DNA from: Macrocystis pyrifera | Lineage: Eukaryota > Sar > Phaeophyceae > Laminariales > Laminariaceae | DNA length: 64,000 nucleotides | Direction of reading: 5' to 3' | Assembly (NCBI GenBank): GCA_031763025.1 | Contig: JASSKH010000021.1 | Coordinates: forward strand, 3,224,001-3,288,000 | Shown here: piece after piece, positions 1 through 64,000 of the stretch | Layout of the letters: each line of letters begins with the position of its first letter | Position numbering within the stretch: the stretch's first letter is position 1 | Program-made: the position numbers and the translations under genes | Notes under the pieces: generated by a model | The model's database searches: none | Seen by the model: the letters and a program-made list of their open reading frames with translations, nothing else | Told to the model about the DNA's origin: nothing

Positions 1-563
1 ACCGCGAAGGCCCTCAAGATGACACGTTGCTAGAGCATCGAAACGACCATCCGCAAACGGCGTCTCTTCTTCGCGGGGGAGGTGGCACGGCAAAGCAAGG
101 ATCGATTACCCAGTCGGGTAATGTTCGGGACGATGGCTGGTGGGGAGAACCCGAGACCTGGCGGACAGGTTAAGACTTGGCATGGATGCATAGTCGAAGA
201 CGTTAGGGAGTTCCGAGCCACCGAAGGGTCAACGGAACTTGCTCCCTTGGTGTTTGGAGTTGAGACCACGCTGTGGCCCACTGCTGCATAAAAGGCGGAG
301 AAGTGGAAACGGAGGATCCTCGAAGCAGCCGAACGGTTCATGGTGAGGTGGCACGAGGCTGAGGCTGAGCTGAGCAGGCAGCGGCGCGCATCTGCCGTGG
401 GTGGTGTCCAAGGGAATGGGGGGAGTAGGGGCAACAAGAGGGGCAGAAGAAAACCCGACCAAGGGAATGCGGAGAGGGGGGGGAACAGGAGTAGAAGGGA
501 AACTGCAGTGGACGAGAATAGGAAAGAGATGGCACTCAGGGTAGCAAGGTACCGGGCAGAGTA
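1..563 (+). pseudogene. LINE-A1 ORF2 C-terminal fragment
   Basis: This encodes the end of a LINE polyprotein downstream of the RT domain. Recognisable blocks shared with the other copies are [28 protein letters not shown] and [14 protein letters not shown], followed by a Gly/Arg/Lys-rich tail. The reading frame is continuous but has two in-frame stops (31-33 and 289-291), and the normal terminal TAA has become TAC. The basic tail may bind nucleic acid, which is an inference. The block KRRLFFAG followed by RLPSRVMFG is the kind of C-terminal signature seen in RTE-like LINEs. Confidence 0.85.
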
Positions 564-871
564 CGAAGTAGAACATGCCTATACTACTCGTGCCACCAAC
601 TGGTGCAGCTGGTTCGAACGTGGTCTTCCTTTGTCTTTCTTTTGTTTTTGTTTATTTTTTGTTTCATTTTATCTTCTTTTTGCGCTGATCCTATGCGCTC
701 TTCACTTTATTTTCTTTCGAAGTAGAACATGCCTATACTACTCGTGCCACCAACTGGTGCAGCTGGTTCGAACGTGGTCTTCCTTTGTCTTTCTTTTGTT
801 TTTGTTTATTTTTGTTTCATTTTATCTTCTTTTTGCGCTGATCCTATGCGCTCTTCACTTTATTTTCTTTC
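564..871 (+). repeat. 155-bp tandem duplication in LINE 3' UTR
   Basis: Positions 564-718 and 719-871 are near-identical direct repeats, differing by a T-run length change. They duplicate the start of the A1 3' UTR. The copies at 12036-12190 and 15420-15540 have this segment only once, so the duplication is private to this copy. Confidence 0.9.
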
Positions 872-1488
872 ACTTCCTCCGATTGATAAGACTTATTGAA
901 GGAGTCGTGTGGCGTAGGTGGATGACGAGCCTGCTTTGCTTGTTTCGTTTTGTCTGACGCCGGGGGTGCGAGCATAGTGGACGAACGCTGGACAAGGTGG
1001 CACACAGGGTAGCAGGGTACCAGGCGGACCGGCAGGGAGACCCTGGCTGTGCTACGAGTACTCGTACCATATACTGCTGCCGCTACCTGGAGGATGCGTT
1101 GTGCTTTGTTCGGTTTGCCTGTTATTTTCTCTTGGTTCTTAGTCTTACTCTGTTGACGACTATTAGTAGTGGTGTTTTCTTCTTTTCTTTCCTTTTTTTT
1201 CACAGCTCGTCCTTTTCAAGTGTCTGCCAGATCCCCTGCGGGGGGGGCACGATGGTTGGTTTTTTATATACATATATTTCCTTGTTTCTTTTTCTCTTTC
1301 CATTTCGAATTGTCTTCTTTGTTTTTGTTTTTCTTTCTCTTTTTTTCGTTTCGTTTCTCTAGGTCATGTGTATGTCGTGCCTATCGTACTCAATACGTAG
1401 TCGTATGATGACATGTCTTTGCATTGCATACGTGGCATCCTAGAGAGATACGAGTTCTGTGGTCACCTAGAGAGATACGTTGTGTAGG

Positions 1489-1633
1489 ACGCGGGTGTTT
1501 TTTGGTCGGACAATTACCTCTCTCCTCCATCGCCAGTACTTGTAGAAGTGGTTGCCCCTTGCAACGACAAGGTATTTCGTTGTCCGTCTTGGCGGGTCAC
1601 ATCCGATTTCGATGCCTGATGCAGCGTCGCCAT
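1489..1633. repeat. Dispersed repeat R1, copy a
   Basis: About 145 bp shared with 2935-3077 in the same orientation, with only a handful of differences. It starts at ACGCGGGT and ends at GCGTCGCCAT. No coding capacity, no terminal repeats and no clear target duplication were seen. It could be a piece of a larger element not otherwise present here. Confidence 0.75.
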
Positions 1634-1678
1634 TGCCTGATACTTATTCTACTACAACTGTTGTTTATGTGGAGACAA

Positions 1679-2798
1679 TGTGTGTGTGTGTGTGTGTTCT
1701 TCACATTAAACCGTTCTTCTACTCGTCGACATCCAGCAAGCCCAGTGTCCGTGCTGATTCTTCACCCTAGAAAGATACGAGCTCTGTGGTCACAGACTAC
1801 GACACAGAGATAACACACCGTGATGCATTAATAGCCTACGTAATACCATGCCTTCGCACTAGGTGCGGCCGACACAACATACATACATACGCCAGCAACC
1901 AAAATACACCATAAAGGTTTGACTGTTATTTTTACCTTGGTTCTTAGTCTTACTCTGTTGACGACTAGTGGTGTTTTCTTTTTTTTTTTTTCCAGCTCGT
2001 TCTTTTCAAGTGTCTGCCACGTCCCCTACGTGGGGGTACGATGGTTTGTAGCTATACTGAAGTATATACATATACCAGGTATATTTTAGTTTTTTTTTTT
2101 TTTATCTTTTCTCTTTCGAATTGTCTTTGTTTTTGTTTTTGTTTTTTCTCTTTGTTTCGTTTTTGTTTCTCTAGGTCATGGAGTATGTAGGTCGTGCCTG
2201 TCGTACGCAGTATGATGACATGGCATTGCATTACATACGTGGCAACGTAGTATCTCTGTGGCGTAGCTTTGTGACCACAGAACTTGTATCTCTCTAGGTT
2301 TGAAGAATCGGCATGGACACTGGTTGTGCTGGATGTCGACGCGTAGACAGAACGGTTTAATATGAAGAAAACAACAACAACATAAAGAAAGAGAAGCAAC
2401 GAAAAACCCAAACCGAAAAAGAACAAGAAACAGAAAAAGAAAAGGAGAAGAATCCCAAATAAATAAATAAAATGGGAAGCCAAAGCTCAGACACATACAT
2501 ACTTACCCCGAGCATGAGCCAAAAGGGACGTGCAAGGGGAAAGATACGAGAAGGAAAAAGGGGACTATGCATCCCGGTGAACACTTAACTAAGTAAAAAG
2601 AGCAATAGTGAGTGGGCCAAAATACGCTCGTCACCCACCCACTATGTAGTACTTGTTTCATAAGGATAAGAAGGGAAAAAAATCAAAATGCATACCGAAC
2701 GGCCGCAGCAGTTGGCGGTACGAGTAGCAAAGAAAAGTCCAACCTATTAGTCGGCCTGGTACCTTGCTACCCTATCTGCGGTCTCTCTGCTACTCTCT
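1679..2798 (-). mobile_element. LINE family A2 3' end, split by another LINE
   Basis: A 5'-truncated LINE-A2 insertion on the minus strand. It consists of 1679-1916 (TG-repeat terminus and terminal hairpin segment) and 2388-2798 (rest of the 3' UTR and the last dozen or so codons). It matches the 3' UTRs at 6470-7106, 45536-46119 and 32230-32822. The element is interrupted by the A1 tail at 1917-2380. No clear target duplication was found around the A2 insertion itself. Confidence 0.85.
1917..2380 (+). mobile_element. LINE-A1 tail inserted into LINE-A2 tail
   Basis: A 464-bp, 5'-truncated A1 3' UTR ending in an AAC microsatellite. It sits inside the minus-strand A2 tail and is flanked by the 7-bp target duplication CATAAAG (1910-1916 and 2381-2387). 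The uninterrupted A2 sequence at this point can be read at 32450-32465. This is classic target-primed insertion of a severely truncated copy. Confidence 0.9.
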
Positions 2799-2934
2799 AT
2801 ACAGACTGCTGTCTATTATATCATACCAGCTGCTGCGTATCAGGACGAGCTACCCAATCTGTATTACAAGGAAGGACGAGAGACACAGCAACAAAACGAA
2901 CCCACACTAAGCACTTTTATTATCGACGTATAAT

Positions 2935-3077
2935 ACGCGGGTTTTTTGGTCGGACAATTACCTCTCTCCTCCATCGCCAGTACTTGTAGAAGTGGTTGCC
3001 CCTTCCAACGACAAGGCAGTTCGTTGTCCGTCTTGGCGGGCCTCATCCGATTCCGATGCCTGATGCAGCGTCGCCAT
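2935..3077. repeat. Dispersed repeat R1, copy b
   Basis: Second copy of the repeat at 1489-1633, in direct orientation about 1.45 kb away. The DNA between the LINE-A2 5' breakpoint (2799) and this copy has no recognisable content. Confidence 0.75.
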
Positions 3078-3245
3078 GTCAGCCACAGAGAGCGACAGGA
3101 GGAGGTGTGCGTGCGTGGGTGCGCTATTTTTGTATCGCCATCTACCCCGTCAGAAGGGCTCTTCTAATACTGGAAGTAGCCAGATTTGCTAATACTGGAA
3201 GTAGCAGGTAGCCAGAAGAGTTGTTGGAAACCTACTGGTCACGTA

Positions 3246-3290
3246 TGTGTGTGTGTGTTTTTACATTAAACCGTTGTTCCGTCGACATCC
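3246..3290 (-). mobile_element. Very short LINE-A2 3' terminus
   Basis: A TG repeat followed by the last about 35 bases of the A2 3' UTR on the minus strand (TTACATTAAACCG, then GTCGACATCC). It is probably an extreme 5'-truncated insertion. Confidence 0.6.
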
Positions 3291-3496
3291 GTATCGGCCA
3301 GTTTGAAAGAATAGTTTCAAATGAAATTCATTTAAAATCGATTTTTTCGGAAAATCGATTTTTATTTTCCGGATTCGGGGAGAACAAATCATTTGAAAGT
3401 ATACAAAAACAGATCATCAACCAGCTGCTGCTGATCAACACCGCCAGCACAGCTTTTTCTAGCAGAAGTAAATGTGGTGCCCAGCAATTTCACTTT

Positions 3497-3838
3497 AATA
3501 TTATTTATTTATTTTTATCAATCACTTTTACTTTCCAGCCCACTAGTAGGAGGTTTTACCCTCGACGATCTTCTGGACAAGCCGTGGTCACAGGTGTCGT
3601 CCCTTCTCCCCCCCGGTACGTGCCTTTTATTTTTGTCGCGCTTAGGGTTCAGCATTCCCACTGCTCGTCGATTTTCATCGAATGTAGCCAACTCACGCTT
3701 TCTTTCGCGCTTTCCGCTTATCGATTTTTTTATGTAAGAAAAAGTACCTACGATCGTATGAGCATGCACTCGGTGGGACTTGAACCCACGAAATTGATCT
3801 TGACAGGCACGCGGACCACCTACCAAGCCACCAGAGAC
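3497..3838 (-). mobile_element. SINE1 copy a (tRNA-derived)
   Basis: One of six copies of an about 310-bp SINE (others at 5724, 30467, 54652, 57062 and 59793). The sense strand is minus. The head carries RNA polymerase III promoter-like boxes: an A box around TGGCTTGGTAGGTGG and a B box GGTTCAAGTCC. The body follows, and the 3' end is A-rich (TTTATTTATTTATTTTT on the plus strand here). The head resembles a tRNA with a TGTCAA anticodon loop, so an Asp-type ancestor is possible but uncertain. This copy keeps both boxes. Confidence 0.85.
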
Positions 3839-3892
3839 AATTTCATACCAACCACTGATGACCAGGTATTAAGACGATGAAAATACGTCATC

Positions 3893-4232
3893 TGTTGTTG
3901 TTGTTGTTGTTTTCTTCACATTAAACGTTCTTTCTACGCGTCGACATCCAGCACAACCAGTGTCCGTGCCGATTCTTCAAACCTAGAGAGATACAAGTTC
4001 TGTGGTCACAAAGCTACGCCACAGAGATACTACGTTGCCACGTATGTAATGCAATGCCATGTCATCATACTGCGTACGACAGGCACGACATAAACATTCC
4101 ATGACTTAGAAAACAAAAACGAAACAAAGAGAAAAAAACAAAAAACAAAAACAAAGACAATTCGAAAGAGAAAAGAAACAAAAAAAAGAAACTAAAATAT
4201 ACCTGGTATATGTATATACTTCAGTATAGCAA
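3893..4232 (-). mobile_element. LINE-A1 3' tail
   Basis: A 5'-truncated A1 3' UTR on the minus strand. It begins (plus-strand left) with a GTT microsatellite, the complement of the AAC end. The shared terminal block and the A/T-rich CAAAAAC tract follow. It stops at CAGTATAGCAAC, inside the UTR. Confidence 0.85.
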
Positions 4233-4246
4233 CTGTGAGTTGGACT

Positions 4247-4654
4247 GATTAATAATTGAATAGTTGATACCCAATTTTGCAAGCTGGGTAATACGCCTAC
4301 TACTATTATATACGTATTTCATTTATAGATGGGAGTTGTGCACAATTTACGGTAACACATTTATTTACAAAGGAATTACTATTGAAGTTTGGTACAACTC
4401 GAAATTTCCTTCACTAATTGCGTAATACGTGGTGGACTAATACTAATATGGTATGTAAAAAATATATATTTATTTTCCGGATTCGGGGAGAACAAATGAT
4501 TAAGAATTGAATAGTTGATACCCAATTTTGCAAGCTGGGTAATACGCATACTGCTATTCTATACGTATTTCATTTATCGATAGAAGTTGTGCACAATTTA
4601 CGATAACACATGTATTTATATACATACAAGAATTACTATTGAAGTTTGGTACAC
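4247..4654. repeat. Tandem element R2, unit 1 and left part of unit 2
   Basis: Unit 1 is 4247-4497 (251 bp). Unit 2 starts at 4498 with the same sequence at about 90% identity and runs to about 4654, where a LINE interrupts it; the remainder is 7107-7214. Each unit ends with a block TTATTTTCCGGATTCGGGG followed by AGAACAAAT. An isolated copy of that block is also present at 3362-3389. The sequence is AT-rich and non-coding. Confidence 0.85.
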
Positions 4655-6469
4655 CTGATTGCAACAACTACAGAGGTATTTCGCTTGTTGCTCACGCAGG
4701 CAAGGTGTTGCTGAAAATCGTTGGGTCCCGTCTAAGCAGCTACTGCGAGACCGAGTATATACTCCCTGAAGAACAGTGCGGCTTCCGCCTCGCACGGTCA
4801 ACAGTCGATATGCTGTTTGTCGTGCGCCGGTGGCAGGAGCTCGGACGGCAGAAGAAAAATCCCCCTGTACATGTGCTTCATCGACCTGCAGAAAGCGTAC
4901 GACTCTGTTGACCGAGAACTGTTGTGGAGGCACTCACACGCCTTGGTGTACCAAGATGCTCACAATCATTCGCAATTTTTACGAAGGCATGCGGGCTCGC
5001 GTGCGTGCGGATGACGGTGAACACTCGGACTGGTGCAATGTAACCCAGGGGCTGCGGCAAGGCTGCGTACTATCGCCGTTACTATTCAACGTACTCTTCG
5101 CCGCTGCGATACACATCGTGCTGGTACGCCTCAGCAAAGACGAATGCATCGTAAGGGATTTGGTTCATCTCGAAGAGGACAGGGTTGTCGGAAAAGAAGA
5201 ACCGTTGGCATGCGTGCAAAGGGCTGTGTGGGGCATGTTGTATGCAGACGACGCAGGAATAGTCTCGAAGTCGGCGGAAGGCCTTGTAAGAAGGATGACA
5301 GTCATCGTGACTGTCTTGGAAGCAGTAGGTCTCACGGTATCCGAGAAGAAGACAGAGACGATGCTCCTACGAACACCGGATCAGACGTTTACCACCTCAC
5401 CGCTCGCGATCGAAGCTGCAGGCCAAAAGTCTAAACAGACGACCCAGTTGTTATACCTAGGAGGCATTATCTACGAGAACGCTGACCTCTCCTTCGAAAT
5501 CGAGCGGCGAATCCGTCTGATGCGGGCATGCCTCAAACGGTTTGGTCCGTAACTGTACGATAGGACGAACGCACCGCTTAGTCTGAAAGTCCGGATGCTG
5601 AAGGATGAAGTGATGGAGACCTTGCTGTACGGTTGCGTGACGTGGACCCTCAATGCGGACCACTTCGCCAAGCTTCGATCAGCACACCACGAAGTCCTTC
5701 TGCGAGTCATTGGCTTCCAGCGCTAAAAAAATTAAAGGCACGTACCGGGGGGGAGAAGGGACGACACCTGTGACCACGGCTTGTCCATAAGATCGTCGAG
5801 GGAAAAACCTCCTACGAGTGGTCTGGAAAGTAAAAGTGATGGAAAAAAAAAAAAAAAAAAAAAAAAAAGCGCCGACTACGCACCGGCGACACCACCCTCT
5901 CGTATGCGAAGGCGCTCAAGATAACACGATGCGAAAGTATCGAAACGACCATCCGTAAACGGCGACTCTTCTTTGCGGGGGCTGTGGTGCGGCAACACGA
6001 GGGGCGATTGCCCAGTCGGTTGATGTTCGGGACAATCGCTGGTGGGGGGAGCCCGAAACCAGGCGGGCAGCCCAAAACTTGGCCTAGGGCCATTGCTGAG
6101 GACCTTAGAGTGTTCAAAGCCACCGAGGGATCAACGGAAGACTCCCCCTTAGTCTTTGGAGTTGGGACCGCACTGTGGCCCACTGCAGCAAAACAGACGG
6201 GAAAGTGGTACCGGGGAATCCTCGAAGCAGCTGAACAGTTCATGGGCAGGTGGCACGAGGCTGAGGCAAAGCTGAGTAGACAGCGCCGTGCATCCGCTGC
6301 AGGTAGTGTTAGAGGGAATGGGGGGAGGCGTAACAGCAGGAGGGGTAGAAGGAACACCGTACAAGGGTATGGAGGCAGGGGGGGGAACAGGAGGAGGAGA
6401 AGGGAAACCGCGGTAGAAGAGAGTAGCAGAGAGACCGCAGATAGGGTAGCAAGGTACCAGGCCGACTAA
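4655..6469 (+). pseudogene. LINE-A2 reverse transcriptase and C-terminal domain, broken
   Basis: RT blocks can be followed across frames: [13 protein letters not shown] near 4670, EEQCGFR near 4770, [10 protein letters not shown] near 4880, [12 protein letters not shown] near 5055, the catalytic YADD near 5240, and [11 protein letters not shown] near 5350. The C-terminal blocks follow after the SINE ([20 protein letters not shown]). Breaks include an extra A in the A-run near 4860, a lost segment near 4930, and a stop at 5550-5552 (GGTCCGTAA). The SINE lies at 5724-5867. The product cannot be made. In an intact element this enzyme would copy element RNA at a nicked chromosomal target. Confidence 0.88.
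5724..5868 (+). mobile_element. SINE1 copy b (5'-truncated)
   Basis: Only the 3' half of SINE1 is present, ending in an A-run (5843-5868). It is inserted in the LINE-A2 coding region between codons that are contiguous at 44935. It is flanked by AGCGC at 5719-5723 and 5868-5872, read as a target duplication whose first A overlaps the tail. The tRNA-like head with its promoter boxes is missing. Confidence 0.88.
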
Positions 6470-7106
6470 TAGGTTGGACTTTTCTTTGCTACTCGTACCG
6501 CCAACTGCTGCGGCCGTTCGGTATGTATTGGCTTGGTGCTTTGATTTTTTTTCCATGACTTAACTTTTTCCTGTATTTTCCCCTTCTTATCCTTATGAAA
6601 GAAGTACTACATAGTGGGTGGGTGACGAGCGTATTTTGGCCCACTCGTTATTTATCTTTTTACTTAGTTAAGTGTTCACCGGGATGCATAGTCCCCTTTT
6701 TCCTTCTCGTTTCTTCCCCCTTGCACGTCCCTTTTGGCTCATGCTCGGGGTAAGTATGTATGTGTCTGAGCTTTGGCTTCCCAATTCATTTATTTATTTG
6801 GGATTCTTCTCCTTTTCTTTTTCTTTTTCGGTTTTATTTTGTTTCTTCGTTGCTTCTCTTTCTTTATGGTGTATTTTGGTTGCTGGCGTATGTATGTACC
6901 AGGTATCTATGTTGTGTCGGCCGCACCTAGTGCGAAGGCATGGTATTGCGTAGGCTATTAATGCATTACGTGTTATCTCTCTCTGTGTCATAGTCTGTGA
7001 CCACAGAACTCGTATCTTTCTAGGGTGAAGAATCAGTACGGACACCGGACTTGCTGGATGTCGACGAGTAGAAGAACGGTTTAATGTGAAGAACACACAC
7101 ACACAC

Positions 7107-7214
7107 CTCGAAATTTCCTTCACTAATGGCGTAATTCGTGGTGGACTAATACTAATATGGTATGTAAAGATATACCTGATCTATCTTTATTTTCCGGATT
7201 CGGGGAGAACAAAT
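7107..7214. repeat. R2 unit 2, right part
   Basis: Starts at CTCGAAATTTCC and matches unit 1 from about 4395 to 4497. Together with 4498-4654 it completes the second R2 unit that the LINE-A2 insertion divided. Confidence 0.85.
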
Positions 7215-7731
7215 AGATAAACACACCTACAAACTCTGGTCACGAAAAATCTACACCGACATTGTACTCGGGGGAGTGGCGAAGCAAAGGGGGGGGGGGG
7301 CAGGCGTATTGGTCATAACCGTCTTTGATAAGTCGCACCCGTGTCTCATGTGTCTGATCGTGGATACGTGTGATTGGTATAAGTGGATATTCCGCCAGGC
7401 TGATGTGTCTGATCGTGCGGATACGTGTGATTGGTATAATAACTGGAAAAATGCGGCGGGATTTATGATTTCCCGAATGGGTTTTGGTAGAAATATCATC
7501 TAGATACCTTTATGGAATAATCCTGGGACGAAGGGATAGCCCCCTTCGTTCACTTCATCATCGGTGGTTTGTAATATACACCTGGTTCAGGATCTTCTCC
7601 CTGGCCTCATGGCAAACTCCCGGGTGTTCACCCACTGTCCCTCGTAACCGAGGCAATCCACTGCACGAGGTGATCGATTATGCTAGAAAAATTGATATAT
7701 CAAGGAGAACTCGTGTAATAAGGATTGCAAG
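7215..7731. other. Non-coding stretch
   Basis: Contains a G-run (7289-7300) and a small direct duplication of about 40 bp (near 7340-7380 and 7400-7440, sharing GTGTCTGATCGTG and GATACGTGTGATTGGTATAA). No gene was recognised. Confidence 0.6.
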
Positions 7732-8010
7732 ATGGACCCGTCGATCATCGCGGACCTTCCCGAGGAAACTCGGAATGCGATTGAAGCGAATATCGCCAGT
7801 TACGCCGCCGGATTAAAAAAAGCCCAGCAACAGGACCGCGTGGAGGAAGCAAGAGGAGACAGAGAACGAGAGCAAGCACAGGAGAGCAAGCCTAGGAGCA
7901 GCACCGTCCAGTCCCCAAAGCATTTCCCGCAGGACTACGCTCGAGCTCAGCAGCAGGGATGGGCTACAGGCCCCCCGTCAGAGCACCTCCTCAGCTCTCG
8001 CCATCAATAA
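7732..8010 (+). CDS. Short charged ORF, possibly a gag N-terminus
   Basis: A 92-aa ORF starting MDPSIIADLPEETRNAI. It has an acidic/amphipathic start, then a Gln/Arg/Glu-rich coiled-coil-like middle (about residues 28-52), then a Pro/Ser/Gln-rich end. I do not recognise a family. A short charged, helix-rich N-terminus is common in LTR-retrotransposon Gag proteins, and an LTR lies 1 kb downstream, so a Gag remnant is possible. It could equally be the first exon of an unknown host gene. The start is the first ATG after a stop-rich leader. It is followed by CAG-rich DNA broken by stops. Confidence 0.3.
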   Translation: MDPSIIADLPEETRNAIEANIASYAAGLKKAQQQDRVEEARGDREREQAQESKPRSSTVQSPKHFPQDYARAQQQGWATGPPSEHLLSSRHQ

Positions 8011-8302
8011 GAAGATCTAAATCAGAAGAAGCGAAGCACTGCTTTCCAGCTGCCAGAACCACCTGCGTCCCTTACCACTACCCTTACCACTACCCTAGAG
8101 CGGCCTCCGCATCACATGGTAGCCCAAACGTGGGATGGACCGCTGGACGCCGTGGTGAAGGAGACCCGGTGAGATTTTGCAAAAATTGATGTATATGGCG
8201 ACGACAATAGATGCGATGGGCTGGCCGACGAGTAAACGGCCGCCGTTTAGGTAGGGTATCGGACTGCCGAAGAATGATGGCAGAATCCCAAGGTTAGCAC
8301 GA

Positions 8303-8535
8303 CAGCCCCCGCCACCACAAGCAGCAGCAGCAGTACCAGCAAGCAGGAGCAACGTTACCACCAGCATCATCACCAGCAGCAGCAGCGGCAGCAGCGGCAC
8401 TATTCTAATTCCCGAGGGTAACAACGACAGCATCAAGTACATCCGGATCTCCACTAACAATACCAACAGCAACCGCAGCGTTACTACCAACGAGATTATC
8501 ACCAGCAGCAGCAGCAGCAACAAGATGTCATCCAG
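8303..8535. repeat. CAG/CAA-rich low-complexity tract
   Basis: Imperfect CAG, CAA and CAC triplets in runs. One plus-strand frame would encode Gln/His-rich protein but is cut by stops, and other frames give Ser- or Ala-rich runs. No assignable gene; it may be the degraded continuation of the ORF at 7732. Confidence 0.6.
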
Positions 8536-8994
8536 CGAGACACGGCCGACGTTAGCTACGCACAATCAGTAGAAGTTGGAGCAGATGGGAGAGGAGCATC
8601 AGCCCAGGAGAGCAACGCCCCACCATCAAGCGCAGCATCCTTGATAATTGCGATTCCGTCGAGCGACAAATCCGCGGTTTTGTCATTCTACAGCAGCCAG
8701 CCAGAGTAAGTGGTCAATAATGCTCAACGATAGGAAACAGGAGGAACGGATGGTGAACGAGGAAGAGAAGTACATGCAGGAAGGAATTTTGCAGCAGCTG
8801 GCATATTTCTGCTTGTTGTGATTGAATGGTACCGGTATACGAACAACTCTAGTTGTTTTTAGTTCCACTACTACCCTGGTAAACTCTACTGCATTGATTG
8901 TACCAGGCACAAGAAGTTGTTCTGTCTGGTAGACTGGAAGCTGAAATTGGTGTTGGTTATTGTCAAATTGATGGGGAATTAATTTTACATGTTA

Positions 8995-9560
8995 TGTTAC
9001 AGCGGGTGGCGCCAGGGAGGGAGGTTCATAGCGCTGTGACTGTCGTGACCAGCGCTATGGGGAGGATAATACGGCGCGAGACCACTGTCCTGATCAGGGT
9101 CACGCGTCGGGTCTATTCGATAGGCAAAGGGCAAAAGCTTTGGTTAGCATCCTCTGGGCGGACCTTATAGGGGCAGGGAGGATCCCCGGTGTGGGAACGC
9201 CTTCGGTCTCGGGTACAGAGCCAGTAACGAGGTTCCGGGACCACCCGGTGTTTATTAAACACCACCAAGAGTGAAGAAAGAAAGTCAAAGCCAAGTGATC
9301 TGTGGTACCTGTCCTATCGACCCCCAGCCCCTTTGGCCCTGCCGTGCCCGTCGTGCCCGTCATCGTGTCTGTGGTGCTTCGTTGAGTGTTCACGCTGACT
9401 GCTTGCATCTATCGCATTGCATCGATCCACGTTCTGCATGACCCGATCATTACTGCTTGAAGGCACTTCCTCGAACTCCCAAACAACAGGTGAGCCGGCC
9501 TGAGAGATCTAACGAACGCAGGTCCTTTTTACGGTCTGAGAGCTGCACCCTGCTGTAACA
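8995..9560 (+). repeat. LTR1 copy a
   Basis: A 566-bp long terminal repeat bounded by the perfect terminal inverted repeat TGTTACAG / CTGTAACA. It is nearly identical to 21430-21995. Internal palindromes include CATAGCGCT (9027-9035) with AGCGCTATG (9051-9059), and GGTGTTTA / TAAACACC around 9247-9263. The next ten bases, TGATGAACCC, recur immediately after LTR2 at 30012 and may be a primer-binding site, which would make this a 5' LTR. No 5-bp target duplication was found. Confidence 0.85.
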
Positions 9561-10051
9561 TGATGAACCCAGGCTGATCGAAGTAAATTGCAGGAGATCG
9601 GAGTGTTCGTAAAACGTTTGCAAGAGATCGGAGCGTTTGCAAACGTGTGAAATAATGTCATCGTGTTCTTTGTATAATCCCACGTTTGATCTTGCATAAT
9701 ACTTTATTTGCATACTAGTTACTTGGTATATGCATACATCCACATGTTTTCGTTGTTGCCTGCCTTGTATGATGGTGATACGTGCAATATGCTGTTATGT
9801 ATTCACGCTGCCAATGGTGCTCTGCTTGTTTGTTTCGTGAGGCTTCGAAGATACTTATCTGGTCAGTGCATGCAGGCATACTCGTTGCTGGTGCTCCGTT
9901 TCCTGTTGCTCGTGCTCGTCTGTTCGCTCGTTGTTCATGATCGCACACACATGCATGTTCGTTAATAAATGACTGCATGCTATTGACCACTTATTGTCTT
10001 CAAAACCGAATGCAATCGACAGGTATCGATTCGTGAACGGTGGGGGAGGTT
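9561..10051. other. Presumed internal remnant after LTR1
   Basis: Starts with the candidate primer-binding site TGATGAACCC (9561-9570). It contains short direct repeats (GGAGATCGGAG near 9592 and AGAGATCGGAG near 9621). No open coding region of recognisable type; the LINE-A1 copy begins at its end. Confidence 0.45.
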
Positions 10052-12896
10052 TTACCACAAACGTTTGAACACGAAATCGCTTAAACTCGATTCCACGATC
10101 ATCGACCTCTTGCCACCACGACCGCTTAAACTGTCGCTCGGGGATGAACCATCCATGGACGAGATGACGGAAGCACTTAAGGGGATGTCAAACTGGAAAG
10201 CTGTCGGGCCAGATGGTCTCCCGGCCGAACTCCTGAAAATCGACCACCCCGCATTCGCCCAGTGCTTTCACAACATCCTTGTCAATGTTTGGGTAACAGG
10301 AGAAGTCCCCCAGCAATGGAAAGACGCGATCATCAAGGTCCTTCACAAAAAGAAGGACCGAACTGATTGCAACAACTACAGAGGGATTTCGCTGGTTGCC
10401 CACGCAGGCAAAATCTTGTTGAAAATCGTCGCGTCGCGCCTCAGCAACTACTGCGAGACCGAGGAATTACTCCCGGAGGAACAGTGCGGCTTCCGCCCCG
10501 CACGATCAACGATTGATATGTTGTTCGTCGTGCGCCGGTTGCAAGAGCTTGGAAGACAGAGGAAAATCCCCCTGTACTTGTGCTTCATCGATCTGCAGAA
10601 AGCGTACGACTATGTCGACCGAGAGCTGTTATGGGAAGTACTCACACGTTTTGGCGTACCAACCAAGATGCTGAGAATTATCCGTAATTTCCACGATGGC
10701 ATGCGGGCTCGCGTGCGTACGGATGACGGCGAGCACTCGGAATGGTTTGATGTCACGCAGGGGCTGCGGCAAGGCTGTGTGCTGTCACCGTTACTGTTCA
10801 GCGTATTTTTCGCTGCTGCGTTGCACGTCGTACTAGTACGCTTTAGCCATGACGAAGCAATCGTAAGGGATTTGGTCCAACTTAGTGATGCTGGAGTAGC
10901 CGGGACGGAGGAGCAGGAGCCGTTGACGTACGTGCGAAGGGCTGTATGGGGCATGTTGTACGCCGATGACGCAGGGATTGTCTCGAAGTCGGCTGAAGGG
11001 CTCGCGAAAATGATGACAGTCATCGTGACTGTCTTCGAAGCAGCAGGCCTTACGGTGTCGGAAAAGAAGACAGAGACTATGCTTCTACAAACGCCAGACC
11101 AGAAAACCCTCGCACCACCGCTCGTTATCGAAGCAGCAGGCCAGAGGTATAAGCAGACGGCCCAGTTTTTGTACCTAGGCGGCGTTATCCACGAAAATGC
11201 TGACCTCTCGCTCGAAATCGACCGACGGATCCGTCTCATGCGAGCATGCCTCAAACGGTTCGGCCCGGAGCTGTATGATAGGACGACCGCCCCCCTTAGC
11301 CTGAAAGTCCGAATGCTGAAGGCCGAGGTGATTGAGACCCTGCTCTACGGGTGTGTGACGTGGACCCTCAGAGCGGAACACTTTGCCAAGCTTCGAACGG
11401 CTCACCACCAAGTTCTGTTGCGAGTCATTGGCTTCCAACGCCGACTTCGTACTGACCATGCCACCCTCTCGTACGCGAAGGCCCTCAAGATGACACGTTG
11501 CGAGAGCATCGAAACGACCATCCGCAAACGGCGTCTCTTCTTCGCGGGGGGGGTGGCACGGCAAAGCAAGGATCGATTACCCAGCCGGGTGATGTTCGGG
11601 ACGATTGCTGGTGGGGAGAACCCGAGCCCTGGCGGACAGGTTAAGACTTGGCATAGATGCGTAGTCGAAGACCTTAGGGAGTTCCGCGCCACCGAAGGGT
11701 CAACGGAACTTGCTCCCTTGGTGTTTGGAGTTGAGACCGCACTGTGGCCCACTGCTGCAAAAAAGGCGGGGAAGTGGTACCGGGGGATCCTGGAAGCAGC
11801 CGAACGGTTCATGGCGAGGTGGCACGAGGCTGAGGCTGAGCTGAGCAGGCAGCGCCGCGCATCCGCCGTGGGTGGTGTCCAAGGGAATGGGGGGAGGAGG
11901 GGCAACAAGAGGAGTAACAGAAAACCCGACCAAGGGAATGCGGAGAGGGGGGGGAAGAGGAGTAGCAGGGAAACTGCAGTGGACGAAAGTAGGAAGGAGA
12001 TGGCAGATAGGGTAGCCAGGTACCGGGCAGACTAAGAAGTAGAATATGCCTATACTACTCGTACCACCAACTGGTGCAGCTGGTTCGAACGTGGTCTCCT
12101 TTGTCTTCCTGTTGTTTTTGTTTATTTTTATTTCATTTTATTGTCTTCTTTGCGGTGACCCTATGTGATTTTCATTTCTTCCTTTCTCGATTGATAAGCC
12201 TTATTGAAGGAGTCGTGTGGCGTGGGTGGATGACGAGCCTGCTCTGCTTGTTCCGTACTGTCTGACGCGGAGGGGCCGGGCATAGTTGACGAACGCTGGA
12301 CGATGGTGGAAGACAGGGTAGCAAGGTACCAGGCGGGCCAGCAGGGATACCCTGGCTGTGCTACTCGTACCATAAACTGCTGCCGCTACCTGGAGCATGC
12401 CTTGTGCTTTGTTTGGTTTGACTGTTATTTTACCTTGGTTCTTAGTCTTACTCTGTTGACGACTAGTGGTGTTTTCTTCTTTTTCTTTTTCTTTTTCCAG
12501 CTCGTTCTTTTCAAGTGTCTGCCACGTCCCCTACGTGGGGGTACGATGGTTTGTTTCTATACTGAAGTATATACATATACCAGGTATATTTTAGTTTTTT
12601 TTTTTTTCTTTTCTTTTCTCTTTCGAATTGTCTTTGTTTTTGTTTTTGTTTTTTCTCTTTGTTTCGTTTTTGTTTTTCTAAGTCATGGAATGTGTATGTC
12701 GTGCCTGTCGTACGCAGTATGATGACATGTCATTGCATTACATACGTGGCAACGTAGTATCTCTGTGGCGTAGCTTTGTGACCACAGAACTTGTATCTCT
12801 CTAGGTTTGAAGAATCGGCACGGACACTGGTTGTGCTGGATGTCGACGCGTAGAAAGAACGTTTAATGTGAAGAAAACAACAACAACAACAACAAC
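10052..12896 (+). mobile_element. LINE-A1 copy 2 (best preserved A1)
   Basis: 5'-truncated between the endonuclease and RT. It then runs uninterrupted through RT, the C-terminal region, an about 860-bp 3' UTR (12036-12873) and an AAC microsatellite (12874-12896). The terminal segment holds a hairpin (TCTGTGG 12762-12768 with CCACAGA 12782-12788) and a block closely similar to the end of family A2. The target duplication was not resolved. Confidence 0.92.
10065..12035 (+). CDS. LINE-A1 RT plus C-terminal domain (N-terminally truncated)
   Basis: An uninterrupted 656-aa ORF, the longest LINE ORF in the window. RT motifs in order: AVGPDGLP (about residue 46), [13 protein letters not shown] (about 103), CGFRPARST (about 140), FIDLQKAYD (174-182, first catalytic Asp), [12 protein letters not shown] (about 234), YADD (299-302, catalytic pair), KKTETMLL, then YLGGVI thumb-like sequence. 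The C-terminal part has [21 protein letters not shown] and [10 protein letters not shown], typical of RTE-like LINEs, and ends in a Gly/Arg/Ser-rich basic tail. The upstream endonuclease is missing, so the ATG used is internal to the original protein and this copy cannot retrotranspose alone. Confidence 0.9.
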
Positions 12897-13255
12897 ATAC
12901 AAGCCAAAGGTGCCGTACGTACTAATGCACGCATACTGTCGTGTACCGTTTGCCTGGTTAGGTGATACCGGAAACTATCAACGTTGAGCCTTACGCCGTT
13001 TGGGCGTACGTAACCCTATAGGACCATGAACACCTGGACAACAGCGTGCATTGTCGGCTGGCAAACATAAAACTTTCGAGAAAACCACGTATACTTTGGT
13101 CACTAGTATTCTTGCCGCGATGTTTGTAGACTACATCAGTAGTAGTAGACCAATCGTCGTATTATGCACACCAAATGGAAAGTCCGATGCACGTTTGACC
13201 CTCTTCGATGTCTCCGGTCGTACCATTTTCTGTGTTGTATACCAACCGAGCGTTG

Positions 13256-13426
13256 CGCTCGAGTATCAGGTACAACACCTGGAGGACTGAAAGCCAAGTA
13301 CAAGAGGAAATGACAAAAAAAAAAACTGGAGCAGATGAAGACGCTCGAGTATCAGGTACAACACCTGGAGGACTGAAAGCCAAGTACAAGAGGAAATGAC
13401 AAAAAAAAAACTGGAGCAGATGAAGA
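13256..13426. repeat. 86-bp tandem duplication
   Basis: Two units (13256-13341 and 13342-13426) begin CGCTCGAGTATCAGG and contain an A-run of 10-11. They differ by one A. An unrecognised 79-aa ORF (13051-13290) ends inside unit 1; I give it no function. Confidence 0.9.
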
Positions 13427-14538
13427 TCGCTACGCAAGCCCTCGGGGGGCACGGGTCACACGGGGTGACATAGTTTCAGCTGGACGATGATGAGCTTGCA
13501 CACCACGGAGGAAGGTGTGGCTTGCTGTCTCCAGAGGGCTCGGGCTAGATATATAGATGCAGCCCAACCTTATGTAGTACCAGGGCAACAGGTATGGAGC
13601 GGGTGAAACACAACCGTGGTGATCCTTCTCTTTTTCTGATGTCGTATCCAGTCGAAAATGCTATACGTATTATTCTTGCTTGTACGTTTTTCCTCGAGCG
13701 CAAAAAAAAAAAATCGGGAGGGGTAGGCTGCTGTGTCGCCCTGATTGACTTAGACTTCAAGTCACGCACCAAAGCTAGAAAACTCGCGCAGCGCGTGCCG
13801 TAATAAGCGGGACCACCGATGTAAGACCAGGGACATGGACCCAATGAGATACCGGTAGCAAGCATGACATAGCGCATACCAGTGACGAGCTGCCCGGTGT
13901 GTTCGGAAAGGCATGGAATCCGAGTAGTAAATTGATTGATGTGCTGTATTCATTTAGACTACCACGGAAAGTATTGCTATGGGCTGGTCAACATATGTAC
14001 GACTCAATTAGTCAGCCCAACCTGATCAACCGTCAGTATTTTCGTTGTCACATATCACATGTACTGGTGTTGAAGAATATCTCGCTGCTGGTATCGAAAC
14101 AGCAGTAGTAGGGAGTACTTTTGAATATCATTGCGGGATGAGCGCCTCCCATAGATGGTTCTAAGTGTGAAGCTGGACGTAGTTACTGATGAGCCTACCA
14201 TGCCACGAAACCTTGCCTACCGCCGCCCGGAGCAAAGGCGCCTCAACTCGGAATTTCACAGAAGAGCCGTATCTCCGTCTCTACAATGCTATCAGTACGT
14301 AGTCTAAACACTACGCACGATGCTCAAAAAGATTAAAAGAATATTGCTGACGACCTGCACTGCCGTGCACTATTGGTATTAATATCAGTCTAAGTGCACG
14401 TAATTTTGAAGAAAATACAGGAACCATACTGCTGCTGTACGCTGTACCTGCAGTTTTTGTTTATTTATTTCCCGAACAAGGTTGATTTATCGATATCCGG
14501 GGTTGGTGAATACTAAACCACAAGCGTACAGGGGGGGT
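13427..14538. other. Gene-poor stretch
   Basis: Only short overlapping ORFs on both strands, none with a recognisable domain. Contains an A-run at about 13700-13712. No RNA gene or terminal repeat seen. Confidence 0.6.
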
Positions 14539-14690
14539 GGCTCGCAGTATGCTTTTAACACATACATACGTACATAAAGGACGTATACAATATACCCATA
14601 ATACAAAAACTGTACGGCAAGATCCCGAAGGACCCTTTGGCTCGCAGGTGGCTCGCAGCACGCTTTTGACACGTACCAGGTACGTGCATA

Positions 14691-16170
14691 GTTGTTGTTG
14701 TTTTCTTCACATTAAACCGTTCTTTCTACGCGTCGACATCCAGCACAACCAGTGTCCATGCCGATTCTTCAAACCTAGAGAGATACAAGTTCTGTGGTCA
14801 CAAAGCTACGCCACAGCACAGAGATACTACGTTGCCACGTATGTAATGCAATGCCATGTCATCATACTGCGTACGACAGGCACGACACACACCTTCCATG
14901 ACCTAGAGAAACAAAAACGAAACAAAGAGAAAAAAACAAAAACAAAGACAATTCGAAAGAGAAAAGAAACAAAAAAAAGAAACTAAAATATACCTGGTAT
15001 ATGTATATACTTCAGTATAGCAACACACCATCGTACCCCCACGTAGGGGACGTGGCAGACACTTGAAAAGAACGAGCTGGAAAAAGAAAAAGAAAAAGAA
15101 GAAAACACCACTAGTCGTCAACAGAGTAAGACTAAGAACCAAGGTAAAAATAACAGTCAAACCAAACAAAGCACAAGGCATGCTCCAGGTAGCGGCAGCA
15201 GTTTATGGTACGAGTAGCACAGCCAGGGTCTCCCTGCTGGCCCGCCTGGTACCTTGCTACCCTGTCTGCCACCATCGTCCAGCGTTCGTCAACTATGCCC
15301 GGCCCCTCCGCGTCAGACAGTACGAAACAAGCAGAGCAGGCTCGTCATCCACCCACGCCACACGACTCCTTCAACAAGGCTTATCAATCGGAGAAAGGAA
15401 GAGAAATGAAAATCACATAGGGTCAACGCAAAGAAGACAATAAAATGAAATAAAAATAAACAAAAACAACCGGAAGACAAAGGAAGACCACGTTCGAACC
15501 AGCTGCACCAGTTGGTGGTACGAGTAGTATATAGGCATGTTCTACTTCTTAGTCTGCCCGGTACCTGGCTACCCTATCTGCCATCTCCTTCCTACTTTCG
15601 TCCACTGCAGTTTCCCTGCTACTCCTCTTCCTCCCCCTCTCCGCATTCCCTTGGTCGGGTTTTCTGCTACTCCTCTTGTTGCCCCTCCTCCCCCCATTCC
15701 CTTGGACACCACCCACGGCGGATGCGCGGCGCTGCCTGCTCAGCTCAGCCTCAGCCTCGTGCCACCTCACCATGAACCGTTCGGCTGCTTCAAGGATCCC
15801 CCGGTACCACTTCCCCGCCTTTTTTGCAGCAGTGGGCCACAGTGCGGTCTCAACTCCAAACACCAAGGGAGCAAGTTCCGTTGACCCTTCGGTGGCGCGG
15901 AACTCCCTAAGGTCTTCGACTACGCATCTATGCCAAGTCTTAACCTGTCCGCCAGGGCTCGGGCTCTCCCCACCAGCAATCGTCCCGAACATCACCCGGC
16001 TGGGTAATCGATCCTTGCTTTGCCGTGCCACCCCCCCCGCGAAGAAGAGACGCCGTTTGCGGATGGTCGTTTCGATGCTCTCGCAACGTGTCATCTTGAG
16101 GGCCTTCGCGTACGAGAGGGTGGCATCGTCAGTACGAAGTCGGCGTTGGAAGCTAATGACTCGCAACAGG
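14691..16170 (-). mobile_element. LINE-A1 copy 3
   Basis: 5'-truncated A1 copy on the minus strand, from a GTT microsatellite at 14691 (3' end) to the coding breakpoint at 16170. The 3' UTR is about 14700-15548. It is close to the copy at 11400-12896 throughout. It splits the R3 tandem array. No unambiguous target duplication. Confidence 0.9.
15549..16170 (-). pseudogene. LINE-A1 C-terminal domain fragment
   Basis: About 207 codons of the LINE C-terminal region in an open frame on the minus strand: [60 protein letters not shown], then the Gly/Arg/Ser-rich tail and the terminal TAA. All RT and endonuclease sequence is missing. The frame reads through into flanking repeat on its 5' side by chance. 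It is nearly identical to the corresponding part of the 656-aa ORF at 10065, so it is a relatively recent truncated insertion. Confidence 0.88.
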
Positions 16171-16446
16171 ACTTGAGGACGTATACAATATGTCCATAAT
16201 ACTAAAACTGCTGTACGGCTAGATCCCGAGGGACCCTTTGGCTCGCAGTACATCTGCTTTTTGCACAAACGTACATAGAGGACGTATACAATATATCCAT
16301 GATACTAAAATTGTATGGCAAGATCCCGAGGGACCCTTGAGCCTATCTCTCTTCCTATCTTGACGAGTTATCATGTCGACTCGTTGAAACAGTAGTACCT
16401 ACACAGCAGTATCTGCTGGATGCACTACACAACACCCGTATGTATA

Positions 16447-16533
16447 TATCTAGGGTGAAGAATCAGCACGGACACTATTGCTGGATGTCGACGAGTAGAA
16501 GAACGGTTTAATGTGAAAAACACACACATACAC
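16447..16533 (+). mobile_element. LINE-A2 terminal fragment
   Basis: Only the last about 70 bases of the A2 3' UTR (TCTAGGGTGAAGAATCAGC through GGTTTAATGTGAA) plus a CA microsatellite. It is an extreme 5'-truncated insertion. Confidence 0.75.
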
Positions 16534-16648
16534 CATATTCACACGGGGCATACTTGAAGCTGGATGAACAGAGTGAAGCTGGGTAGAAGACGTTGGTCTA
16601 AAAACTCAAGACAACAAACAACCTGGAGGATGTATATAAATATGTGGG

Positions 16649-16943
16649 TAATACTATTGGTCGTACGGCAAGATCTTCCTCGATCCTTGGGCCTTACGAT
16701 AGTTGTCCCTTACTACCGCAGCAAAGCATCAACACCACCGCCTCTCGGCATAAAGTACTGTTGTAAAGCCGTTCTATATGGTATTCATACTATAAAGAAA
16801 TTAACTGTAACAGTTGATGATACTATAGGTCGTACGGCAAGATCTCCCTCGATCCTGGGCCCTAAAATAGTGTCCCATACTGCTGCCGCAGCAAAGTATC
16901 AACACTGCTGCCTCCCGGCATGAAGTACTGCAGTGAAACCGGT
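16649..16943. repeat. Direct repeat R4
   Basis: Two about 125-bp units (16649-16773 and 16818-16943), roughly 80% alike, share GGTCGTACGGCAAGATCT, GCAGCAAAG and TCAACAC. They share a short core with R3. Non-coding. Confidence 0.75.
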
Positions 16944-19668
16944 CAGCTGTCCAGTACAGCAATCAGGTTTTTATTCGGGTGAAAACACCGCATGAAAGCT
17001 ACGTTGAAACTGAGAACCATACAACGACTCATATGTTCACAACATAGCTGGTGTTGTGGTCTTCTCGTACCCGGTACGTTGGCATTTCACTTGTTCTACC
17101 CGTTACGGTATTCTCGTACCCGGTACATTGGCAATTCACTTGCTTTACCCGGTATTCACCGGTACGTTGGCATTTCCCTTGCTTTCTTGCTTTACTCATT
17201 GCTTTGTCTGCAAATAATAATAAATCAGAACGGACACTGGGTTGGACAGATGTATTTGGGTATGTAGAACGGTATGGCACACACATGAAGGAAGTACGTA
17301 CCCCTACGACTCATATCCGTGGGGTCTCCATACATTCTACATCCAGTAGTGTTATAAAAAGGTTTTTACATCCGTACGATCGCACATTATTCATGCTGAC
17401 TGCAAAGTATGTTGCTTTCATTCATATTCTATAATATACAGCAAGCAGTATCTTCAGCATACCGACACCGAGCGGTATCACACAGCCTCAGTTTACTCTT
17501 GGCAGATACCCCGTATAATTCTGTCCACTACGGCGAGGAAGTGATCAATGAGATAATTACTGCTGTGCATGAGCTTCGTACGATACTATTATAATGTTGT
17601 ACTTCTCCGTCCATGGCCAAAAATTCGATTGAAGCATTATTATCTGCTGTAGATCACGTTAATAATGTCCGCACAGAAAACACAAAGATGATACCATGGT
17701 ATTTATTAGGGTTCGACCTTATATATACATACGTACACCCGATCTGGGTCGTGCCCTGAAAGAGTTTCGTTGGTTTTGATATGGTTGGCCTATTTTTTTC
17801 ATCTAAAGGCCCGCGTGGTCTAGAGTATCGCTTCTGTTTTTAGCGTTGAACCGAGCTCGAATCTCAAGATGGATGAGGCGGGGATTCACGCAATATATAC
17901 AACAAAAAGGTGTGGAATCAACTGCTGAGATCGCCTCACGAGTGTAGGCGCAACGAAGAACTGAAGTATTTCCGCAATAAAACCCAAGGCACATCGGGGA
18001 GAGGAATAAAGAGCTTGCTGTGTGACACCGGATGTCTATACGTAGGAGGGATAGAGAAAAAAGGCGAAGATAACAAATGGGATGGAAATCAATGATATAT
18101 CTGTATCGTACATATGTAACTACGTAACGAAAAAAAATATAAGGTACCTGGTGTGAAAAATCAGCAAACGCGTACGAAGAAACACTGCATGGTCGGTGGG
18201 CGTAGAGGGGTTTCAAGATCGGTTTGGTTTGAAGAATACACTGCCTGTTGTTAGGTCCACCCCTTGCGTAAGTATCATCTGAAGATTGGGTTGTCCGAGA
18301 ACGAATCTGACCAGCAGGTAAACGCTGTAACTCCAAGAATGTGGGGTGGTCAAATACATACTATTGTAGTACGCATTTCGTGTGATGTTCTCACACAATA
18401 ACAATAGTAGCAAACTCCTGAACTCCCCCGGTGGTCACAGAACAGGCTGTAAAACTAAAATACACCGCGACTGGAGCAAACAAACAAGTACGAAATAGTG
18501 CCGTACCGGTAGGTGAGAGAAACGGTATTTAACGAGCTATTTGATATGGTGCATACCATCCCGTACCAATCGCAAATGAATGACACCATGAACGTGTCCA
18601 TGCTGTTACATTTACACCCTATTAATAGAGCTAAAAACAAAAAGACAAAGAAAGAATAGTCTGTGCATGAACTAGAGCAGAGTGTGAGCGTGGCATGTAC
18701 ACCCAGCATAGAGCGGGCTAGAACTTTAGAAAATAATGTAAACCTTGATGTGAAAACTGGTCTTGTTACATCGTGCCGAAAGGACCCCGGAGCGTTGGCT
18801 CCGATCATAAGTGCTTTTGCCTGCAGGAATTGCGACTGCTCTCCGAGAACTGATACATGCATCCTAAGCGGTGGATTCGAGATACACTATGCAAACCAAA
18901 CTGGGCAGAGAAAACCTGGCATTTTCCGATAATAAAAACCCTCCCCAGGACGCATATACTCATTCGCTGCTTGACTGCTGCTCTCCAGGTGACTATCTTT
19001 GATCGCCACGATGGCACAACAACAGTGACAGTCGAATAAGAGGCAAGTCGACACAAAACCCCAGCTAAGAGAGTGGTATAGCTGGATACAGCCAAGCATC
19101 TATTAGGACCGACCAGGCTCTTTAACCCAATATCAGGGGGATACAGACCATCAGTGTTTTGCTATACGTTTTCGTGATAATACCTAGGCTTTGGGGTTGT
19201 TCACACAGATTCAGTTTATATACAGATACTCGACGTCACGCGCACAGGAGGTACATGAGAAGGCGTATACCAGGTATCATAACAATTGGATACACACATG
19301 TAGGAAGGAACGAGTGCATGTGCAAGTCGCCACACGATGCACAGGTACACATTTGTGAGACGCTAAACCGAGATGGAACGTGACGACCTTTAGTATGATC
19401 TGCGCAACCTAACAGGATACTATTTGTCGCTCCAAGCATAGTGGTCGAGGGTTGAAGGAACGAATCGACAGGTGTGATTGGAATGCCAGTAGGTGGTGGG
19501 CAGTTTCTGTTCTGGGGGGGTGTTTGTCTCCACCTTGCTGCAACTACTTCCACAAAAAGCATACGAGGCGTACGATTTGGAAGTAGGTCTGCACGAATGC
19601 CGTTTTAAGACGCGTGATTGATTTAGCACGAACAAGTTTCACGAGTGGACAGTGTCCGTGCTGCGGGG
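16944..19668. other. Gene-poor stretch
   Basis: Contains three imperfect copies of an about 45-55-bp repeat at 17062-17190 (CGTACCCGGTACGTTGGCA-like) and a degenerate tRNA-like sequence at 17809. A 177-codon minus-strand ORF (17803-18336) has Cys/Tyr-rich, non-repetitive composition and matches nothing I know. I do not call it a gene. Confidence 0.5.
17809..17872 (+). pseudogene. Degenerate tRNA-like sequence
   Basis: An A-box-like TGGTCTAGAGTATCGC and a B-box-like GAGCTCGAATCTC are spaced as in a tRNA. A short anticodon-like stem (CGCT / AGCG) lies between them. The T stem has only three pairs and the acceptor cannot be closed, so it is at best a tRNA pseudogene or an old SINE head. Confidence 0.25.
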
Positions 19669-19912
19669 GTGGCGTAAACGTCAGTACCCTCAAACACTTT
19701 TTAACTCGGAATCAAATATTTACCTTGGCTAGCGCCAGCAAGTCGATGTGGAGTACCTTGAAACGACCTAGGTCACTCGAATACAGGTGGCGCAAACGCC
19801 AGTAGCTTCAAACACTTACTTAACTCGGAATCAAATATTTACCTTGGCTAGTGCCAGCAAGTCGATGTAGCGTGAACGTCAGTACCTTGAAACGACCTAA
19901 GTCACTCGAATA
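19669..19912. repeat. 118-bp direct repeat R5
   Basis: Two units starting GTGGCGTAAACG (19669) and GTGGCGCAAACG (19787). Both contain AACTCGGAATCAAATATTT and end CACTCGAATA. Non-coding. Confidence 0.85.
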
Positions 19913-20810
19913 ATATTTTTGGCCCGGAGTAGAAAGAACTCATGAACCTCCTACAGCCCGTGATGGATGTATACACAAAACGACCTCCACATTCGCAAGG
20001 AATACCTACTCTCAATGCAGAGAAGTTTGAGATCATCACTAAAAGAAAGGCCTATATAATATATAAAACGCGTGATACGCGCGACCGATGTATCACACAC
20101 AGTTTGCAAAGGACTAGCGTGGAAGCTGGCAAAGATGAGCTGGGAAGAAATCCTCGATCTCTTAGCTGTTTCTTTTGTTCTGTCAATATATCAAAATGTG
20201 GTATCCATACCAAGAAACTAGAGATATCTGGACGAACTTCAGAGTAGCAGATGGATTCTAACTTACGTAGAAACATTTGTTGAAGAAAGGTACAGTGAGA
20301 AACGTCTGGCGAAGGCACGTGAATGGTGGAAGCATCGACATAGTCCACTGCGCACGCTGAACCGCGACAAAGGTACGTGAAGTTTTGCCACATCGATGCA
20401 ACAAGTACGTGAGTATATTGGAATACTGATCGGTGAACAGTTATAACAGGTTTGACAAGTCAAGCCCGCAGATATATATAGAGGGGCAAAGTGGACAGCC
20501 ACCGCAGCGTCTCGGTAGTGTGGCCACGTATAGCCATACGACACAGGACTGGCAGAATTATCTGCAGTCTCAGTTAAAGGTTAGGTGGTGGGGTAGGTCG
20601 AGGGTAGCTTTCAGTGGAATGTATGTCTGTCCAAAAGCTTAAACGTGTAGGTTATTGTCAAAGTGCAGACGTAGGCCTTGGAGAGGAAACCCCACCTCAG
20701 ATGCAGGTGAGCCAGGAAGAAAACATGTTTTTTTCGCCGATGAGTACATGCTCCGAGCGTGTTAGACAGATGTGGCGCTGGCAGTTACAAGTGAAGACTG
20801 TACGAGGGTC
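19913..20810. other. Gene-poor stretch before minisatellite
   Basis: No domain-bearing ORF on either strand. It may be the degraded 3' internal region of the element whose LTR begins at 21430, but nothing in the sequence proves this. Confidence 0.4.
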
Positions 20811-21250
20811 AGGTCCGCCGCTCTTCTCAACACCGTCCAAGGTCAGCACCGCGGGAACAAGAGGAACTGCAACATTGGGCCGACGGCTATAGACGGGGGA
20901 TGAAGGCTGAAGAACTTCTGGACGAAGGTCAGGACCGCCGTTCTTCTTACCACCGTCCAAGGGCAACACCGCGGAAATGAAGGGCGCTGCAACATCGGGC
21001 GGACGGCGATGGATGGAAGAGGAAAGCTGAAGAACATCTGGACTAAGTTCAGGACCGCCGTTCTTCTTACCACCGTCCAAGGGCAACACCGCGGAGAGGA
21101 AGGGCGCTGCAACATCGGGCCGACGGCGATGGACGGAAGAGGAATGCTGAAGAACGTCTGGACGAAGGTCAGGACCGCCGCTCTTCTTACCACCGTCTGA
21201 GGGCAGCGCTAAGGGAAGGAGAGGAGCTGCAACATGAGCCGACGGCGAGG
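20811..21250. repeat. 120-bp minisatellite (about 3.7 units)
   Basis: Unit starts (AGGWCCGCCG) fall exactly at 20811, 20931, 21051 and 21171. The period is divisible by three, so both strands stay open. The minus strand reads a 40-residue repeat with GGKKNGGPDLRP and RRPDVAAPF; the plus strand reads MDGRGKLKNIWTK-like repeats. It ends 180 bp before LTR1 copy b. Open frames here are a by-product of the period, and I do not infer a protein. Confidence 0.9.
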
Positions 21251-21429
21251 TGCGGAGGTGGATAGCGCAGGCGCTGCAGCGATCCATGATCGTAATACCC
21301 GCTGAGCACCGTCGCTCATATGCGCCGGTCTGGGGGGGTGTCGGAGGAGGAAAGCGCACACGCTGTCGCCGGGCTAGCACCGGGGCGCCGGCTTTGTGCC
21401 GACAATGGTTATGTGTCGGGCAGGGGGGG

Positions 21430-21995
21430 TGTTACAGCGGGTGGCGCCAGGGAGGGAGGTTCATAGCGCTGTGACTGTCGTGACCAGCGCTATGGGGAGG
21501 ATAAAATACGGCGCGAGACCACTGTCCTGATCAGGGTCACCCGTCGGGTCTATTCGATAGGCAGAGGGCAAAAGCTTTGGTTAGCATCCTCTGGGCGGAT
21601 CTTATAGGGGCAGGGAGGATCCCCGGTGTGGGAACGCCTTCGGTCTCGGGTACAGAGCCAGTAACGAGGTTCCGGGACCACCCGGTGTTTACTAAACACC
21701 AAGAGTGAAGAAAGAACGTCAAAGCCAAGTGATCTGTGATACCTGTCCTATCGACCCCCAGCCCCTTGGGCCCTGCCGTGCCCGTCGTGCCCGTCATCGT
21801 GTCTGTGGTGCTTCGTTGAGTGTTCACGCTGACTGCTTGCATCTATCGCATTGCATCGATCCACGTTCTGCATGACCCGATCATTACTGCTTGGAGGCAC
21901 TTCCTCGAACCCCCCAAACAACAGGTGAGCCGGCCTCAGAGATCTAACGAACGCAGGTCCTTTTTACGGTCTGAGAGCTGTACCCTGCTGTAACA
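21430..21995 (+). repeat. LTR1 copy b
   Basis: 566 bp, nearly identical to 8995-9560, with the same TGTTACAG / CTGTAACA ends. It is preceded directly by a purine tract (GGGCAGGGGGGG), as expected of a polypurine tract before a 3' LTR. The downstream flank (GTTCAGC) does not match the left flank of copy a, so pairing of the two copies as one element is unproven. Confidence 0.85.
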
Positions 21996-22439
21996 GTTCA
22001 GCATCACAGTTGGCGTACTGGTTATCATTAGGCTGGTATGCTACCAGGTTGTAAACCTTGATTGTTTGAGTTGTTTTGGGGTTTTTCCTGAAGTTTATGT
22101 TGTGATTGGTAAATGGATAATTGTGAATTAGCATCCCTGTTTGCGTGAACATCACATATTTCATCTATTTGATCAAAATGTTTTGGTGCTCAATCTACCA
22201 ATGGATGTACCTGATATGTTATACGTACGCGCTATCTCTGGATGGAATGCGCGTAGATTTTTCCAGTGGAAATTCGGTACAACGTACCTGGTATATTTTT
22301 CATGATTTTTTATACTGGTTTTGGAGTTAGTACAAACTATAATATAAACAAGCTTGCATTTCGAGTAGGGAGGAAGGACAGCAGCTGTACGAGTATAAAC
22401 TACGTATAAGATGGTAATATTTTACATACTACTGCCTGT
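21996..22439. other. AT-rich spacer
   Basis: No coding, RNA or repeat feature recognised between LTR1 and the copia B breakpoint. Confidence 0.5.
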
Positions 22440-22464
22440 TGTGTTGTAGCATCTCACGTATCCC

Positions 22465-22684
22465 TACGGTATCTGCCCCATGCTTTCGTTGAGTTAAATC
22501 CTTCTGGAGCGACAGTGCTATTTCCCAGGCTGAACAAGAGCTGGTACGGCTTGAAGCAGGCATCGAGACAATGGCATGCGCATCTCACTAGGTGTTTGAT
22601 GTCATTGGGTTTCATTCAGTGCCTGGCTGATGCGTGCGTGTTCCGTTTGATGGAAGAGGGTAGTGTTGTGATGACTATAGTGGT
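22465..22684 (+). pseudogene. Copia B RT, N-terminal piece
   Basis: Encodes part of a Ty1/copia RT: VELNPSG, then LNKSWYGLKQASRQWHAHL (the conserved YGLKQ block) and ADACVFRL, ending at VMTIVV where the gypsy LTR begins. Upstream of about 22465 the homology is lost, so the element is 5'-truncated. In an intact element this enzyme would make cDNA in virus-like particles. Confidence 0.88.
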
Positions 22685-22916
22685 TATGGCCTCTGCCAGA
22701 TGATATCAGCAAGAGGGCTTCCAGCGAGGGACTCCACCAGTCTCGCTGGCCTCGCACTCAGTAAGTCTTGTTCTTAGAGCTTGTATTATCACGGAGTGAT
22801 CCTCATCGGACCACGAGCCAGGTGGCTAGGGGACATCACACAGGATCCCCGGCCACTGCTCCACTCACACATGCGATTACACTGAAACCTCCACGGCTTG
22901 GTATCTTTTGGCTACA
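22685..22916 (-). repeat. Gypsy 3' LTR
   Basis: 232 bp, identical by eye to 27948-28179. On the element strand it follows a short G-rich tract (TTTGGGGGTGC), the probable polypurine tract. Confidence 0.92.
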
Positions 22917-22994
22917 GCACCCCCAAAGCGAGTTCACTCGACACGAACGAGCTTGACAAAACCAAAAAACCAAGACGAAATCGCATGCGGCAAA

Positions 22995-23290
22995 TCACAA
23001 ATCAATGCTGAACTCTGAAGCAATTTTAATCTTGAGCGCACGGGTCATCCGTAATTTGCGCAATTCCTTCACGACGAATTCAGGCGCAGCAGAATAAATC
23101 GACCGCAAAGACTCCCACGTGCGCTCCTCTGCTTCGAAACCATCCCAATCGACCAAGACAATCACCTCGTTGGCATCATCTTCGGCCACATGCACCAAAG
23201 CATTCATGCGGCATTCACCCTGCGCAAAGGAATGTTGGAAAACATCCTTCAGATCAGCGGTGACGTTCAACGTCGCATCCGCATAAAATC
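22995..23290 (-). pseudogene. Gypsy integrase C-terminus with chromodomain-like fold
   Basis: This is the end of the gypsy polyprotein, displaced from the integrase frame by an indel near 23290. It contains EVIVLVDWDGFEAEERTWE, then a segment reading AAPEFVVKEL, which matches the chromodomain pattern (VxWxG, ExTWE, then a C-terminal helix). Chromodomains in chromoviruses bind modified histone H3 and steer integration towards heterochromatin; that role is family knowledge. The TAA stop lies just before the polypurine tract and 3' LTR. Confidence 0.75.
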
Positions 23291-25404
23291 GTAAACGACT
23301 CAACGACTTCACGGACGTTCGCACGCAACAAGTCAGCATTCATCACGTCAACATTCCACCTGCCATCAGACTCAGAAACGAGCGCCGAGAAATCGGTACG
23401 CGGAGCACGCCCAAACATCACGCTGTACGGAGTGCTTCGGTAACGTTCACGAAACGAAGTGTTCAAGGCCCACTGAGCGGCCGGCAAAACATCAACCCAC
23501 TCCGAAACCTGACGACGCTGTTCTGACAGAATGGAACGCAGAGCACGTACCACCTCTTTTACCATGAGTTCACACGTACCGTTCGACCACGGCGTGTAAG
23601 CGACAGCAAAACGATGTTCGATGTGCAACGCGTCGCTCAACAAAGCAAGCACCCTGTTCTTGAAATGCGTGGCGGTATCACTCACCCACACACGCGGCAC
23701 CCCCAAAGTCTTACACCAGGCTAGCAAATGCTTCGCTGTGACCTCGGCTGTACAAGCCTCGGCCGGTTCCAACGCCACGTAGTTGGACAAATCATCCATG
23801 ATGACCAAAACATATCGGAAACCATCCTCATCAGGCAGGCCATCGCTACCTTCGGGCCCGCTGTGGCCAACATACAAAAAATCAAAGTGCACCACTTCTC
23901 CCGGAGCGGTACCATGCACCGTGTCTCCGTAGGGACGAGGAATGAGTGCACCTGCACGCGTGTCTACACAGTGCAAACACTGGCGAACGAATTCGCGAAC
24001 CTGAGAATCCATGTGAGGCCAAACACAATATTCCTTCAGGCGAAACAAAGTCGGCGCCACACCACGGTGACCAGCCGAGCGCATGTGCGCGCACACCATC
24101 AAACGAGTTTGAAGAGCAAGATCATCCGGCGGAATCCACAAGACGTCACGCACCCCAACACGCACACGAAACAAACCATCATCGGCCAAGGTAGCTTGAC
24201 CGAAGGTTGTCGAAAATTCATGAACACCAACGCCGATACGAGCGACAGACCTTTGTTGCGAGGCACGAATCACATCCAATGCGGGAAGCGAATCGTCAGC
24301 ATTACATGGGCTGTGCACGGCAACCGAACGAACAGGCACCGTAGGAACTTTGACCCAACGAGACAACAGATCCCCCCAACAGTTTCGATCGCCAGGGATG
24401 TGTTCGATTGCATAGCGGTATTGTCCTAAAACACCCTTCCAATTCTCTAGGCGTTGTGCCATGGTCTTTGTGACCGTCGTGACACACTTCTCCGGATTGA
24501 AAATGTACTGCAAGTTTCGATGATCAGTAAAGATATGAACACCACCCCAAAGCAGGTATTCGAGCCTCCGGAACGTATTAACGATCGCAAAACCTTCTTT
24601 GTCGACAGTCGCCCAGCGCAACTGCGAACCTGTGAACGAACCACTCAGAAATCCGAGAGGCTCGTGAGACATGCTTTCCAACGCCAATCCACTGCGAAAT
24701 TCGTGTTCAGGCACTTGGGTGAGAAAACTACCCCAATGGAAATCAGAAGCGTCAGGAAACATCAAAACAACGCACCCGGGACGAGGATGATGAAGCGGCA
24801 CTGCTTGCGCCACCAAACCCCGTGCGGCATTCCACGCCCGCACCCGATCCTCCGTCCACGCGGTATCCTTGATGACACGATTGCGCGCCACTCGCTTAGT
24901 CCGACGTGTAGCCCCAACAAGGAGCTCCTCCAAAAAATCACGTAACGGTGCTACCGTTTCCGCTAAACGTGGTAACGATGTACGCAACCAGTTGACAGCC
25001 TGCAAGAATTGCATTAGTTCTCCAGCGTTTTCGGGACGACGCATTTCACTTAAACCTTGCACTCGAGCGGGGTCATGGGACACGACACCATTGGAATACA
25101 CCTTACCACACCAGACCAGTTCACGAGAGAAGAAGGTACACTTGTGGGCGGCGACAAACAGTCCAACATTCTCCAGGCGTTCAAGAATGTCATCAAGCAG
25201 CTGCAGAAGAGCTTCTTCGGTGTCTGCGAAAAAGAAAACGTCATCGACCCAAACTTTGCAATCCAAACCACGCAACACTTCAGTCATGACACCTTGGAAA
25301 TAAGAAGTCGCATTCAAAACACCTTGGGGAACACGGGTAGGCGTGAACAAACCGTCGCTTGTCGCCATGGTGAAGACGTCTTGCGCCTCCGGAGCCAAAG
25401 GCAT
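23254..25404 (-). CDS. Gypsy pol: RT, RNase H and integrase
   Basis: A 716-codon open frame that continues the gag-pro ORF after a one-base loss near 25412, where the RT motif QGYWQMPLA is expected. The start residue shown is therefore internal. RT: the catalytic motif is WVDD (about residues 52-55) instead of YxDD, and TRVPQGVLNA precedes it. RNase H: FPDASDFHWG and FTDHRNLQYIF, with LENWKG after it. Integrase: an HHCC zinc finger (HMRSAGHRG to CLHC), then catalytic Asp in VVHFDFLYVG, Asp in WVSDTATHFKN and Glu in SNGTCELMVKEV (D,D-35-E pattern). All expected catalytic residues appear present. Confidence 0.92.
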   Translation of the reverse strand: MPLAPEAQDVFTMATSDGLFTPTRVPQGVLNATSYFQGVMTEVLRGLDCKVWVDDVFFFADTEEALLQLLDDILERLENVGLFVAAHKCTFFSRELVWCGKVYSNGVVSHDPARVQGLSEMRRPENAGELMQFLQAVNWLRTSLPRLAETVAPLRDFLEELLVGATRRTKRVARNRVIKDTAWTEDRVRAWNAARGLVAQAVPLHHPRPGCVVLMFPDASDFHWGSFLTQVPEHEFRSGLALESMSHEPLGFLSGSFTGSQLRWATVDKEGFAIVNTFRRLEYLLWGGVHIFTDHRNLQYIFNPEKCVTTVTKTMAQRLENWKGVLGQYRYAIEHIPGDRNCWGDLLSRWVKVPTVPVRSVAVHSPCNADDSLPALDVIRASQQRSVARIGVGVHEFSTTFGQATLADDGLFRVRVGVRDVLWIPPDDLALQTRLMVCAHMRSAGHRGVAPTLFRLKEYCVWPHMDSQVREFVRQCLHCVDTRAGALIPRPYGDTVHGTAPGEVVHFDFLYVGHSGPEGSDGLPDEDGFRYVLVIMDDLSNYVALEPAEACTAEVTAKHLLAWCKTLGVPRVWVSDTATHFKNRVLALLSDALHIEHRFAVAYTPWSNGTCELMVKEVVRALRSILSEQRRQVSEWVDVLPAAQWALNTSFRERYRSTPYSVMFGRAPRTDFSALVSESDGRWNVDVMNADLLRANVREVVESFTILCGCDVERHR

Positions 25405-27740
25405 CTGCCAGTACCTTGAAGTAGGTCCAGCTTGCCGAAGAAACGCGCCCCCAGCAGATCTCCCATGTCTTCATGGTTGGGCATGACGCCCGGGGACTTC
25501 TCCACCTGTGCGTTCACCGCCGAGTAGTCGCTCACCAAACGGAAAGAGTCCTTCTTGGGCACCGCCATCGCCGGACTCGCCCACACCGCCTGGATGTTGT
25601 GGTAGACAAAGCCAAAAAACACCAAAGCAGCAATGCACTTCGAGAGCCAGTCCCTTTTCGTCGGTTCGTACCGACGTGGCGTTGCCTTGACAGGCTTCGC
25701 CTGTTGCTTCAGCTGCACTCGCATCGGCTCCACTTGCGCTGGCGGATCACCACACAGCGCACGGCGAAAAGCACCCACGCGACGAGCCAAAATTTCGCGC
25801 AAACGGGTTGCTCCGCCGACGCTTAATCCACTCTGCTCTGCCTGCTGCACGCTGTCCTCCAACGCCCGTTCTCGGGCCGTCCGCTCCTCCTCCGGATCCA
25901 TGAACATGTCTGGCCCCCGGTCGACCAAATGTTCCACCGCCTTGTCCTCCGGAGCATCCACCGTAGCCTCGGTCTGAAAAGCACGCACGGAAACCGTCAC
26001 TCTGCGCGCCGCAAGGTAACTCGGAGTCTCCACACCGGTCGATACCGGCACTGCGCGAGGGCGAAGCTTCTCCAGAGCTTCACGGTAGACGTCGATGCCA
26101 AGAGCTTTCATGGTAGCCATGCCAAACAGAACGACGTTATCTGTACCAGGCATGACCGCGAAAGTGATGGGCTCCAATTTCACCGCTCCCCACGGCGTCC
26201 GTACACTCACGGCAATCGGCACCGTTTTGTGCGTGACCATCACTGAAACACCCGTAGCGGTTTTCGCCTGCTGCGGGCCATTTTCGAACGGAATTTGCAG
26301 ATCGGCGCCGCCGAAATGCGAAGACAGCTGCTGAAGTAAGCCGACACCGATGGACGTGAGCGCCGACCCCGAATCAAGGATCACACGCGCCATCAGCGAA
26401 CCAACCGACCCTGGCAAAGAGAGATCAGCGCGTAAACACTCAGCGCTGCGATCGACAGGCACTTCACCTGCCGTTGAACTCTGGTCGGTACCAAGAGTCA
26501 CCTGACGCCATGGCTGCCCTCCTACAGCCGGCGCCGAAGAAATAGAATCGGCGGTCCACCCCGACCAAGACGTCGAATATACAGACGGTTCCGGCGCTAC
26601 CGCCCCTGCAGCAGCACCAGACACTGACTCCGCCCGCTCGGTGGATGGCGAAGTTCTCGCTCCAGCAGCACCCACCGATGTTCCAGCTCCTCCAACGTAT
26701 ACAGCTCGGCCGGCAACAGACGAACCAGATCCCGACCCAGCGGCTCCTGCCGCTGGCGCACCAGAAGTTGAAGAAGCAACAGCAGAAGTTCCACCGCCCG
26801 CTGTCAATTGATTGCCACCACGGCCACCGCGCCCGCGTCCATGGTTGAATCTGCCCCGGCCGCCATTGCGGCCCCCGCGATACCCTGACGACCCGCGCCC
26901 ACCACTGCTGGGAGCTGTGCCGCCACCGCGAGCTTTTGGGCAATCAGAAACATAATGGTTGGGATCACCACACTCGAAACAGACGCGAACAAACGACTTT
27001 TTCGCGGACTGCTGCTGTTTCGGTTTCTGCTGCTGTTGGCGTCGCGGTTCAGCTGCCCCTGCAGCATCTTTCCGACCATACGCCTCGATGAATTTCCACT
27101 GTTCTGCAGCAGAAAAAATTTGGTCCATGACCAATGCCGGGTCCTTCTTCCACCCTGCAGCGTACGTTAGCTGACCTTTTACGTACTTTTTGAACTCGGA
27201 CGGCCATAAGCCATCCACCAACGCCATGCTCACAAATTCCGCCGGTCCGGGCAACCACGAACGGTCCTGCGCGCGGTACATGGCATGCACCGCGTGATTC
27301 TCCGCAAAATACTTTTCCATAGCGGAGTTTACCATCATCGCGCGGTCTTTGACGGATGTTTCACCGCCCTGCTTTTCATCGCGCCTCATTGAGAGAACGC
27401 GACGCAAGTCCGCTGCCGCCCGCGAGGTGTCAAATCTGTTGCTGGTGGTTGTGTAACCGGCGTGCTGCCTAACAGCGTCCAACAACTCCGAGGCGGTCAT
27501 CGTAGTCTGATGCTTGTAAAATCCCTCAAAACACCGATGAATGTAATTGGGGATAAGCTGGCCCATGCTCACTTTGGAGTGCTGAACCACCCCCTGAGCG
27601 TTGGCGAGCTGCAGCCGTTCCTCATAATCGAGGTACGCTGCGTAAAAAACACGAGAGGCCTGCTCGGTCCACACCTCTCCGTATTTCGGTGGAGTCAGAG
27701 ACTCCCCTACCACCAGCGGCGTGCTTGCCGTGTGCGCCAT
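25314..27740 (-). CDS. Gypsy gag-protease and start of RT
   Basis: An 808-codon ORF starting MAHTASTPLVVGESLTPPK. Residues 1-245 are capsid-like and alpha-helical. A CCHC zinc knuckle CFECGDPNHYVSDC lies at 254-267, flanked by Gln/Lys-rich sequence and a Gly/Arg-rich RNA-binding segment. An aspartic protease has its catalytic motif LDSGSALTSIG with Asp at residue 456. RT begins near residue 690, with AMAVPKKDSFRLVSDYSAVN and FFGKLDLLQG. The last 25 or so residues are out of frame after the one-base loss near 25412. The 5' untranslated leader is about 207 bp. Gag and Pol are one frame in the intact element, as in many plant and fungal chromoviruses. Confidence 0.92.
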   Translation of the reverse strand: MAHTASTPLVVGESLTPPKYGEVWTEQASRVFYAAYLDYEERLQLANAQGVVQHSKVSMGQLIPNYIHRCFEGFYKHQTTMTASELLDAVRQHAGYTTTSNRFDTSRAAADLRRVLSMRRDEKQGGETSVKDRAMMVNSAMEKYFAENHAVHAMYRAQDRSWLPGPAEFVSMALVDGLWPSEFKKYVKGQLTYAAGWKKDPALVMDQIFSAAEQWKFIEAYGRKDAAGAAEPRRQQQQKPKQQQSAKKSFVRVCFECGDPNHYVSDCPKARGGGTAPSSGGRGSSGYRGGRNGGRGRFNHGRGRGGRGGNQLTAGGGTSAVASSTSGAPAAGAAGSGSGSSVAGRAVYVGGAGTSVGAAGARTSPSTERAESVSGAAAGAVAPEPSVYSTSWSGWTADSISSAPAVGGQPWRQVTLGTDQSSTAGEVPVDRSAECLRADLSLPGSVGSLMARVILDSGSALTSIGVGLLQQLSSHFGGADLQIPFENGPQQAKTATGVSVMVTHKTVPIAVSVRTPWGAVKLEPITFAVMPGTDNVVLFGMATMKALGIDVYREALEKLRPRAVPVSTGVETPSYLAARRVTVSVRAFQTEATVDAPEDKAVEHLVDRGPDMFMDPEEERTARERALEDSVQQAEQSGLSVGGATRLREILARRVGAFRRALCGDPPAQVEPMRVQLKQQAKPVKATPRRYEPTKRDWLSKCIAALVFFGFVYHNIQAVWASPAMAVPKKDSFRLVSDYSAVNAQVEKSPGVMPNHEDMGDLLGARFFGKLDLLQGTGRCLWLRRRKTSSPWRQATVCSRLPVFPKVF

Positions 27741-27947
27741 AATCCACAGCAGTCCACCTGGACTCTACTGTAATAACGGAGAAACTGCCGCCTGACCTGT
27801 GCGTCCTCCAGCTCCCGGAGCGTCCTCCCCTGCTGTGCGCTTCAAGCCGTTTCGATCCGTCCAACGGGCCAACTGCCTTCCCAGCTGTGACCCAATACTC
27901 CGCAGCCGAAAACTCCTCCAACAGAAGTTCCGCGAATATCTAGATAT

Positions 27948-28179
27948 TATGGCCTCTGCCAGATGATATCAGCAAGAGGGCTTCCAGCGAGGGACTCCAC
28001 CAGTCTCGCTGGCCTCGCACTCAGTAAGTCTTGTTCTTAGAGCTTGTATTATCACGGAGTGATCCTCATCGGACCACGAGCCAGGTGGCTAGGGGACATC
28101 ACACAGGATCCCCGGCCACTGCTCCACTCACACATGCGATTACACTGAAACCTCCACGGCTTGGTATCTTTTGGCTACA
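27948..28179 (-). repeat. Gypsy 5' LTR
   Basis: 232 bp, identical by eye to the 3' LTR. The sequence following it on the element strand (ATATCTAGATATTCGCGG) does not match a standard initiator-Met primer-binding site, and the primer tRNA is unidentified. Confidence 0.92.
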
Positions 28180-28183
28180 TGGT

Positions 28184-29130
28184 ACACGTGGATGACATAT
28201 TTGCGGTAGGGGAGAAAGCCAAGTGTGACCAGTTTGGAAAGGAATTGGACCAGATGGTTCCGGTTAAGAACCCGGGAGAGTTGCGATGGTATTCGGAGTG
28301 TTTTTATGAGAGGGATAGGGACAAGGGCATTTTGAAGATATCCCAGCAAACATTCGCTGAACAGTTGGCAGACGAGTACGGGATAGAGTTTGGGAAGAGT
28401 GTTCCGCTTTCTGTTGGCGCGAGACTTGGGGAATTTGACAAGAATGAAGCGCCAGGGAAATGGCCATTTCGTGAGTGGGTAGGTTCACTAATGTGGCTTC
28501 CAACCCAGACTCGGCCAGATATCTCAAACGCGGTAAGAGCGGTGGCTAGGTACTGCGCTGCTGCGCTGCGCCTAAGTTAGTTCATTGGAGGGCAGCACTT
28601 GGTATTTTAGGGTATGTGAGACGGACTAGTTCCTTTGGGCTTACCTTCCAGAAAGGCACGGTAGGGGGCCTGAGCTTGCAGGTATTTGCTGACGCAGACT
28701 TCGCAAGTGTGGCAGCTGACCGGAGATCAGTTTCAGGGGGGTTAGTGATGTGTGGGGGTGCTTGTGTGTCTTGGTTTTCTAGGACACAGAAATGCGTCAC
28801 ACTCTCTACGACGGAGGCAGAGTACGTGGCGCTTGCAGACGTAGTGTTGTTTTTGAGACAGGTTTGGCGTTTCATGTTGCCTGATGTCGGCGTGACCTGC
28901 ATACCGGTGTTGAGAACCAGTGTGCGGTGCAGCTTGCGCAGAATCCCATCACCAACTCCAACTCTAAGCACATTGACGTACGGCACCATTTCCTTAGGGA
29001 ATTGGTAGGAAGGAAAGAGATATCGATCATCCACGTACCATCCCCTTACCAGCATGCGGATTTCTTAACCAAAGCGTTACCGCGGGAGCCTTTTGAGTTT
29101 CATCGTAGTCTAGCAATGAACATGTGGTAA
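28184..29130 (+). pseudogene. Copia B RT C-terminal half and RNase H
   Basis: Continues the copia RT: HVDDIFAVGEKAK (catalytic DD), GELRWYSECF, VGSLMWLPTQTRPDISNAVRAVARY. RNase H follows with FADADFASVAADRRSVSGG, TLSTTEAEYVAL, SKHIDVRHHFLREL and HADFLTKALP, ending at 29130. There are frameshifts near 28575 and between about 28905 and 28930. Residue patterns are those of Ty1/copia RNase H. It joins 22465-22684 across the gypsy insertion. Confidence 0.9.
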
Positions 29131-29495
29131 GTTTATGCTGGCGACACCGAATTTTTATTTTTTAGAATTTTTTTTTCAACATTGATGTTAATTTTACGGA
29201 TTTGTATGTGGGCTTTTCGACACCGAATTTATATTCTTTTGGAATTTTTCTTTTCAACATTGATTTTTATTTTCTTGGACTTGAGTGTAAGTTTTTCGAC
29301 GTAGATTGTTTGTTTTTTTTGGACTCGAGTTTAAGTTTTTCGACACTGATTTTGGATTTTTTCGGATTTCACAGCAGGGAGGCAGCTGTTTGTTTTATGT
29401 AGAGTTTAATTTATTTTTGGAAATTCTGTGTTTGGAGTAATATACCACCACAGCGGTACTACTTGTAGTGTTACGACAAGAGGATTTACATGTTG
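29131..29495. repeat. T-rich imperfect tandem repeats
   Basis: Two to three about 80-bp imperfect units share TTCGACACCGAATTT and CAACATTGAT. They lie between the copia B stop codon and LTR2, the position of a copia 3' untranslated region. Confidence 0.7.
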
Positions 29496-30011
29496 TGTTG
29501 CCGCGGAGGGACGTGGGAGCAATCTAAAGTACGACGGGTCGAGGCATGCAGCCACGAGTCGTCGGGCGCAGAGTAGTGGCGGATCACTCTATGGGTGTGG
29601 GACTTGCGTTTCATTTAGCAGACAGCTTCAGTCTGCTGAACGTCAAACGCCTGACCAAGGTGTACAACGCATGCCGCGTGGTGGCCAACACCGAGTGTCT
29701 TTAGACGCTACCCAGGCAAGGAAGAGAACAAGTGCAAAACCTAAAAAGTGGATTAAAGGACTAAAAACTAGAGGATTAAAGGATTAAAGGCTAAACCGAC
29801 TGTTCGCTCGCATATACGCATCATTACGCGTGATAACGGGCATAATCGAGTATCTGCATCGCTCGCAATCGAGTTTTTTTGTCATCGTTTGCTTCGCTCT
29901 CGCCTGAGCGAAGCCCTGAAGCCACTGGAACTGCCGAAGGGTCCAACGTACGAACTGAGGAGGCGAGTCAGGTGAGCGTTGACAGCTCACCCCGGGGAGC
30001 TTGCCCTAACA
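29496..30011 (+). repeat. LTR2 copy a
   Basis: 516 bp, about 96% identical to 53557-54072. It starts TGTTGCCG and ends CCTAACA. It contains a perfect 8-bp hairpin (GCTTCGCT 29891-29898, loop CTCGCCTG, AGCGAAGC 29907-29914) and a GGTGAGC / GCTCACC palindrome (29971-29991). It is followed by TGATGAACCC, the same ten bases that follow LTR1 copy a. Confidence 0.85.
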
Positions 30012-30465
30012 TGATGAACCCGGAGATCGACCCAGGCAGGGTCAGGAAGTGGTGATAGGGTTACGAGCACCATGCAGGTCGGAGAGAGCAAGTCACAGGA
30101 GCACCTGCTCGAGGGCTGGTGTCCGCAATAAAAAAATTGGGGGGTTCGGCGAACTGATGGAATCTGATGCTGTTCTGCAATGAATGTTTTGCGGACTTGA
30201 TGGAATCTGATAAAGCGATTGGTTCGGTAAAGCTTGGGCCTGGCGAACTGGTGGAATCTGATGAACATTTGTATGTCGTCGTACGCAGCTGGAAGGCGAA
30301 GGTGAGCGCCCGACAGCCACTGTGGCAATAGACGAGTCGCGGGGTGAGCGCATCTCGGGGGTAGTGCTCAGGGTGACGGTGAGCACTAACGAGCCGGCAC
30401 GGAGCTTTTGTTATACTACTTGGGCCATGCTACTGATCACATCCACGTAGTGACGACCTACAGCT

Positions 30466-30466
<1 letters not shown>
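30012..30466. other. Putative internal leader of the LTR2 element
   Basis: Begins with TGATGAACCC (30012-30021). Contains three diverged copies of a motif around TGATGGAATCTGAT (30156, 30200, 30251). From 30290 it holds small hairpins with GGTGAG loops (GGCG-AAGGTGAG-CGCC and similar), like the array at 47520. No ORF of known type. Confidence 0.5.
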
Positions 30467-30497
<31 letters not shown>

Positions 30498-30810
30498 ATT
30501 CATCACTTTTACTTCCCACCCCACTTGTAATAGGTTTTACCCTCGACGATCTTCTGGACAAGCCGTGGTCACAGGTGTCGTCCCTTCTCCCCCCCGGTAC
30601 GTGCCTTTATTTTTTGTCGCGCATAGGGTCCAGCATTCCCACTGCTCGTCGATTTTCATCGAATGTAGCCAACTCACGCTTTCGCGCTTTCCGCTTATCA
30701 ATTTTTTATGCAAGAAAAAGTCCCTATGAGCATGCACTCGGTGGGACTTGAACCCACGAAATTGATCTTGACAGGCACGCGGACCACCTACCAAGCCACC
30801 GGGGACGCCG
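30467..30810 (-). mobile_element. SINE1 copy c (full length)
   Basis: Starts (plus-strand left) with a 30-T run, the complement of the A tail, and ends at the head GGGGACGCCG near 30810. Both promoter-like boxes are present (B box as GACTTGAACCC on the plus strand at about 30747). The target duplication is not obvious. Confidence 0.88.
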
Positions 30811-32229
30811 TATACTATTATGTCGTATAAAAATGAAAACCTACTACGTGGAACAAACACAAGTGAAATTGAAAAATAAGCTCATCGTGGATGGGTCATA
30901 GACGGTGTTGTAAGAGGTGCATATACGGACAGGAAATGGTTAGGCGGCACGAACGAAGCCAGACAGACAGCCGTAGTTGGACTGCCTGCCGTGTGGCGCT
31001 GCCATTCGCATCTATGGAGCACCTAACCGGCGATGAAATGGCATTGAATTATTCCACGTGAACGGACCAAATCTGCCGTATTAAGGGGAGATACCAGCAG
31101 TAATATGGGATGAGATATCGTGTGCGATTGATTGACGGATTTTATACCAACAACAATATAGGACGTACTGCGGTGATAGTGAACTTATATCTATTTATAT
31201 ACTGGAGAACAAATGAGCGACCCACGGTACTTTTACAGCAGTAGTACATGTACTGCTGTATACATACTGCAGCTGTCGTTGTCGCGTACACCGAAATATG
31301 ATAATCCGCTGTCCTTCGTCATAAGCTGGGTATAGTACTGCTGTATACATACTGCAGCTGTCGTTGTCGCGTACACCGAAATATGATAATACGCTGTCCT
31401 TCGTCATAAGCTGGGTATCGCTCGGCATAGCAAGTGAGCCCGTATCAATATCACACTGGCTTGCAGGTTACCTGTGTTTTCCAGGTAGCTTGTGACTATC
31501 GGCAGGAGCTTGGAACGAGCGGTTGTTTACGATCGTGTTTACGTCCATACGAGCAGACGGAAAGCATCGAAAAGCCGACTGGGTGTGACCAGTTTTAACA
31601 TAACCTTGGAATCGTTTCCCTGGTGCTGATAGGCACGTACAGTAGATAAAATAAATGCTGACGTGATACATGCTGTCGGTCTCGAGCATACAGAAGGGGG
31701 AGGTAGGCTGACACACACCAACGCCCAAAACTATGCATGGAATCTGAGTTGTGATGTATTGGGTCTGCTTCAGCTAGCTCGAGTACTACCTGCGGTGGGC
31801 TGCATAGGTGCGTTTGTCCTGTCAACAGTAGGGCGGTGCCATCAAACTCATGTGAAGTCCTGGCAAGGCAAGCAAAACGTGTCTGCGCTGGCTCCCTGCA
31901 TTGTCAGGAGCATTCAACTGGTACTGGTCAAAGTAGTATCCAAGGCATCGAGCAGTGCCACAAACACTCGTATCTCCAGGCACTGCTGCAATTATATTAG
32001 TAGTTCTAGTATCAACACTAATAAGGAGTAGGAGGTTTATGTCTGATGATGGAAAAAATCGCAAACTGGCGACCTGCAGTGATATGATCACCTGCGAAAA
32101 ATGAGTCGTCGTTCTTTTTACATATGAACGACAAGGTGTGGAAGATCCCGTGAGTAATAACCAATGAATGTGAATGTCCATGATTGTAATAATATTCTAA
32201 AAGAAAATGTGGGTTTTCGTCGGGGTGAA
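30811..32229. other. Gene-poor stretch
   Basis: Apart from the 85-bp duplication at 31251-31420, no recognised feature. ORFs here are short and mostly products of the duplication. Confidence 0.5.
31251..31420. repeat. 85-bp tandem duplication
   Basis: Units 31251-31335 and 31336-31420 begin TACTGCTGTATACATACTGC and are nearly identical. Non-coding. Confidence 0.9.
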
Positions 32230-35200
32230 TGTGTGTCTTCTTCACATTAAACCGTTCTTCTACTCGTCGACATCCAGCAAGCCCAGTGTCCGTGCTGATT
32301 CTTCACCCTAGAAAGATACGAGCTCTGTGGTCACAGACTACGACACAGAGATAACACACCGTAATGCATTAATAGCCTACGTAATACCATGCCTTCGCAC
32401 TAGGTGCGGCCGACACAACATACATACATACGCCAGCAACCAAAATACACCATAAAGAAAGAGAAGCAACGAAAAAACCAAACCGAAAAAGAACAAGAAA
32501 AAGACAAAGAAAGAGAAAAGGAGAAGAATCCCAAATAAATAAATAAAATGGGAAGCCAAAGCTCAGACACATACATACTTACCCCGAGCATGAGCCAAAA
32601 GGGACGTGCAAAGGGAAAGATACGAGAAGGAAAAAGGGGACTATGCATCCCGGTGAACACTTAACTAAGTAAAAAGAGCAATAGTGAGTGGGCCAAAATA
32701 CGCTCGTCACCCACCCACTATGTAGTACTTCTTTCATAAGGATAAGAAGGGAAAAAAATCAAAATGCATACCGAACGGCCGCAGCAGTTGGCGGTACGAG
32801 TAGCAAAGAAAAGTCCTACCTATTAGTCGGCCTGATACCTTGCTACCCTATCTGCGGTCTCTCTGCTACTCTCTTCTACCGCGGTTTCCCTTCTACTCCT
32901 CCTGTTCCCCCCCCTGCCCCCATACACTTGTACGGTGTTCCCTCTACCCCTCCTGCTGTTACCCCTCCCCCCATTCCCTCTAACACTACCTGCAACGGAT
33001 GCACGGCGCTGTCTACTCAGCTTTGCCTCAGCCTCGTGCCACCTGCCCATGAACTGTTCAGCTGCTTCGAGGATTCCCCGGTACCACTTTCCCGTCTGTT
33101 TTGCTGCAGTGGGCCACAGTGCGGTCCTAACTCCAAAGACTAAGGGGGAGTCTTCCGTTGATCCCTCGGTGGCTTTGAACACTCTAAGGTCCTCAGCAAT
33201 GGCCCTAGGCCAAGTCTTGGGCTGCCCGCCTGGTTTCGGGCTCCCCCCACCAGCGATCGTCCCGAACATCAACCGACTGGGCAATCGCCCCTCGTGTTGC
33301 CGCACCACAGCCCCCGCAAAGAAGAGTCGCCGTTTACGGATGGTCGTTTCGATACTTTCGCATCGTGTAATCTTGAACGCCTTCGCATACGAGAGGGTGG
33401 TGTGGTCGGTGCGTAGTCGGCGCTGGAAACCAATGACTCGCAGAAGGACTTCGTGGTGGGCTGATCGAAGCTTGGCGAAGTAGTCCGCATTGAGGGTCCA
33501 CGTCACGCTACCGTACAGCAAGGTCTCAATCACCTCGGCCTTCAGCATCCGGACTTTCAGACTAAGCGGTGCGTTCGTCCTATCGTACAGTTCCGGACTA
33601 TACCGTTTGAGGCATGCCCGCATCAGACGGATTCGTCGCTCGATTTCGAAGGAGAGGTCAGCGCTCTCGTGGATAATTCCTCCTAGGTACAAAAACTGGG
33701 TCGTCTGTTTATACTTTTGGCCTGCAGCTTCGATCGCGAGCGGTGAGGTGGTAAACGTCTGATCCGGTGTTCGTAGGAGCATCGTCTCTGTCTTCTTCTC
33801 GGATACCGTGAGACCTACTGCTTCCAAGACAGTCACGATGACTGTCATCATTCTTGCAAGGCCTTCCGCCGACTTCGAGATTATTCCTGCATCGTCTGCA
33901 TACAACATGCCCCACACAGCCCTTTGCACGCATGCCAGCGGTTCCTCTTTTCCGACAACCCTGCCCTCTTCGAGATGAACCAAATCCCTTACGATGCATT
34001 CGTCTTTGCTGAGGCGTACCAGCACGATGTGTATCGCAGCGGCGAAGAACACGTTGAACAGTAACGGCGATAGTACGCAGCCTTGCCGCAGCCCCTGGGT
34101 TACATTGAACCAGTCCGAGTGTTCACCGTCATCCGCACGCACGCGAGCCCGCATGCCTTCGTGAAAATTGCGAATGATTGTGAGCATCTTGGTTGGTACA
34201 CCAAGGCGTGTGAGTACCTCCCCCACAACAGTTCTCGGTCGACAGAGTCGTACGCTTTCTGCAAGTCGATAAAGCACATGTACAGGGGGATTTTCTTCTG
34301 CCGCCCGAGCTGCTGCAACCGGCGCACGACAAACAGCATATCGACTGTTGACCGTGCGGGGCGGAAGCCGCACTGTTCTTCAGGGAGTATGTGCTCGGTC
34401 TCGCAGTAGCTGCTTAGACGGGACGCAACGATTTTCAGCAACACCTTGCCTGCGTGAGCAACAAGCGAAATACCTCTGTAGTTGTTGCAATCAGTTCTAT
34501 CCTTCTTTTTATGAAGGGTTTTTATGATCGCATCTTTCCATTGCTGGGGGACTTCTCCCGTTACCCAAACGTTAACAAGGATACTGTGAAAATACTGCAC
34601 GAAAGCGGGGTGGTCAAGTTTCAGTACTTCGACCGGGAGACCATCTGGTCCAACGGCTTTCCAGTTTGACATACCCTTCACTGCTTCCATCATCTCGTCG
34701 ATGGGTGGTTCATTTTCAAGGGATAGTTTCAGCGGTCGTGGTGGCACTAGGTCGATGATCGTGGGGTCAAGTTTCAGCGATTTCGTGTTCAATAGTTTGT
34801 GGTAGTGCCCCGCCCATCTTTCACGAATTCGCGCTTGATCCCGCAACAGCGTGCCATCCTCGTCCATGATAACCTGTTCACTCCTCGCTTTCGTACCTTG
34901 CAACCCTACCGTACTCTTCAGGTGCTTGTAGAACCCTCGTTGATCGGAACTCGCGAGGAATTTCTCGGTTTCAGCGAGGTACTCTTCAAAAGACGCGTTG
35001 ACTCCTGCGGCGACCACTTCCTGCAGATTCGCACAGGCGGATCTCAACTTCTTCCACGCTGTACTATCTCGGGGGTAGACACGCAAGAGCTGTCTCGCAT
35101 CCTCCCTCGCTGCCCATGCTACTTTGAAAGCGGCCACCCTTTCGGGGGTCTCACACCAACCGTTTCGGTGGTGGCGACGTGGTGGAGGTGGCACCTCTTT

Positions 35201-36712
35201 CTCAACAGCATTCATGACAGTTGTGGTGAAAACCTCAACCATGCCAGACGTGTTACGAGGCTGGGTATGTTGGTTAAGAGTGGAAACGACCCTCTCGACT
35301 ATTCGGTGTCGACGCTCTCCATCGGATAAGAAAAGCTGCCTGTCGAATTCTCGGCGTTTCGGGGTTTTCAGCAATATTCGGTTAGACGAAAAGTGACCAC
35401 TAAGTCGGGCCTTGATGTACACGATGTTATGGTCTGAATCAGCCTTACCAGGTGGTGGGGGCTGTGGGACGACTGTAACATTATGTACTCTAGGTCGGTG
35501 GACTTGACGAGTTAGGATGTAGTCGATTCGCTTACGATCATTCAGGCTGGTGCCGTTGTATGTACGCGATATTCCGCCCTTGCGCGTGCTGAAAAATGTG
35601 TTGGCGAGCGCTAGCTTGCAACTGGTAGCGAACGACAAAAGCCGTTTGCCGTTATCACTACGAACATCTCGTCCGCATGCTCCGAGCACGCTACATTCAT
35701 CATCACCGCACCCTTCTATCCTCCCCCCAGTTCGCCCATTGGCATCTATAAGCACAAACAAACACTCTTTAGCAGGAATCTGCTCAACCAGGTCCTCCAA
35801 CTTTCGCCAGAACATGCCTTTCTGCTTGGAGTCTTTGGTACAATTAGTTGGGGCGTACGCAACGACGAAATTAACCGCATCGCACCGACCGTCCAACTCA
35901 ACGCGCATAGACATAAGTCGTTCGTCAATAAACTGCTGAGTGAACTTAGACGTACGGCATATTGAGTCTTTTACTGCTAAACCTACCCCATACAACCCTT
36001 GTCTCGCTGCCGTTTTTTTCCTGACCTGAACAAAAAACTTGGTATCCAGCTGCACGAAATCTCGTGTTGTCGGACCGTCGGGTTTCCTGCAGACCAATGA
36101 AGTCACAACCGAGTTGTCGTCCTTTCGCAAGTACGCACTCGTCATGCCCGTACCCGTTCTTCCCCTTTACGGCCAGGGTACGCACATTGTAGGTCGCTAC
36201 CACCACAAGTGCCGCCTTCCGCCTCTTACGAGCCTCGCGTACTGCTTTTTTTGCCAGCCGACGAGAGGCTCGTCCCCTCCTCCTTTTTTTCTTTTTTTGT
36301 CTCTTCTTTTTCTCTATGATAATATTGGCTCTCCGCTTTGTAGCCCGGTTCGCGCCTTGGTTTCCGTTGGTTGGGTGCAGCCGTCCCAGCCAACTCCGAC
36401 ACCCCCATCCTTCCTGTCGCGCTTGCGTACCCACGCGGTGGCCAGCCTCTCTCTCTCCCCAGGTTGCCCACGCAGCGCTCTCTGCTGTGGTGATGTACCC
36501 GTCCTGCCTCGGGGATGAACTCCTCGGCATCCGGGTTAAAAATAAAACTCATCACCACCACCCCGCGCGGTCCTTAGAGTGAACAGTTCACTCGCCAGAC
36601 CGCGCGAGGTTCCCTCTCTACCCAGCCCGAGGCTCGATGCCCGTGTGGCTGCTGCTAGACCGCTGTAAGTCCTTGCGGGCTTCCTCGGCCCACCCCAAGG
36701 ACGGGGCCGGCC
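32230..36712 (-). mobile_element. LINE-A2 copy, near full length (minus strand)
   Basis: Runs from a 5' UTR beginning near 36712 to a short TG/CA terminus at 32230, about 4.48 kb with no large insertion. The order is 5' UTR with a strong hairpin, a basic N-terminal region, APE-type endonuclease, RT, C-terminal domain and 3' UTR. It is head to head with the plus-strand copy starting near 37458, with about 745 bp between them. Confidence 0.93.
32823..36552 (-). pseudogene. LINE-A2 polyprotein: endonuclease-RT, frameshifted
   Basis: The first ATG is at 36552, following GTGGTGGTG. A Lys/Arg-rich stretch (IEKKKRQKKKKRRRG) precedes the endonuclease. Endonuclease blocks: [46 protein letters not shown] and SDHNIVY, matching the APE/EEP fold with its catalytic Asn, Glu, Asp and His positions. 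RT blocks: [50 protein letters not shown] and YADD. Frame breaks lie at an A7 run near 36020 and a G-run near 34220. It is otherwise the most complete LINE coding region here. Stop near 32823. Confidence 0.9.
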
Positions 36713-37457
36713 GTAGACGAGGCGTAATTACGTACCAAGTACTGATATGATTTCACTATATACTTGGACATTCTGATAATATGATCGTACTGTTTGTTTG
36801 GTAGTATTACACCCTCGGGCATATCTCCTACCAGGTTTCCTCGTACAGCACGTACATACGGCAATGTACTACCTCTGTGCCACCGAGATAGGACTATTAT
36901 TAGGGACATGAAGTAAGCGAAATACAAAGTGTGGTGAGAGCATAGCCCATGCTGGGATGACAAATAATCGGGGCGTGTTTTCAATGTCTATGCTGAACAA
37001 TCTTGAAAGGTCAAAGAGTGAGCGAAAACCGCAAGTCTGGCGACCTCAAAAATATATAATGTTAATAGTACACGTCCACAGGCAGCATATGGACGGCGAG
37101 CCAGTTTTGTTTGTTTTGCGCTGCCTAGCCCATATCAGTTCTGGGGGGGGGGAGCACGGTTGACGAAAACGGGGAAGAGACGGCAGACAGGATAGCTACT
37201 TATGTTGGTATCAGATCGATTAATAGTATATAAAAAACCTGTCGATGCAACTCGTACCACAAACTGCTGCGGCTGTTGTGCTTCGGTTTACCTACTATTT
37301 TCTTGGTCTTACTCTGTATAGTATAGCGCGTGTTGTGATACTGCTGTCTATTTTCCTGGTTCTTGTGTCATCTGCCACATCTCCTCGGGGGGCACGACAC
37401 GTGGTTTATATTATACCGAGTATGTTCGTATTTCCTAACGCGTACCGTTACGGGGGA
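36713..37457. other. Spacer between head-to-head LINEs, with a diverged LINE tail
   Basis: Contains about 37130-37410, which resembles the A1 3' UTR at low identity (GTTGACGAA, GGCAGACAGGATAGC, CTCGTACCACAAACTGCTGC, CTTGGTCTTACTCTG, TCTGCCACATC). This suggests a third, older LINE subfamily. A G-run is at 37143-37151. No gene seen. Confidence 0.5.
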
Positions 37458-37565
37458 CCGGCCTGCCCCGTCCTTGGGGTCGGCCGAGGAAGCCCGCAAG
37501 GATATACAGCGGTCTAGCAGCAGCCACACGGGCATCGAGCCTCGGGCTGGGTAGAGAGGGAACCT

Positions 37566-37608
37566 CGCGCGGTCTGGCGAGTGAACTGTTCACTCTAAGG
37601 ACCGCGCG
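37566..37608 (+). promoter_or_regulatory. Conserved hairpin just upstream of the LINE start codon
   Basis: Outer stem CGCGCGGTC (37566-37574) with GACCGCGCG (37600-37608), then a 4x4 internal loop (TGGC / TAAG), then inner stem GAGTGAAC (37579-37586) with GTTCACTC (37588-37595). It lies about 12 bases before the first ATG (37620). The same structure precedes the minus-strand copy (about 36562-36606). A role in translation or RNA stability is an inference. Confidence 0.7.
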
Positions 37609-37619
37609 GGGTGGTGGTG

Positions 37620-39910
37620 ATGAGTTTTATTTTTAACCCGGATGCCGAGGAGTTCATCCCCGAGGCAGGACGGGTACATCACCACAGCAGAGAGCGCTGC
37701 GTGGGCAACCTGGGGAGAGGAGAGGCTGGCCACCGCGTGGGTACGCAAGCGCGACAGGAAGGATGGGGGTGTCGGAGTTGGCTGGGACGGCTGCACCCAA
37801 CCAACGGAAACCAAGGCGCGAACCGGGCTACAAAGCGGAGAGCCAATATTATCATAGAGAAAAAGAAGAGACAAAAAAAGAAAAAAAGGAGGAGGGGACG
37901 AGCCTCTCGTCGGCGGCTGGCAAAAAAAGCACCACGCGAGGCTCGTAAGAGGCGGAAGGCGGCACATGTGGTGGGAGCGACCTACAATGTGCGTACCCTG
38001 GCCGTAAAGGGGAAGAACGGGTACGGGCATGACGAGTGCGTACTTGCGAAAGGACGACAACTCGGTTGTGATTTCATTGGTCTGCAGGAAACCCGACGGT
38101 CCGGCAACACGAGATTTCGTGCAGCTGGATACCAAGTTTTTTGTTCAGGTCAGGAAAAAAACGGCAGTGAGACAAGGGTTGTATGGGGTAGGTTTAGCAG
38201 TAAAAGACTCAATATGCCGTACGTCTAAGTTCACTCAGCAGTTTATTGACGAACGGCTTATGTCTATGCGCGTTGAGTTGGACGGTCGGTGCGATGCGGT
38301 TAATTTCGTCGTTGCGTACGCCCCAACTAATTGTACCAAAGACTCCAAGCAGAAAGGCATGTTCTGGCGAAAGTTGGAGGACCTGGTTGAGCAGATTCCT
38401 GCTAAAGAGTGTTTGTTTGTGCTTATAGATGCCAATGGGCGAACTGGGGGGAGGATAGAAGGGTGCGGTGATGATGAATGTAGGGTGCTCGGAGCATGCG
38501 GACGAGATGTTCGTAGTGATAACGGCAAACGGCTTTTGTCGTTCGCTACCAGTTGCAAGCTAGCGCTCACCAACACACATTTTTCAGCACGCGCAAGGGC
38601 GGAATATCGCGTACATACAACGGCACCAGCCTGAATGATCGTAAGCGAATCGACTACATCCTAACTCGTCAAGTCCACCGACCTAGAGTACATAATGTTA
38701 CAGTCGTCCCACAGCCCCCACCACCCGGTAAGGCTGATTCAGACCATAACATCGTGTACATCAAGGCCCGACTTAGTGGTCACTTTTCGTCTAACCCCGA
38801 AGATTGCTGAAACCCCCAAAACGCCGAGAATTCGACAGGCAGCTTTTCTTATCCGATGGAGAGCGTCGACACCGAATAGTCGAGAGGGTCGTTTCCACTC
38901 TTAACCAACATACCCAGCCTCGTAACACGTCTGGCATGGTTGAGTTTTTCACCACAACTGTCATTAATGCTGTTGAGAAAGAGGTGCCACCTCCACCACG
39001 TCGCCACCACCGAAACGGTTGGTGTGAGACCCCCGAAACGGTGGCCACTTTCGAAGTAGCATGGACAGCGAGGGAGGATGCGAGACAGCTCTTGCGTGTC
39101 TACCCCCGAGATAGTACAGCGTGGAAGAAGTTGAGATCCGCCTGTGCGAATCTGCAGGAAGTGGTCGCCGCAGGAGTCAATGCGTATTTTGAAGAGTACC
39201 TCGCTGAAACCGAGAAATTCCTCGCGAGTTCCGATCAACGAGGGTTCTACAAGCACCTGAAGAGTACGGTAGGGTTGCAAGGTACGAAAGCGAGGAGTGA
39301 ACGGTTTATCATGGACGAGGATGGCACGCTGTTGCGGGATCAAGCGCGAATTCGTGAAAGATGGGCGGGGCACTACCACAAACTATTGAACACGAAATCG
39401 CTGAAACTTGACCCCACGATCATCGACCTAGTGCCACCACGACCGCTGAAACTATCCCTTGGAAATGAACCATCCATCGACGAGATGATGGAAGCAGTGA
39501 AGGGTATGTCAAACTGGAAAGCCGTTGGACCAGATGGTCTCCCGGTCGAAGTACTGAAACTTGACCACCCCGCTTTCGTGCAGTATTTTCACAGTATCCT
39601 TGTTAACGTTTGGGTAACGGGAGAAGTCCGCCAGCAATGGAAAGATGTGATCATAAAAACCCTTCATAAAAAGAAGGATAGAACTGATTGCAACAACTAC
39701 AGAGGTATTTCGCTTGTTGCTCACGCAGGCAAGGTGTTGCTGAAAATCGTTACGTCCCGTCTAAGCAGCTACTGCGAGACCGAGCATATACTCCCTGAAG
39801 AACAGTGCGGCTTCCGCCCCGCACGGTCAACAGTCGATATGCTGTTTGTCGTGCGCCGGTTGCAGCAGCTCGGGCGGCAGAAGAAAATCCCCCTGTACAT
39901 GTGCTTCATC
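37620..39910 (+). pseudogene. LINE-A2 N-terminal region, endonuclease and first half of RT
   Basis: The first ATG is at 37620. One frame runs through the basic region and endonuclease start ([17 protein letters not shown]) to about 38160. There an A7 run shifts the frame, exactly as in the other full-length copy. Further breaks are near 38575 and 38805. [23 protein letters not shown] and SDHNIVYIK complete the endonuclease. From 38815 a 365-codon frame carries a linker and RT blocks [20 protein letters not shown] and CGFRPARST, ending at CFI (39910), where copia A begins. Confidence 0.9.
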
Positions 39911-40165
39911 TGTTCGTTTGGATCGTTCCAGCAGCGACGGTTACAAGTTGTAGAGGGTTGCGTATATCTTCGCAGGCGTTATTATGAATTAAGCCGTGTG
40001 TTCACGAGGAGAGTTTGAGCACTCCGTTCTCTGCTCCGTTCTCTGCTCCGAGCTACGAGCTAGGCTCCGCTCTCTCTCCCCTCCTCTGTCCTCTAATACA
40101 ACGATTATAAAGAAACTCATCAGACCACGTGGTGGTCAGGGCATCCAGGCTTGAATCTACGAACA
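39911..40165 (+). repeat. Copia A 5' LTR
   Basis: 255 bp, ends TGTTCGT / ACGAACA. Contains a short internal duplication (CTCCGTTCTCTGCTCCG). A TGGTACCAGAAGC sequence, loosely like an initiator-Met primer-binding site, lies about 27 bp downstream rather than adjacent. Confidence 0.92.
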
Positions 40166-40210
40166 CACTAGTGCTCTTGAACGTTTGAGGTCTGGTACCA
40201 GAAGCCCACG

Positions 40211-41088
40211 ATGCCCTCGAAGGGATCGGCTCAAGAAGAGTGCGACTCTCCAAGTGAAATTGAAACGCTTCGACGCGAGATCGAACTGGCGATGGAGAAC
40301 AGCGAGGCGTCGATGCTGAACGCCATGAGGGAAATGATGACCGAGTTCATGAGGAACAACGGTCGATCGAAGCCAGGCAGCGCTGAAGGCAGCGTTGCTG
40401 TAGGAGAAAGTCCAGCAGAGGTAGGAACCATTGCTGTAGGGGAAAGCCCAAGCGGGGCAGTACCCATTGCTGAAGTACGAGAGACTACTGCTGCTGGTGA
40501 AGCAGGCATTGGTCGATCGGAGTCCGGCAGCGCTGAGGGTAGCGCTGCTGTAGGGGAGAGCCCACAAGGGGCGGTACCCACTGCTGTAAGAGAGATTTCA
40601 GCAGAACATGAGACAAATTTGCGTGAGTGCGCCTCGCCAGATTTGGGAGCAACTGGACGCGGAAGAACTGCGTTGCCTGTCGAGGTTGGCCCACCGAGGG
40701 GTCATCCAGACCAGCATGGGAGGACAGGAGGATGGGGTGCATACCCTGGCGGTGAGTTAGGTGGTGGATTTGATCTGCCTCTATCGCGCCATTTGGCCTT
40801 CAAACACACTCCTGTGCCATCGTTTAGTGGGCTAAAATCTGAGTTCAACCCCTGGACAAGAGATGCTCGGTATTACGCCAAAGGAGTTGGTTTCTGGTCT
40901 GCTTTCGTGCCGGATCCACCACAGTACATTCCCGTAGGGGAATTAGACACCGAGACGATGGGTTCGTCTCAAGGGGGCGCCGTGGACGCCTCCTCGGTCC
41001 CGGCACGTGGGGTTTTGACCTGGACGCGTTTATGCTGGAGCGCGCACAGCAGGCACCTGCCGCCGGCGAGGCCGGCGGCGAAACACCC
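40211..41088 (+). pseudogene. Copia A gag-like N-terminal region
   Basis: ATG at 40211 (MPSKGSAQEECDSPSEIETL). A helical, coiled-coil-like start (residues 15-55) is followed by three about 35-residue repeats around GSAEGS and AVGESP (residues 58-140), then Gly/Pro-rich linker sequence. Then comes HLAFKHTPVPSFSG with EFNPWTRDARYYAKGVGFWSAF, a capsid-like segment. I do not recognise the family, but position and composition fit a copia Gag. A first, isolated VNTR unit starts at 40952. A frameshift between it and 41089 moves the reading to the frame GFDLDAFMLERAQQAP. No CCHC zinc knuckle is visible. Confidence 0.7.
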
Positions 41089-41592
41089 GAGACGATGCGT
41101 TCGTCTCAAGGGGGCGCCGTGGACGCCTCCTCGGTCCCGGCAGGGAGGGCCGAAACACCCGAGACGATGCATTTGTCTCAAAGGGGCGCCGAGGACGCCT
41201 CCTCGGTCCCGGCAGGGAGGGCCGAAACACCCGAGACGATGGGTTCGTCTCAAGGGGGCGCCGTGTACGCCTCCTCGGTCCCGGCAGGGAGGGCCGAAAC
41301 ACCCGAGACGATGGGTTCGTCTCAAGGGGGCGCCGTGGACGCCTCTTCGGTCCCGGAAGGGAGGGCCGAAACACCCGAGACGATGGGTTCGTCTCAAGGG
41401 GGCGCCGAGGACGCCTCCTCGGTCCCGGCAGGGAGGGCCGAAACACCCGAGACGATGCGTTCGTCTCAAGGGGGCGCCGTGGACGCCTCCTCGGTCCCGG
41501 CAGGGAGGGCCGAAACACCCGAGACGATGGGTTCGTCTCAAGGGGGCGCCGTGGACGCCTCCTCGGTCCCAACAGGGAGGGCCGGAAACGAC
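41089..41592 (+). repeat. 72-bp coding VNTR (7 units) inside copia A
   Basis: Units start at 41089, 41161, 41233, 41305, 41377, 41449 and 41521. Each encodes 24 residues, ETMGSSQGGAVDASSVP then AGRAETP. Variation between units is mostly single-base. The period keeps all six frames open, so long antisense ORFs here are artefacts. The sense frame is the same as that of the downstream RT, separated from it by one TAA at 41734-41736. Confidence 0.95.
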
Positions 41593-41736
41593 CCGGGCGC
41601 AGCATCAGCCTCCGACACCGTCCAAGGGAACGGTGAGGATCCCCCCGCGATCCTGTCGGGGAGGACCGCACACGAGCTCAGCAGCTGGGGCCGGCTCCCC
41701 CCGACTGTACGGGGCCGGACCCGGGGTCAAAGCTAA

Positions 41737-43511
41737 CGCCTGGAGGGTGAACCTGCTGTGCACCAGGTAAGGATGGATGAAGGAGCCGCAGACGCGCTGT
41801 TTGCGGCAGCGTACGAGTCGTGGACGAAGCCTGGGAGTATGCTGGATCGTACGCCTCGGACGACGGAGGACGCAGTGGCTTTGATGGCCGGAGGACCTGC
41901 TGCAGAGAACAAAGGGGAGTTGAGCGTGTGCATGCCGAGTGGTTTCCCGGAAGACGAAGAACCGCCCCCACAGTCCGTAGCAGATGTAGAGCGTTCTCAA
42001 TACAAAGCGGCGTGGCACGAGGCCATGAAAATTGAGTTGGACGGTCACAAAACGACCGGTACGTACGAAGCCGCGACACCGCCAAAAGGGCGGAAACCTG
42101 TAGGTGCGAAGTGGGTGTTTACCTACAAGACGGATAAGGATGGCTTGATAGTAAATACAAAGACCAGACTTGTGGCTAAGGGTTTTAGCCAGGTGCAGGA
42201 TGTAGATTATTTTCAAACGTTTGCACCGACTCCCTCGTCAGCGTCAGTTAAAATTCTGGCGGCTGTTGCAAATGAACATGGTTTTAAGATTTTTCATCTA
42301 GACGTCGCACAAGCTTTTGTTCGCGCGAAACTCGACGCCGAGATATACATGAAACTGCCCGGTGGGTGTGGTGACATGTCAGGAAAGATCGTCCGCCTAC
42401 ACAGATCACTGTATGGTCTAAAGCAAGCAGAGCGGACGGCAGTGGGCCGGATTATTGGTAGAGACCGTGGTAGAGTACGGAATGGAGCAGTGTAGGTCTG
42501 ACCCGTGTGTGTTTGGCATGGCTGTGGACGGCAAGGTAGAACTGATCATGGCCGTTCATGTAGATGACATCGTGATCGCAGGATCGGATGAGACATGTAG
42601 AGATTTCCATGCCGCGCTAGCTATGAAATTTCCCACGAATAACCTTGGCGAGCTGACTTGGTACACTGGTTGTGCTTTCAAACGCGACTGGGAACTGGGG
42701 ACATTGGAGATTACGCAGAAGGCGTTCATTGAGAGCATGCTGAATCGTTTTGGTGTTAACTCATCCTCTGATATCCCCGCGACCCCCGGTGTGGAACTAG
42801 GTCCAAGAGAGGAGGGCGAACTTGGAGGAGACTGGCCGTACAGGGAGGCTGTGGGCAGCTTGATGTGGCTGTCGACCATGACGAGGCCGGACGTCTCGAA
42901 CGCTGTGCGTGCTGTGGCGCGAAACTCCCACAACCCAACGGAGAGGCACTGGAAGGCAGTTTTGAAGATTATGGCTTACCTCCACGGGACCAGGTTTATG
43001 GGATTGACTTTTGTACGGGGCTCGGGTTTGGATTTGACTGCGTATAGTGATGCTGATTATGCGGATAAGTCGAACGATAGGCGCTCGGTATCGGGGACGG
43101 TAATTACCCTAGGGGGTGCGGCCGTCAGTTGGGCAAGTAGTACGCAGAGGTGTGTTACGTTGTCGACAGCAGAAGCAGAGTATGTCGCCCTGGGTGAAGG
43201 GGTGAAGGAAGCTTTGTTTACGGGCGCGGTGTTGTCGTTTATCTGTCCAGAGCTAAGCGGATCATGTGTCCGGGTTTTCGAGGATAACCAGGGGGCCATA
43301 GCGTTGGCTGAAAACCCTCTTAGTTCTGCTCGGAGTAAGCATATCGACGTGCGTTTTCAATTGTCAGAGAGCTACTTCGTGCTAAGAAGATCGACATTCA
43401 GTTCGTAGCTTCGGAAGAGCAGCACGCGGATATTTTGACGAAATCCCTTGCTGCGACCCCTTTTAAGTCTCATCGTAGGTTCTTGTTGAATCTGCCTTTG
43501 GAGGGTGAGTG
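41737..43511 (+). pseudogene. Copia A reverse transcriptase and RNase H
   Basis: RT opens with QYKAAWHEAMKIELDGH, then KPVGAKWVFTYKTDKDG, TRLVAKGFSQVQDVDYFQTFAPT, LDVAQAFVRAKLDAEIYMKLP and LYGLKQA. A frameshift follows near 42432. The next frame has DPCVFGMA, AVHVDDIVIAG (catalytic DD), VGSLMWLSTMTRPDVSNAVRAVAR, and RNase H blocks YSDADYADKSNDRRSVSG, TLSTAEAEYVAL, FEDNQGAIALAENP and SKHIDVR. A second frameshift near 43360 precedes HADILTKSLA. All key copia RT/RNase H blocks are present, so the source element was functional in this part. Confidence 0.92.
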
Positions 43512-43826
43512 AGGGGTATGAGCATTATTCGATGAGTGCCATGTTTGAGTGATGCGAGGAAAAAATTGTCAGGTCGCCAACCCTGCGCTACTTTGAGGGG
43601 CATGGGGGAGTAGGGCACCGCTTGGCATTTTATTTTCTGGCCATGGTCATCGTTTGGAATGCGGCCGTTGTTTCAATTGCAATGGTTTGGAGTATATGTG
43701 TTATACAGGGGGTTTTGACCCGGTGGCCGGGTTTCCTCCTGCGGGACTGTCGTTGGCTGTTCTTAGATCCTAGCAAGTCTTGAATGTCTTTTCGGTCTCG
43801 TCACTGCTGTGAAGAGCCAGGGAGCG

Positions 43827-44082
43827 TGTTCGTTTGGATCGTTCCAGCAGCGACGGTTACAAGTTGTAGAGGGTTGCGTATATCTTCGCAGGCGATATTA
43901 TGAATTATGCCGTGTGTTCACGAGGAGAGTTTGAGCACTCCGTTCTCTGCTCCGTTCTCTGCTCCGAGCTACGAGCTAGGCTCCGCTCTCTCTCCCCTCC
44001 TCTGTCTTCTAATACATCGATTGTAAAGAAACTCATCAGACCACGTGGTGGTCAGGGCATCCAGGCTTGGACTCTACGAACA
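43827..44082 (+). repeat. Copia A 3' LTR
   Basis: 256 bp, about 97% identical to the 5' LTR. It is preceded by a purine tract GAAGAGCCAGGGAG. The 315 bp before it (43512-43826) are the non-coding 3' region of the element. Confidence 0.92.
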
Positions 44083-45535
44083 TCATCGACTTGCAGAAAG
44101 CGTACGACTCTGTCGACCGAGAACTGTTGTGGGAGGTACTCACACGCCTTGGTGTACCAACCAAGATGCTCACAATCATTCGCAATTTTCACGAAGGCAT
44201 GCGGGCTCGCGTGCGTGCGGATGACGGTGAACACTCGGACTGGTTCAATGTAACCCAGGGGCTGCGGCAAGGCTGCGTACTATCGTCGTTACTGTTCAAC
44301 GTGTTCTTCGCCGCTGCGATACACATCGTGCTGGTACGCCTCAGCAAAGACGAATGCATCGTAAGGGATTTGGTTCATCTCGAAGAGGGCAGGGTTGTCG
44401 GAAAAGAGGAACCGCTGGCATGCGTGCAAAGGGCCGTGTGGGGCATGTTGTATGCAGACGACGCAGGAATAATCTCGAAGTCGGCGGAAGGCCTTGCAAG
44501 AATGATGACAGTCATCGTGACTGTCTTGGAAGCAGTAGGTCTCACGGTATCCGAGAAGAAGACAGAGACGATGCTCCTACGAACACCGGATCAGACGTTT
44601 ACCACCTCACCGCTCGCGATCGAAGCTGCAGGCCAAAAGTATAAACAGACGACCCAGTTTTTGTACCTAGGAGGAATTATCCACGAGAACGCTGACCTCT
44701 CCTTCGAAATCGAGCGACGAATCCGTCTGATGCGGGCATGCCTCAAACGGTATGGTCCGGAACTGTACGATAGGACGAACGCACCGCTTAGTCTGAAAGT
44801 CCGGATGCTGAAGGCCGAGGTGATTGAGACCTTGCTGTACGGTAGCGTGACGTGGACCCTCAATGCGGACTACTTCGCCAAGCTTCGATCAGCCCACCAC
44901 GAAGTCCTTCTGCGAGTCATTGGTTTCCAGCGCCGACTACGCACCGACCACACCACCCTCTCGTATGCGAAGGCGTTCAAGATAACACGATGCGAAAGTA
45001 TCGAAACGACCATCCGTAAACGGCGACTCTTCTTTGCGGGGGCTGTGGTGCGGCAACACGAGGGGCGATTGCCCAGTCGGTTGATGTTCGGGACGATCGC
45101 TGGTGGGGGGAGCCCGAAACCAGGCGGGCAGCCCAAGACTTGGCCTAGGGCCATTGCTGAGGACCTTAGAGTGTTCAAAGCCACCGAGGGATCAACGGAA
45201 GACTCCCCCTTAGTCTTTGGAGTTGGGACCGCACTGTGGCCCACTGCAGCAAAACAGACGGGAAAGTGGTACCGGGGAATCCTCGAAGCTGCTGAACAGT
45301 TCATGGGCAGGTGGCACGAGGCTGAGGCAAAGCTGAGTAGACAGCGCCGTGCATCCGCTGCAGGTAGTGTTAGAGGGAATGGGGGGGGGGTAACAGCAGG
45401 AGGGGTAGAGGGAACACCGTACAAGTGTATGGGGGCAGGGGGGGGAACAGGAGGAGTAGAAGGGAAACCGCGGTAGAAGAGAGTAGCAGAGAGACCGCAG
45501 ATAGGATAGCAAGGTAACAGGCCGACTAATAGGTT
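44083..45535 (+). pseudogene. LINE-A2 second half of RT and C-terminal domain
   Basis: An open frame from [16 protein letters not shown] through [53 protein letters not shown] and [10 protein letters not shown] to [10 protein letters not shown] and [14 protein letters not shown]-run change near 45383 shifts the tail. SSLLF replaces the usual SPLLF of the RT block. It continues 37620-39910 after excision of copia A from the reading. It is nearly identical to the minus-strand copy at 32823-34225. Confidence 0.92.
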
Positions 45536-46119
45536 GGACTTGTCTTTGCTACTCGTACCGCCAACGGCTGCGGCCGTTCGGTATGCATTTTGATTTTTTT
45601 CCCTTCTTATCCTTATGAAAGAAGTACTACGTAGTGGGTGGGTGACGAGCGTATTTTGGCCCACTCACTATTGCTCTTTGTACTTAGCTAAGTGTTCACC
45701 GGGATACATAGTCCCCTTTTTCCTTCTCGTATCTTTCCCCTTGCACGTCCTTTTTGGCTCATGCTCGGGGTAAGTATGTATGTGTCTGAGCTTTGGCTTC
45801 CCATTTTATTTATTTATTTGGGATTATTCTCCTTTTCTTTTTCTTTTTCTTGTTCTTTTTCGGTTTGGTTTTTTCGTTGCTTCTCTTTCATTATGGTGTA
45901 TTTTGGTTGCTGGCGTATGTATGTATGTTGTGTCGGTCGCACCTAGTGCGAAGGCATGGTATTGCGTAGGCTATTAATGCATTACGGTGTTTTATCTCTG
46001 TGTCGTAGTCTGTGACCACAGAGCTCGTATCTTTCTAGGGTGAAGAATCAGCACGGACACTGGGCTTGCTGGATGTCGACGAGTAGAAGAACGGTTTAAT
46101 GTGAAGAACACACACACAC

Positions 46120-47519
46120 CGGTACGAAATAGAGTCGTTTTATTACGTTGATCTGTTCGGTCTTAACAACCATATTTCACCTCTATTCGGATCGCATAAC
46201 CTTGAATCAACCACACATCTTTGGAGCCGGGATAATGGGGCCTGAATAAGGCAAACTCCCTGTTAATATGTAGCTATACCATATAGTCATCAAACTTGCG
46301 CCTTATTATTAATAGGACTGCTGTAGCAGCATGAACTACAGCAGTTTATGCCTACGATTATTCATAAATAGCGGCATATAGTCAAGTATCGGTATGTATG
46401 AAGTACAGCAGTATTCACCTACGAATAAGAAAACCTGCTTCGAGCGCCACACTTAAACCTACAGTAAACACCTAAACGAGTACCAGGTATGAGCGGACAT
46501 GTTGCCCTGCTGGACGGACCGTACAAAGATATCATGATAAATTACATACTACCACTACGAACTGGGCCAGCCTTCCAACGCACCTGGTTTTGTCAATGTG
46601 GTGTCATAAGCACACAAAACAAGGGGGGGAGGTTGATAGGTTGCTTTGTTTGGGTGAGTATGAGGTATACATTATCGCATACGCGACGGTAAATGTTCAA
46701 TGCTGCAAGGGTAGCGATAACGATGGACCTGGCACAAAATTGAGTACTGGTACGCAGGAACCTCGAAAACCTAAGAAAACAAAGTAGCCCATCAGAAATA
46801 CAACTGAGTAGCAGGAAGAGTGCTTGGCTGAATTAGGTGCACCACAGGTTGTGTTAGTAGTTGACGATTCAACCACAATACTGCTGATTATCAAGCGAGT
46901 ATAGTCCTCTGCGTGCATTGCTGTAGTTCGTGGTGGTACACTATTGTTGTTATTTTGCTTGCCCGTCAAAAACAACCCTGGTGCATGGAAAATAAGGGAG
47001 CGATACAGAAAGGACCACACTCGGTATGCACCCACGCAAACGTCCTCACTAGGTATATACACGGTGATCTGACAACTTTTGTTAGTCCGTGGCTTCCGCT
47101 GTGGAGCAGGGATGAACTAAAGCCACACACACAGTACACAGACCTTGCACGAACTGACAACGATAATACCACAGCAGCAGCGTAAGATTAGCACAACGGT
47201 GGCAATATACCGGTATTCTGCACCTGTTGCTCGGGAGTGAGTTGCCATCTTTGCACGCGTTCATGTTATTCACAGCCTGATTTGCACGTATCAACCATAG
47301 GGGTTGTATGCTAGTACGTTTAGTATTCTTGGCACAAAAGGAAGCGTGGGATGTTGTTCGAGTTGCATGACGGATAGTACTCTGGGCCTTCTTGGTATGA
47401 TAGCATGCCTGAGATATTGGCATGACGGCTGTTGTTGGGGTTGTATAACAGTATGCTTGGTACTCTTGGGATGATAACATTCTGGGGAGTGAGAACTTGT
47501 CATTACTAGCGGGCAGGAT
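46120..47519. other. Left arm of inverted duplication, non-coding
   Basis: From about 46320 this DNA is the inverted counterpart of 62750-63140, for example CGAATAAGAAAACC near 46423 against GGTTCTCTTATTCG near 62947, and GAGCGGACATGTTG against CAACATGTCCGCTC. The arms are diverged (roughly 75-80%). No gene recognised; a G-run is at 46623-46629. Confidence 0.6.
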
Positions 47520-47870
47520 GGCGAGGTGAGCGCCCCCGCGGACTGACCTCAGTGAAGGTGAGCACTGATGAGCGTAGCGCCTTGCAAGTGAAGGTAAGCA
47601 CTTGTCATTGTGCTATCGCTGAGAGGGGAGGTGAAGGTGAGCCCTTCCCTCAGGATTGGATGATGTGGGGATTCCAGGAGTTCGGCAGGTTTGTGTGCTG
47701 TTGAGTGTCATGGGGTCTGGTTTTGTGGCGAGGTGAGCGCCCCCGAGGGTTGAGTTCAGTGAAGGTAAACACTAAGGGCATACCTGGTAGCATTTTGACA
47801 GTGAAGGTGAGCACTTGTCGTTATAGGGGCAGATGATGGTGAGCTCTCCCCTGAGACGCGAGTTTTGGTG
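47520..47870. repeat. Hairpin array HA1 with conserved AAGGTGAG loop
   Basis: Eight or so small hairpins share a loop (A)AGGT(G/A)AG but have different self-complementary stems. Examples: GGCG-AGGTGAG-CGCC (47520-47534), TCAGTG-AAGGTGAG-CACTGA (47549-47568), CAAGTG-AAGGTAAG-CACTTG (47585-47604), GGCG-AGGTGAG-CGCC (47727-47741), AGTG-AAGGTAAA-CACT (47758-47773). A GGGG..CCCC hairpin with GATGGTGAGC in its loop is near 47826-47851. Inverted copies lie at 61897-62745. Confidence 0.85.
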
Positions 47871-48030
47871 GGTGTGTGGGGGTTTTGGTTTGTGTTTACT
47901 CCGTTACATAATCAGTAATGGGTATCATAGCATCATACCACTTACAACTTGAATGCACTCACTGTGGTTACATAACGGGTAATTGACACGACAGCACCGT
48001 ACCACTTACAACTTGACGCATTCATTTTCG

Positions 48031-48860
48031 CTCAGACGACGTGAGGTGTGCCGTCGTTAACCCCTTTAGTACCGCAGTCCCGATTTGGGGACAAACCAGT
48101 CTAATTCCAAGTGATTTGTCCCCAAAACGGGACTGCGGTACTATAAGGGTTAAGGAAAAGTCTATGTCACTTATGCTCAGACGACGTGAGGTTATGTGCC
48201 GTCGTCAGGGCAAAGGTTGTGCTACTCATGGTATTGAATACTACAGCACCGTACCACTTACCACTTACCACTTAGGTACATTCACAGCAGTTATGTACCG
48301 TCGTCAGGGCAAAGGCTGTGCTACTCATGGTATCGGATACTACAGCACCGTACCACTTATCACTTGGATACATCCACAGCAGTTATGTGCCGTCGTTGTG
48401 GCAAAGGCTATGTCACTTGTGCTCAGACGACGTGAGGGTATGTGCCGTCGTTAGGGCTAAGGCTGTGCCACTTATTCCCAGACGACGTGAGGTGCTATGC
48501 CGTCATTGTGGCAAACGGCTCTGCCAATTTGGCCTAGGCGACGTGAAAGTTTGGGCCGCCGCTGCGCCAAAGGAAATACCTTGTTTGATCAGCCGACGTG
48601 ATATTGTGTGTCACCGTCATAGCAAAGGCAGGCGGTGGGAGGCAGCTCCCGGCGCCGTAGCAGTGTGCTACACCTAATTTATTGTCCGGACGCTGTACCA
48701 CGTTCGCCCAGCCGACGTGAGGTAGTGTTATGTCGTCACTGTGGCAAACGGCTGTCATTTTGGCCTGGAAGGCGTGAGGTTTAGCGCCGCCGCTGCGGCA
48801 AAGGATTTGCCACGTTAGCGCAGACGACGTGAGGTTGGGGGGCGTCGTCAAAGGCGGGCA
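48031..48860. repeat. Hairpin array HA2 with conserved TGAGGT loop
   Basis: Imperfect tandem units of about 55-60 bp. The core is GACGACG-TGAGGT(n)-CGTCGTC, then RGGCAAAGGCTGTGCCACTT. Clear hairpins: 48036-48057, 48180-48206, 48823-48849. One unit has a changed but still paired stem: GGCG-TGAGGTTTAG-CGCC (48771-48788). Some units lack the first half (48290-48310). Non-coding; short ORFs are by-products. Confidence 0.85.
48057..48153. mobile_element. 89-bp MITE with TTAA target duplication
   Basis: TTAA at 48057-48060 and 48150-48153 flank 48061-48149. The ends are about 35-bp imperfect inverted repeats: CCCCTTTAGTACCGCAGTCC on the left, the complement of GGACTGCGGTACTATAAGGG on the right, each continuing through CCC/GGG and TTTGGGGACAAA. 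TTAA targets and CCCTTT-like ends are hallmarks of piggyBac-type elements. The insertion interrupts an HA2 unit at GCCGTCGTTAA. Far too small to encode a transposase. Confidence 0.85.
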
Positions 48861-49870
48861 GTGGGTGGCCGAGGATGATACCCTGCCCTGTAGCAATGTG
48901 TATGTATCTGACATCTGTTTTTCCACGAGTATTTGGCCTGGGTGCTCCGATATCAGACGCGCAAAGAGCTCTGTATGACCTATAAAGGGCACCTGGTTGG
49001 CCTATTGCGCCGGTTCGTATTTTGACACAGCTCTGTGCATGACATTGACGAGCAAGCACGCACGTGCGCGCACCGTATCCGGGTGCGGTCGCGTAGCTTG
49101 TCACTACAGCAGTTTGGATGTTGCCCACGATGAACTAAGGAACTGCAAGTCCTCTTTCAGTACAGTGTGTAGTACTGGGGGTATCCATACATACAAAGTA
49201 ACGGTACAAAGAAATGCTGCACTATCGTTCAGGTGTGCACCAAACAATTGTTTCTGTACGTGATTGATGTTTTTGCAGAGCCTATCTCTGCTTAATGCAC
49301 GAATATCCAAGAGTTAATACCATTAATATGCACTTGTGCGGTGGTGTGTTTGATTTGGTGTGCAGATGAGTTTTTCAATTGTTCCAAGCACGCTCTCACG
49401 TACCACCGTATCCTGATTGCTGCAGTTTTCAGGAGGATGAACGACGGAAGGAAAAACGAAACATAAAGGGGATATATCTAAGTGTGTCTACATGTTAAAG
49501 TTAAACCCCCTACGTACACACCTGCGCATATTTATTCGGAACGTCTTTAAACACCTATGCAGACCGTCTGATACGCGCTTCGAGCCAGGAAATAAACCGC
49601 GTTACCGGGTATAACAACGGTAATATGTGGCCGGAACGAAATGGTTGAATACGCTAATCGAGACGGTACTGAGTGTAGGATGCAGAATGTATGCCTGACA
49701 CAGAATCCGAACCGTATCCACGACACCAGGAATCGGCCAAAGCAACAGTTTAGCGTTCCACCGAAAATAGTTGTCGTTTATCCAGTGGATGTGTCACAGT
49801 GATAGACACAGGACAGAGTGGATGAAGTTATTCTTCGATGTCTTGCGTTCGCTCAGCCGAGTGAAACGCA
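48861..49870. other. Gene-poor stretch
   Basis: No recognisable coding sequence, RNA gene or repeat. Confidence 0.5.
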
Positions 49871-50092
49871 AGGGGGGGCGGGGAGAGCACATCCAAGGTA
49901 AGGGGATTACTGCTGTCCACCCAACCCTTGGCAGAGAATGTCTTAGATAAGGGGACTACTGTACTTTGGGCGGTCAACCCAAGGGGGGGGGGGCAGAGCA
50001 CATCCAAGGTAAGGGGATTACTGCTGTCAACCCAACCCTTGGCAGAGAATGTCTTAGATAAGGGGACTACCGTACTTTGGGCGGTCAACCCA
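49871..50092. repeat. About 111-bp tandem duplication
   Basis: Two near-identical units share AGAGCACATCCAAGGTAAGG, CAACCCTTGGCAGAGAATG and TTTGGGCGGTCAACCCAA, each preceded by a G-run (49872-49878 and 49983-49992). Non-coding. Confidence 0.9.
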
Positions 50093-53000
50093 ACCCGGGG
50101 TTGGGTCGCTCCTACCTAGGATGAAAACGCGCATCTACGTGAAGGATATCCAAGGTAAGGATTTCTGTGAGCGGTCGTGGAGTTCTCCTACGAGGAAGAG
50201 GTTAATAGGTTAATCAACACCAAGGTACATGGGTGATTCAGGAAGCGGACAATCGACCCCAAGGTGAAGACGTTGGAAGTAATAAAACAATCGACTCCAA
50301 AAGCATATAGGGATCGCTCCGAAACGCGAAGCAGACGAGAGTGGAGTTCCTATTCTCCTGGCGACCGTCCTCCAAGATCGAATGCTCGAAAATAATGTGA
50401 AAATGATGGGAGGCGGCTCTATGAGTTAATTGATTGCCACAACCCTTGAGAAATTCGGGAGTGTGATCAATGTCGCGAAAGCAGAAGGCTTTTTAAACTG
50501 TGTGCCACTCTTGAGGCAAACTAGGAGGGTCATCAATGAGACACAAAGGCTACTGGATCCGGAATTATCACGGATATGGCGAAGAAGGTAAGTAGAGCCA
50601 AGCCCAACGAAACCGGAGTTAAAGGTAACCGGCCCCAGAGCCACCACGGGTACTACGAAGGAGGTGACAGAGTCACGCTCAACGAAGTCAGAGAGAACGG
50701 TAACTGGCTGGTAAACGGCGCCCAACGCTAAGAATGGACCGGCGTGTCTCGACAACTATTTGCACGAGTGGGAGTGGCCAATTCAGGGGTAAGTCCATAA
50801 CACTACAAGATCAACGCTATCCTCAACTTGCTCAGGCCAACGTACTGGGAAAGGTGAGCCCCTTGGTTAGCGTGGCATGGTACCGGTGAGCACGTGCCTC
50901 AATACCGGCCACTAGCACAACGAACGAACCTGTCCCGGCCAGACAGAAACATCCAACACATGCGAGTGATTGAGAACAAAGAAAGGGTATCGCCAGGTAC
51001 ACACGAACACCGAGCGTGCCATCGAGTGTAAGGTCGCCTTGAGTCAATCAGGCAAGAGTCAATCAGGCAAAGCTGGGCGGTCGTCCGCGCCACAGGAGGT
51101 GAGTGCGCTGTTGAGGTCGGTGAACTAATTTAGACGGTTTGTCTGGGGAAGGGAGTTGCCCGTCGTCGACTCGGCTGTTCAAAAGTCAGAGACTTTCCTG
51201 CATGCGGCGCAGAAGAGATCTGCGATTCATCGAATGGGCCACGGACCTGTAGTAGTCACCCTGAGCTCGTCACCTGCTCCCGAATACCTGGTCAAGGCTG
51301 GCGTGTTCTGCTTTGAGGTGATAGGTTCAGGGAGGTTTTTCCAGACAATGCACCTTGTGGTCAAACGTACTGAGGTCCGGAGGGACTAGCATCGGACGGA
51401 TTTATCCTTGCAGCGCTTGTTGCAGACAAAGGTATTGCACCGGCAACAGAGAGTGATACAGGAATTAGAGGCAAACGTATTGTGTACACATCAGGTGCCT
51501 ACTGTTACGCATGCATACAACCTGTAAAAACGCGCTCGAAACCAGATAATTAACCGCGTTGTGACCCCCATAACATGCCTGATCAATCAACTTCGATGGT
51601 TGTTAAGACGACTGCAATTACGGAAACTTGTGACATTCTTGATGTTGCCGAGTCACTACTGCCGTAGCTGTGGATTATCTCCAAGGGCGACGAGACGGCA
51701 CGAGGGGCTCGTAAGCCAACCCTCTGCCCTATCAACCCAAGTAATCGATACAGTGCAGAATTCGCGTCTGTTAAAGGGAGATCATGGAAGAGGTTCTTCC
51801 ATGGTGGAGTGCTGCCACGGAAACACGAATATTCTTAGTCGGGCCTGTGGGTCAGGTGAAGAGGCAAAGATGAAGATGGATGGTACTTGCAATACCACGA
51901 AGGTATACGCCGGCAAACTCTTAATAACGAGGACTCAAAGCTAGCTACATTGAAGCCATTGATACCGGAGTTGTTCGCCTTGGTTCGCAACACGTTTGGT
52001 GGTCTGGGCGTGGCATGCCCAACTTTTCTGACCCAGGGCAAGCGTAAGTAGCCCACGTTAGCCAAGGACGTAAAGTATGTGCTCTTATATAAGCGCAGGA
52101 GTAGCAAATGGGTGACCACGTAAGTGGTAGTATCACTCACTATTATTGCACCCTACAATCGTGGAAGGTCCCTGAGATGTACATATCAGACCTTCAGCAG
52201 GGGCTGCAAGCAGGTAATAGTTTCGAGTATGTGTTGTCCTTGGTGGAAGAAGCGAGCACATCTTATTCTCACGTGTCCTGTGCCGTCGCAGGAGGCACTC
52301 GCGGCAAAATCTCACACTGAGCGATGTGCGTTTCGGAATCGCTATTGTTGGACCGGGGCGATGCAGGGGGGGAGTTTACAGCCGTGAACCCCCTGTGCCA
52401 GTCGCTAAGAGTGTCGGTGTGCTACGGTCTCGTCAACCACACCCGAGGGCAGGGATCTGTCGAACTATGCGAGAGTGGCTACAGAAAGCATTATCGGGAC
52501 TCTGCAAGTCTTCACCTCTTCAGTGAACCGAAGAAGTACTCTCCGAGTGATGGATTCGGCGTTTCACCCCAGGTCTTTACCCACCATGCGTTCTGTTTAC
52601 GTTAGTCAGGCCCGTCACTGATGGGTATCAGGCCGAGGCTAAACGTTTGTCATGCCTGCCATTGATTATTGTGATGCCTGTCATTGCGTTTGACAAAGTT
52701 TACGTGAACGGGTGCATTGCCAAACCGAGGACGACGGTCTTCGCAGTGGGCATCACGACATTTCATGAATGCTCCGACCTGGCAATGCCGTCGATATGGC
52801 TCGCGCACCTGGTCGGGGGATCGGATAGAAGACTTGCCGAGAAATACACTTTGGCGGAAACCGTTGTACACGATGACCGATCGCAAGCTCTCGGGGGACG
52901 TCGCAAACACGTGAGTATGCAAGTACGTTTTAACTGGGTTGACTGGAATCTTCGACAGTATTACTCAGCTGCAGCTGCACGTATTCCTGGTGGACACACG

Positions 53001-53556
53001 TAAGTATGGGAGTAGCCTCCGGATGAGGTGAGTACAGGTTTCACTTCCAGGCAGCTGTATAGATTTCACGCTTTGTATGGACTGCACCAGGGATCAGACT
53101 GCCGTTCTCGCCCGCCGGAGATATCAATAAGGAAAGAGCGAGAAACAGCTTCCAGAGTAGCGAGCGAGACACACCGGCTAGATACCAAGGTCCGCAGGGA
53201 GTTTCCAGACGTTCGAAGGCGGCAAACGTTCATCGAAGAAGTGTACGACGTCAGCCATTAATCGCGGTGAGTGGGGTGTCCAGATAGCAGTTCAAGCGTC
53301 ATGTTTAAACTGGAGGGAGCAGCTGGCGACAACTTCAGCCTAAACCGTTCGTTCAAGCGGTGGGTCTGGCTGGAAATTGGAAGAACATATGGAGGAGTGG
53401 AATCGCCGGAGCTACAGTGGAGGAAAGCCTAAACCGTTGGTCCAAACGGCGGGTCTGGCGGGGATGGAATGGGCAGGGGGGGAGAAAGGGGAGGAGCTCC
53501 GTCATCCGGGGCCGCGCTTTCTTAAGATCTCGAAGATAGCACCAGACTTGGGGGGG
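50093..53556 (+). pseudogene. Degraded copia-like internal region before LTR2
   Basis: Weak, multiply frameshifted coding signal on the plus strand. About 50430-50585 reads ATTLEKFGSVINVAKAEGF and onward to a stop. 52210-52400 reads SLVEEASTSYSHV and, after a break, AGGEFTAVNPLCQSL. The second resembles the copia integrase segment containing GGEF and the catalytic Asp region. 52690-52880 reads like a diverged post-integrase region. Donor-like GGTAAG/GGTGAG sequences are scattered through it. The position directly before a polypurine tract and LTR2 fits the 3' part of an LTR2 element, but RT and RNase H are not seen. Family assignment is tentative. Confidence 0.4.
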
Positions 53557-54072
53557 TGTTGCGGCGGAGGGACGTGGGAGCAATCTAAAGTACGACGGGT
53601 CGAGGCATGAAGCCACGAGTCGTCGGGCGCAGAGTAGTGGCGGATCACTCTGTGGGTGTGGGACTTGCGTTTCATTTAGCAGACAGTTTCAGTCTGCTGA
53701 ATGTCAAACGCCTGACCAAGGTGTACAACGCATGCCGCGTTGTGGCCAACACCGAGTGTCTTTAGACGCTACCCAGGCAAGGAAGAGAGTACGTGCAAAA
53801 CCTAAAAAGTGGATTAAAGGACTGAAAACCAAAGGATTGAAGGATTAAAGGCTAAACCGACTGTTCGCTCGCATATACGCATCGTTACGCGTGATAACGG
53901 GCATAATCGAGTATCTGCATCGCTCGCAATCGAGGGTTTTGGTCATCGTTTGCTTCGCTCTCGCCTGAGCGAAGCCCTGTAGCCACTGGAACTGCCGAAG
54001 AGTCCAACGTACGAACTGAGGAGGCGAGTCAGGTGAGCGTTGACAGCTCACCCCGGGGAGCTTGCCGTAACA
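53557..54072 (+). repeat. LTR2 copy b
   Basis: 516 bp, ends TGTTGCGGC / GCCGTAACA. It is preceded by a G-run (53550-53556) that fits a polypurine tract, so this is probably a 3' LTR. It differs from copy a (29496-30011) at about 20 positions. It carries the same 8-bp hairpin (53952-53975). Confidence 0.85.
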
Positions 54073-54651
54073 GTACTACTGCCTGGTGAGAAAAAAAAAA
54101 ACAGAAAAAATGTAAACGATGGCTGCTTCTCTCGTGATGGTGTACCCGCCAGTCATGAGTCTCCGTGTGCCGTCACGCTGCCGTTCTTCATGGCCGCCTC
54201 ATTGCCATAGCCCAATCCACCCGCTCCTTTGCGCACGTGCTCTCGTTGCCACTCCCTTCAAGTCGGTTGCCCTTCCCCCCCCGTCCCGAAAAACGAAATG
54301 CTCCTCGCACTTGCGGTTCTGATTTAAAAAACATAAATTCTCGCGCAGGGTGAGCTCAATCCTTCTCTTCCCCGCTCGTCGACGCTCTGTCCCCTCCTCC
54401 TTCGTCGTCGAATCCAGCCTCCTACCGGCGCAATAGACCGCGCCGTCGTTTGGCTTGTGGTGGCGCCTGCCTCCACACACGGACATCCCGATGTACCGTT
54501 GCTGCTCTGCCGCTGCTGCCTAAAAAAAGACGCGCGAATCGTTGGCGTACGGTTATATGGCGTGCTCCTCCGACCGTGTCAGGATGGCTTTTAAGATTTG
54601 GCATGGGCCACGATTTTTTATCAGATTTTTATTGACTGTCGACCTGTAGTC
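54073..54651. other. Gene-poor stretch
   Basis: A-run at 54090-54101, then C/T-rich sequence with short ORFs. Nothing recognised. Confidence 0.5.
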
Positions 54652-54961
54652 TACCCCGGTGGCTGGTAGGTGGTCCGCGTGCCTGTCAAGACCAATTTCG
54701 TAAGTTCAAGTCCCACCGAGTGCATGCTCATAGGGACTTTTTCTTGAATAAAAAATTGATAAGCGGAAAGCGCTAAAGCGTGAGTTGGCTACATTCGATA
54801 AAAAATCGACGAGCAGTGGGAATGCTGAACCCTATGCGCGACAAAAAATAAAGGCACGTACCGGGGGGAAGTGACGACACCTGTGACCACGGCTTGTCCA
54901 GAAGATCGTCGAGGGTAAAACCTCCTACGAGTGGGCTGGGAAGTAAAAGTGAAAAAAAAAA
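54652..54961 (+). mobile_element. SINE1 copy d (full length, plus strand)
   Basis: Head at about 54652. A box TGGCTGGTAGGTGG, with one base fewer than in the other copies. B box GTTCAAGTCC at about 54709. The body ends AAGTAAAAGTGA, then an A tail. This is the easiest copy to read in sense orientation. Confidence 0.88.
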
Positions 54962-54968
54962 CAGAAAC

Positions 54969-55101
54969 GGGGGTCTGAATTTGCTACTACGGTTATGTCA
55001 CGGCCAGCAGGGGACATTTCACCATTTTATTTGTGAGCCCGTAGTTATAGTACCTCGGAAGGATAGCATAGAAGGGGGTCGACTAAACGTGCGTGGGTAG
55101 A
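54969..55101 (-). repeat. tRNA-Glu-like repeat (SINE2), distal part
   Basis: The reverse complement of 63693-63813 (for example GTCGACTAAACGTGCGT against ACGCACGTTTAGTCGAC). It continues the repeat at 56103-56513 once the 1.0-kb TIR element between them is removed. Confidence 0.8.
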
Positions 55102-56102
55102 GGCAATTTCGCAGTGTTGGGGCCTGAAACCTTTGTGACGTAGGCCAATCACACACACTAAAACCAACCAAATTGTGACAGAATTCGTACGCTGATTGGA
55201 TGATGACTTGAAGAACCTAGCTTGTCAATTCCGCCGCCCATCGCAGCACGGCACACCTGCCACAGCAGCAGTGTCTGCAGGAGAAGCACCTCATGACAGA
55301 TAGAAAACTCTGCTCGGTGGAGGGAGCATCTGATGACCACGCAGCAAGCAGCTAGCAGCTGCGACACGCAGCAAGCACGCCGCCCACAATCGTGTGATGC
55401 CACCGGACAACCCCGAGACCGGAGACACAGATCACAGCAGCAGCATGCCCAGTAGAGCGATGGCAAAGCTTGACAAGCGGTTGCGCGCGAGAACAAAAAA
55501 ATCCAAACGTATAAACGAGAGGCAGAGCCACCTCGACACCCCCGACAGACAGGCATATACATCTGTTGTTGGAACTCGTACGATTACAGGGATTAGCTAT
55601 GTCGTTGCTGTTGTTATTGCAGCGTCTGTGCAGCAGCTGTTTGTTATTGTCGTAGAGAGAGAGCGCCTACTCCCCCAAATCCGAACGTGAGAAGAGACGA
55701 GGGAGGGGCTTTGGGAAGAGCGTGGCGGAATTGTAAGGACCGTTGGGGCATAAATATGAAGACCAAACGGTCGTTACATTATTGCATCAGAATGGTGCAT
55801 CAACGTCGTGGATGGCTGGGGCCATTTATAAATATTCCCCCTGCTCCGACGAATAGAGGTGGTTTAAATGCCTATGATGTAGCTCTACACAAGATCTTTC
55901 GAATGTGGATATTTTCACGGCGAGGTTCCAACTACAGCGCTCTCGTGGTGGCGTCGCAGCAGAGAGCACATACATGGCACGGGCAACAACACAAAACTCG
56001 AAAACTTGAGCGACCCGTATCGAGAATGCCTGCGCAAGCCTTGGAAATGTTTCCCTCTCCTCTTTTTTCGCCTCTCCCAGGCCCCACTACTAGAAAATTG
56101 CC
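55102..56102. mobile_element. 1.0-kb TIR element with visible empty site
   Basis: The left end reads GGCAATTT, nine bases, GGGGCCTG. The right end, reverse-complemented, reads GGCAATTT, nine bases, GGGGCCTG, giving about 25-bp terminal inverted repeats. The inverted duplicate at 63374-63813 lacks the whole segment and is continuous across the site (GAGCCCC/ACGCACG). The flanks suggest a 2-3-bp G duplication, with four extra bases (TAGA) on the left. No transposase domain was recognised. The superfamily is undetermined. Confidence 0.75.
55394..55690 (+). CDS. 98-aa ORF with a hydrophobic C-terminal segment, inside the TIR element
   Basis: Starts MMPPDNPETGDTDHSSS. It then has a basic stretch (KLDKRLRARTKKSKRINER, residues about 25-43), and from about residue 63 a hydrophobic segment with SYVVAVVIAASVQQLFVIVV that could span a membrane, ending in ERERLLPQIRT. 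I do not recognise it. It could be a chance ORF, a cargo gene of the TIR element, or a decayed host exon. No flanking regulatory signal is evident. Confidence 0.25.
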   Translation: MMPPDNPETGDTDHSSSMPSRAMAKLDKRLRARTKKSKRINERQSHLDTPDRQAYTSVVGTRTITGISYVVAVVIAASVQQLFVIVVERERLLPQIRT

Positions 56103-56513
56103 GGGCTCTGGGGGAGCTGGGTACGCAGTACGCTGTACCTCGATCACTGGAAAGCACGGACTTGAACAAAACTGAGAACATGTGATGAACTTGTGAATCC
56201 CTGGCACGAAACGCTTGCTCTGAACGCACGGAACACTCGCCCTGAATGCTTTGAACGTTATCTGCACGCTCGTGAGTCACCCGCCTGACCTACCCCTCCG
56301 ATTTGCCATGATCTCCGGGAACCCACACAGTTCAGACCGTAGAATGAAATGCATGGATTAATACGTTGTCTCACGCAATAAAAGGACAATACACAGGTGT
56401 ACAAAATGGGTGATGAGCATAGGGTCGCTTCCCGTAACATGGCTCCCCCGCCGGAATCGAACCCGGGCCTGATCAGTGAAAGTCATATACCCCAACCATT
56501 GGACTACGAAAGA
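56103..56513 (-). mobile_element. SINE2-like repeat with tRNA-Glu-like head
   Basis: On the minus strand a tRNA-like head (56513-56443) is followed by CCA and then a body of unique sequence. The body (56436-56103) matches 63374-63692 at roughly 90%. With 55101-54969 the repeat would be about 540 bp. It ends next to the A tail of SINE1 copy d. Confidence 0.65.
56440..56513 (-). pseudogene. tRNA-Glu(UUC)-like sequence with encoded CCA
   Basis: Read on the minus strand: acceptor TCTTTCG pairs with CGGGGGA using three G-U pairs. The A box is TAGTCCAATGGTTGGGG. The anticodon loop CTTTCAC gives UUC. The B box is GGTTCGATTCC. CCA follows the discriminator base. The anticodon stem is mispaired and the T stem appears to have lost one C, so it is probably not a working tRNA. 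It is more likely the head of a SINE. Confidence 0.55.
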
Positions 56514-57297
56514 ATGTCGCTTGCTGTGTTTGCATCACCGCTTCTTCCTTCGATCTCATGCTCGTTTACCAGCTTCAATTGTGCTTGTACACATGCTCCC
56601 ATCACATTATCGAAAACAATGTATGCAACTCTAATATGGGACGTTCACCAACAACATTGCTTGTACCGTTCGGAGAGATTTATACCACTTGTACATCTTA
56701 ATTTTCAAGTCAAACCGGTGATGCATACCACCGCTTCAACTACCAGGCAGTGTCGCTTCCTGTGCTTGCACAACCGCTTCTTCCTTCGATCGCATGCTCG
56801 TTTACCAGCTTCAACCTTGCTCCATCACATTGTCGATAATAATGTATGCATCTCTCATGCGGACGTTCACCAACTACATTGCTTGTGCCTTTCGGAGAGA
56901 TTTATACCACTTGCACAAAATTATTTTTTAAATCAAACCCGTGATGCATACCACTTCAACTACATGGACGTCTCCCTTGCCGTGCTTGCATGCCCGCTTC
57001 TTCGTTCATATGGATGTTCGTTTATCGGCTTCAATTGCTATGCTTGTACACATACATACTCATAGGGACTTTTTCTTGCATAAAATTGATTAGCGGAAAG
57101 CGCGAGAGCGTGAGTTAGCTGTACATTCGATGAAAATCGACGAGCAGTGGGAATGCTGAACCCTATGCGCGATAAAAATTAAAGGCACGTACCGGGGGGG
57201 AGAAGGGACGACACCTGTGACCACGGCTTGTCCAGAAGATCGTCGAGGGTAAAACCTCCCACGAGTACGAGTGGGCTGGAAAGTAAAAGTGATGATG

Positions 57298-57331
<34 letters not shown>

Positions 57332-57420
57332 TCCATGGCATTATCGAAATAATGTATGCATCTCAAATATATACCAGGTATGCATGTTCACCAACAGTTT
57401 TATTTTCAAGTCAAACTCAT
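56514..57420. repeat. About 225-bp tandem repeat R9 (3 units), third unit split by SINE1
   Basis: Unit starts near 56514, 56750 and 56970 share TGTCGCTT-like beginnings, CCGCTTCTTCCTTCGATC, GCTCGTTTACCAGCTTCAA and AATGTATGCA. Unit 3 breaks at 57061 and resumes at 57334 after a SINE insertion. Non-coding; the apparent 222-codon plus-strand ORF follows the repeat. Confidence 0.85.
57062..57327 (+). mobile_element. SINE1 copy e (5'-truncated)
   Basis: Begins at ATAGGGAC of SINE1 (tRNA head lost) and ends in a 30-A tail. It is flanked by ATACTC (57056-57061 and 57328-57333), a 6-bp target duplication in unit 3 of R9. Confidence 0.9.
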
Positions 57421-59792
57421 GATTCATACCAACGCTTCATCCACATACATGCACGCGCACATCCACATACATGCACACGCACACACACGCACACCAACGC
57501 TTCGTTCACATGCATACGCACACACTTATTCCAATGAGGTGGTTGAAGAGTAATACGCGTATGTGATTTCCCCTGATTTACAACAACATTGTTATTGCCC
57601 TCGATGAAATGCATTCGAGCGCTGTTCTCAGTTTGCTTGTCTCTTTTTTAGTGAAGTCGCAGGTGGAGTTGTTGATAGTGACGGGAGAGGCCAGTCGGGA
57701 CCAGTACCGAAACATACGACGAGAATCGCAAAATACCAATAAAGGCGAAAAGTAGAATTTCAGCTGGTGCGACGATACGCGATAGACGCTCGATTTCGAC
57801 AGAGACTCAGCCCACGGGCAACCCGCGCGGTGGCGGGCAAGACCAACTAGTATAGATGACGGGCTCAAAGAAATGAGGTGGATGCATGCTCTAGGGGGCA
57901 AGAGCGTGCCGGCGGTACCTCTATTTTCAGTACGAATTGATTAAATTGAAATCAGGGTCCATTTATTTGCTGCTGCTGCTGTGCCGCTGCTGTAGTCTAT
58001 ACGAGTACGTATCCACCGACGGTGCGCGACGACGAGTGCGCGTCTCTTGGTCTCTAGGCCCAAACCCGCGCCAGCCGACTGAAGTGTGGGCACGGAGAGA
58101 TGCGCCGCCCGCTGACCGCGCGTCGGGCGCGAAGCAACGACGCTATACAGTTAGTTGTGTCATCATCCTACTGATCGATCGTTCTGCTGCTGTTTGTTAT
58201 CGTGGACAACATCTTGAATTCAGAGAGCTTGCCATTTTTCGATACGAAAAGCTGATCACCAAAGTAAGTCGTCAGATTCTGTGTCTAGGATAAGGCATGT
58301 ACACTAGATGTCCCCTGACGTCAGATATCCCGCCAGCAGGACCGGAACAGGTGACAGCTGTTGCCAGCCGGCAGAGACTCCGGGCACACAACAAACCAGG
58401 GACTACCCCGTGCACACAGGAACAACACTTCCGTTTCAATTGAGGTGCTACCAGTGGCAGGGCACCACAGCGGCACGAGCACCTGCACCGGCACCACAGG
58501 ATTGGGATCGATTTCATCGGTTTTGGCAGTTCTAAATGCATTGCTCAATGCGCGTCACAGCGCAGAAACCGTCTGTACAGACAACTTACCGGCAGTAAAT
58601 AGGACCTACGGTACACACAGATACCTGTATACTTCCCTATTTTGACTAACAATATTTGGTCCTACTACGATGGTCCCCCGTCATAGTAGTTTGCTGATGC
58701 TGTCGCTGTTGTTGCCTACCAGGCTACCGGGTACCAGGTATTTGATAATTATACTCCGATTTACTGTAGAGCAGGAAGCGACCCTGCCGAAAAACGTCAC
58801 AGAATATATTGCAAACCCCATGGGTCAAGACCCTGCACCATGCAGCCAGAAGCGACCTTGCACGGCCGTTTGCGCGCGGTGGACAACGACCTCATCAACG
58901 CCGTTAGCCAACCACGCTGAGCGAGCCATTTTTCTGCAAGGCGATCCCACTTTTGGTGCGATCGATGCGCTGTAGCCAATTTGCGAAATATTTCGTTGCT
59001 CGTACCGACTCTGGCACGAGTGTCTACAAGCGACTGTCCCCCCGGTGAGGCCGAGTCCCGTAGCTCAAGGCGCAGGGCTCATTTGAACCCGAACGTTGGC
59101 CCAGGCTTCTTGTAAGTGTGTCCGCTATCGATTTGCGCGGTATACACGTCAACGTCGGGAGCGGTTTGGGACCAGATTTTGCGAGGATTGGACTTTCCTT
59201 GTGGCTGCGGTCAGACAGACAGACAGACAGACAAGATTGCAATTACGGCAAATTTTACACGTCACGGGACAGCTTACGCGGACTTTAATTGCGCGCCGCG
59301 CAATGTATGTAAAACCCCTGTTCTGGCAGATACTGGAGCAATGTATAGTCATTCCCATTGACTAGAGCCAACTTTTATGAGAATCCTCGGCAGACATCGA
59401 TCGACTAAACCAACGACACCGTCATGAAATCTGAACGGAATGCACTGGTTAAGGTCTCCGACCCAGCCTAGTGTCACAGTGCTCACACCTCGGTCGGTGA
59501 TATGTGGCGTGGGCTGACCAGGCGTCTTATAAAAATCGCTGTATTAACGGGAACCGCAGCTGAGACTCAGTTTTACACACTGAGAACTAAGTCCATGAAA
59601 TAATGTTCTCACTAATTTCCAAAAACTAAAAGACAAAAAGATAAATGAATAGCAGGCAATACATAATGAAATTTTACATAATTAAATTTTAAAATTATTG
59701 TTAAAATATACGTTCGTATCTCCTTTTTTTCTCTCTTCCTTTTTTACCACAGGCAGAGTATACACACAATATGACCAGGTACAGGGTAAGGA
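57334..59792. other. Gene-poor stretch with microsatellites
   Basis: CA/CACG-rich microsatellite at 57440-57520 and (CAGA)n at 59212-59233. A pyrimidine tract CTTGTCTCTTTTTTAG (57637-57652) is followed by an open stretch to a stop near 57757. It could be a last exon, but nothing supports it further. No known domain. Confidence 0.45.
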
Positions 59793-60129
59793 TTTTTTTT
59801 TTTTTTTTTTTAATCATCACTTTTACTTTCCAGCCTAACTCGTAGGAGGTTTTACCCTCAGCGATCTTCTGGACAAGCCGTGGTCACAGGTGTCGTCCCT
59901 TCTCCCCCCCGGTACGTGCCTTTTTATTTTTTGTCGCGCATAGGGTTCAGCATTCCCACTGCTCGTCGATTTTCACCGAATGTAACCAACTCACGCTCCC
60001 GCGCTTTCCGCTAATCATTTTTTTATGCAAGATAAAGTCCCTACTAGCATGCATTCTAGGTGAGACTTCAACCCACGAAATTGATCTGGATAGGCACGCG
60101 GACCACCTACCAAGCCACCAGGGACGCCG
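59793..60129 (-). mobile_element. SINE1 copy f (full length)
   Basis: 19-T run at 59793-59811 (A tail complement), body, and head ending GGGACGCC near 60128. GGAT at 59789-59792 and 60129-60132 may be the target duplication. The B box has two changes, so this copy is more diverged than copy c. Confidence 0.88.
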
Positions 60130-60563
60130 GATATACATAGGGGGGGCGTGAGCGTGGCTGAGACTCATATACCTATATATATATCCTTATCCTATAGTAG
60201 AATGCAGTAATCGCAACGCTGCTCTCCCTGACTACACCGCCGCTCTGAGTCCTGGGTCAGGTCGCCAATGGAACTAGACGTTATGGCCCGCCGGTAGACG
60301 AATTCAGGTTATATTTGGTCTCGATCCGCATGCAAGCACACTCGTTGCTCGTCTGTTCGTTTTATCGCATGTTACATGAATGCTCGTCCACCATCGAATG
60401 CAGGCATGCCTTTCGACGACCAAACATATTCTCGACTTCAAACACGAGCAGAAGGTCATGAAAAGAACCTAGGAGTCCCCACCTCTCTCGAACCCACGTT
60501 TCTCATTGAATCAGCCGGAGCATCGTGGTTCCCCGTCAACATCACCATTCAATATGTTTACCC
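60130..60563. other. Gene-poor stretch
   Basis: Short (AT)n-like ATATATATAT at 60173-60182. Otherwise nothing recognised. Confidence 0.5.
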
Positions 60564-61230
60564 GTACCGCCAACTGCTGCGGCCTCGATGTAGCAATACT
60601 TGAACTTCTCGTACCGCCAAATACTTTTCTTTGCTACTCGTACCGCCAACTGCTGCGGCCGTTCGGTATGTATTGGCTTGGTGCTTTGATTTTTTTTCCA
60701 TGGCTTAACTTTTTCCTATATTTTCCCCTTCTTATCCTTATGAAAGAAGTACTACATAGTGGGTGGGTGACGAGCGTACTTTGGCCCACTCATTATTTCT
60801 CTTTTTACTTAGTTAGGTGTTCACCGGGATGCATAGTCTCCTTTTTCTTTCTCGTTTCTTCCCCCTTGCACGTCCCTTTTGGCTCATGCTCGGGGCAAGT
60901 ATGTGTCTGAGCTTTGGCTTCCCATTTTATTTATTTATTTGGGATTCTTCTCCTTTTCGTTTTCTTTTTCGGTTTTGTTTCTTCGTTGCTTCTCTTTCTT
61001 TAAGGTGTATTTTGGTTGCTGGCGTATGTATGTATGTTGTGTCGCCCGCACCTAGTGCGAAGGCATGGTATTGCGTAGACTATTAATGCATTACGGTGTG
61101 CTGTCTCTGTGTCGTAGTCTGTGACCACAGAGCTCGTATCTTTCTAGGGTGGAGAATTAGCACAGACACTGGACTTGCTGGATGTCGACGAGTAGAAGAA
61201 CGGTTTAATGTGAAGAACACACACACACAC
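60564..61230 (+). mobile_element. LINE-A2 3' tail
   Basis: 5'-truncated A2 3' UTR ending in a CA microsatellite (about 61217-61230). The first 25 bases (ACCGCCAACTGCTGCGGCC) appear twice (60569 and 60642), an irregular 5' junction. The terminal hairpin and block are intact. Confidence 0.88.
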
Positions 61231-61314
61231 TTTCGAATCGTACCCCTCGCATACCGGTTTTGGTGGAAATATTTACAGAAACGTAGTGACACCCCCCCAG
61301 TGCGGAAACTGTAA

Positions 61315-61505
61315 AACGGTACTCCAATCGGTGCGGATAAGATGACTAGTCGACATTGGGAACCGCGTCAAAGGACAACGTTAACACGGTGCGACTCTTT
61401 CGTACTCAAACGGTACTCCAAATCGGTCCGGATAAGATTACTATTAATAGTCGACATTGGAAACCGCGTCAAATGACAACATCAACACGGTGCGACTCTT
61501 TCGTA
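61315..61505. repeat. About 94-bp tandem duplication
   Basis: Two units share AAACGGTACTCCAA, TAGTCGACATTGG and CACGGTGCGACTCTTTCGTA. Non-coding. Confidence 0.85.
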
Positions 61506-61639
61506 TTAGATCAGTCATGAGTCCTGAACGGCGTTCGTCCACAACCACTTTCAAATCTTACCCCTCGAATACCAGTTTTGGTCGAAGTAGGTGCAGAAAC
61601 ACCCACCGCCCGCCTTTGCTATGAAGACGGCATACAATC

Positions 61640-62750
61640 TCTAAAAGGTGGCACGGTTCTCTAGTATCCTTTACCCAACATGTACCCATGGTGAGTGCAT
61701 CTAAATTGAAGGTGGTACGATGCTATAGTATCCATTGCCGATTATATAACGGAGTAAACACAAACCGAAAAAGTGGCACGGTTCTCTAGTATCATTTACC
61801 CAACACGTACCCATGGTGAGTGCATCTAAATCGAAGGTGGTACGATGCTATAGTATCCATTGCCGATTATGTAACGGAGTAAACACAAACCGAACCCCCC
61901 CCCAAACCTGACAAAACACACCTCTCAGGGGAGAGCTCACCATCATCTGCCCCTGCAATGGCAAGTGCTCACCTTCACTGTCAAGGTGTTATGTCCTCAG
62001 TGCTTTTACCTGCACTGAACTCAACCCACGGGGGCGCTCACCTCGCCACAAACCCAGACCCCTGCGCACTCAGCAGCACACAAGCCTAACAGACCCCTGG
62101 AAAACCCACAGCATGCAAACCTGAGGGAGGGGCTCACCTTCACCTCCCCTCTTGGCGATAGCATAATGACAAGTGCTTACGTGCACTGTCAAAGGTGCTA
62201 CACTCATCAGTGCTCACCTTCACTGAGGTCAATTGTCGGGGGCGCTCACGTCGCCAGGCCGCCTGCTAGGAATGACAACGTGCTCACCCCCCATCATGCT
62301 AGCATACAAAAAGTACCAAGTTATCTATAAACCCCACCCAACACACACGTTTCAAGGGAGAGCTCACCATCATCTGCCCCTGCAATGACAAGTGCTCACC
62401 TTCACTGTCATGGTGCTATGCCCTCAGTGCTTACCTGCACCGAACTCAACCTACGGGGGCGCTCACCTCGCCACGAACCTAGACCCCAGGACACTCAGCA
62501 GCACACAAGCCTATCAAACCTCTAGAAAACCCACAGCATGCAAACCTGAGGGAGGGGCTCACCGTCACCTCCCCTCTTGGCGATAGCATAATGACAAGTG
62601 CTTATGTCCACTGTTAAGGTGCTACGCTCACCAGTGCTCGCCTTCACTGAGGTCAATTGTCGGGGGCGCTCACCTCGCCAGGCCGCCTGCTAGGAATGAC
62701 ATCGTGCTCACTCCCCGGCATGCTACCATTCTGAGAGTACCACGTAATCT
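61640..62750. repeat. Inverted, internally duplicated copies of the 47.5-48.0 kb region
   Basis: 61650-61890 holds two about 120-bp units corresponding in reverse to 47880-48010 (GTAACGGAGTAAACACAAACC against GGTTTGTGTTTACTCCGTTAC). 61897-62330 and 62340-62745 are two tandem copies, in reverse, of hairpin array HA1. They keep paired stems around the loop CTCACCTT: CAGTG..CACTG, GGCG..CGCC, AAGTG..CACTG-like. Confidence 0.8.
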
Positions 62751-63140
62751 ATGAACCCAACCCCCCCCCTTATTTTTTGTGTTATGACATAGCATAGACA
62801 AAACAAGTCCGTTTGAAGTCTGGCCCAGCTCTTAGTGGCAGTAAGTAAATTAAATAATATCATGGTGTTTCTGCAGAGTTCGTCCAGGACAACATGTCCG
62901 CTCACACTCGTGTAGCTTTTTAGGTTTTAGTGTGGCGCTCGAAGAAGGTTCTCTTATTCGTAGGTTTATGCTGGGTACTGTTGTAATTCATACTTACCGG
63001 TACTTGACAACTATTGGTACTGTATATACCGCTACAGAAGGAGTTGACGTTTTCAAGAATCGTTGTTCCGGGATCACGACTATGTTGGTAATTTCAGATC
63101 GTATAATAAACTTAGTGTCATGTTGGCAATCGTAGGAATA
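62751..63140. repeat. Right arm of inverted duplication, outer part
   Basis: Diverged reverse complement of about 46320-46640. 63141-63373 shows no recognisable feature. Confidence 0.6.
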
Positions 63141-63373
63141 ACTGCTGTCGTTCATATACTGCCACAGGACATCCGCTTTGTGGTCGATTGAAGGTTACGT
63201 TGATCCCCATATAGGTGAAATAATGATCGTCGGGACCGAAGAGTTCAAAGTCTATTTCCTACGCATTTGGAAATACATACCAGATACAAGTACGTATAAT
63301 ACATGTACAGTTGGTGCGAAACAAATGTTGTGCCCCCTAGAAGATGTGGCAGACAACACAAGAATCAGCATAT

Positions 63374-63813
63374 TACGGGAAGCGACCCTATGTGCATCAC
63401 GATTTTGTACACCTGTGTATTGTGCTATTATTGCGTGAGACATCGTATTAAACCATGCATTTCATTCTACGGTCTGACCTGTGTGGGTTCCCGGAGATGA
63501 TGGCAAATCCCGGGGGGTAGGTCAGGCGGGTGACTCACGAGCATGCAGATAACGTTCCAAGCATTCAGGGCGAGTGTTCCGTGCGTTCAGAGCATGCGTT
63601 TCGTGCCAGGGATTCACGAGTTCATCACATGTTCTCCGTGTGGTTCAAGTCCGTGCTTTCCAGTGATCGACGTACCCAGCTCCCCCAGAGCCCCACGCAC
63701 GTTTAGTCGACCCCCTTCTACGCTGTCCTTCCGAGGTACTACAACTCCGGGCTCACAAATAAATGGTGAAATGTCCCCTGCTCGCCGTGACAGTTACTGC
63801 ATACCCCCAGGGA
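63374..63813 (+). repeat. SINE2-like repeat, copy b (headless)
   Basis: Plus-strand copy of the repeat at 56513-54969. It starts at TTACGGGAAGCGACCC, just after where the tRNA-like head and CCA would be, and runs without the 1.0-kb TIR element. 63814-64000 has no recognised feature. Confidence 0.8.
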
Positions 63814-64000
63814 CTAGGACGCTGCTCAATAATGCCATGTTTTTCCATCTGGTGTACGCACTGATCGATGGTCTCCTGGACGCGTGGGTTCGCACGGTAA
63901 GGGACTCGATTGATGGAACGTGTTCCGGGTTTAAGTGGAAATTCCGCTTCGGCTATATATAGTACATTTACCGAGCTCGCGGGGTGAAAAAGAAAATATG

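Follow-up and report, generated by a model that had tools for sequence, protein, structure and literature searches.

A conserved array of same-loop hairpins inside a putative gene-less LTR retrotransposon of the giant kelp

The window analysed here, a 64,000-nucleotide stretch of the Macrocystis pyrifera genome (contig JASSKH010000021.1, positions 3,224,001 to 3,288,000, forward strand), contains a cluster of short hairpins that carry nearly the same loop on stems of different sequence. What element carries this cluster, and does the repeated loop serve a partner? An earlier note on this DNA had claimed at least six such hairpins in 350 bp; motif scanning and local folding gave eight, between 47520 and 47853. 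They belong to two diverged units of about 130 nt, with four hairpins in each.

47518..47653, + strand: array unit A, with hairpins h1, h2, h3 and h4
47520-47534, + strand: h1, unit A
47549-47568, + strand: h2, unit A
47571-47620, + strand: h3, unit A, inner stem 47585-47604
47623-47651, + strand: h4, unit A
47725..47854, + strand: array unit B, with hairpins h1′, h2′, h3′ and h4′
47727-47741, + strand: h1′, unit B
47758-47773, + strand: h2′, unit B
47797-47819, + strand: h3′, unit B
47824-47853, + strand: h4′, unit B

The hairpins are real. Local folding was carried out on ten single hairpins, namely seven of the eight of the array (h1′ left out) and three leader hairpins described below. All seven array hairpins have a loop of 7-8 nt closed by a G-C pair, and the 3′ end of this loop reads GGTRAG in six of them and GGTAAA in the remaining one, h2′ of the window, where most other copies keep GGTAAG. 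By its sequence h1′, outside the folded set, has the same stem and loop as h1. When array and leader are taken together, nine of the ten folded hairpins have the G-C-closed loop of 7-8 nt, the exception being the third leader hairpin in its MFE structure, and eight of these nine loops end in GGTRAG. The stems are GGCG/CGCC, TCAGTG/CACTGA and CAAGTG/CACTTG, and those of h4 and h4′ are two different purine-rich helices, so that the central observation of the earlier note, a constant loop on differing but complementary stems, holds.

As a null for this pairing, every position of L030, a full-length copy of the carrier element, was scored for contiguous flanking pairs. At least four such pairs are found at 3.4% of random positions, and six at 0.43%. 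In the window array there are 4 for h1, 6 for h2, 6 for h3, 4 for h1′, 4 for h3′ and, by the motif scan, 4 for h2′; h4 (1 pair) and h4′ (2 pairs) fail the scan because a bulge adjoins their closing pair. An additional helix of 10 bp encloses hairpin h3 of unit A (z −3.3, 0 of 200 shuffles). The word AGGTRAG occurs 32 times on the two strands of the window for 14.3 expected, a number reached by 0 of 100 shuffles. Folding energy of whole units is ordinary (z −1.5 for unit A, +0.4 for unit B, +1.3 for the leader), and the evidence for structure is therefore that of the local hairpins, three of which out of ten have a z weaker than −0.7 (h1, −0.66; h4′, −0.61; leader hairpin l2, −0.47). A strong fold of the neighbouring region 48020-48900 (z −5.3) proved to be due to a nested fold-back insert, 48150-48900 alone giving a z of 0.09. 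This insert, at 48060-48148, is MITE-like, about 90 bp long with 45-bp arms that are 89% complementary; it is missing from the copies compared and has, by eye, a TTAA-like target.

Similar hairpins had been claimed around 30298-30395, and three were indeed found there, between 30295 and 30388. The LTR just upstream, called LTR2 in the earlier note, is to be corrected to the 5′ LTR of the carrier element (29496-30011), past which these leader hairpins lie at about 0.3 kb.

30295..30310, + strand: leader hairpin l1, GGCG-AAGGTGAG-CGCC
30334..30356, + strand: leader hairpin l2, GCG/CGC with outer GAG/CTC, loop GGGTGAG
30362..30388, + strand: leader hairpin l3, a 9-bp MFE stem; alternatively an AGTG/CACT stem whose larger loop contains GGTGAG

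The 9-bp MFE stem of l3 absorbs part of the motif. Exact leader words are present in the genome in 73 copies (l1) and 65 copies (a second word), against 0 for each reversed control, and many of them lie about 0.3 kb past LTRs among the matches listed. A model built on the array units matches the leader weakly (best 17.5 bits, E 0.0034).

The carrier element is an LTR retrotransposon about 10 kb long with 516-bp LTRs, and the array itself begins about 3.6 kb inside it. The window copy spans 29496 to 54072 and is interrupted by a SINE-like insert, LINE copies and a nested Copia-like element.

29496..30011, + strand: 5′ LTR (TGTTG...TAACA), 96% identical to 53557-54072
about 30467-30809: SINE-like nested insert, preceding internal piece 2
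30810..32230, + strand: internal domain, piece 2, colinear with L013, L020, L023, L026, L029 and L030
36729..37444, + strand: internal domain, piece 3, 91.6% identical to L030 1528-2233, stranded between nested LINE copies
46122..53556, + strand: main piece of the internal domain, sense frames without Pfam match
53544..53556, + strand: polypurine-rich tract, preceding the 3′ LTR, at the same place in L030
53557..54072, + strand: 3′ LTR, pairing with the 5′ LTR at 96% identity

L030 lacks these inserts and measures 9.84 kb, with a 4-bp target duplication. The LTRs are direct repeats with TG...CA ends, and target duplications of 4-5 bp were read in seven of eight LTR pairs, that is L030 and six further pairs of which the end pieces only were used (four duplications found by script, two by eye, on C219 and, with 5 bp, on C220). 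The flanks of the window's own LTR pair gave no target duplication on reading, and no standard primer site starting with TGG was seen by eye directly past the 5′ LTR. In the genome, the LTR has at least 41 matches (40 of 433 candidates scored).

No Pfam family was found at E 0.1 in the six sense-frame translations of 46122-53556 and 30810-32230, a scan that left aside pieces 30012-30466 and 36729-37444. At E 0.01, the sense frames of L028, L015 and L019, three loci of 10 kb that belong to other families, gave none either. In L030, the sense stop-to-stop frames do not exceed 159 codons. A search with ten long frames chosen from the loci gave two matches, a gag-like one in antisense and one to a sulfotransferase, neither of which reached Pfam's cut-off. 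Among the loci read, none proved to be an autonomous partner that carries the array. These observations fit a gene-less, non-autonomous, LARD-like LTR retrotransposon of the giant kelp, and the anatomy of array and element is well supported.

The genome searched comprises 537,376,219 bases in 223 contigs. The motif was found 405 times, against 8 for its reversed control, and the array gave at least 47 matches (40 of 213 candidates scored). Four copies measure 9.8-11.0 kb from LTR to LTR, and in these the distance from the start of the 5′ LTR to that of the array is 3.6-3.8 kb; the number of units per copy varies (L018, L019, L024, L030). A 20-mer of the h1 core had one bacterial match in genome_contigs, taken as chance, and none in viral_contigs.

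Five groups were set among 20 loci; L002-L007 and L009 were left out as overlapping larger loci, L008 holds a partial unit only, and L018, L019, L024 and L008 were omitted from one of the locus analyses. F1 has 11 loci, including the window copy and L030; F3 consists of L015/L016, F4 of L017 and F5 of L014. F2, a second, related element family, consists of L019, L021, L024, L025, L028 and a minus-strand copy in the window at 61.2-63.8 kb, with the following units.

62546..62681, − strand: F2 unit A
62352..62474, − strand: F2 unit B
62121..62257, − strand: F2 second unit A
61925..62049, − strand: F2 second unit B

The array is kept by the four related families, and in three of them (F2, F3 and F4) conservation, measured as identity to F1 in 100-base bins, peaks there, an extra unit in L030 lowering the bins after 4050. 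F2 is 80-93% identical to F1 in the three array-core bins, against 49-83% before the array and 17-80% past it, where an 800-base stretch is missing in F2. For F3, identity is 72-78% in the array, 70-73% in two bins just upstream and 0-63% elsewhere, its LTR matching that of F1 weakly (67%); for F4 it is 77-89% in the array and 38-81% elsewhere. F5 shows no clear peak at the array in such bins. Upstream of the F2 hairpin array of L021, positions 1556-3810 hold a tandem array of units of about 197 bp.

Do the stems covary, as the earlier note had it? Within a hairpin class they do not: compensatory change does not exceed the shuffled level. The set comprised 47 copies of unit A (43 distinct) and 43 of unit B (40 distinct), left from 48 and 45 once a unit A of L027 with the same sequence as the unit next to it and two rows of unit B shorter than 100 nt had been dropped; five partial unit matches were dropped as well. 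Covariation scores were 0.067 for unit A and 0.043 for unit B, for shuffled means of 0.067 and 0.042, and pairs had changed on both sides in 1 of 35 cases (unit A) and 2 of 25 (unit B). By both measures, each class thus consists of duplications without independent compensatory changes, the very outcome that the note had named as speaking against its reading. Pairing was barely above that of shuffles, with 89.5 against 89.2% of cells in unit A (17 of 500 shuffles as high) and 96.0 against 95.9% in unit B (123 of 500). Slid controls had 32-61% of cells paired, against 89.5% and 96.0%; the paired share shows fit rather than selection, because the structure was derived from one of the sequences. 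The stem differences exist between the classes (h1, h2, h3, h4, h4′ and the three leader hairpins) and are old. The interpretation in the note is thus partly supported: the constant loop, the differing stems, the excess over chance, the position near the LTR and the retention across families hold, and the covariation does not.

Substitutions were counted by parsimony on trees of all 48 unit A and 45 unit B copies. On these small trees, and with site categories of our own choice, loop-core and stem sites change less on internal branches (internal to terminal 72:161, against 251:376 at other sites, one-sided p 0.008; p 0.04 against spacers and other loop sites alone), which lends mild support to the idea that the core and stems may be under constraint. 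In the set of 47 and 43 units, G-U and A-C events on internal branches number 20 and 14 (p 0.20), and 28 and 28 on terminal branches, plus 35 other changes. A strong G-U lean was seen only in h2 of unit A (10:1), among eight classes examined.

The same loop on several stems looks like a handle gripped by some protein or RNA partner. We favour a role in the RNA of the element because hairpins lie past the LTR, because one loop recurs on stems of different sequence, and because conservation peaks at the array. Our tentative reading is that the array, a conserved internal module of a non-autonomous LARD-like element, may act at the RNA level, where its hairpins would recruit helper Gag in a packaging-like manner; the RNA level, the protein partner and packaging are parts that we infer. 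Each stem would present the same 7-8 nt loop, ending in GGURAG and closed by G-C, most likely to the Gag or nucleocapsid of an autonomous helper element, and this binding would bring the gene-less transcript into virus-like particles. The packaging signals of hepatitis B virus are of this kind, with multiple stem-loops and one core-protein recognition motif in the loops (PMC7612645, in the part available). The LTRs, target duplications, polypurine tract, lack of Pfam matches, the genome counts of the motif (405 vs 8) and leader words (73 vs 0 and 65 vs 0), the conservation in F2, F3 and F4, and the slower change of core and stems on internal branches count for the packaging reading. Counting against it are the lack of covariation within classes, of a clear G-U excess over A-C and of a peak in F5, as well as the ordinary unit folding energy, the lack of an array-bearing autonomous partner among the loci read, and a sense bias outside the array that holds in F1 but not in the F3, F4 and F5 loci (see below). 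In retroviruses, packaging signals are usually found close to the 5′ end, and the reading is weakened because the main array lies 3.6 kb in. A more specific form, a modular multivalent array in which one octamer loop on unrelated stems, both past the LTR and 3.6 kb inside, would draw the Gag of another element, is conceivable but doubtful. A kissing of the array loop with a complementary stretch at the LTR end was dropped, this stretch not being conserved in the F3 LTR.

We rank recognition of the array by Gag or another protein first, before structure without present function, a U1 or donor platform, and a DNA role. An old hairpin-rich sequence spread by tandem duplication and element amplification could have left inherited structure without present function, and several results agree with this: units A and B are duplicates, their number varies between copies, compensatory changes are absent within classes, and terminal changes look neutral. 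We hold it nevertheless to be rather unlikely, as the array is a conservation peak in three of the four families compared with F1, core and stems are slower on internal branches, one loop is common to several stem classes, and the leader repeats the same theme. In a test against the 5′ splice-site core AG|GTRAG, all array cores fit, reading on the sense strand as GGTRAG or a close variant. The loop might present a 5′ splice-site motif that binds U1 snRNP without splicing, which may spare a long transcript early polyadenylation or splicing, or retain it in the nucleus. At the place of donor position +3, the loops of the classes have either A or G, in keeping with the donor consensus. Moreover, donor-like GTRAGT sites are present on the sense strand outside the array (window 50587 and 51098, and also L030, L017 and L014), at least two of them being conserved from one family to another (that at window 50587 also in L017 and L014, that at L030 6802 also in L017). 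For foamy virus, suppression of polyadenylation by U1, along with a contribution of RNA structure, has been reported (PMC3694450, in the part available). Yet at position +6, where a donor has T, the array mostly has a C that pairs within the stem, and loops of 7-8 nt would be tight for a long U1 duplex. L030 has 23 GGTRAG on the sense and 4 on the antisense strand (15:4 without the array), but the sense to antisense counts outside the array are 5:4 in F3, 7:8 in F4 and 4:4 in F5, so that the F1 bias is not general, and we consider a U1 platform unlikely.

The perfect short dyads would also form on DNA, and the strand test of G-U against A-C fails to separate RNA from DNA; a cruciform, or a DNA-binding protein (a silencing, integration or replication factor) reading the dyad and its fixed centre, could then be at work. 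This is improbable, however: the conserved centre is not palindromic and keeps a constant orientation to the LTRs in four simple copies, and LTR elements integrate through their LTR ends rather than internal sites. The colinear inverted similarity of 46381-48639 with 63008-61602 might have made the array copies the terminal inverted repeats of a 16-kb DNA transposon (46.4-63.0 kb), a proposal that is contradicted and has next to no chance of being right: each arm comes from an element family of its own, these two families are found separately elsewhere, and the family of the left arm is bounded by LTRs with target duplications.

How does the putative Gag-recruiting module compare with known systems? 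LARDs (large retrotransposon derivatives), such as Sukkula of grasses, likewise have LTRs and a long core domain without protein products, together with assumed trans-mobilisation and a well-conserved RNA structure (PMC7215508, in the part available). That part does not mention a same-loop hairpin array, and the hosts are grasses rather than kelp. TRIM elements, of which Cassandra is an example, are also LTR elements without protein-coding capacity, but their LTRs are short and the internal domain is nearly absent (same part of PMC7215508). In the kelp element, the Pfam scan of two pieces and the frames of L030 indicate the long non-coding internal domain of a LARD. LARD LTRs are several kb long, whereas those of the kelp element, of about 516 bp, lack this length. 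Dispersed packaging signals, as known from RNA viruses and hepatitis B virus, share with the array multiple stem-loops and one recognition motif in the loop (PMC7612645, in the part available); they were tested with core or coat protein, whereas the kelp sites are candidates and form tandem units. If the Gag reading is true, the array would be a eukaryotic retroelement counterpart of these signals. In dispersed packaging signals, too, the stems differ. The three leader hairpins just past the LTR resemble those of retroviral leaders (psi and the splice-donor hairpin), and the GGTRAG core is donor-like as in the latter; unlike in a retroviral leader, the main kelp array is repetitive, 3.6 kb downstream, with no gag gene found behind it.

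Our literature search, with most subscription papers and repeat databases outside it, gave no report of such a hairpin array and no LTR elements with packaging hairpins; among brown-alga LARDs, no title concerned such elements, and the words LARD, hairpin and stem-loop were absent from the main text, as available, of the Ectocarpus transposon paper. To our knowledge, little is known of how the machinery of other elements picks out gene-less LTR elements, and a same-loop hairpin module at many genome places would be a concrete cis element for this selection. Were U1 the partner, we would be dealing with a naturally occurring array of structured decoys for donor sites.

Other elements of the window were also recorded. 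Between 32230 and 46119, the stranded piece 36729-37444 has on its two sides LINE copies of opposite orientation that share 98% identity. ARAGORN found no tRNA in the 64-kb window, which leaves a tRNA origin of the SINE-like insert hypothetical. The nested Copia-like element (39911-44082) has an RVT_2 match and 256-bp direct repeats that are 97% identical (39911-40165 and 43827-44082); its 519-codon frame, without Pfam match, contains a 72-bp tandem repeat of 7.2 copies at 41079-41595. A Gypsy-type element on the minus strand (22684-28179) has two long overlapping frames, and its 233-bp terminal repeats are identical, so it is probably young.
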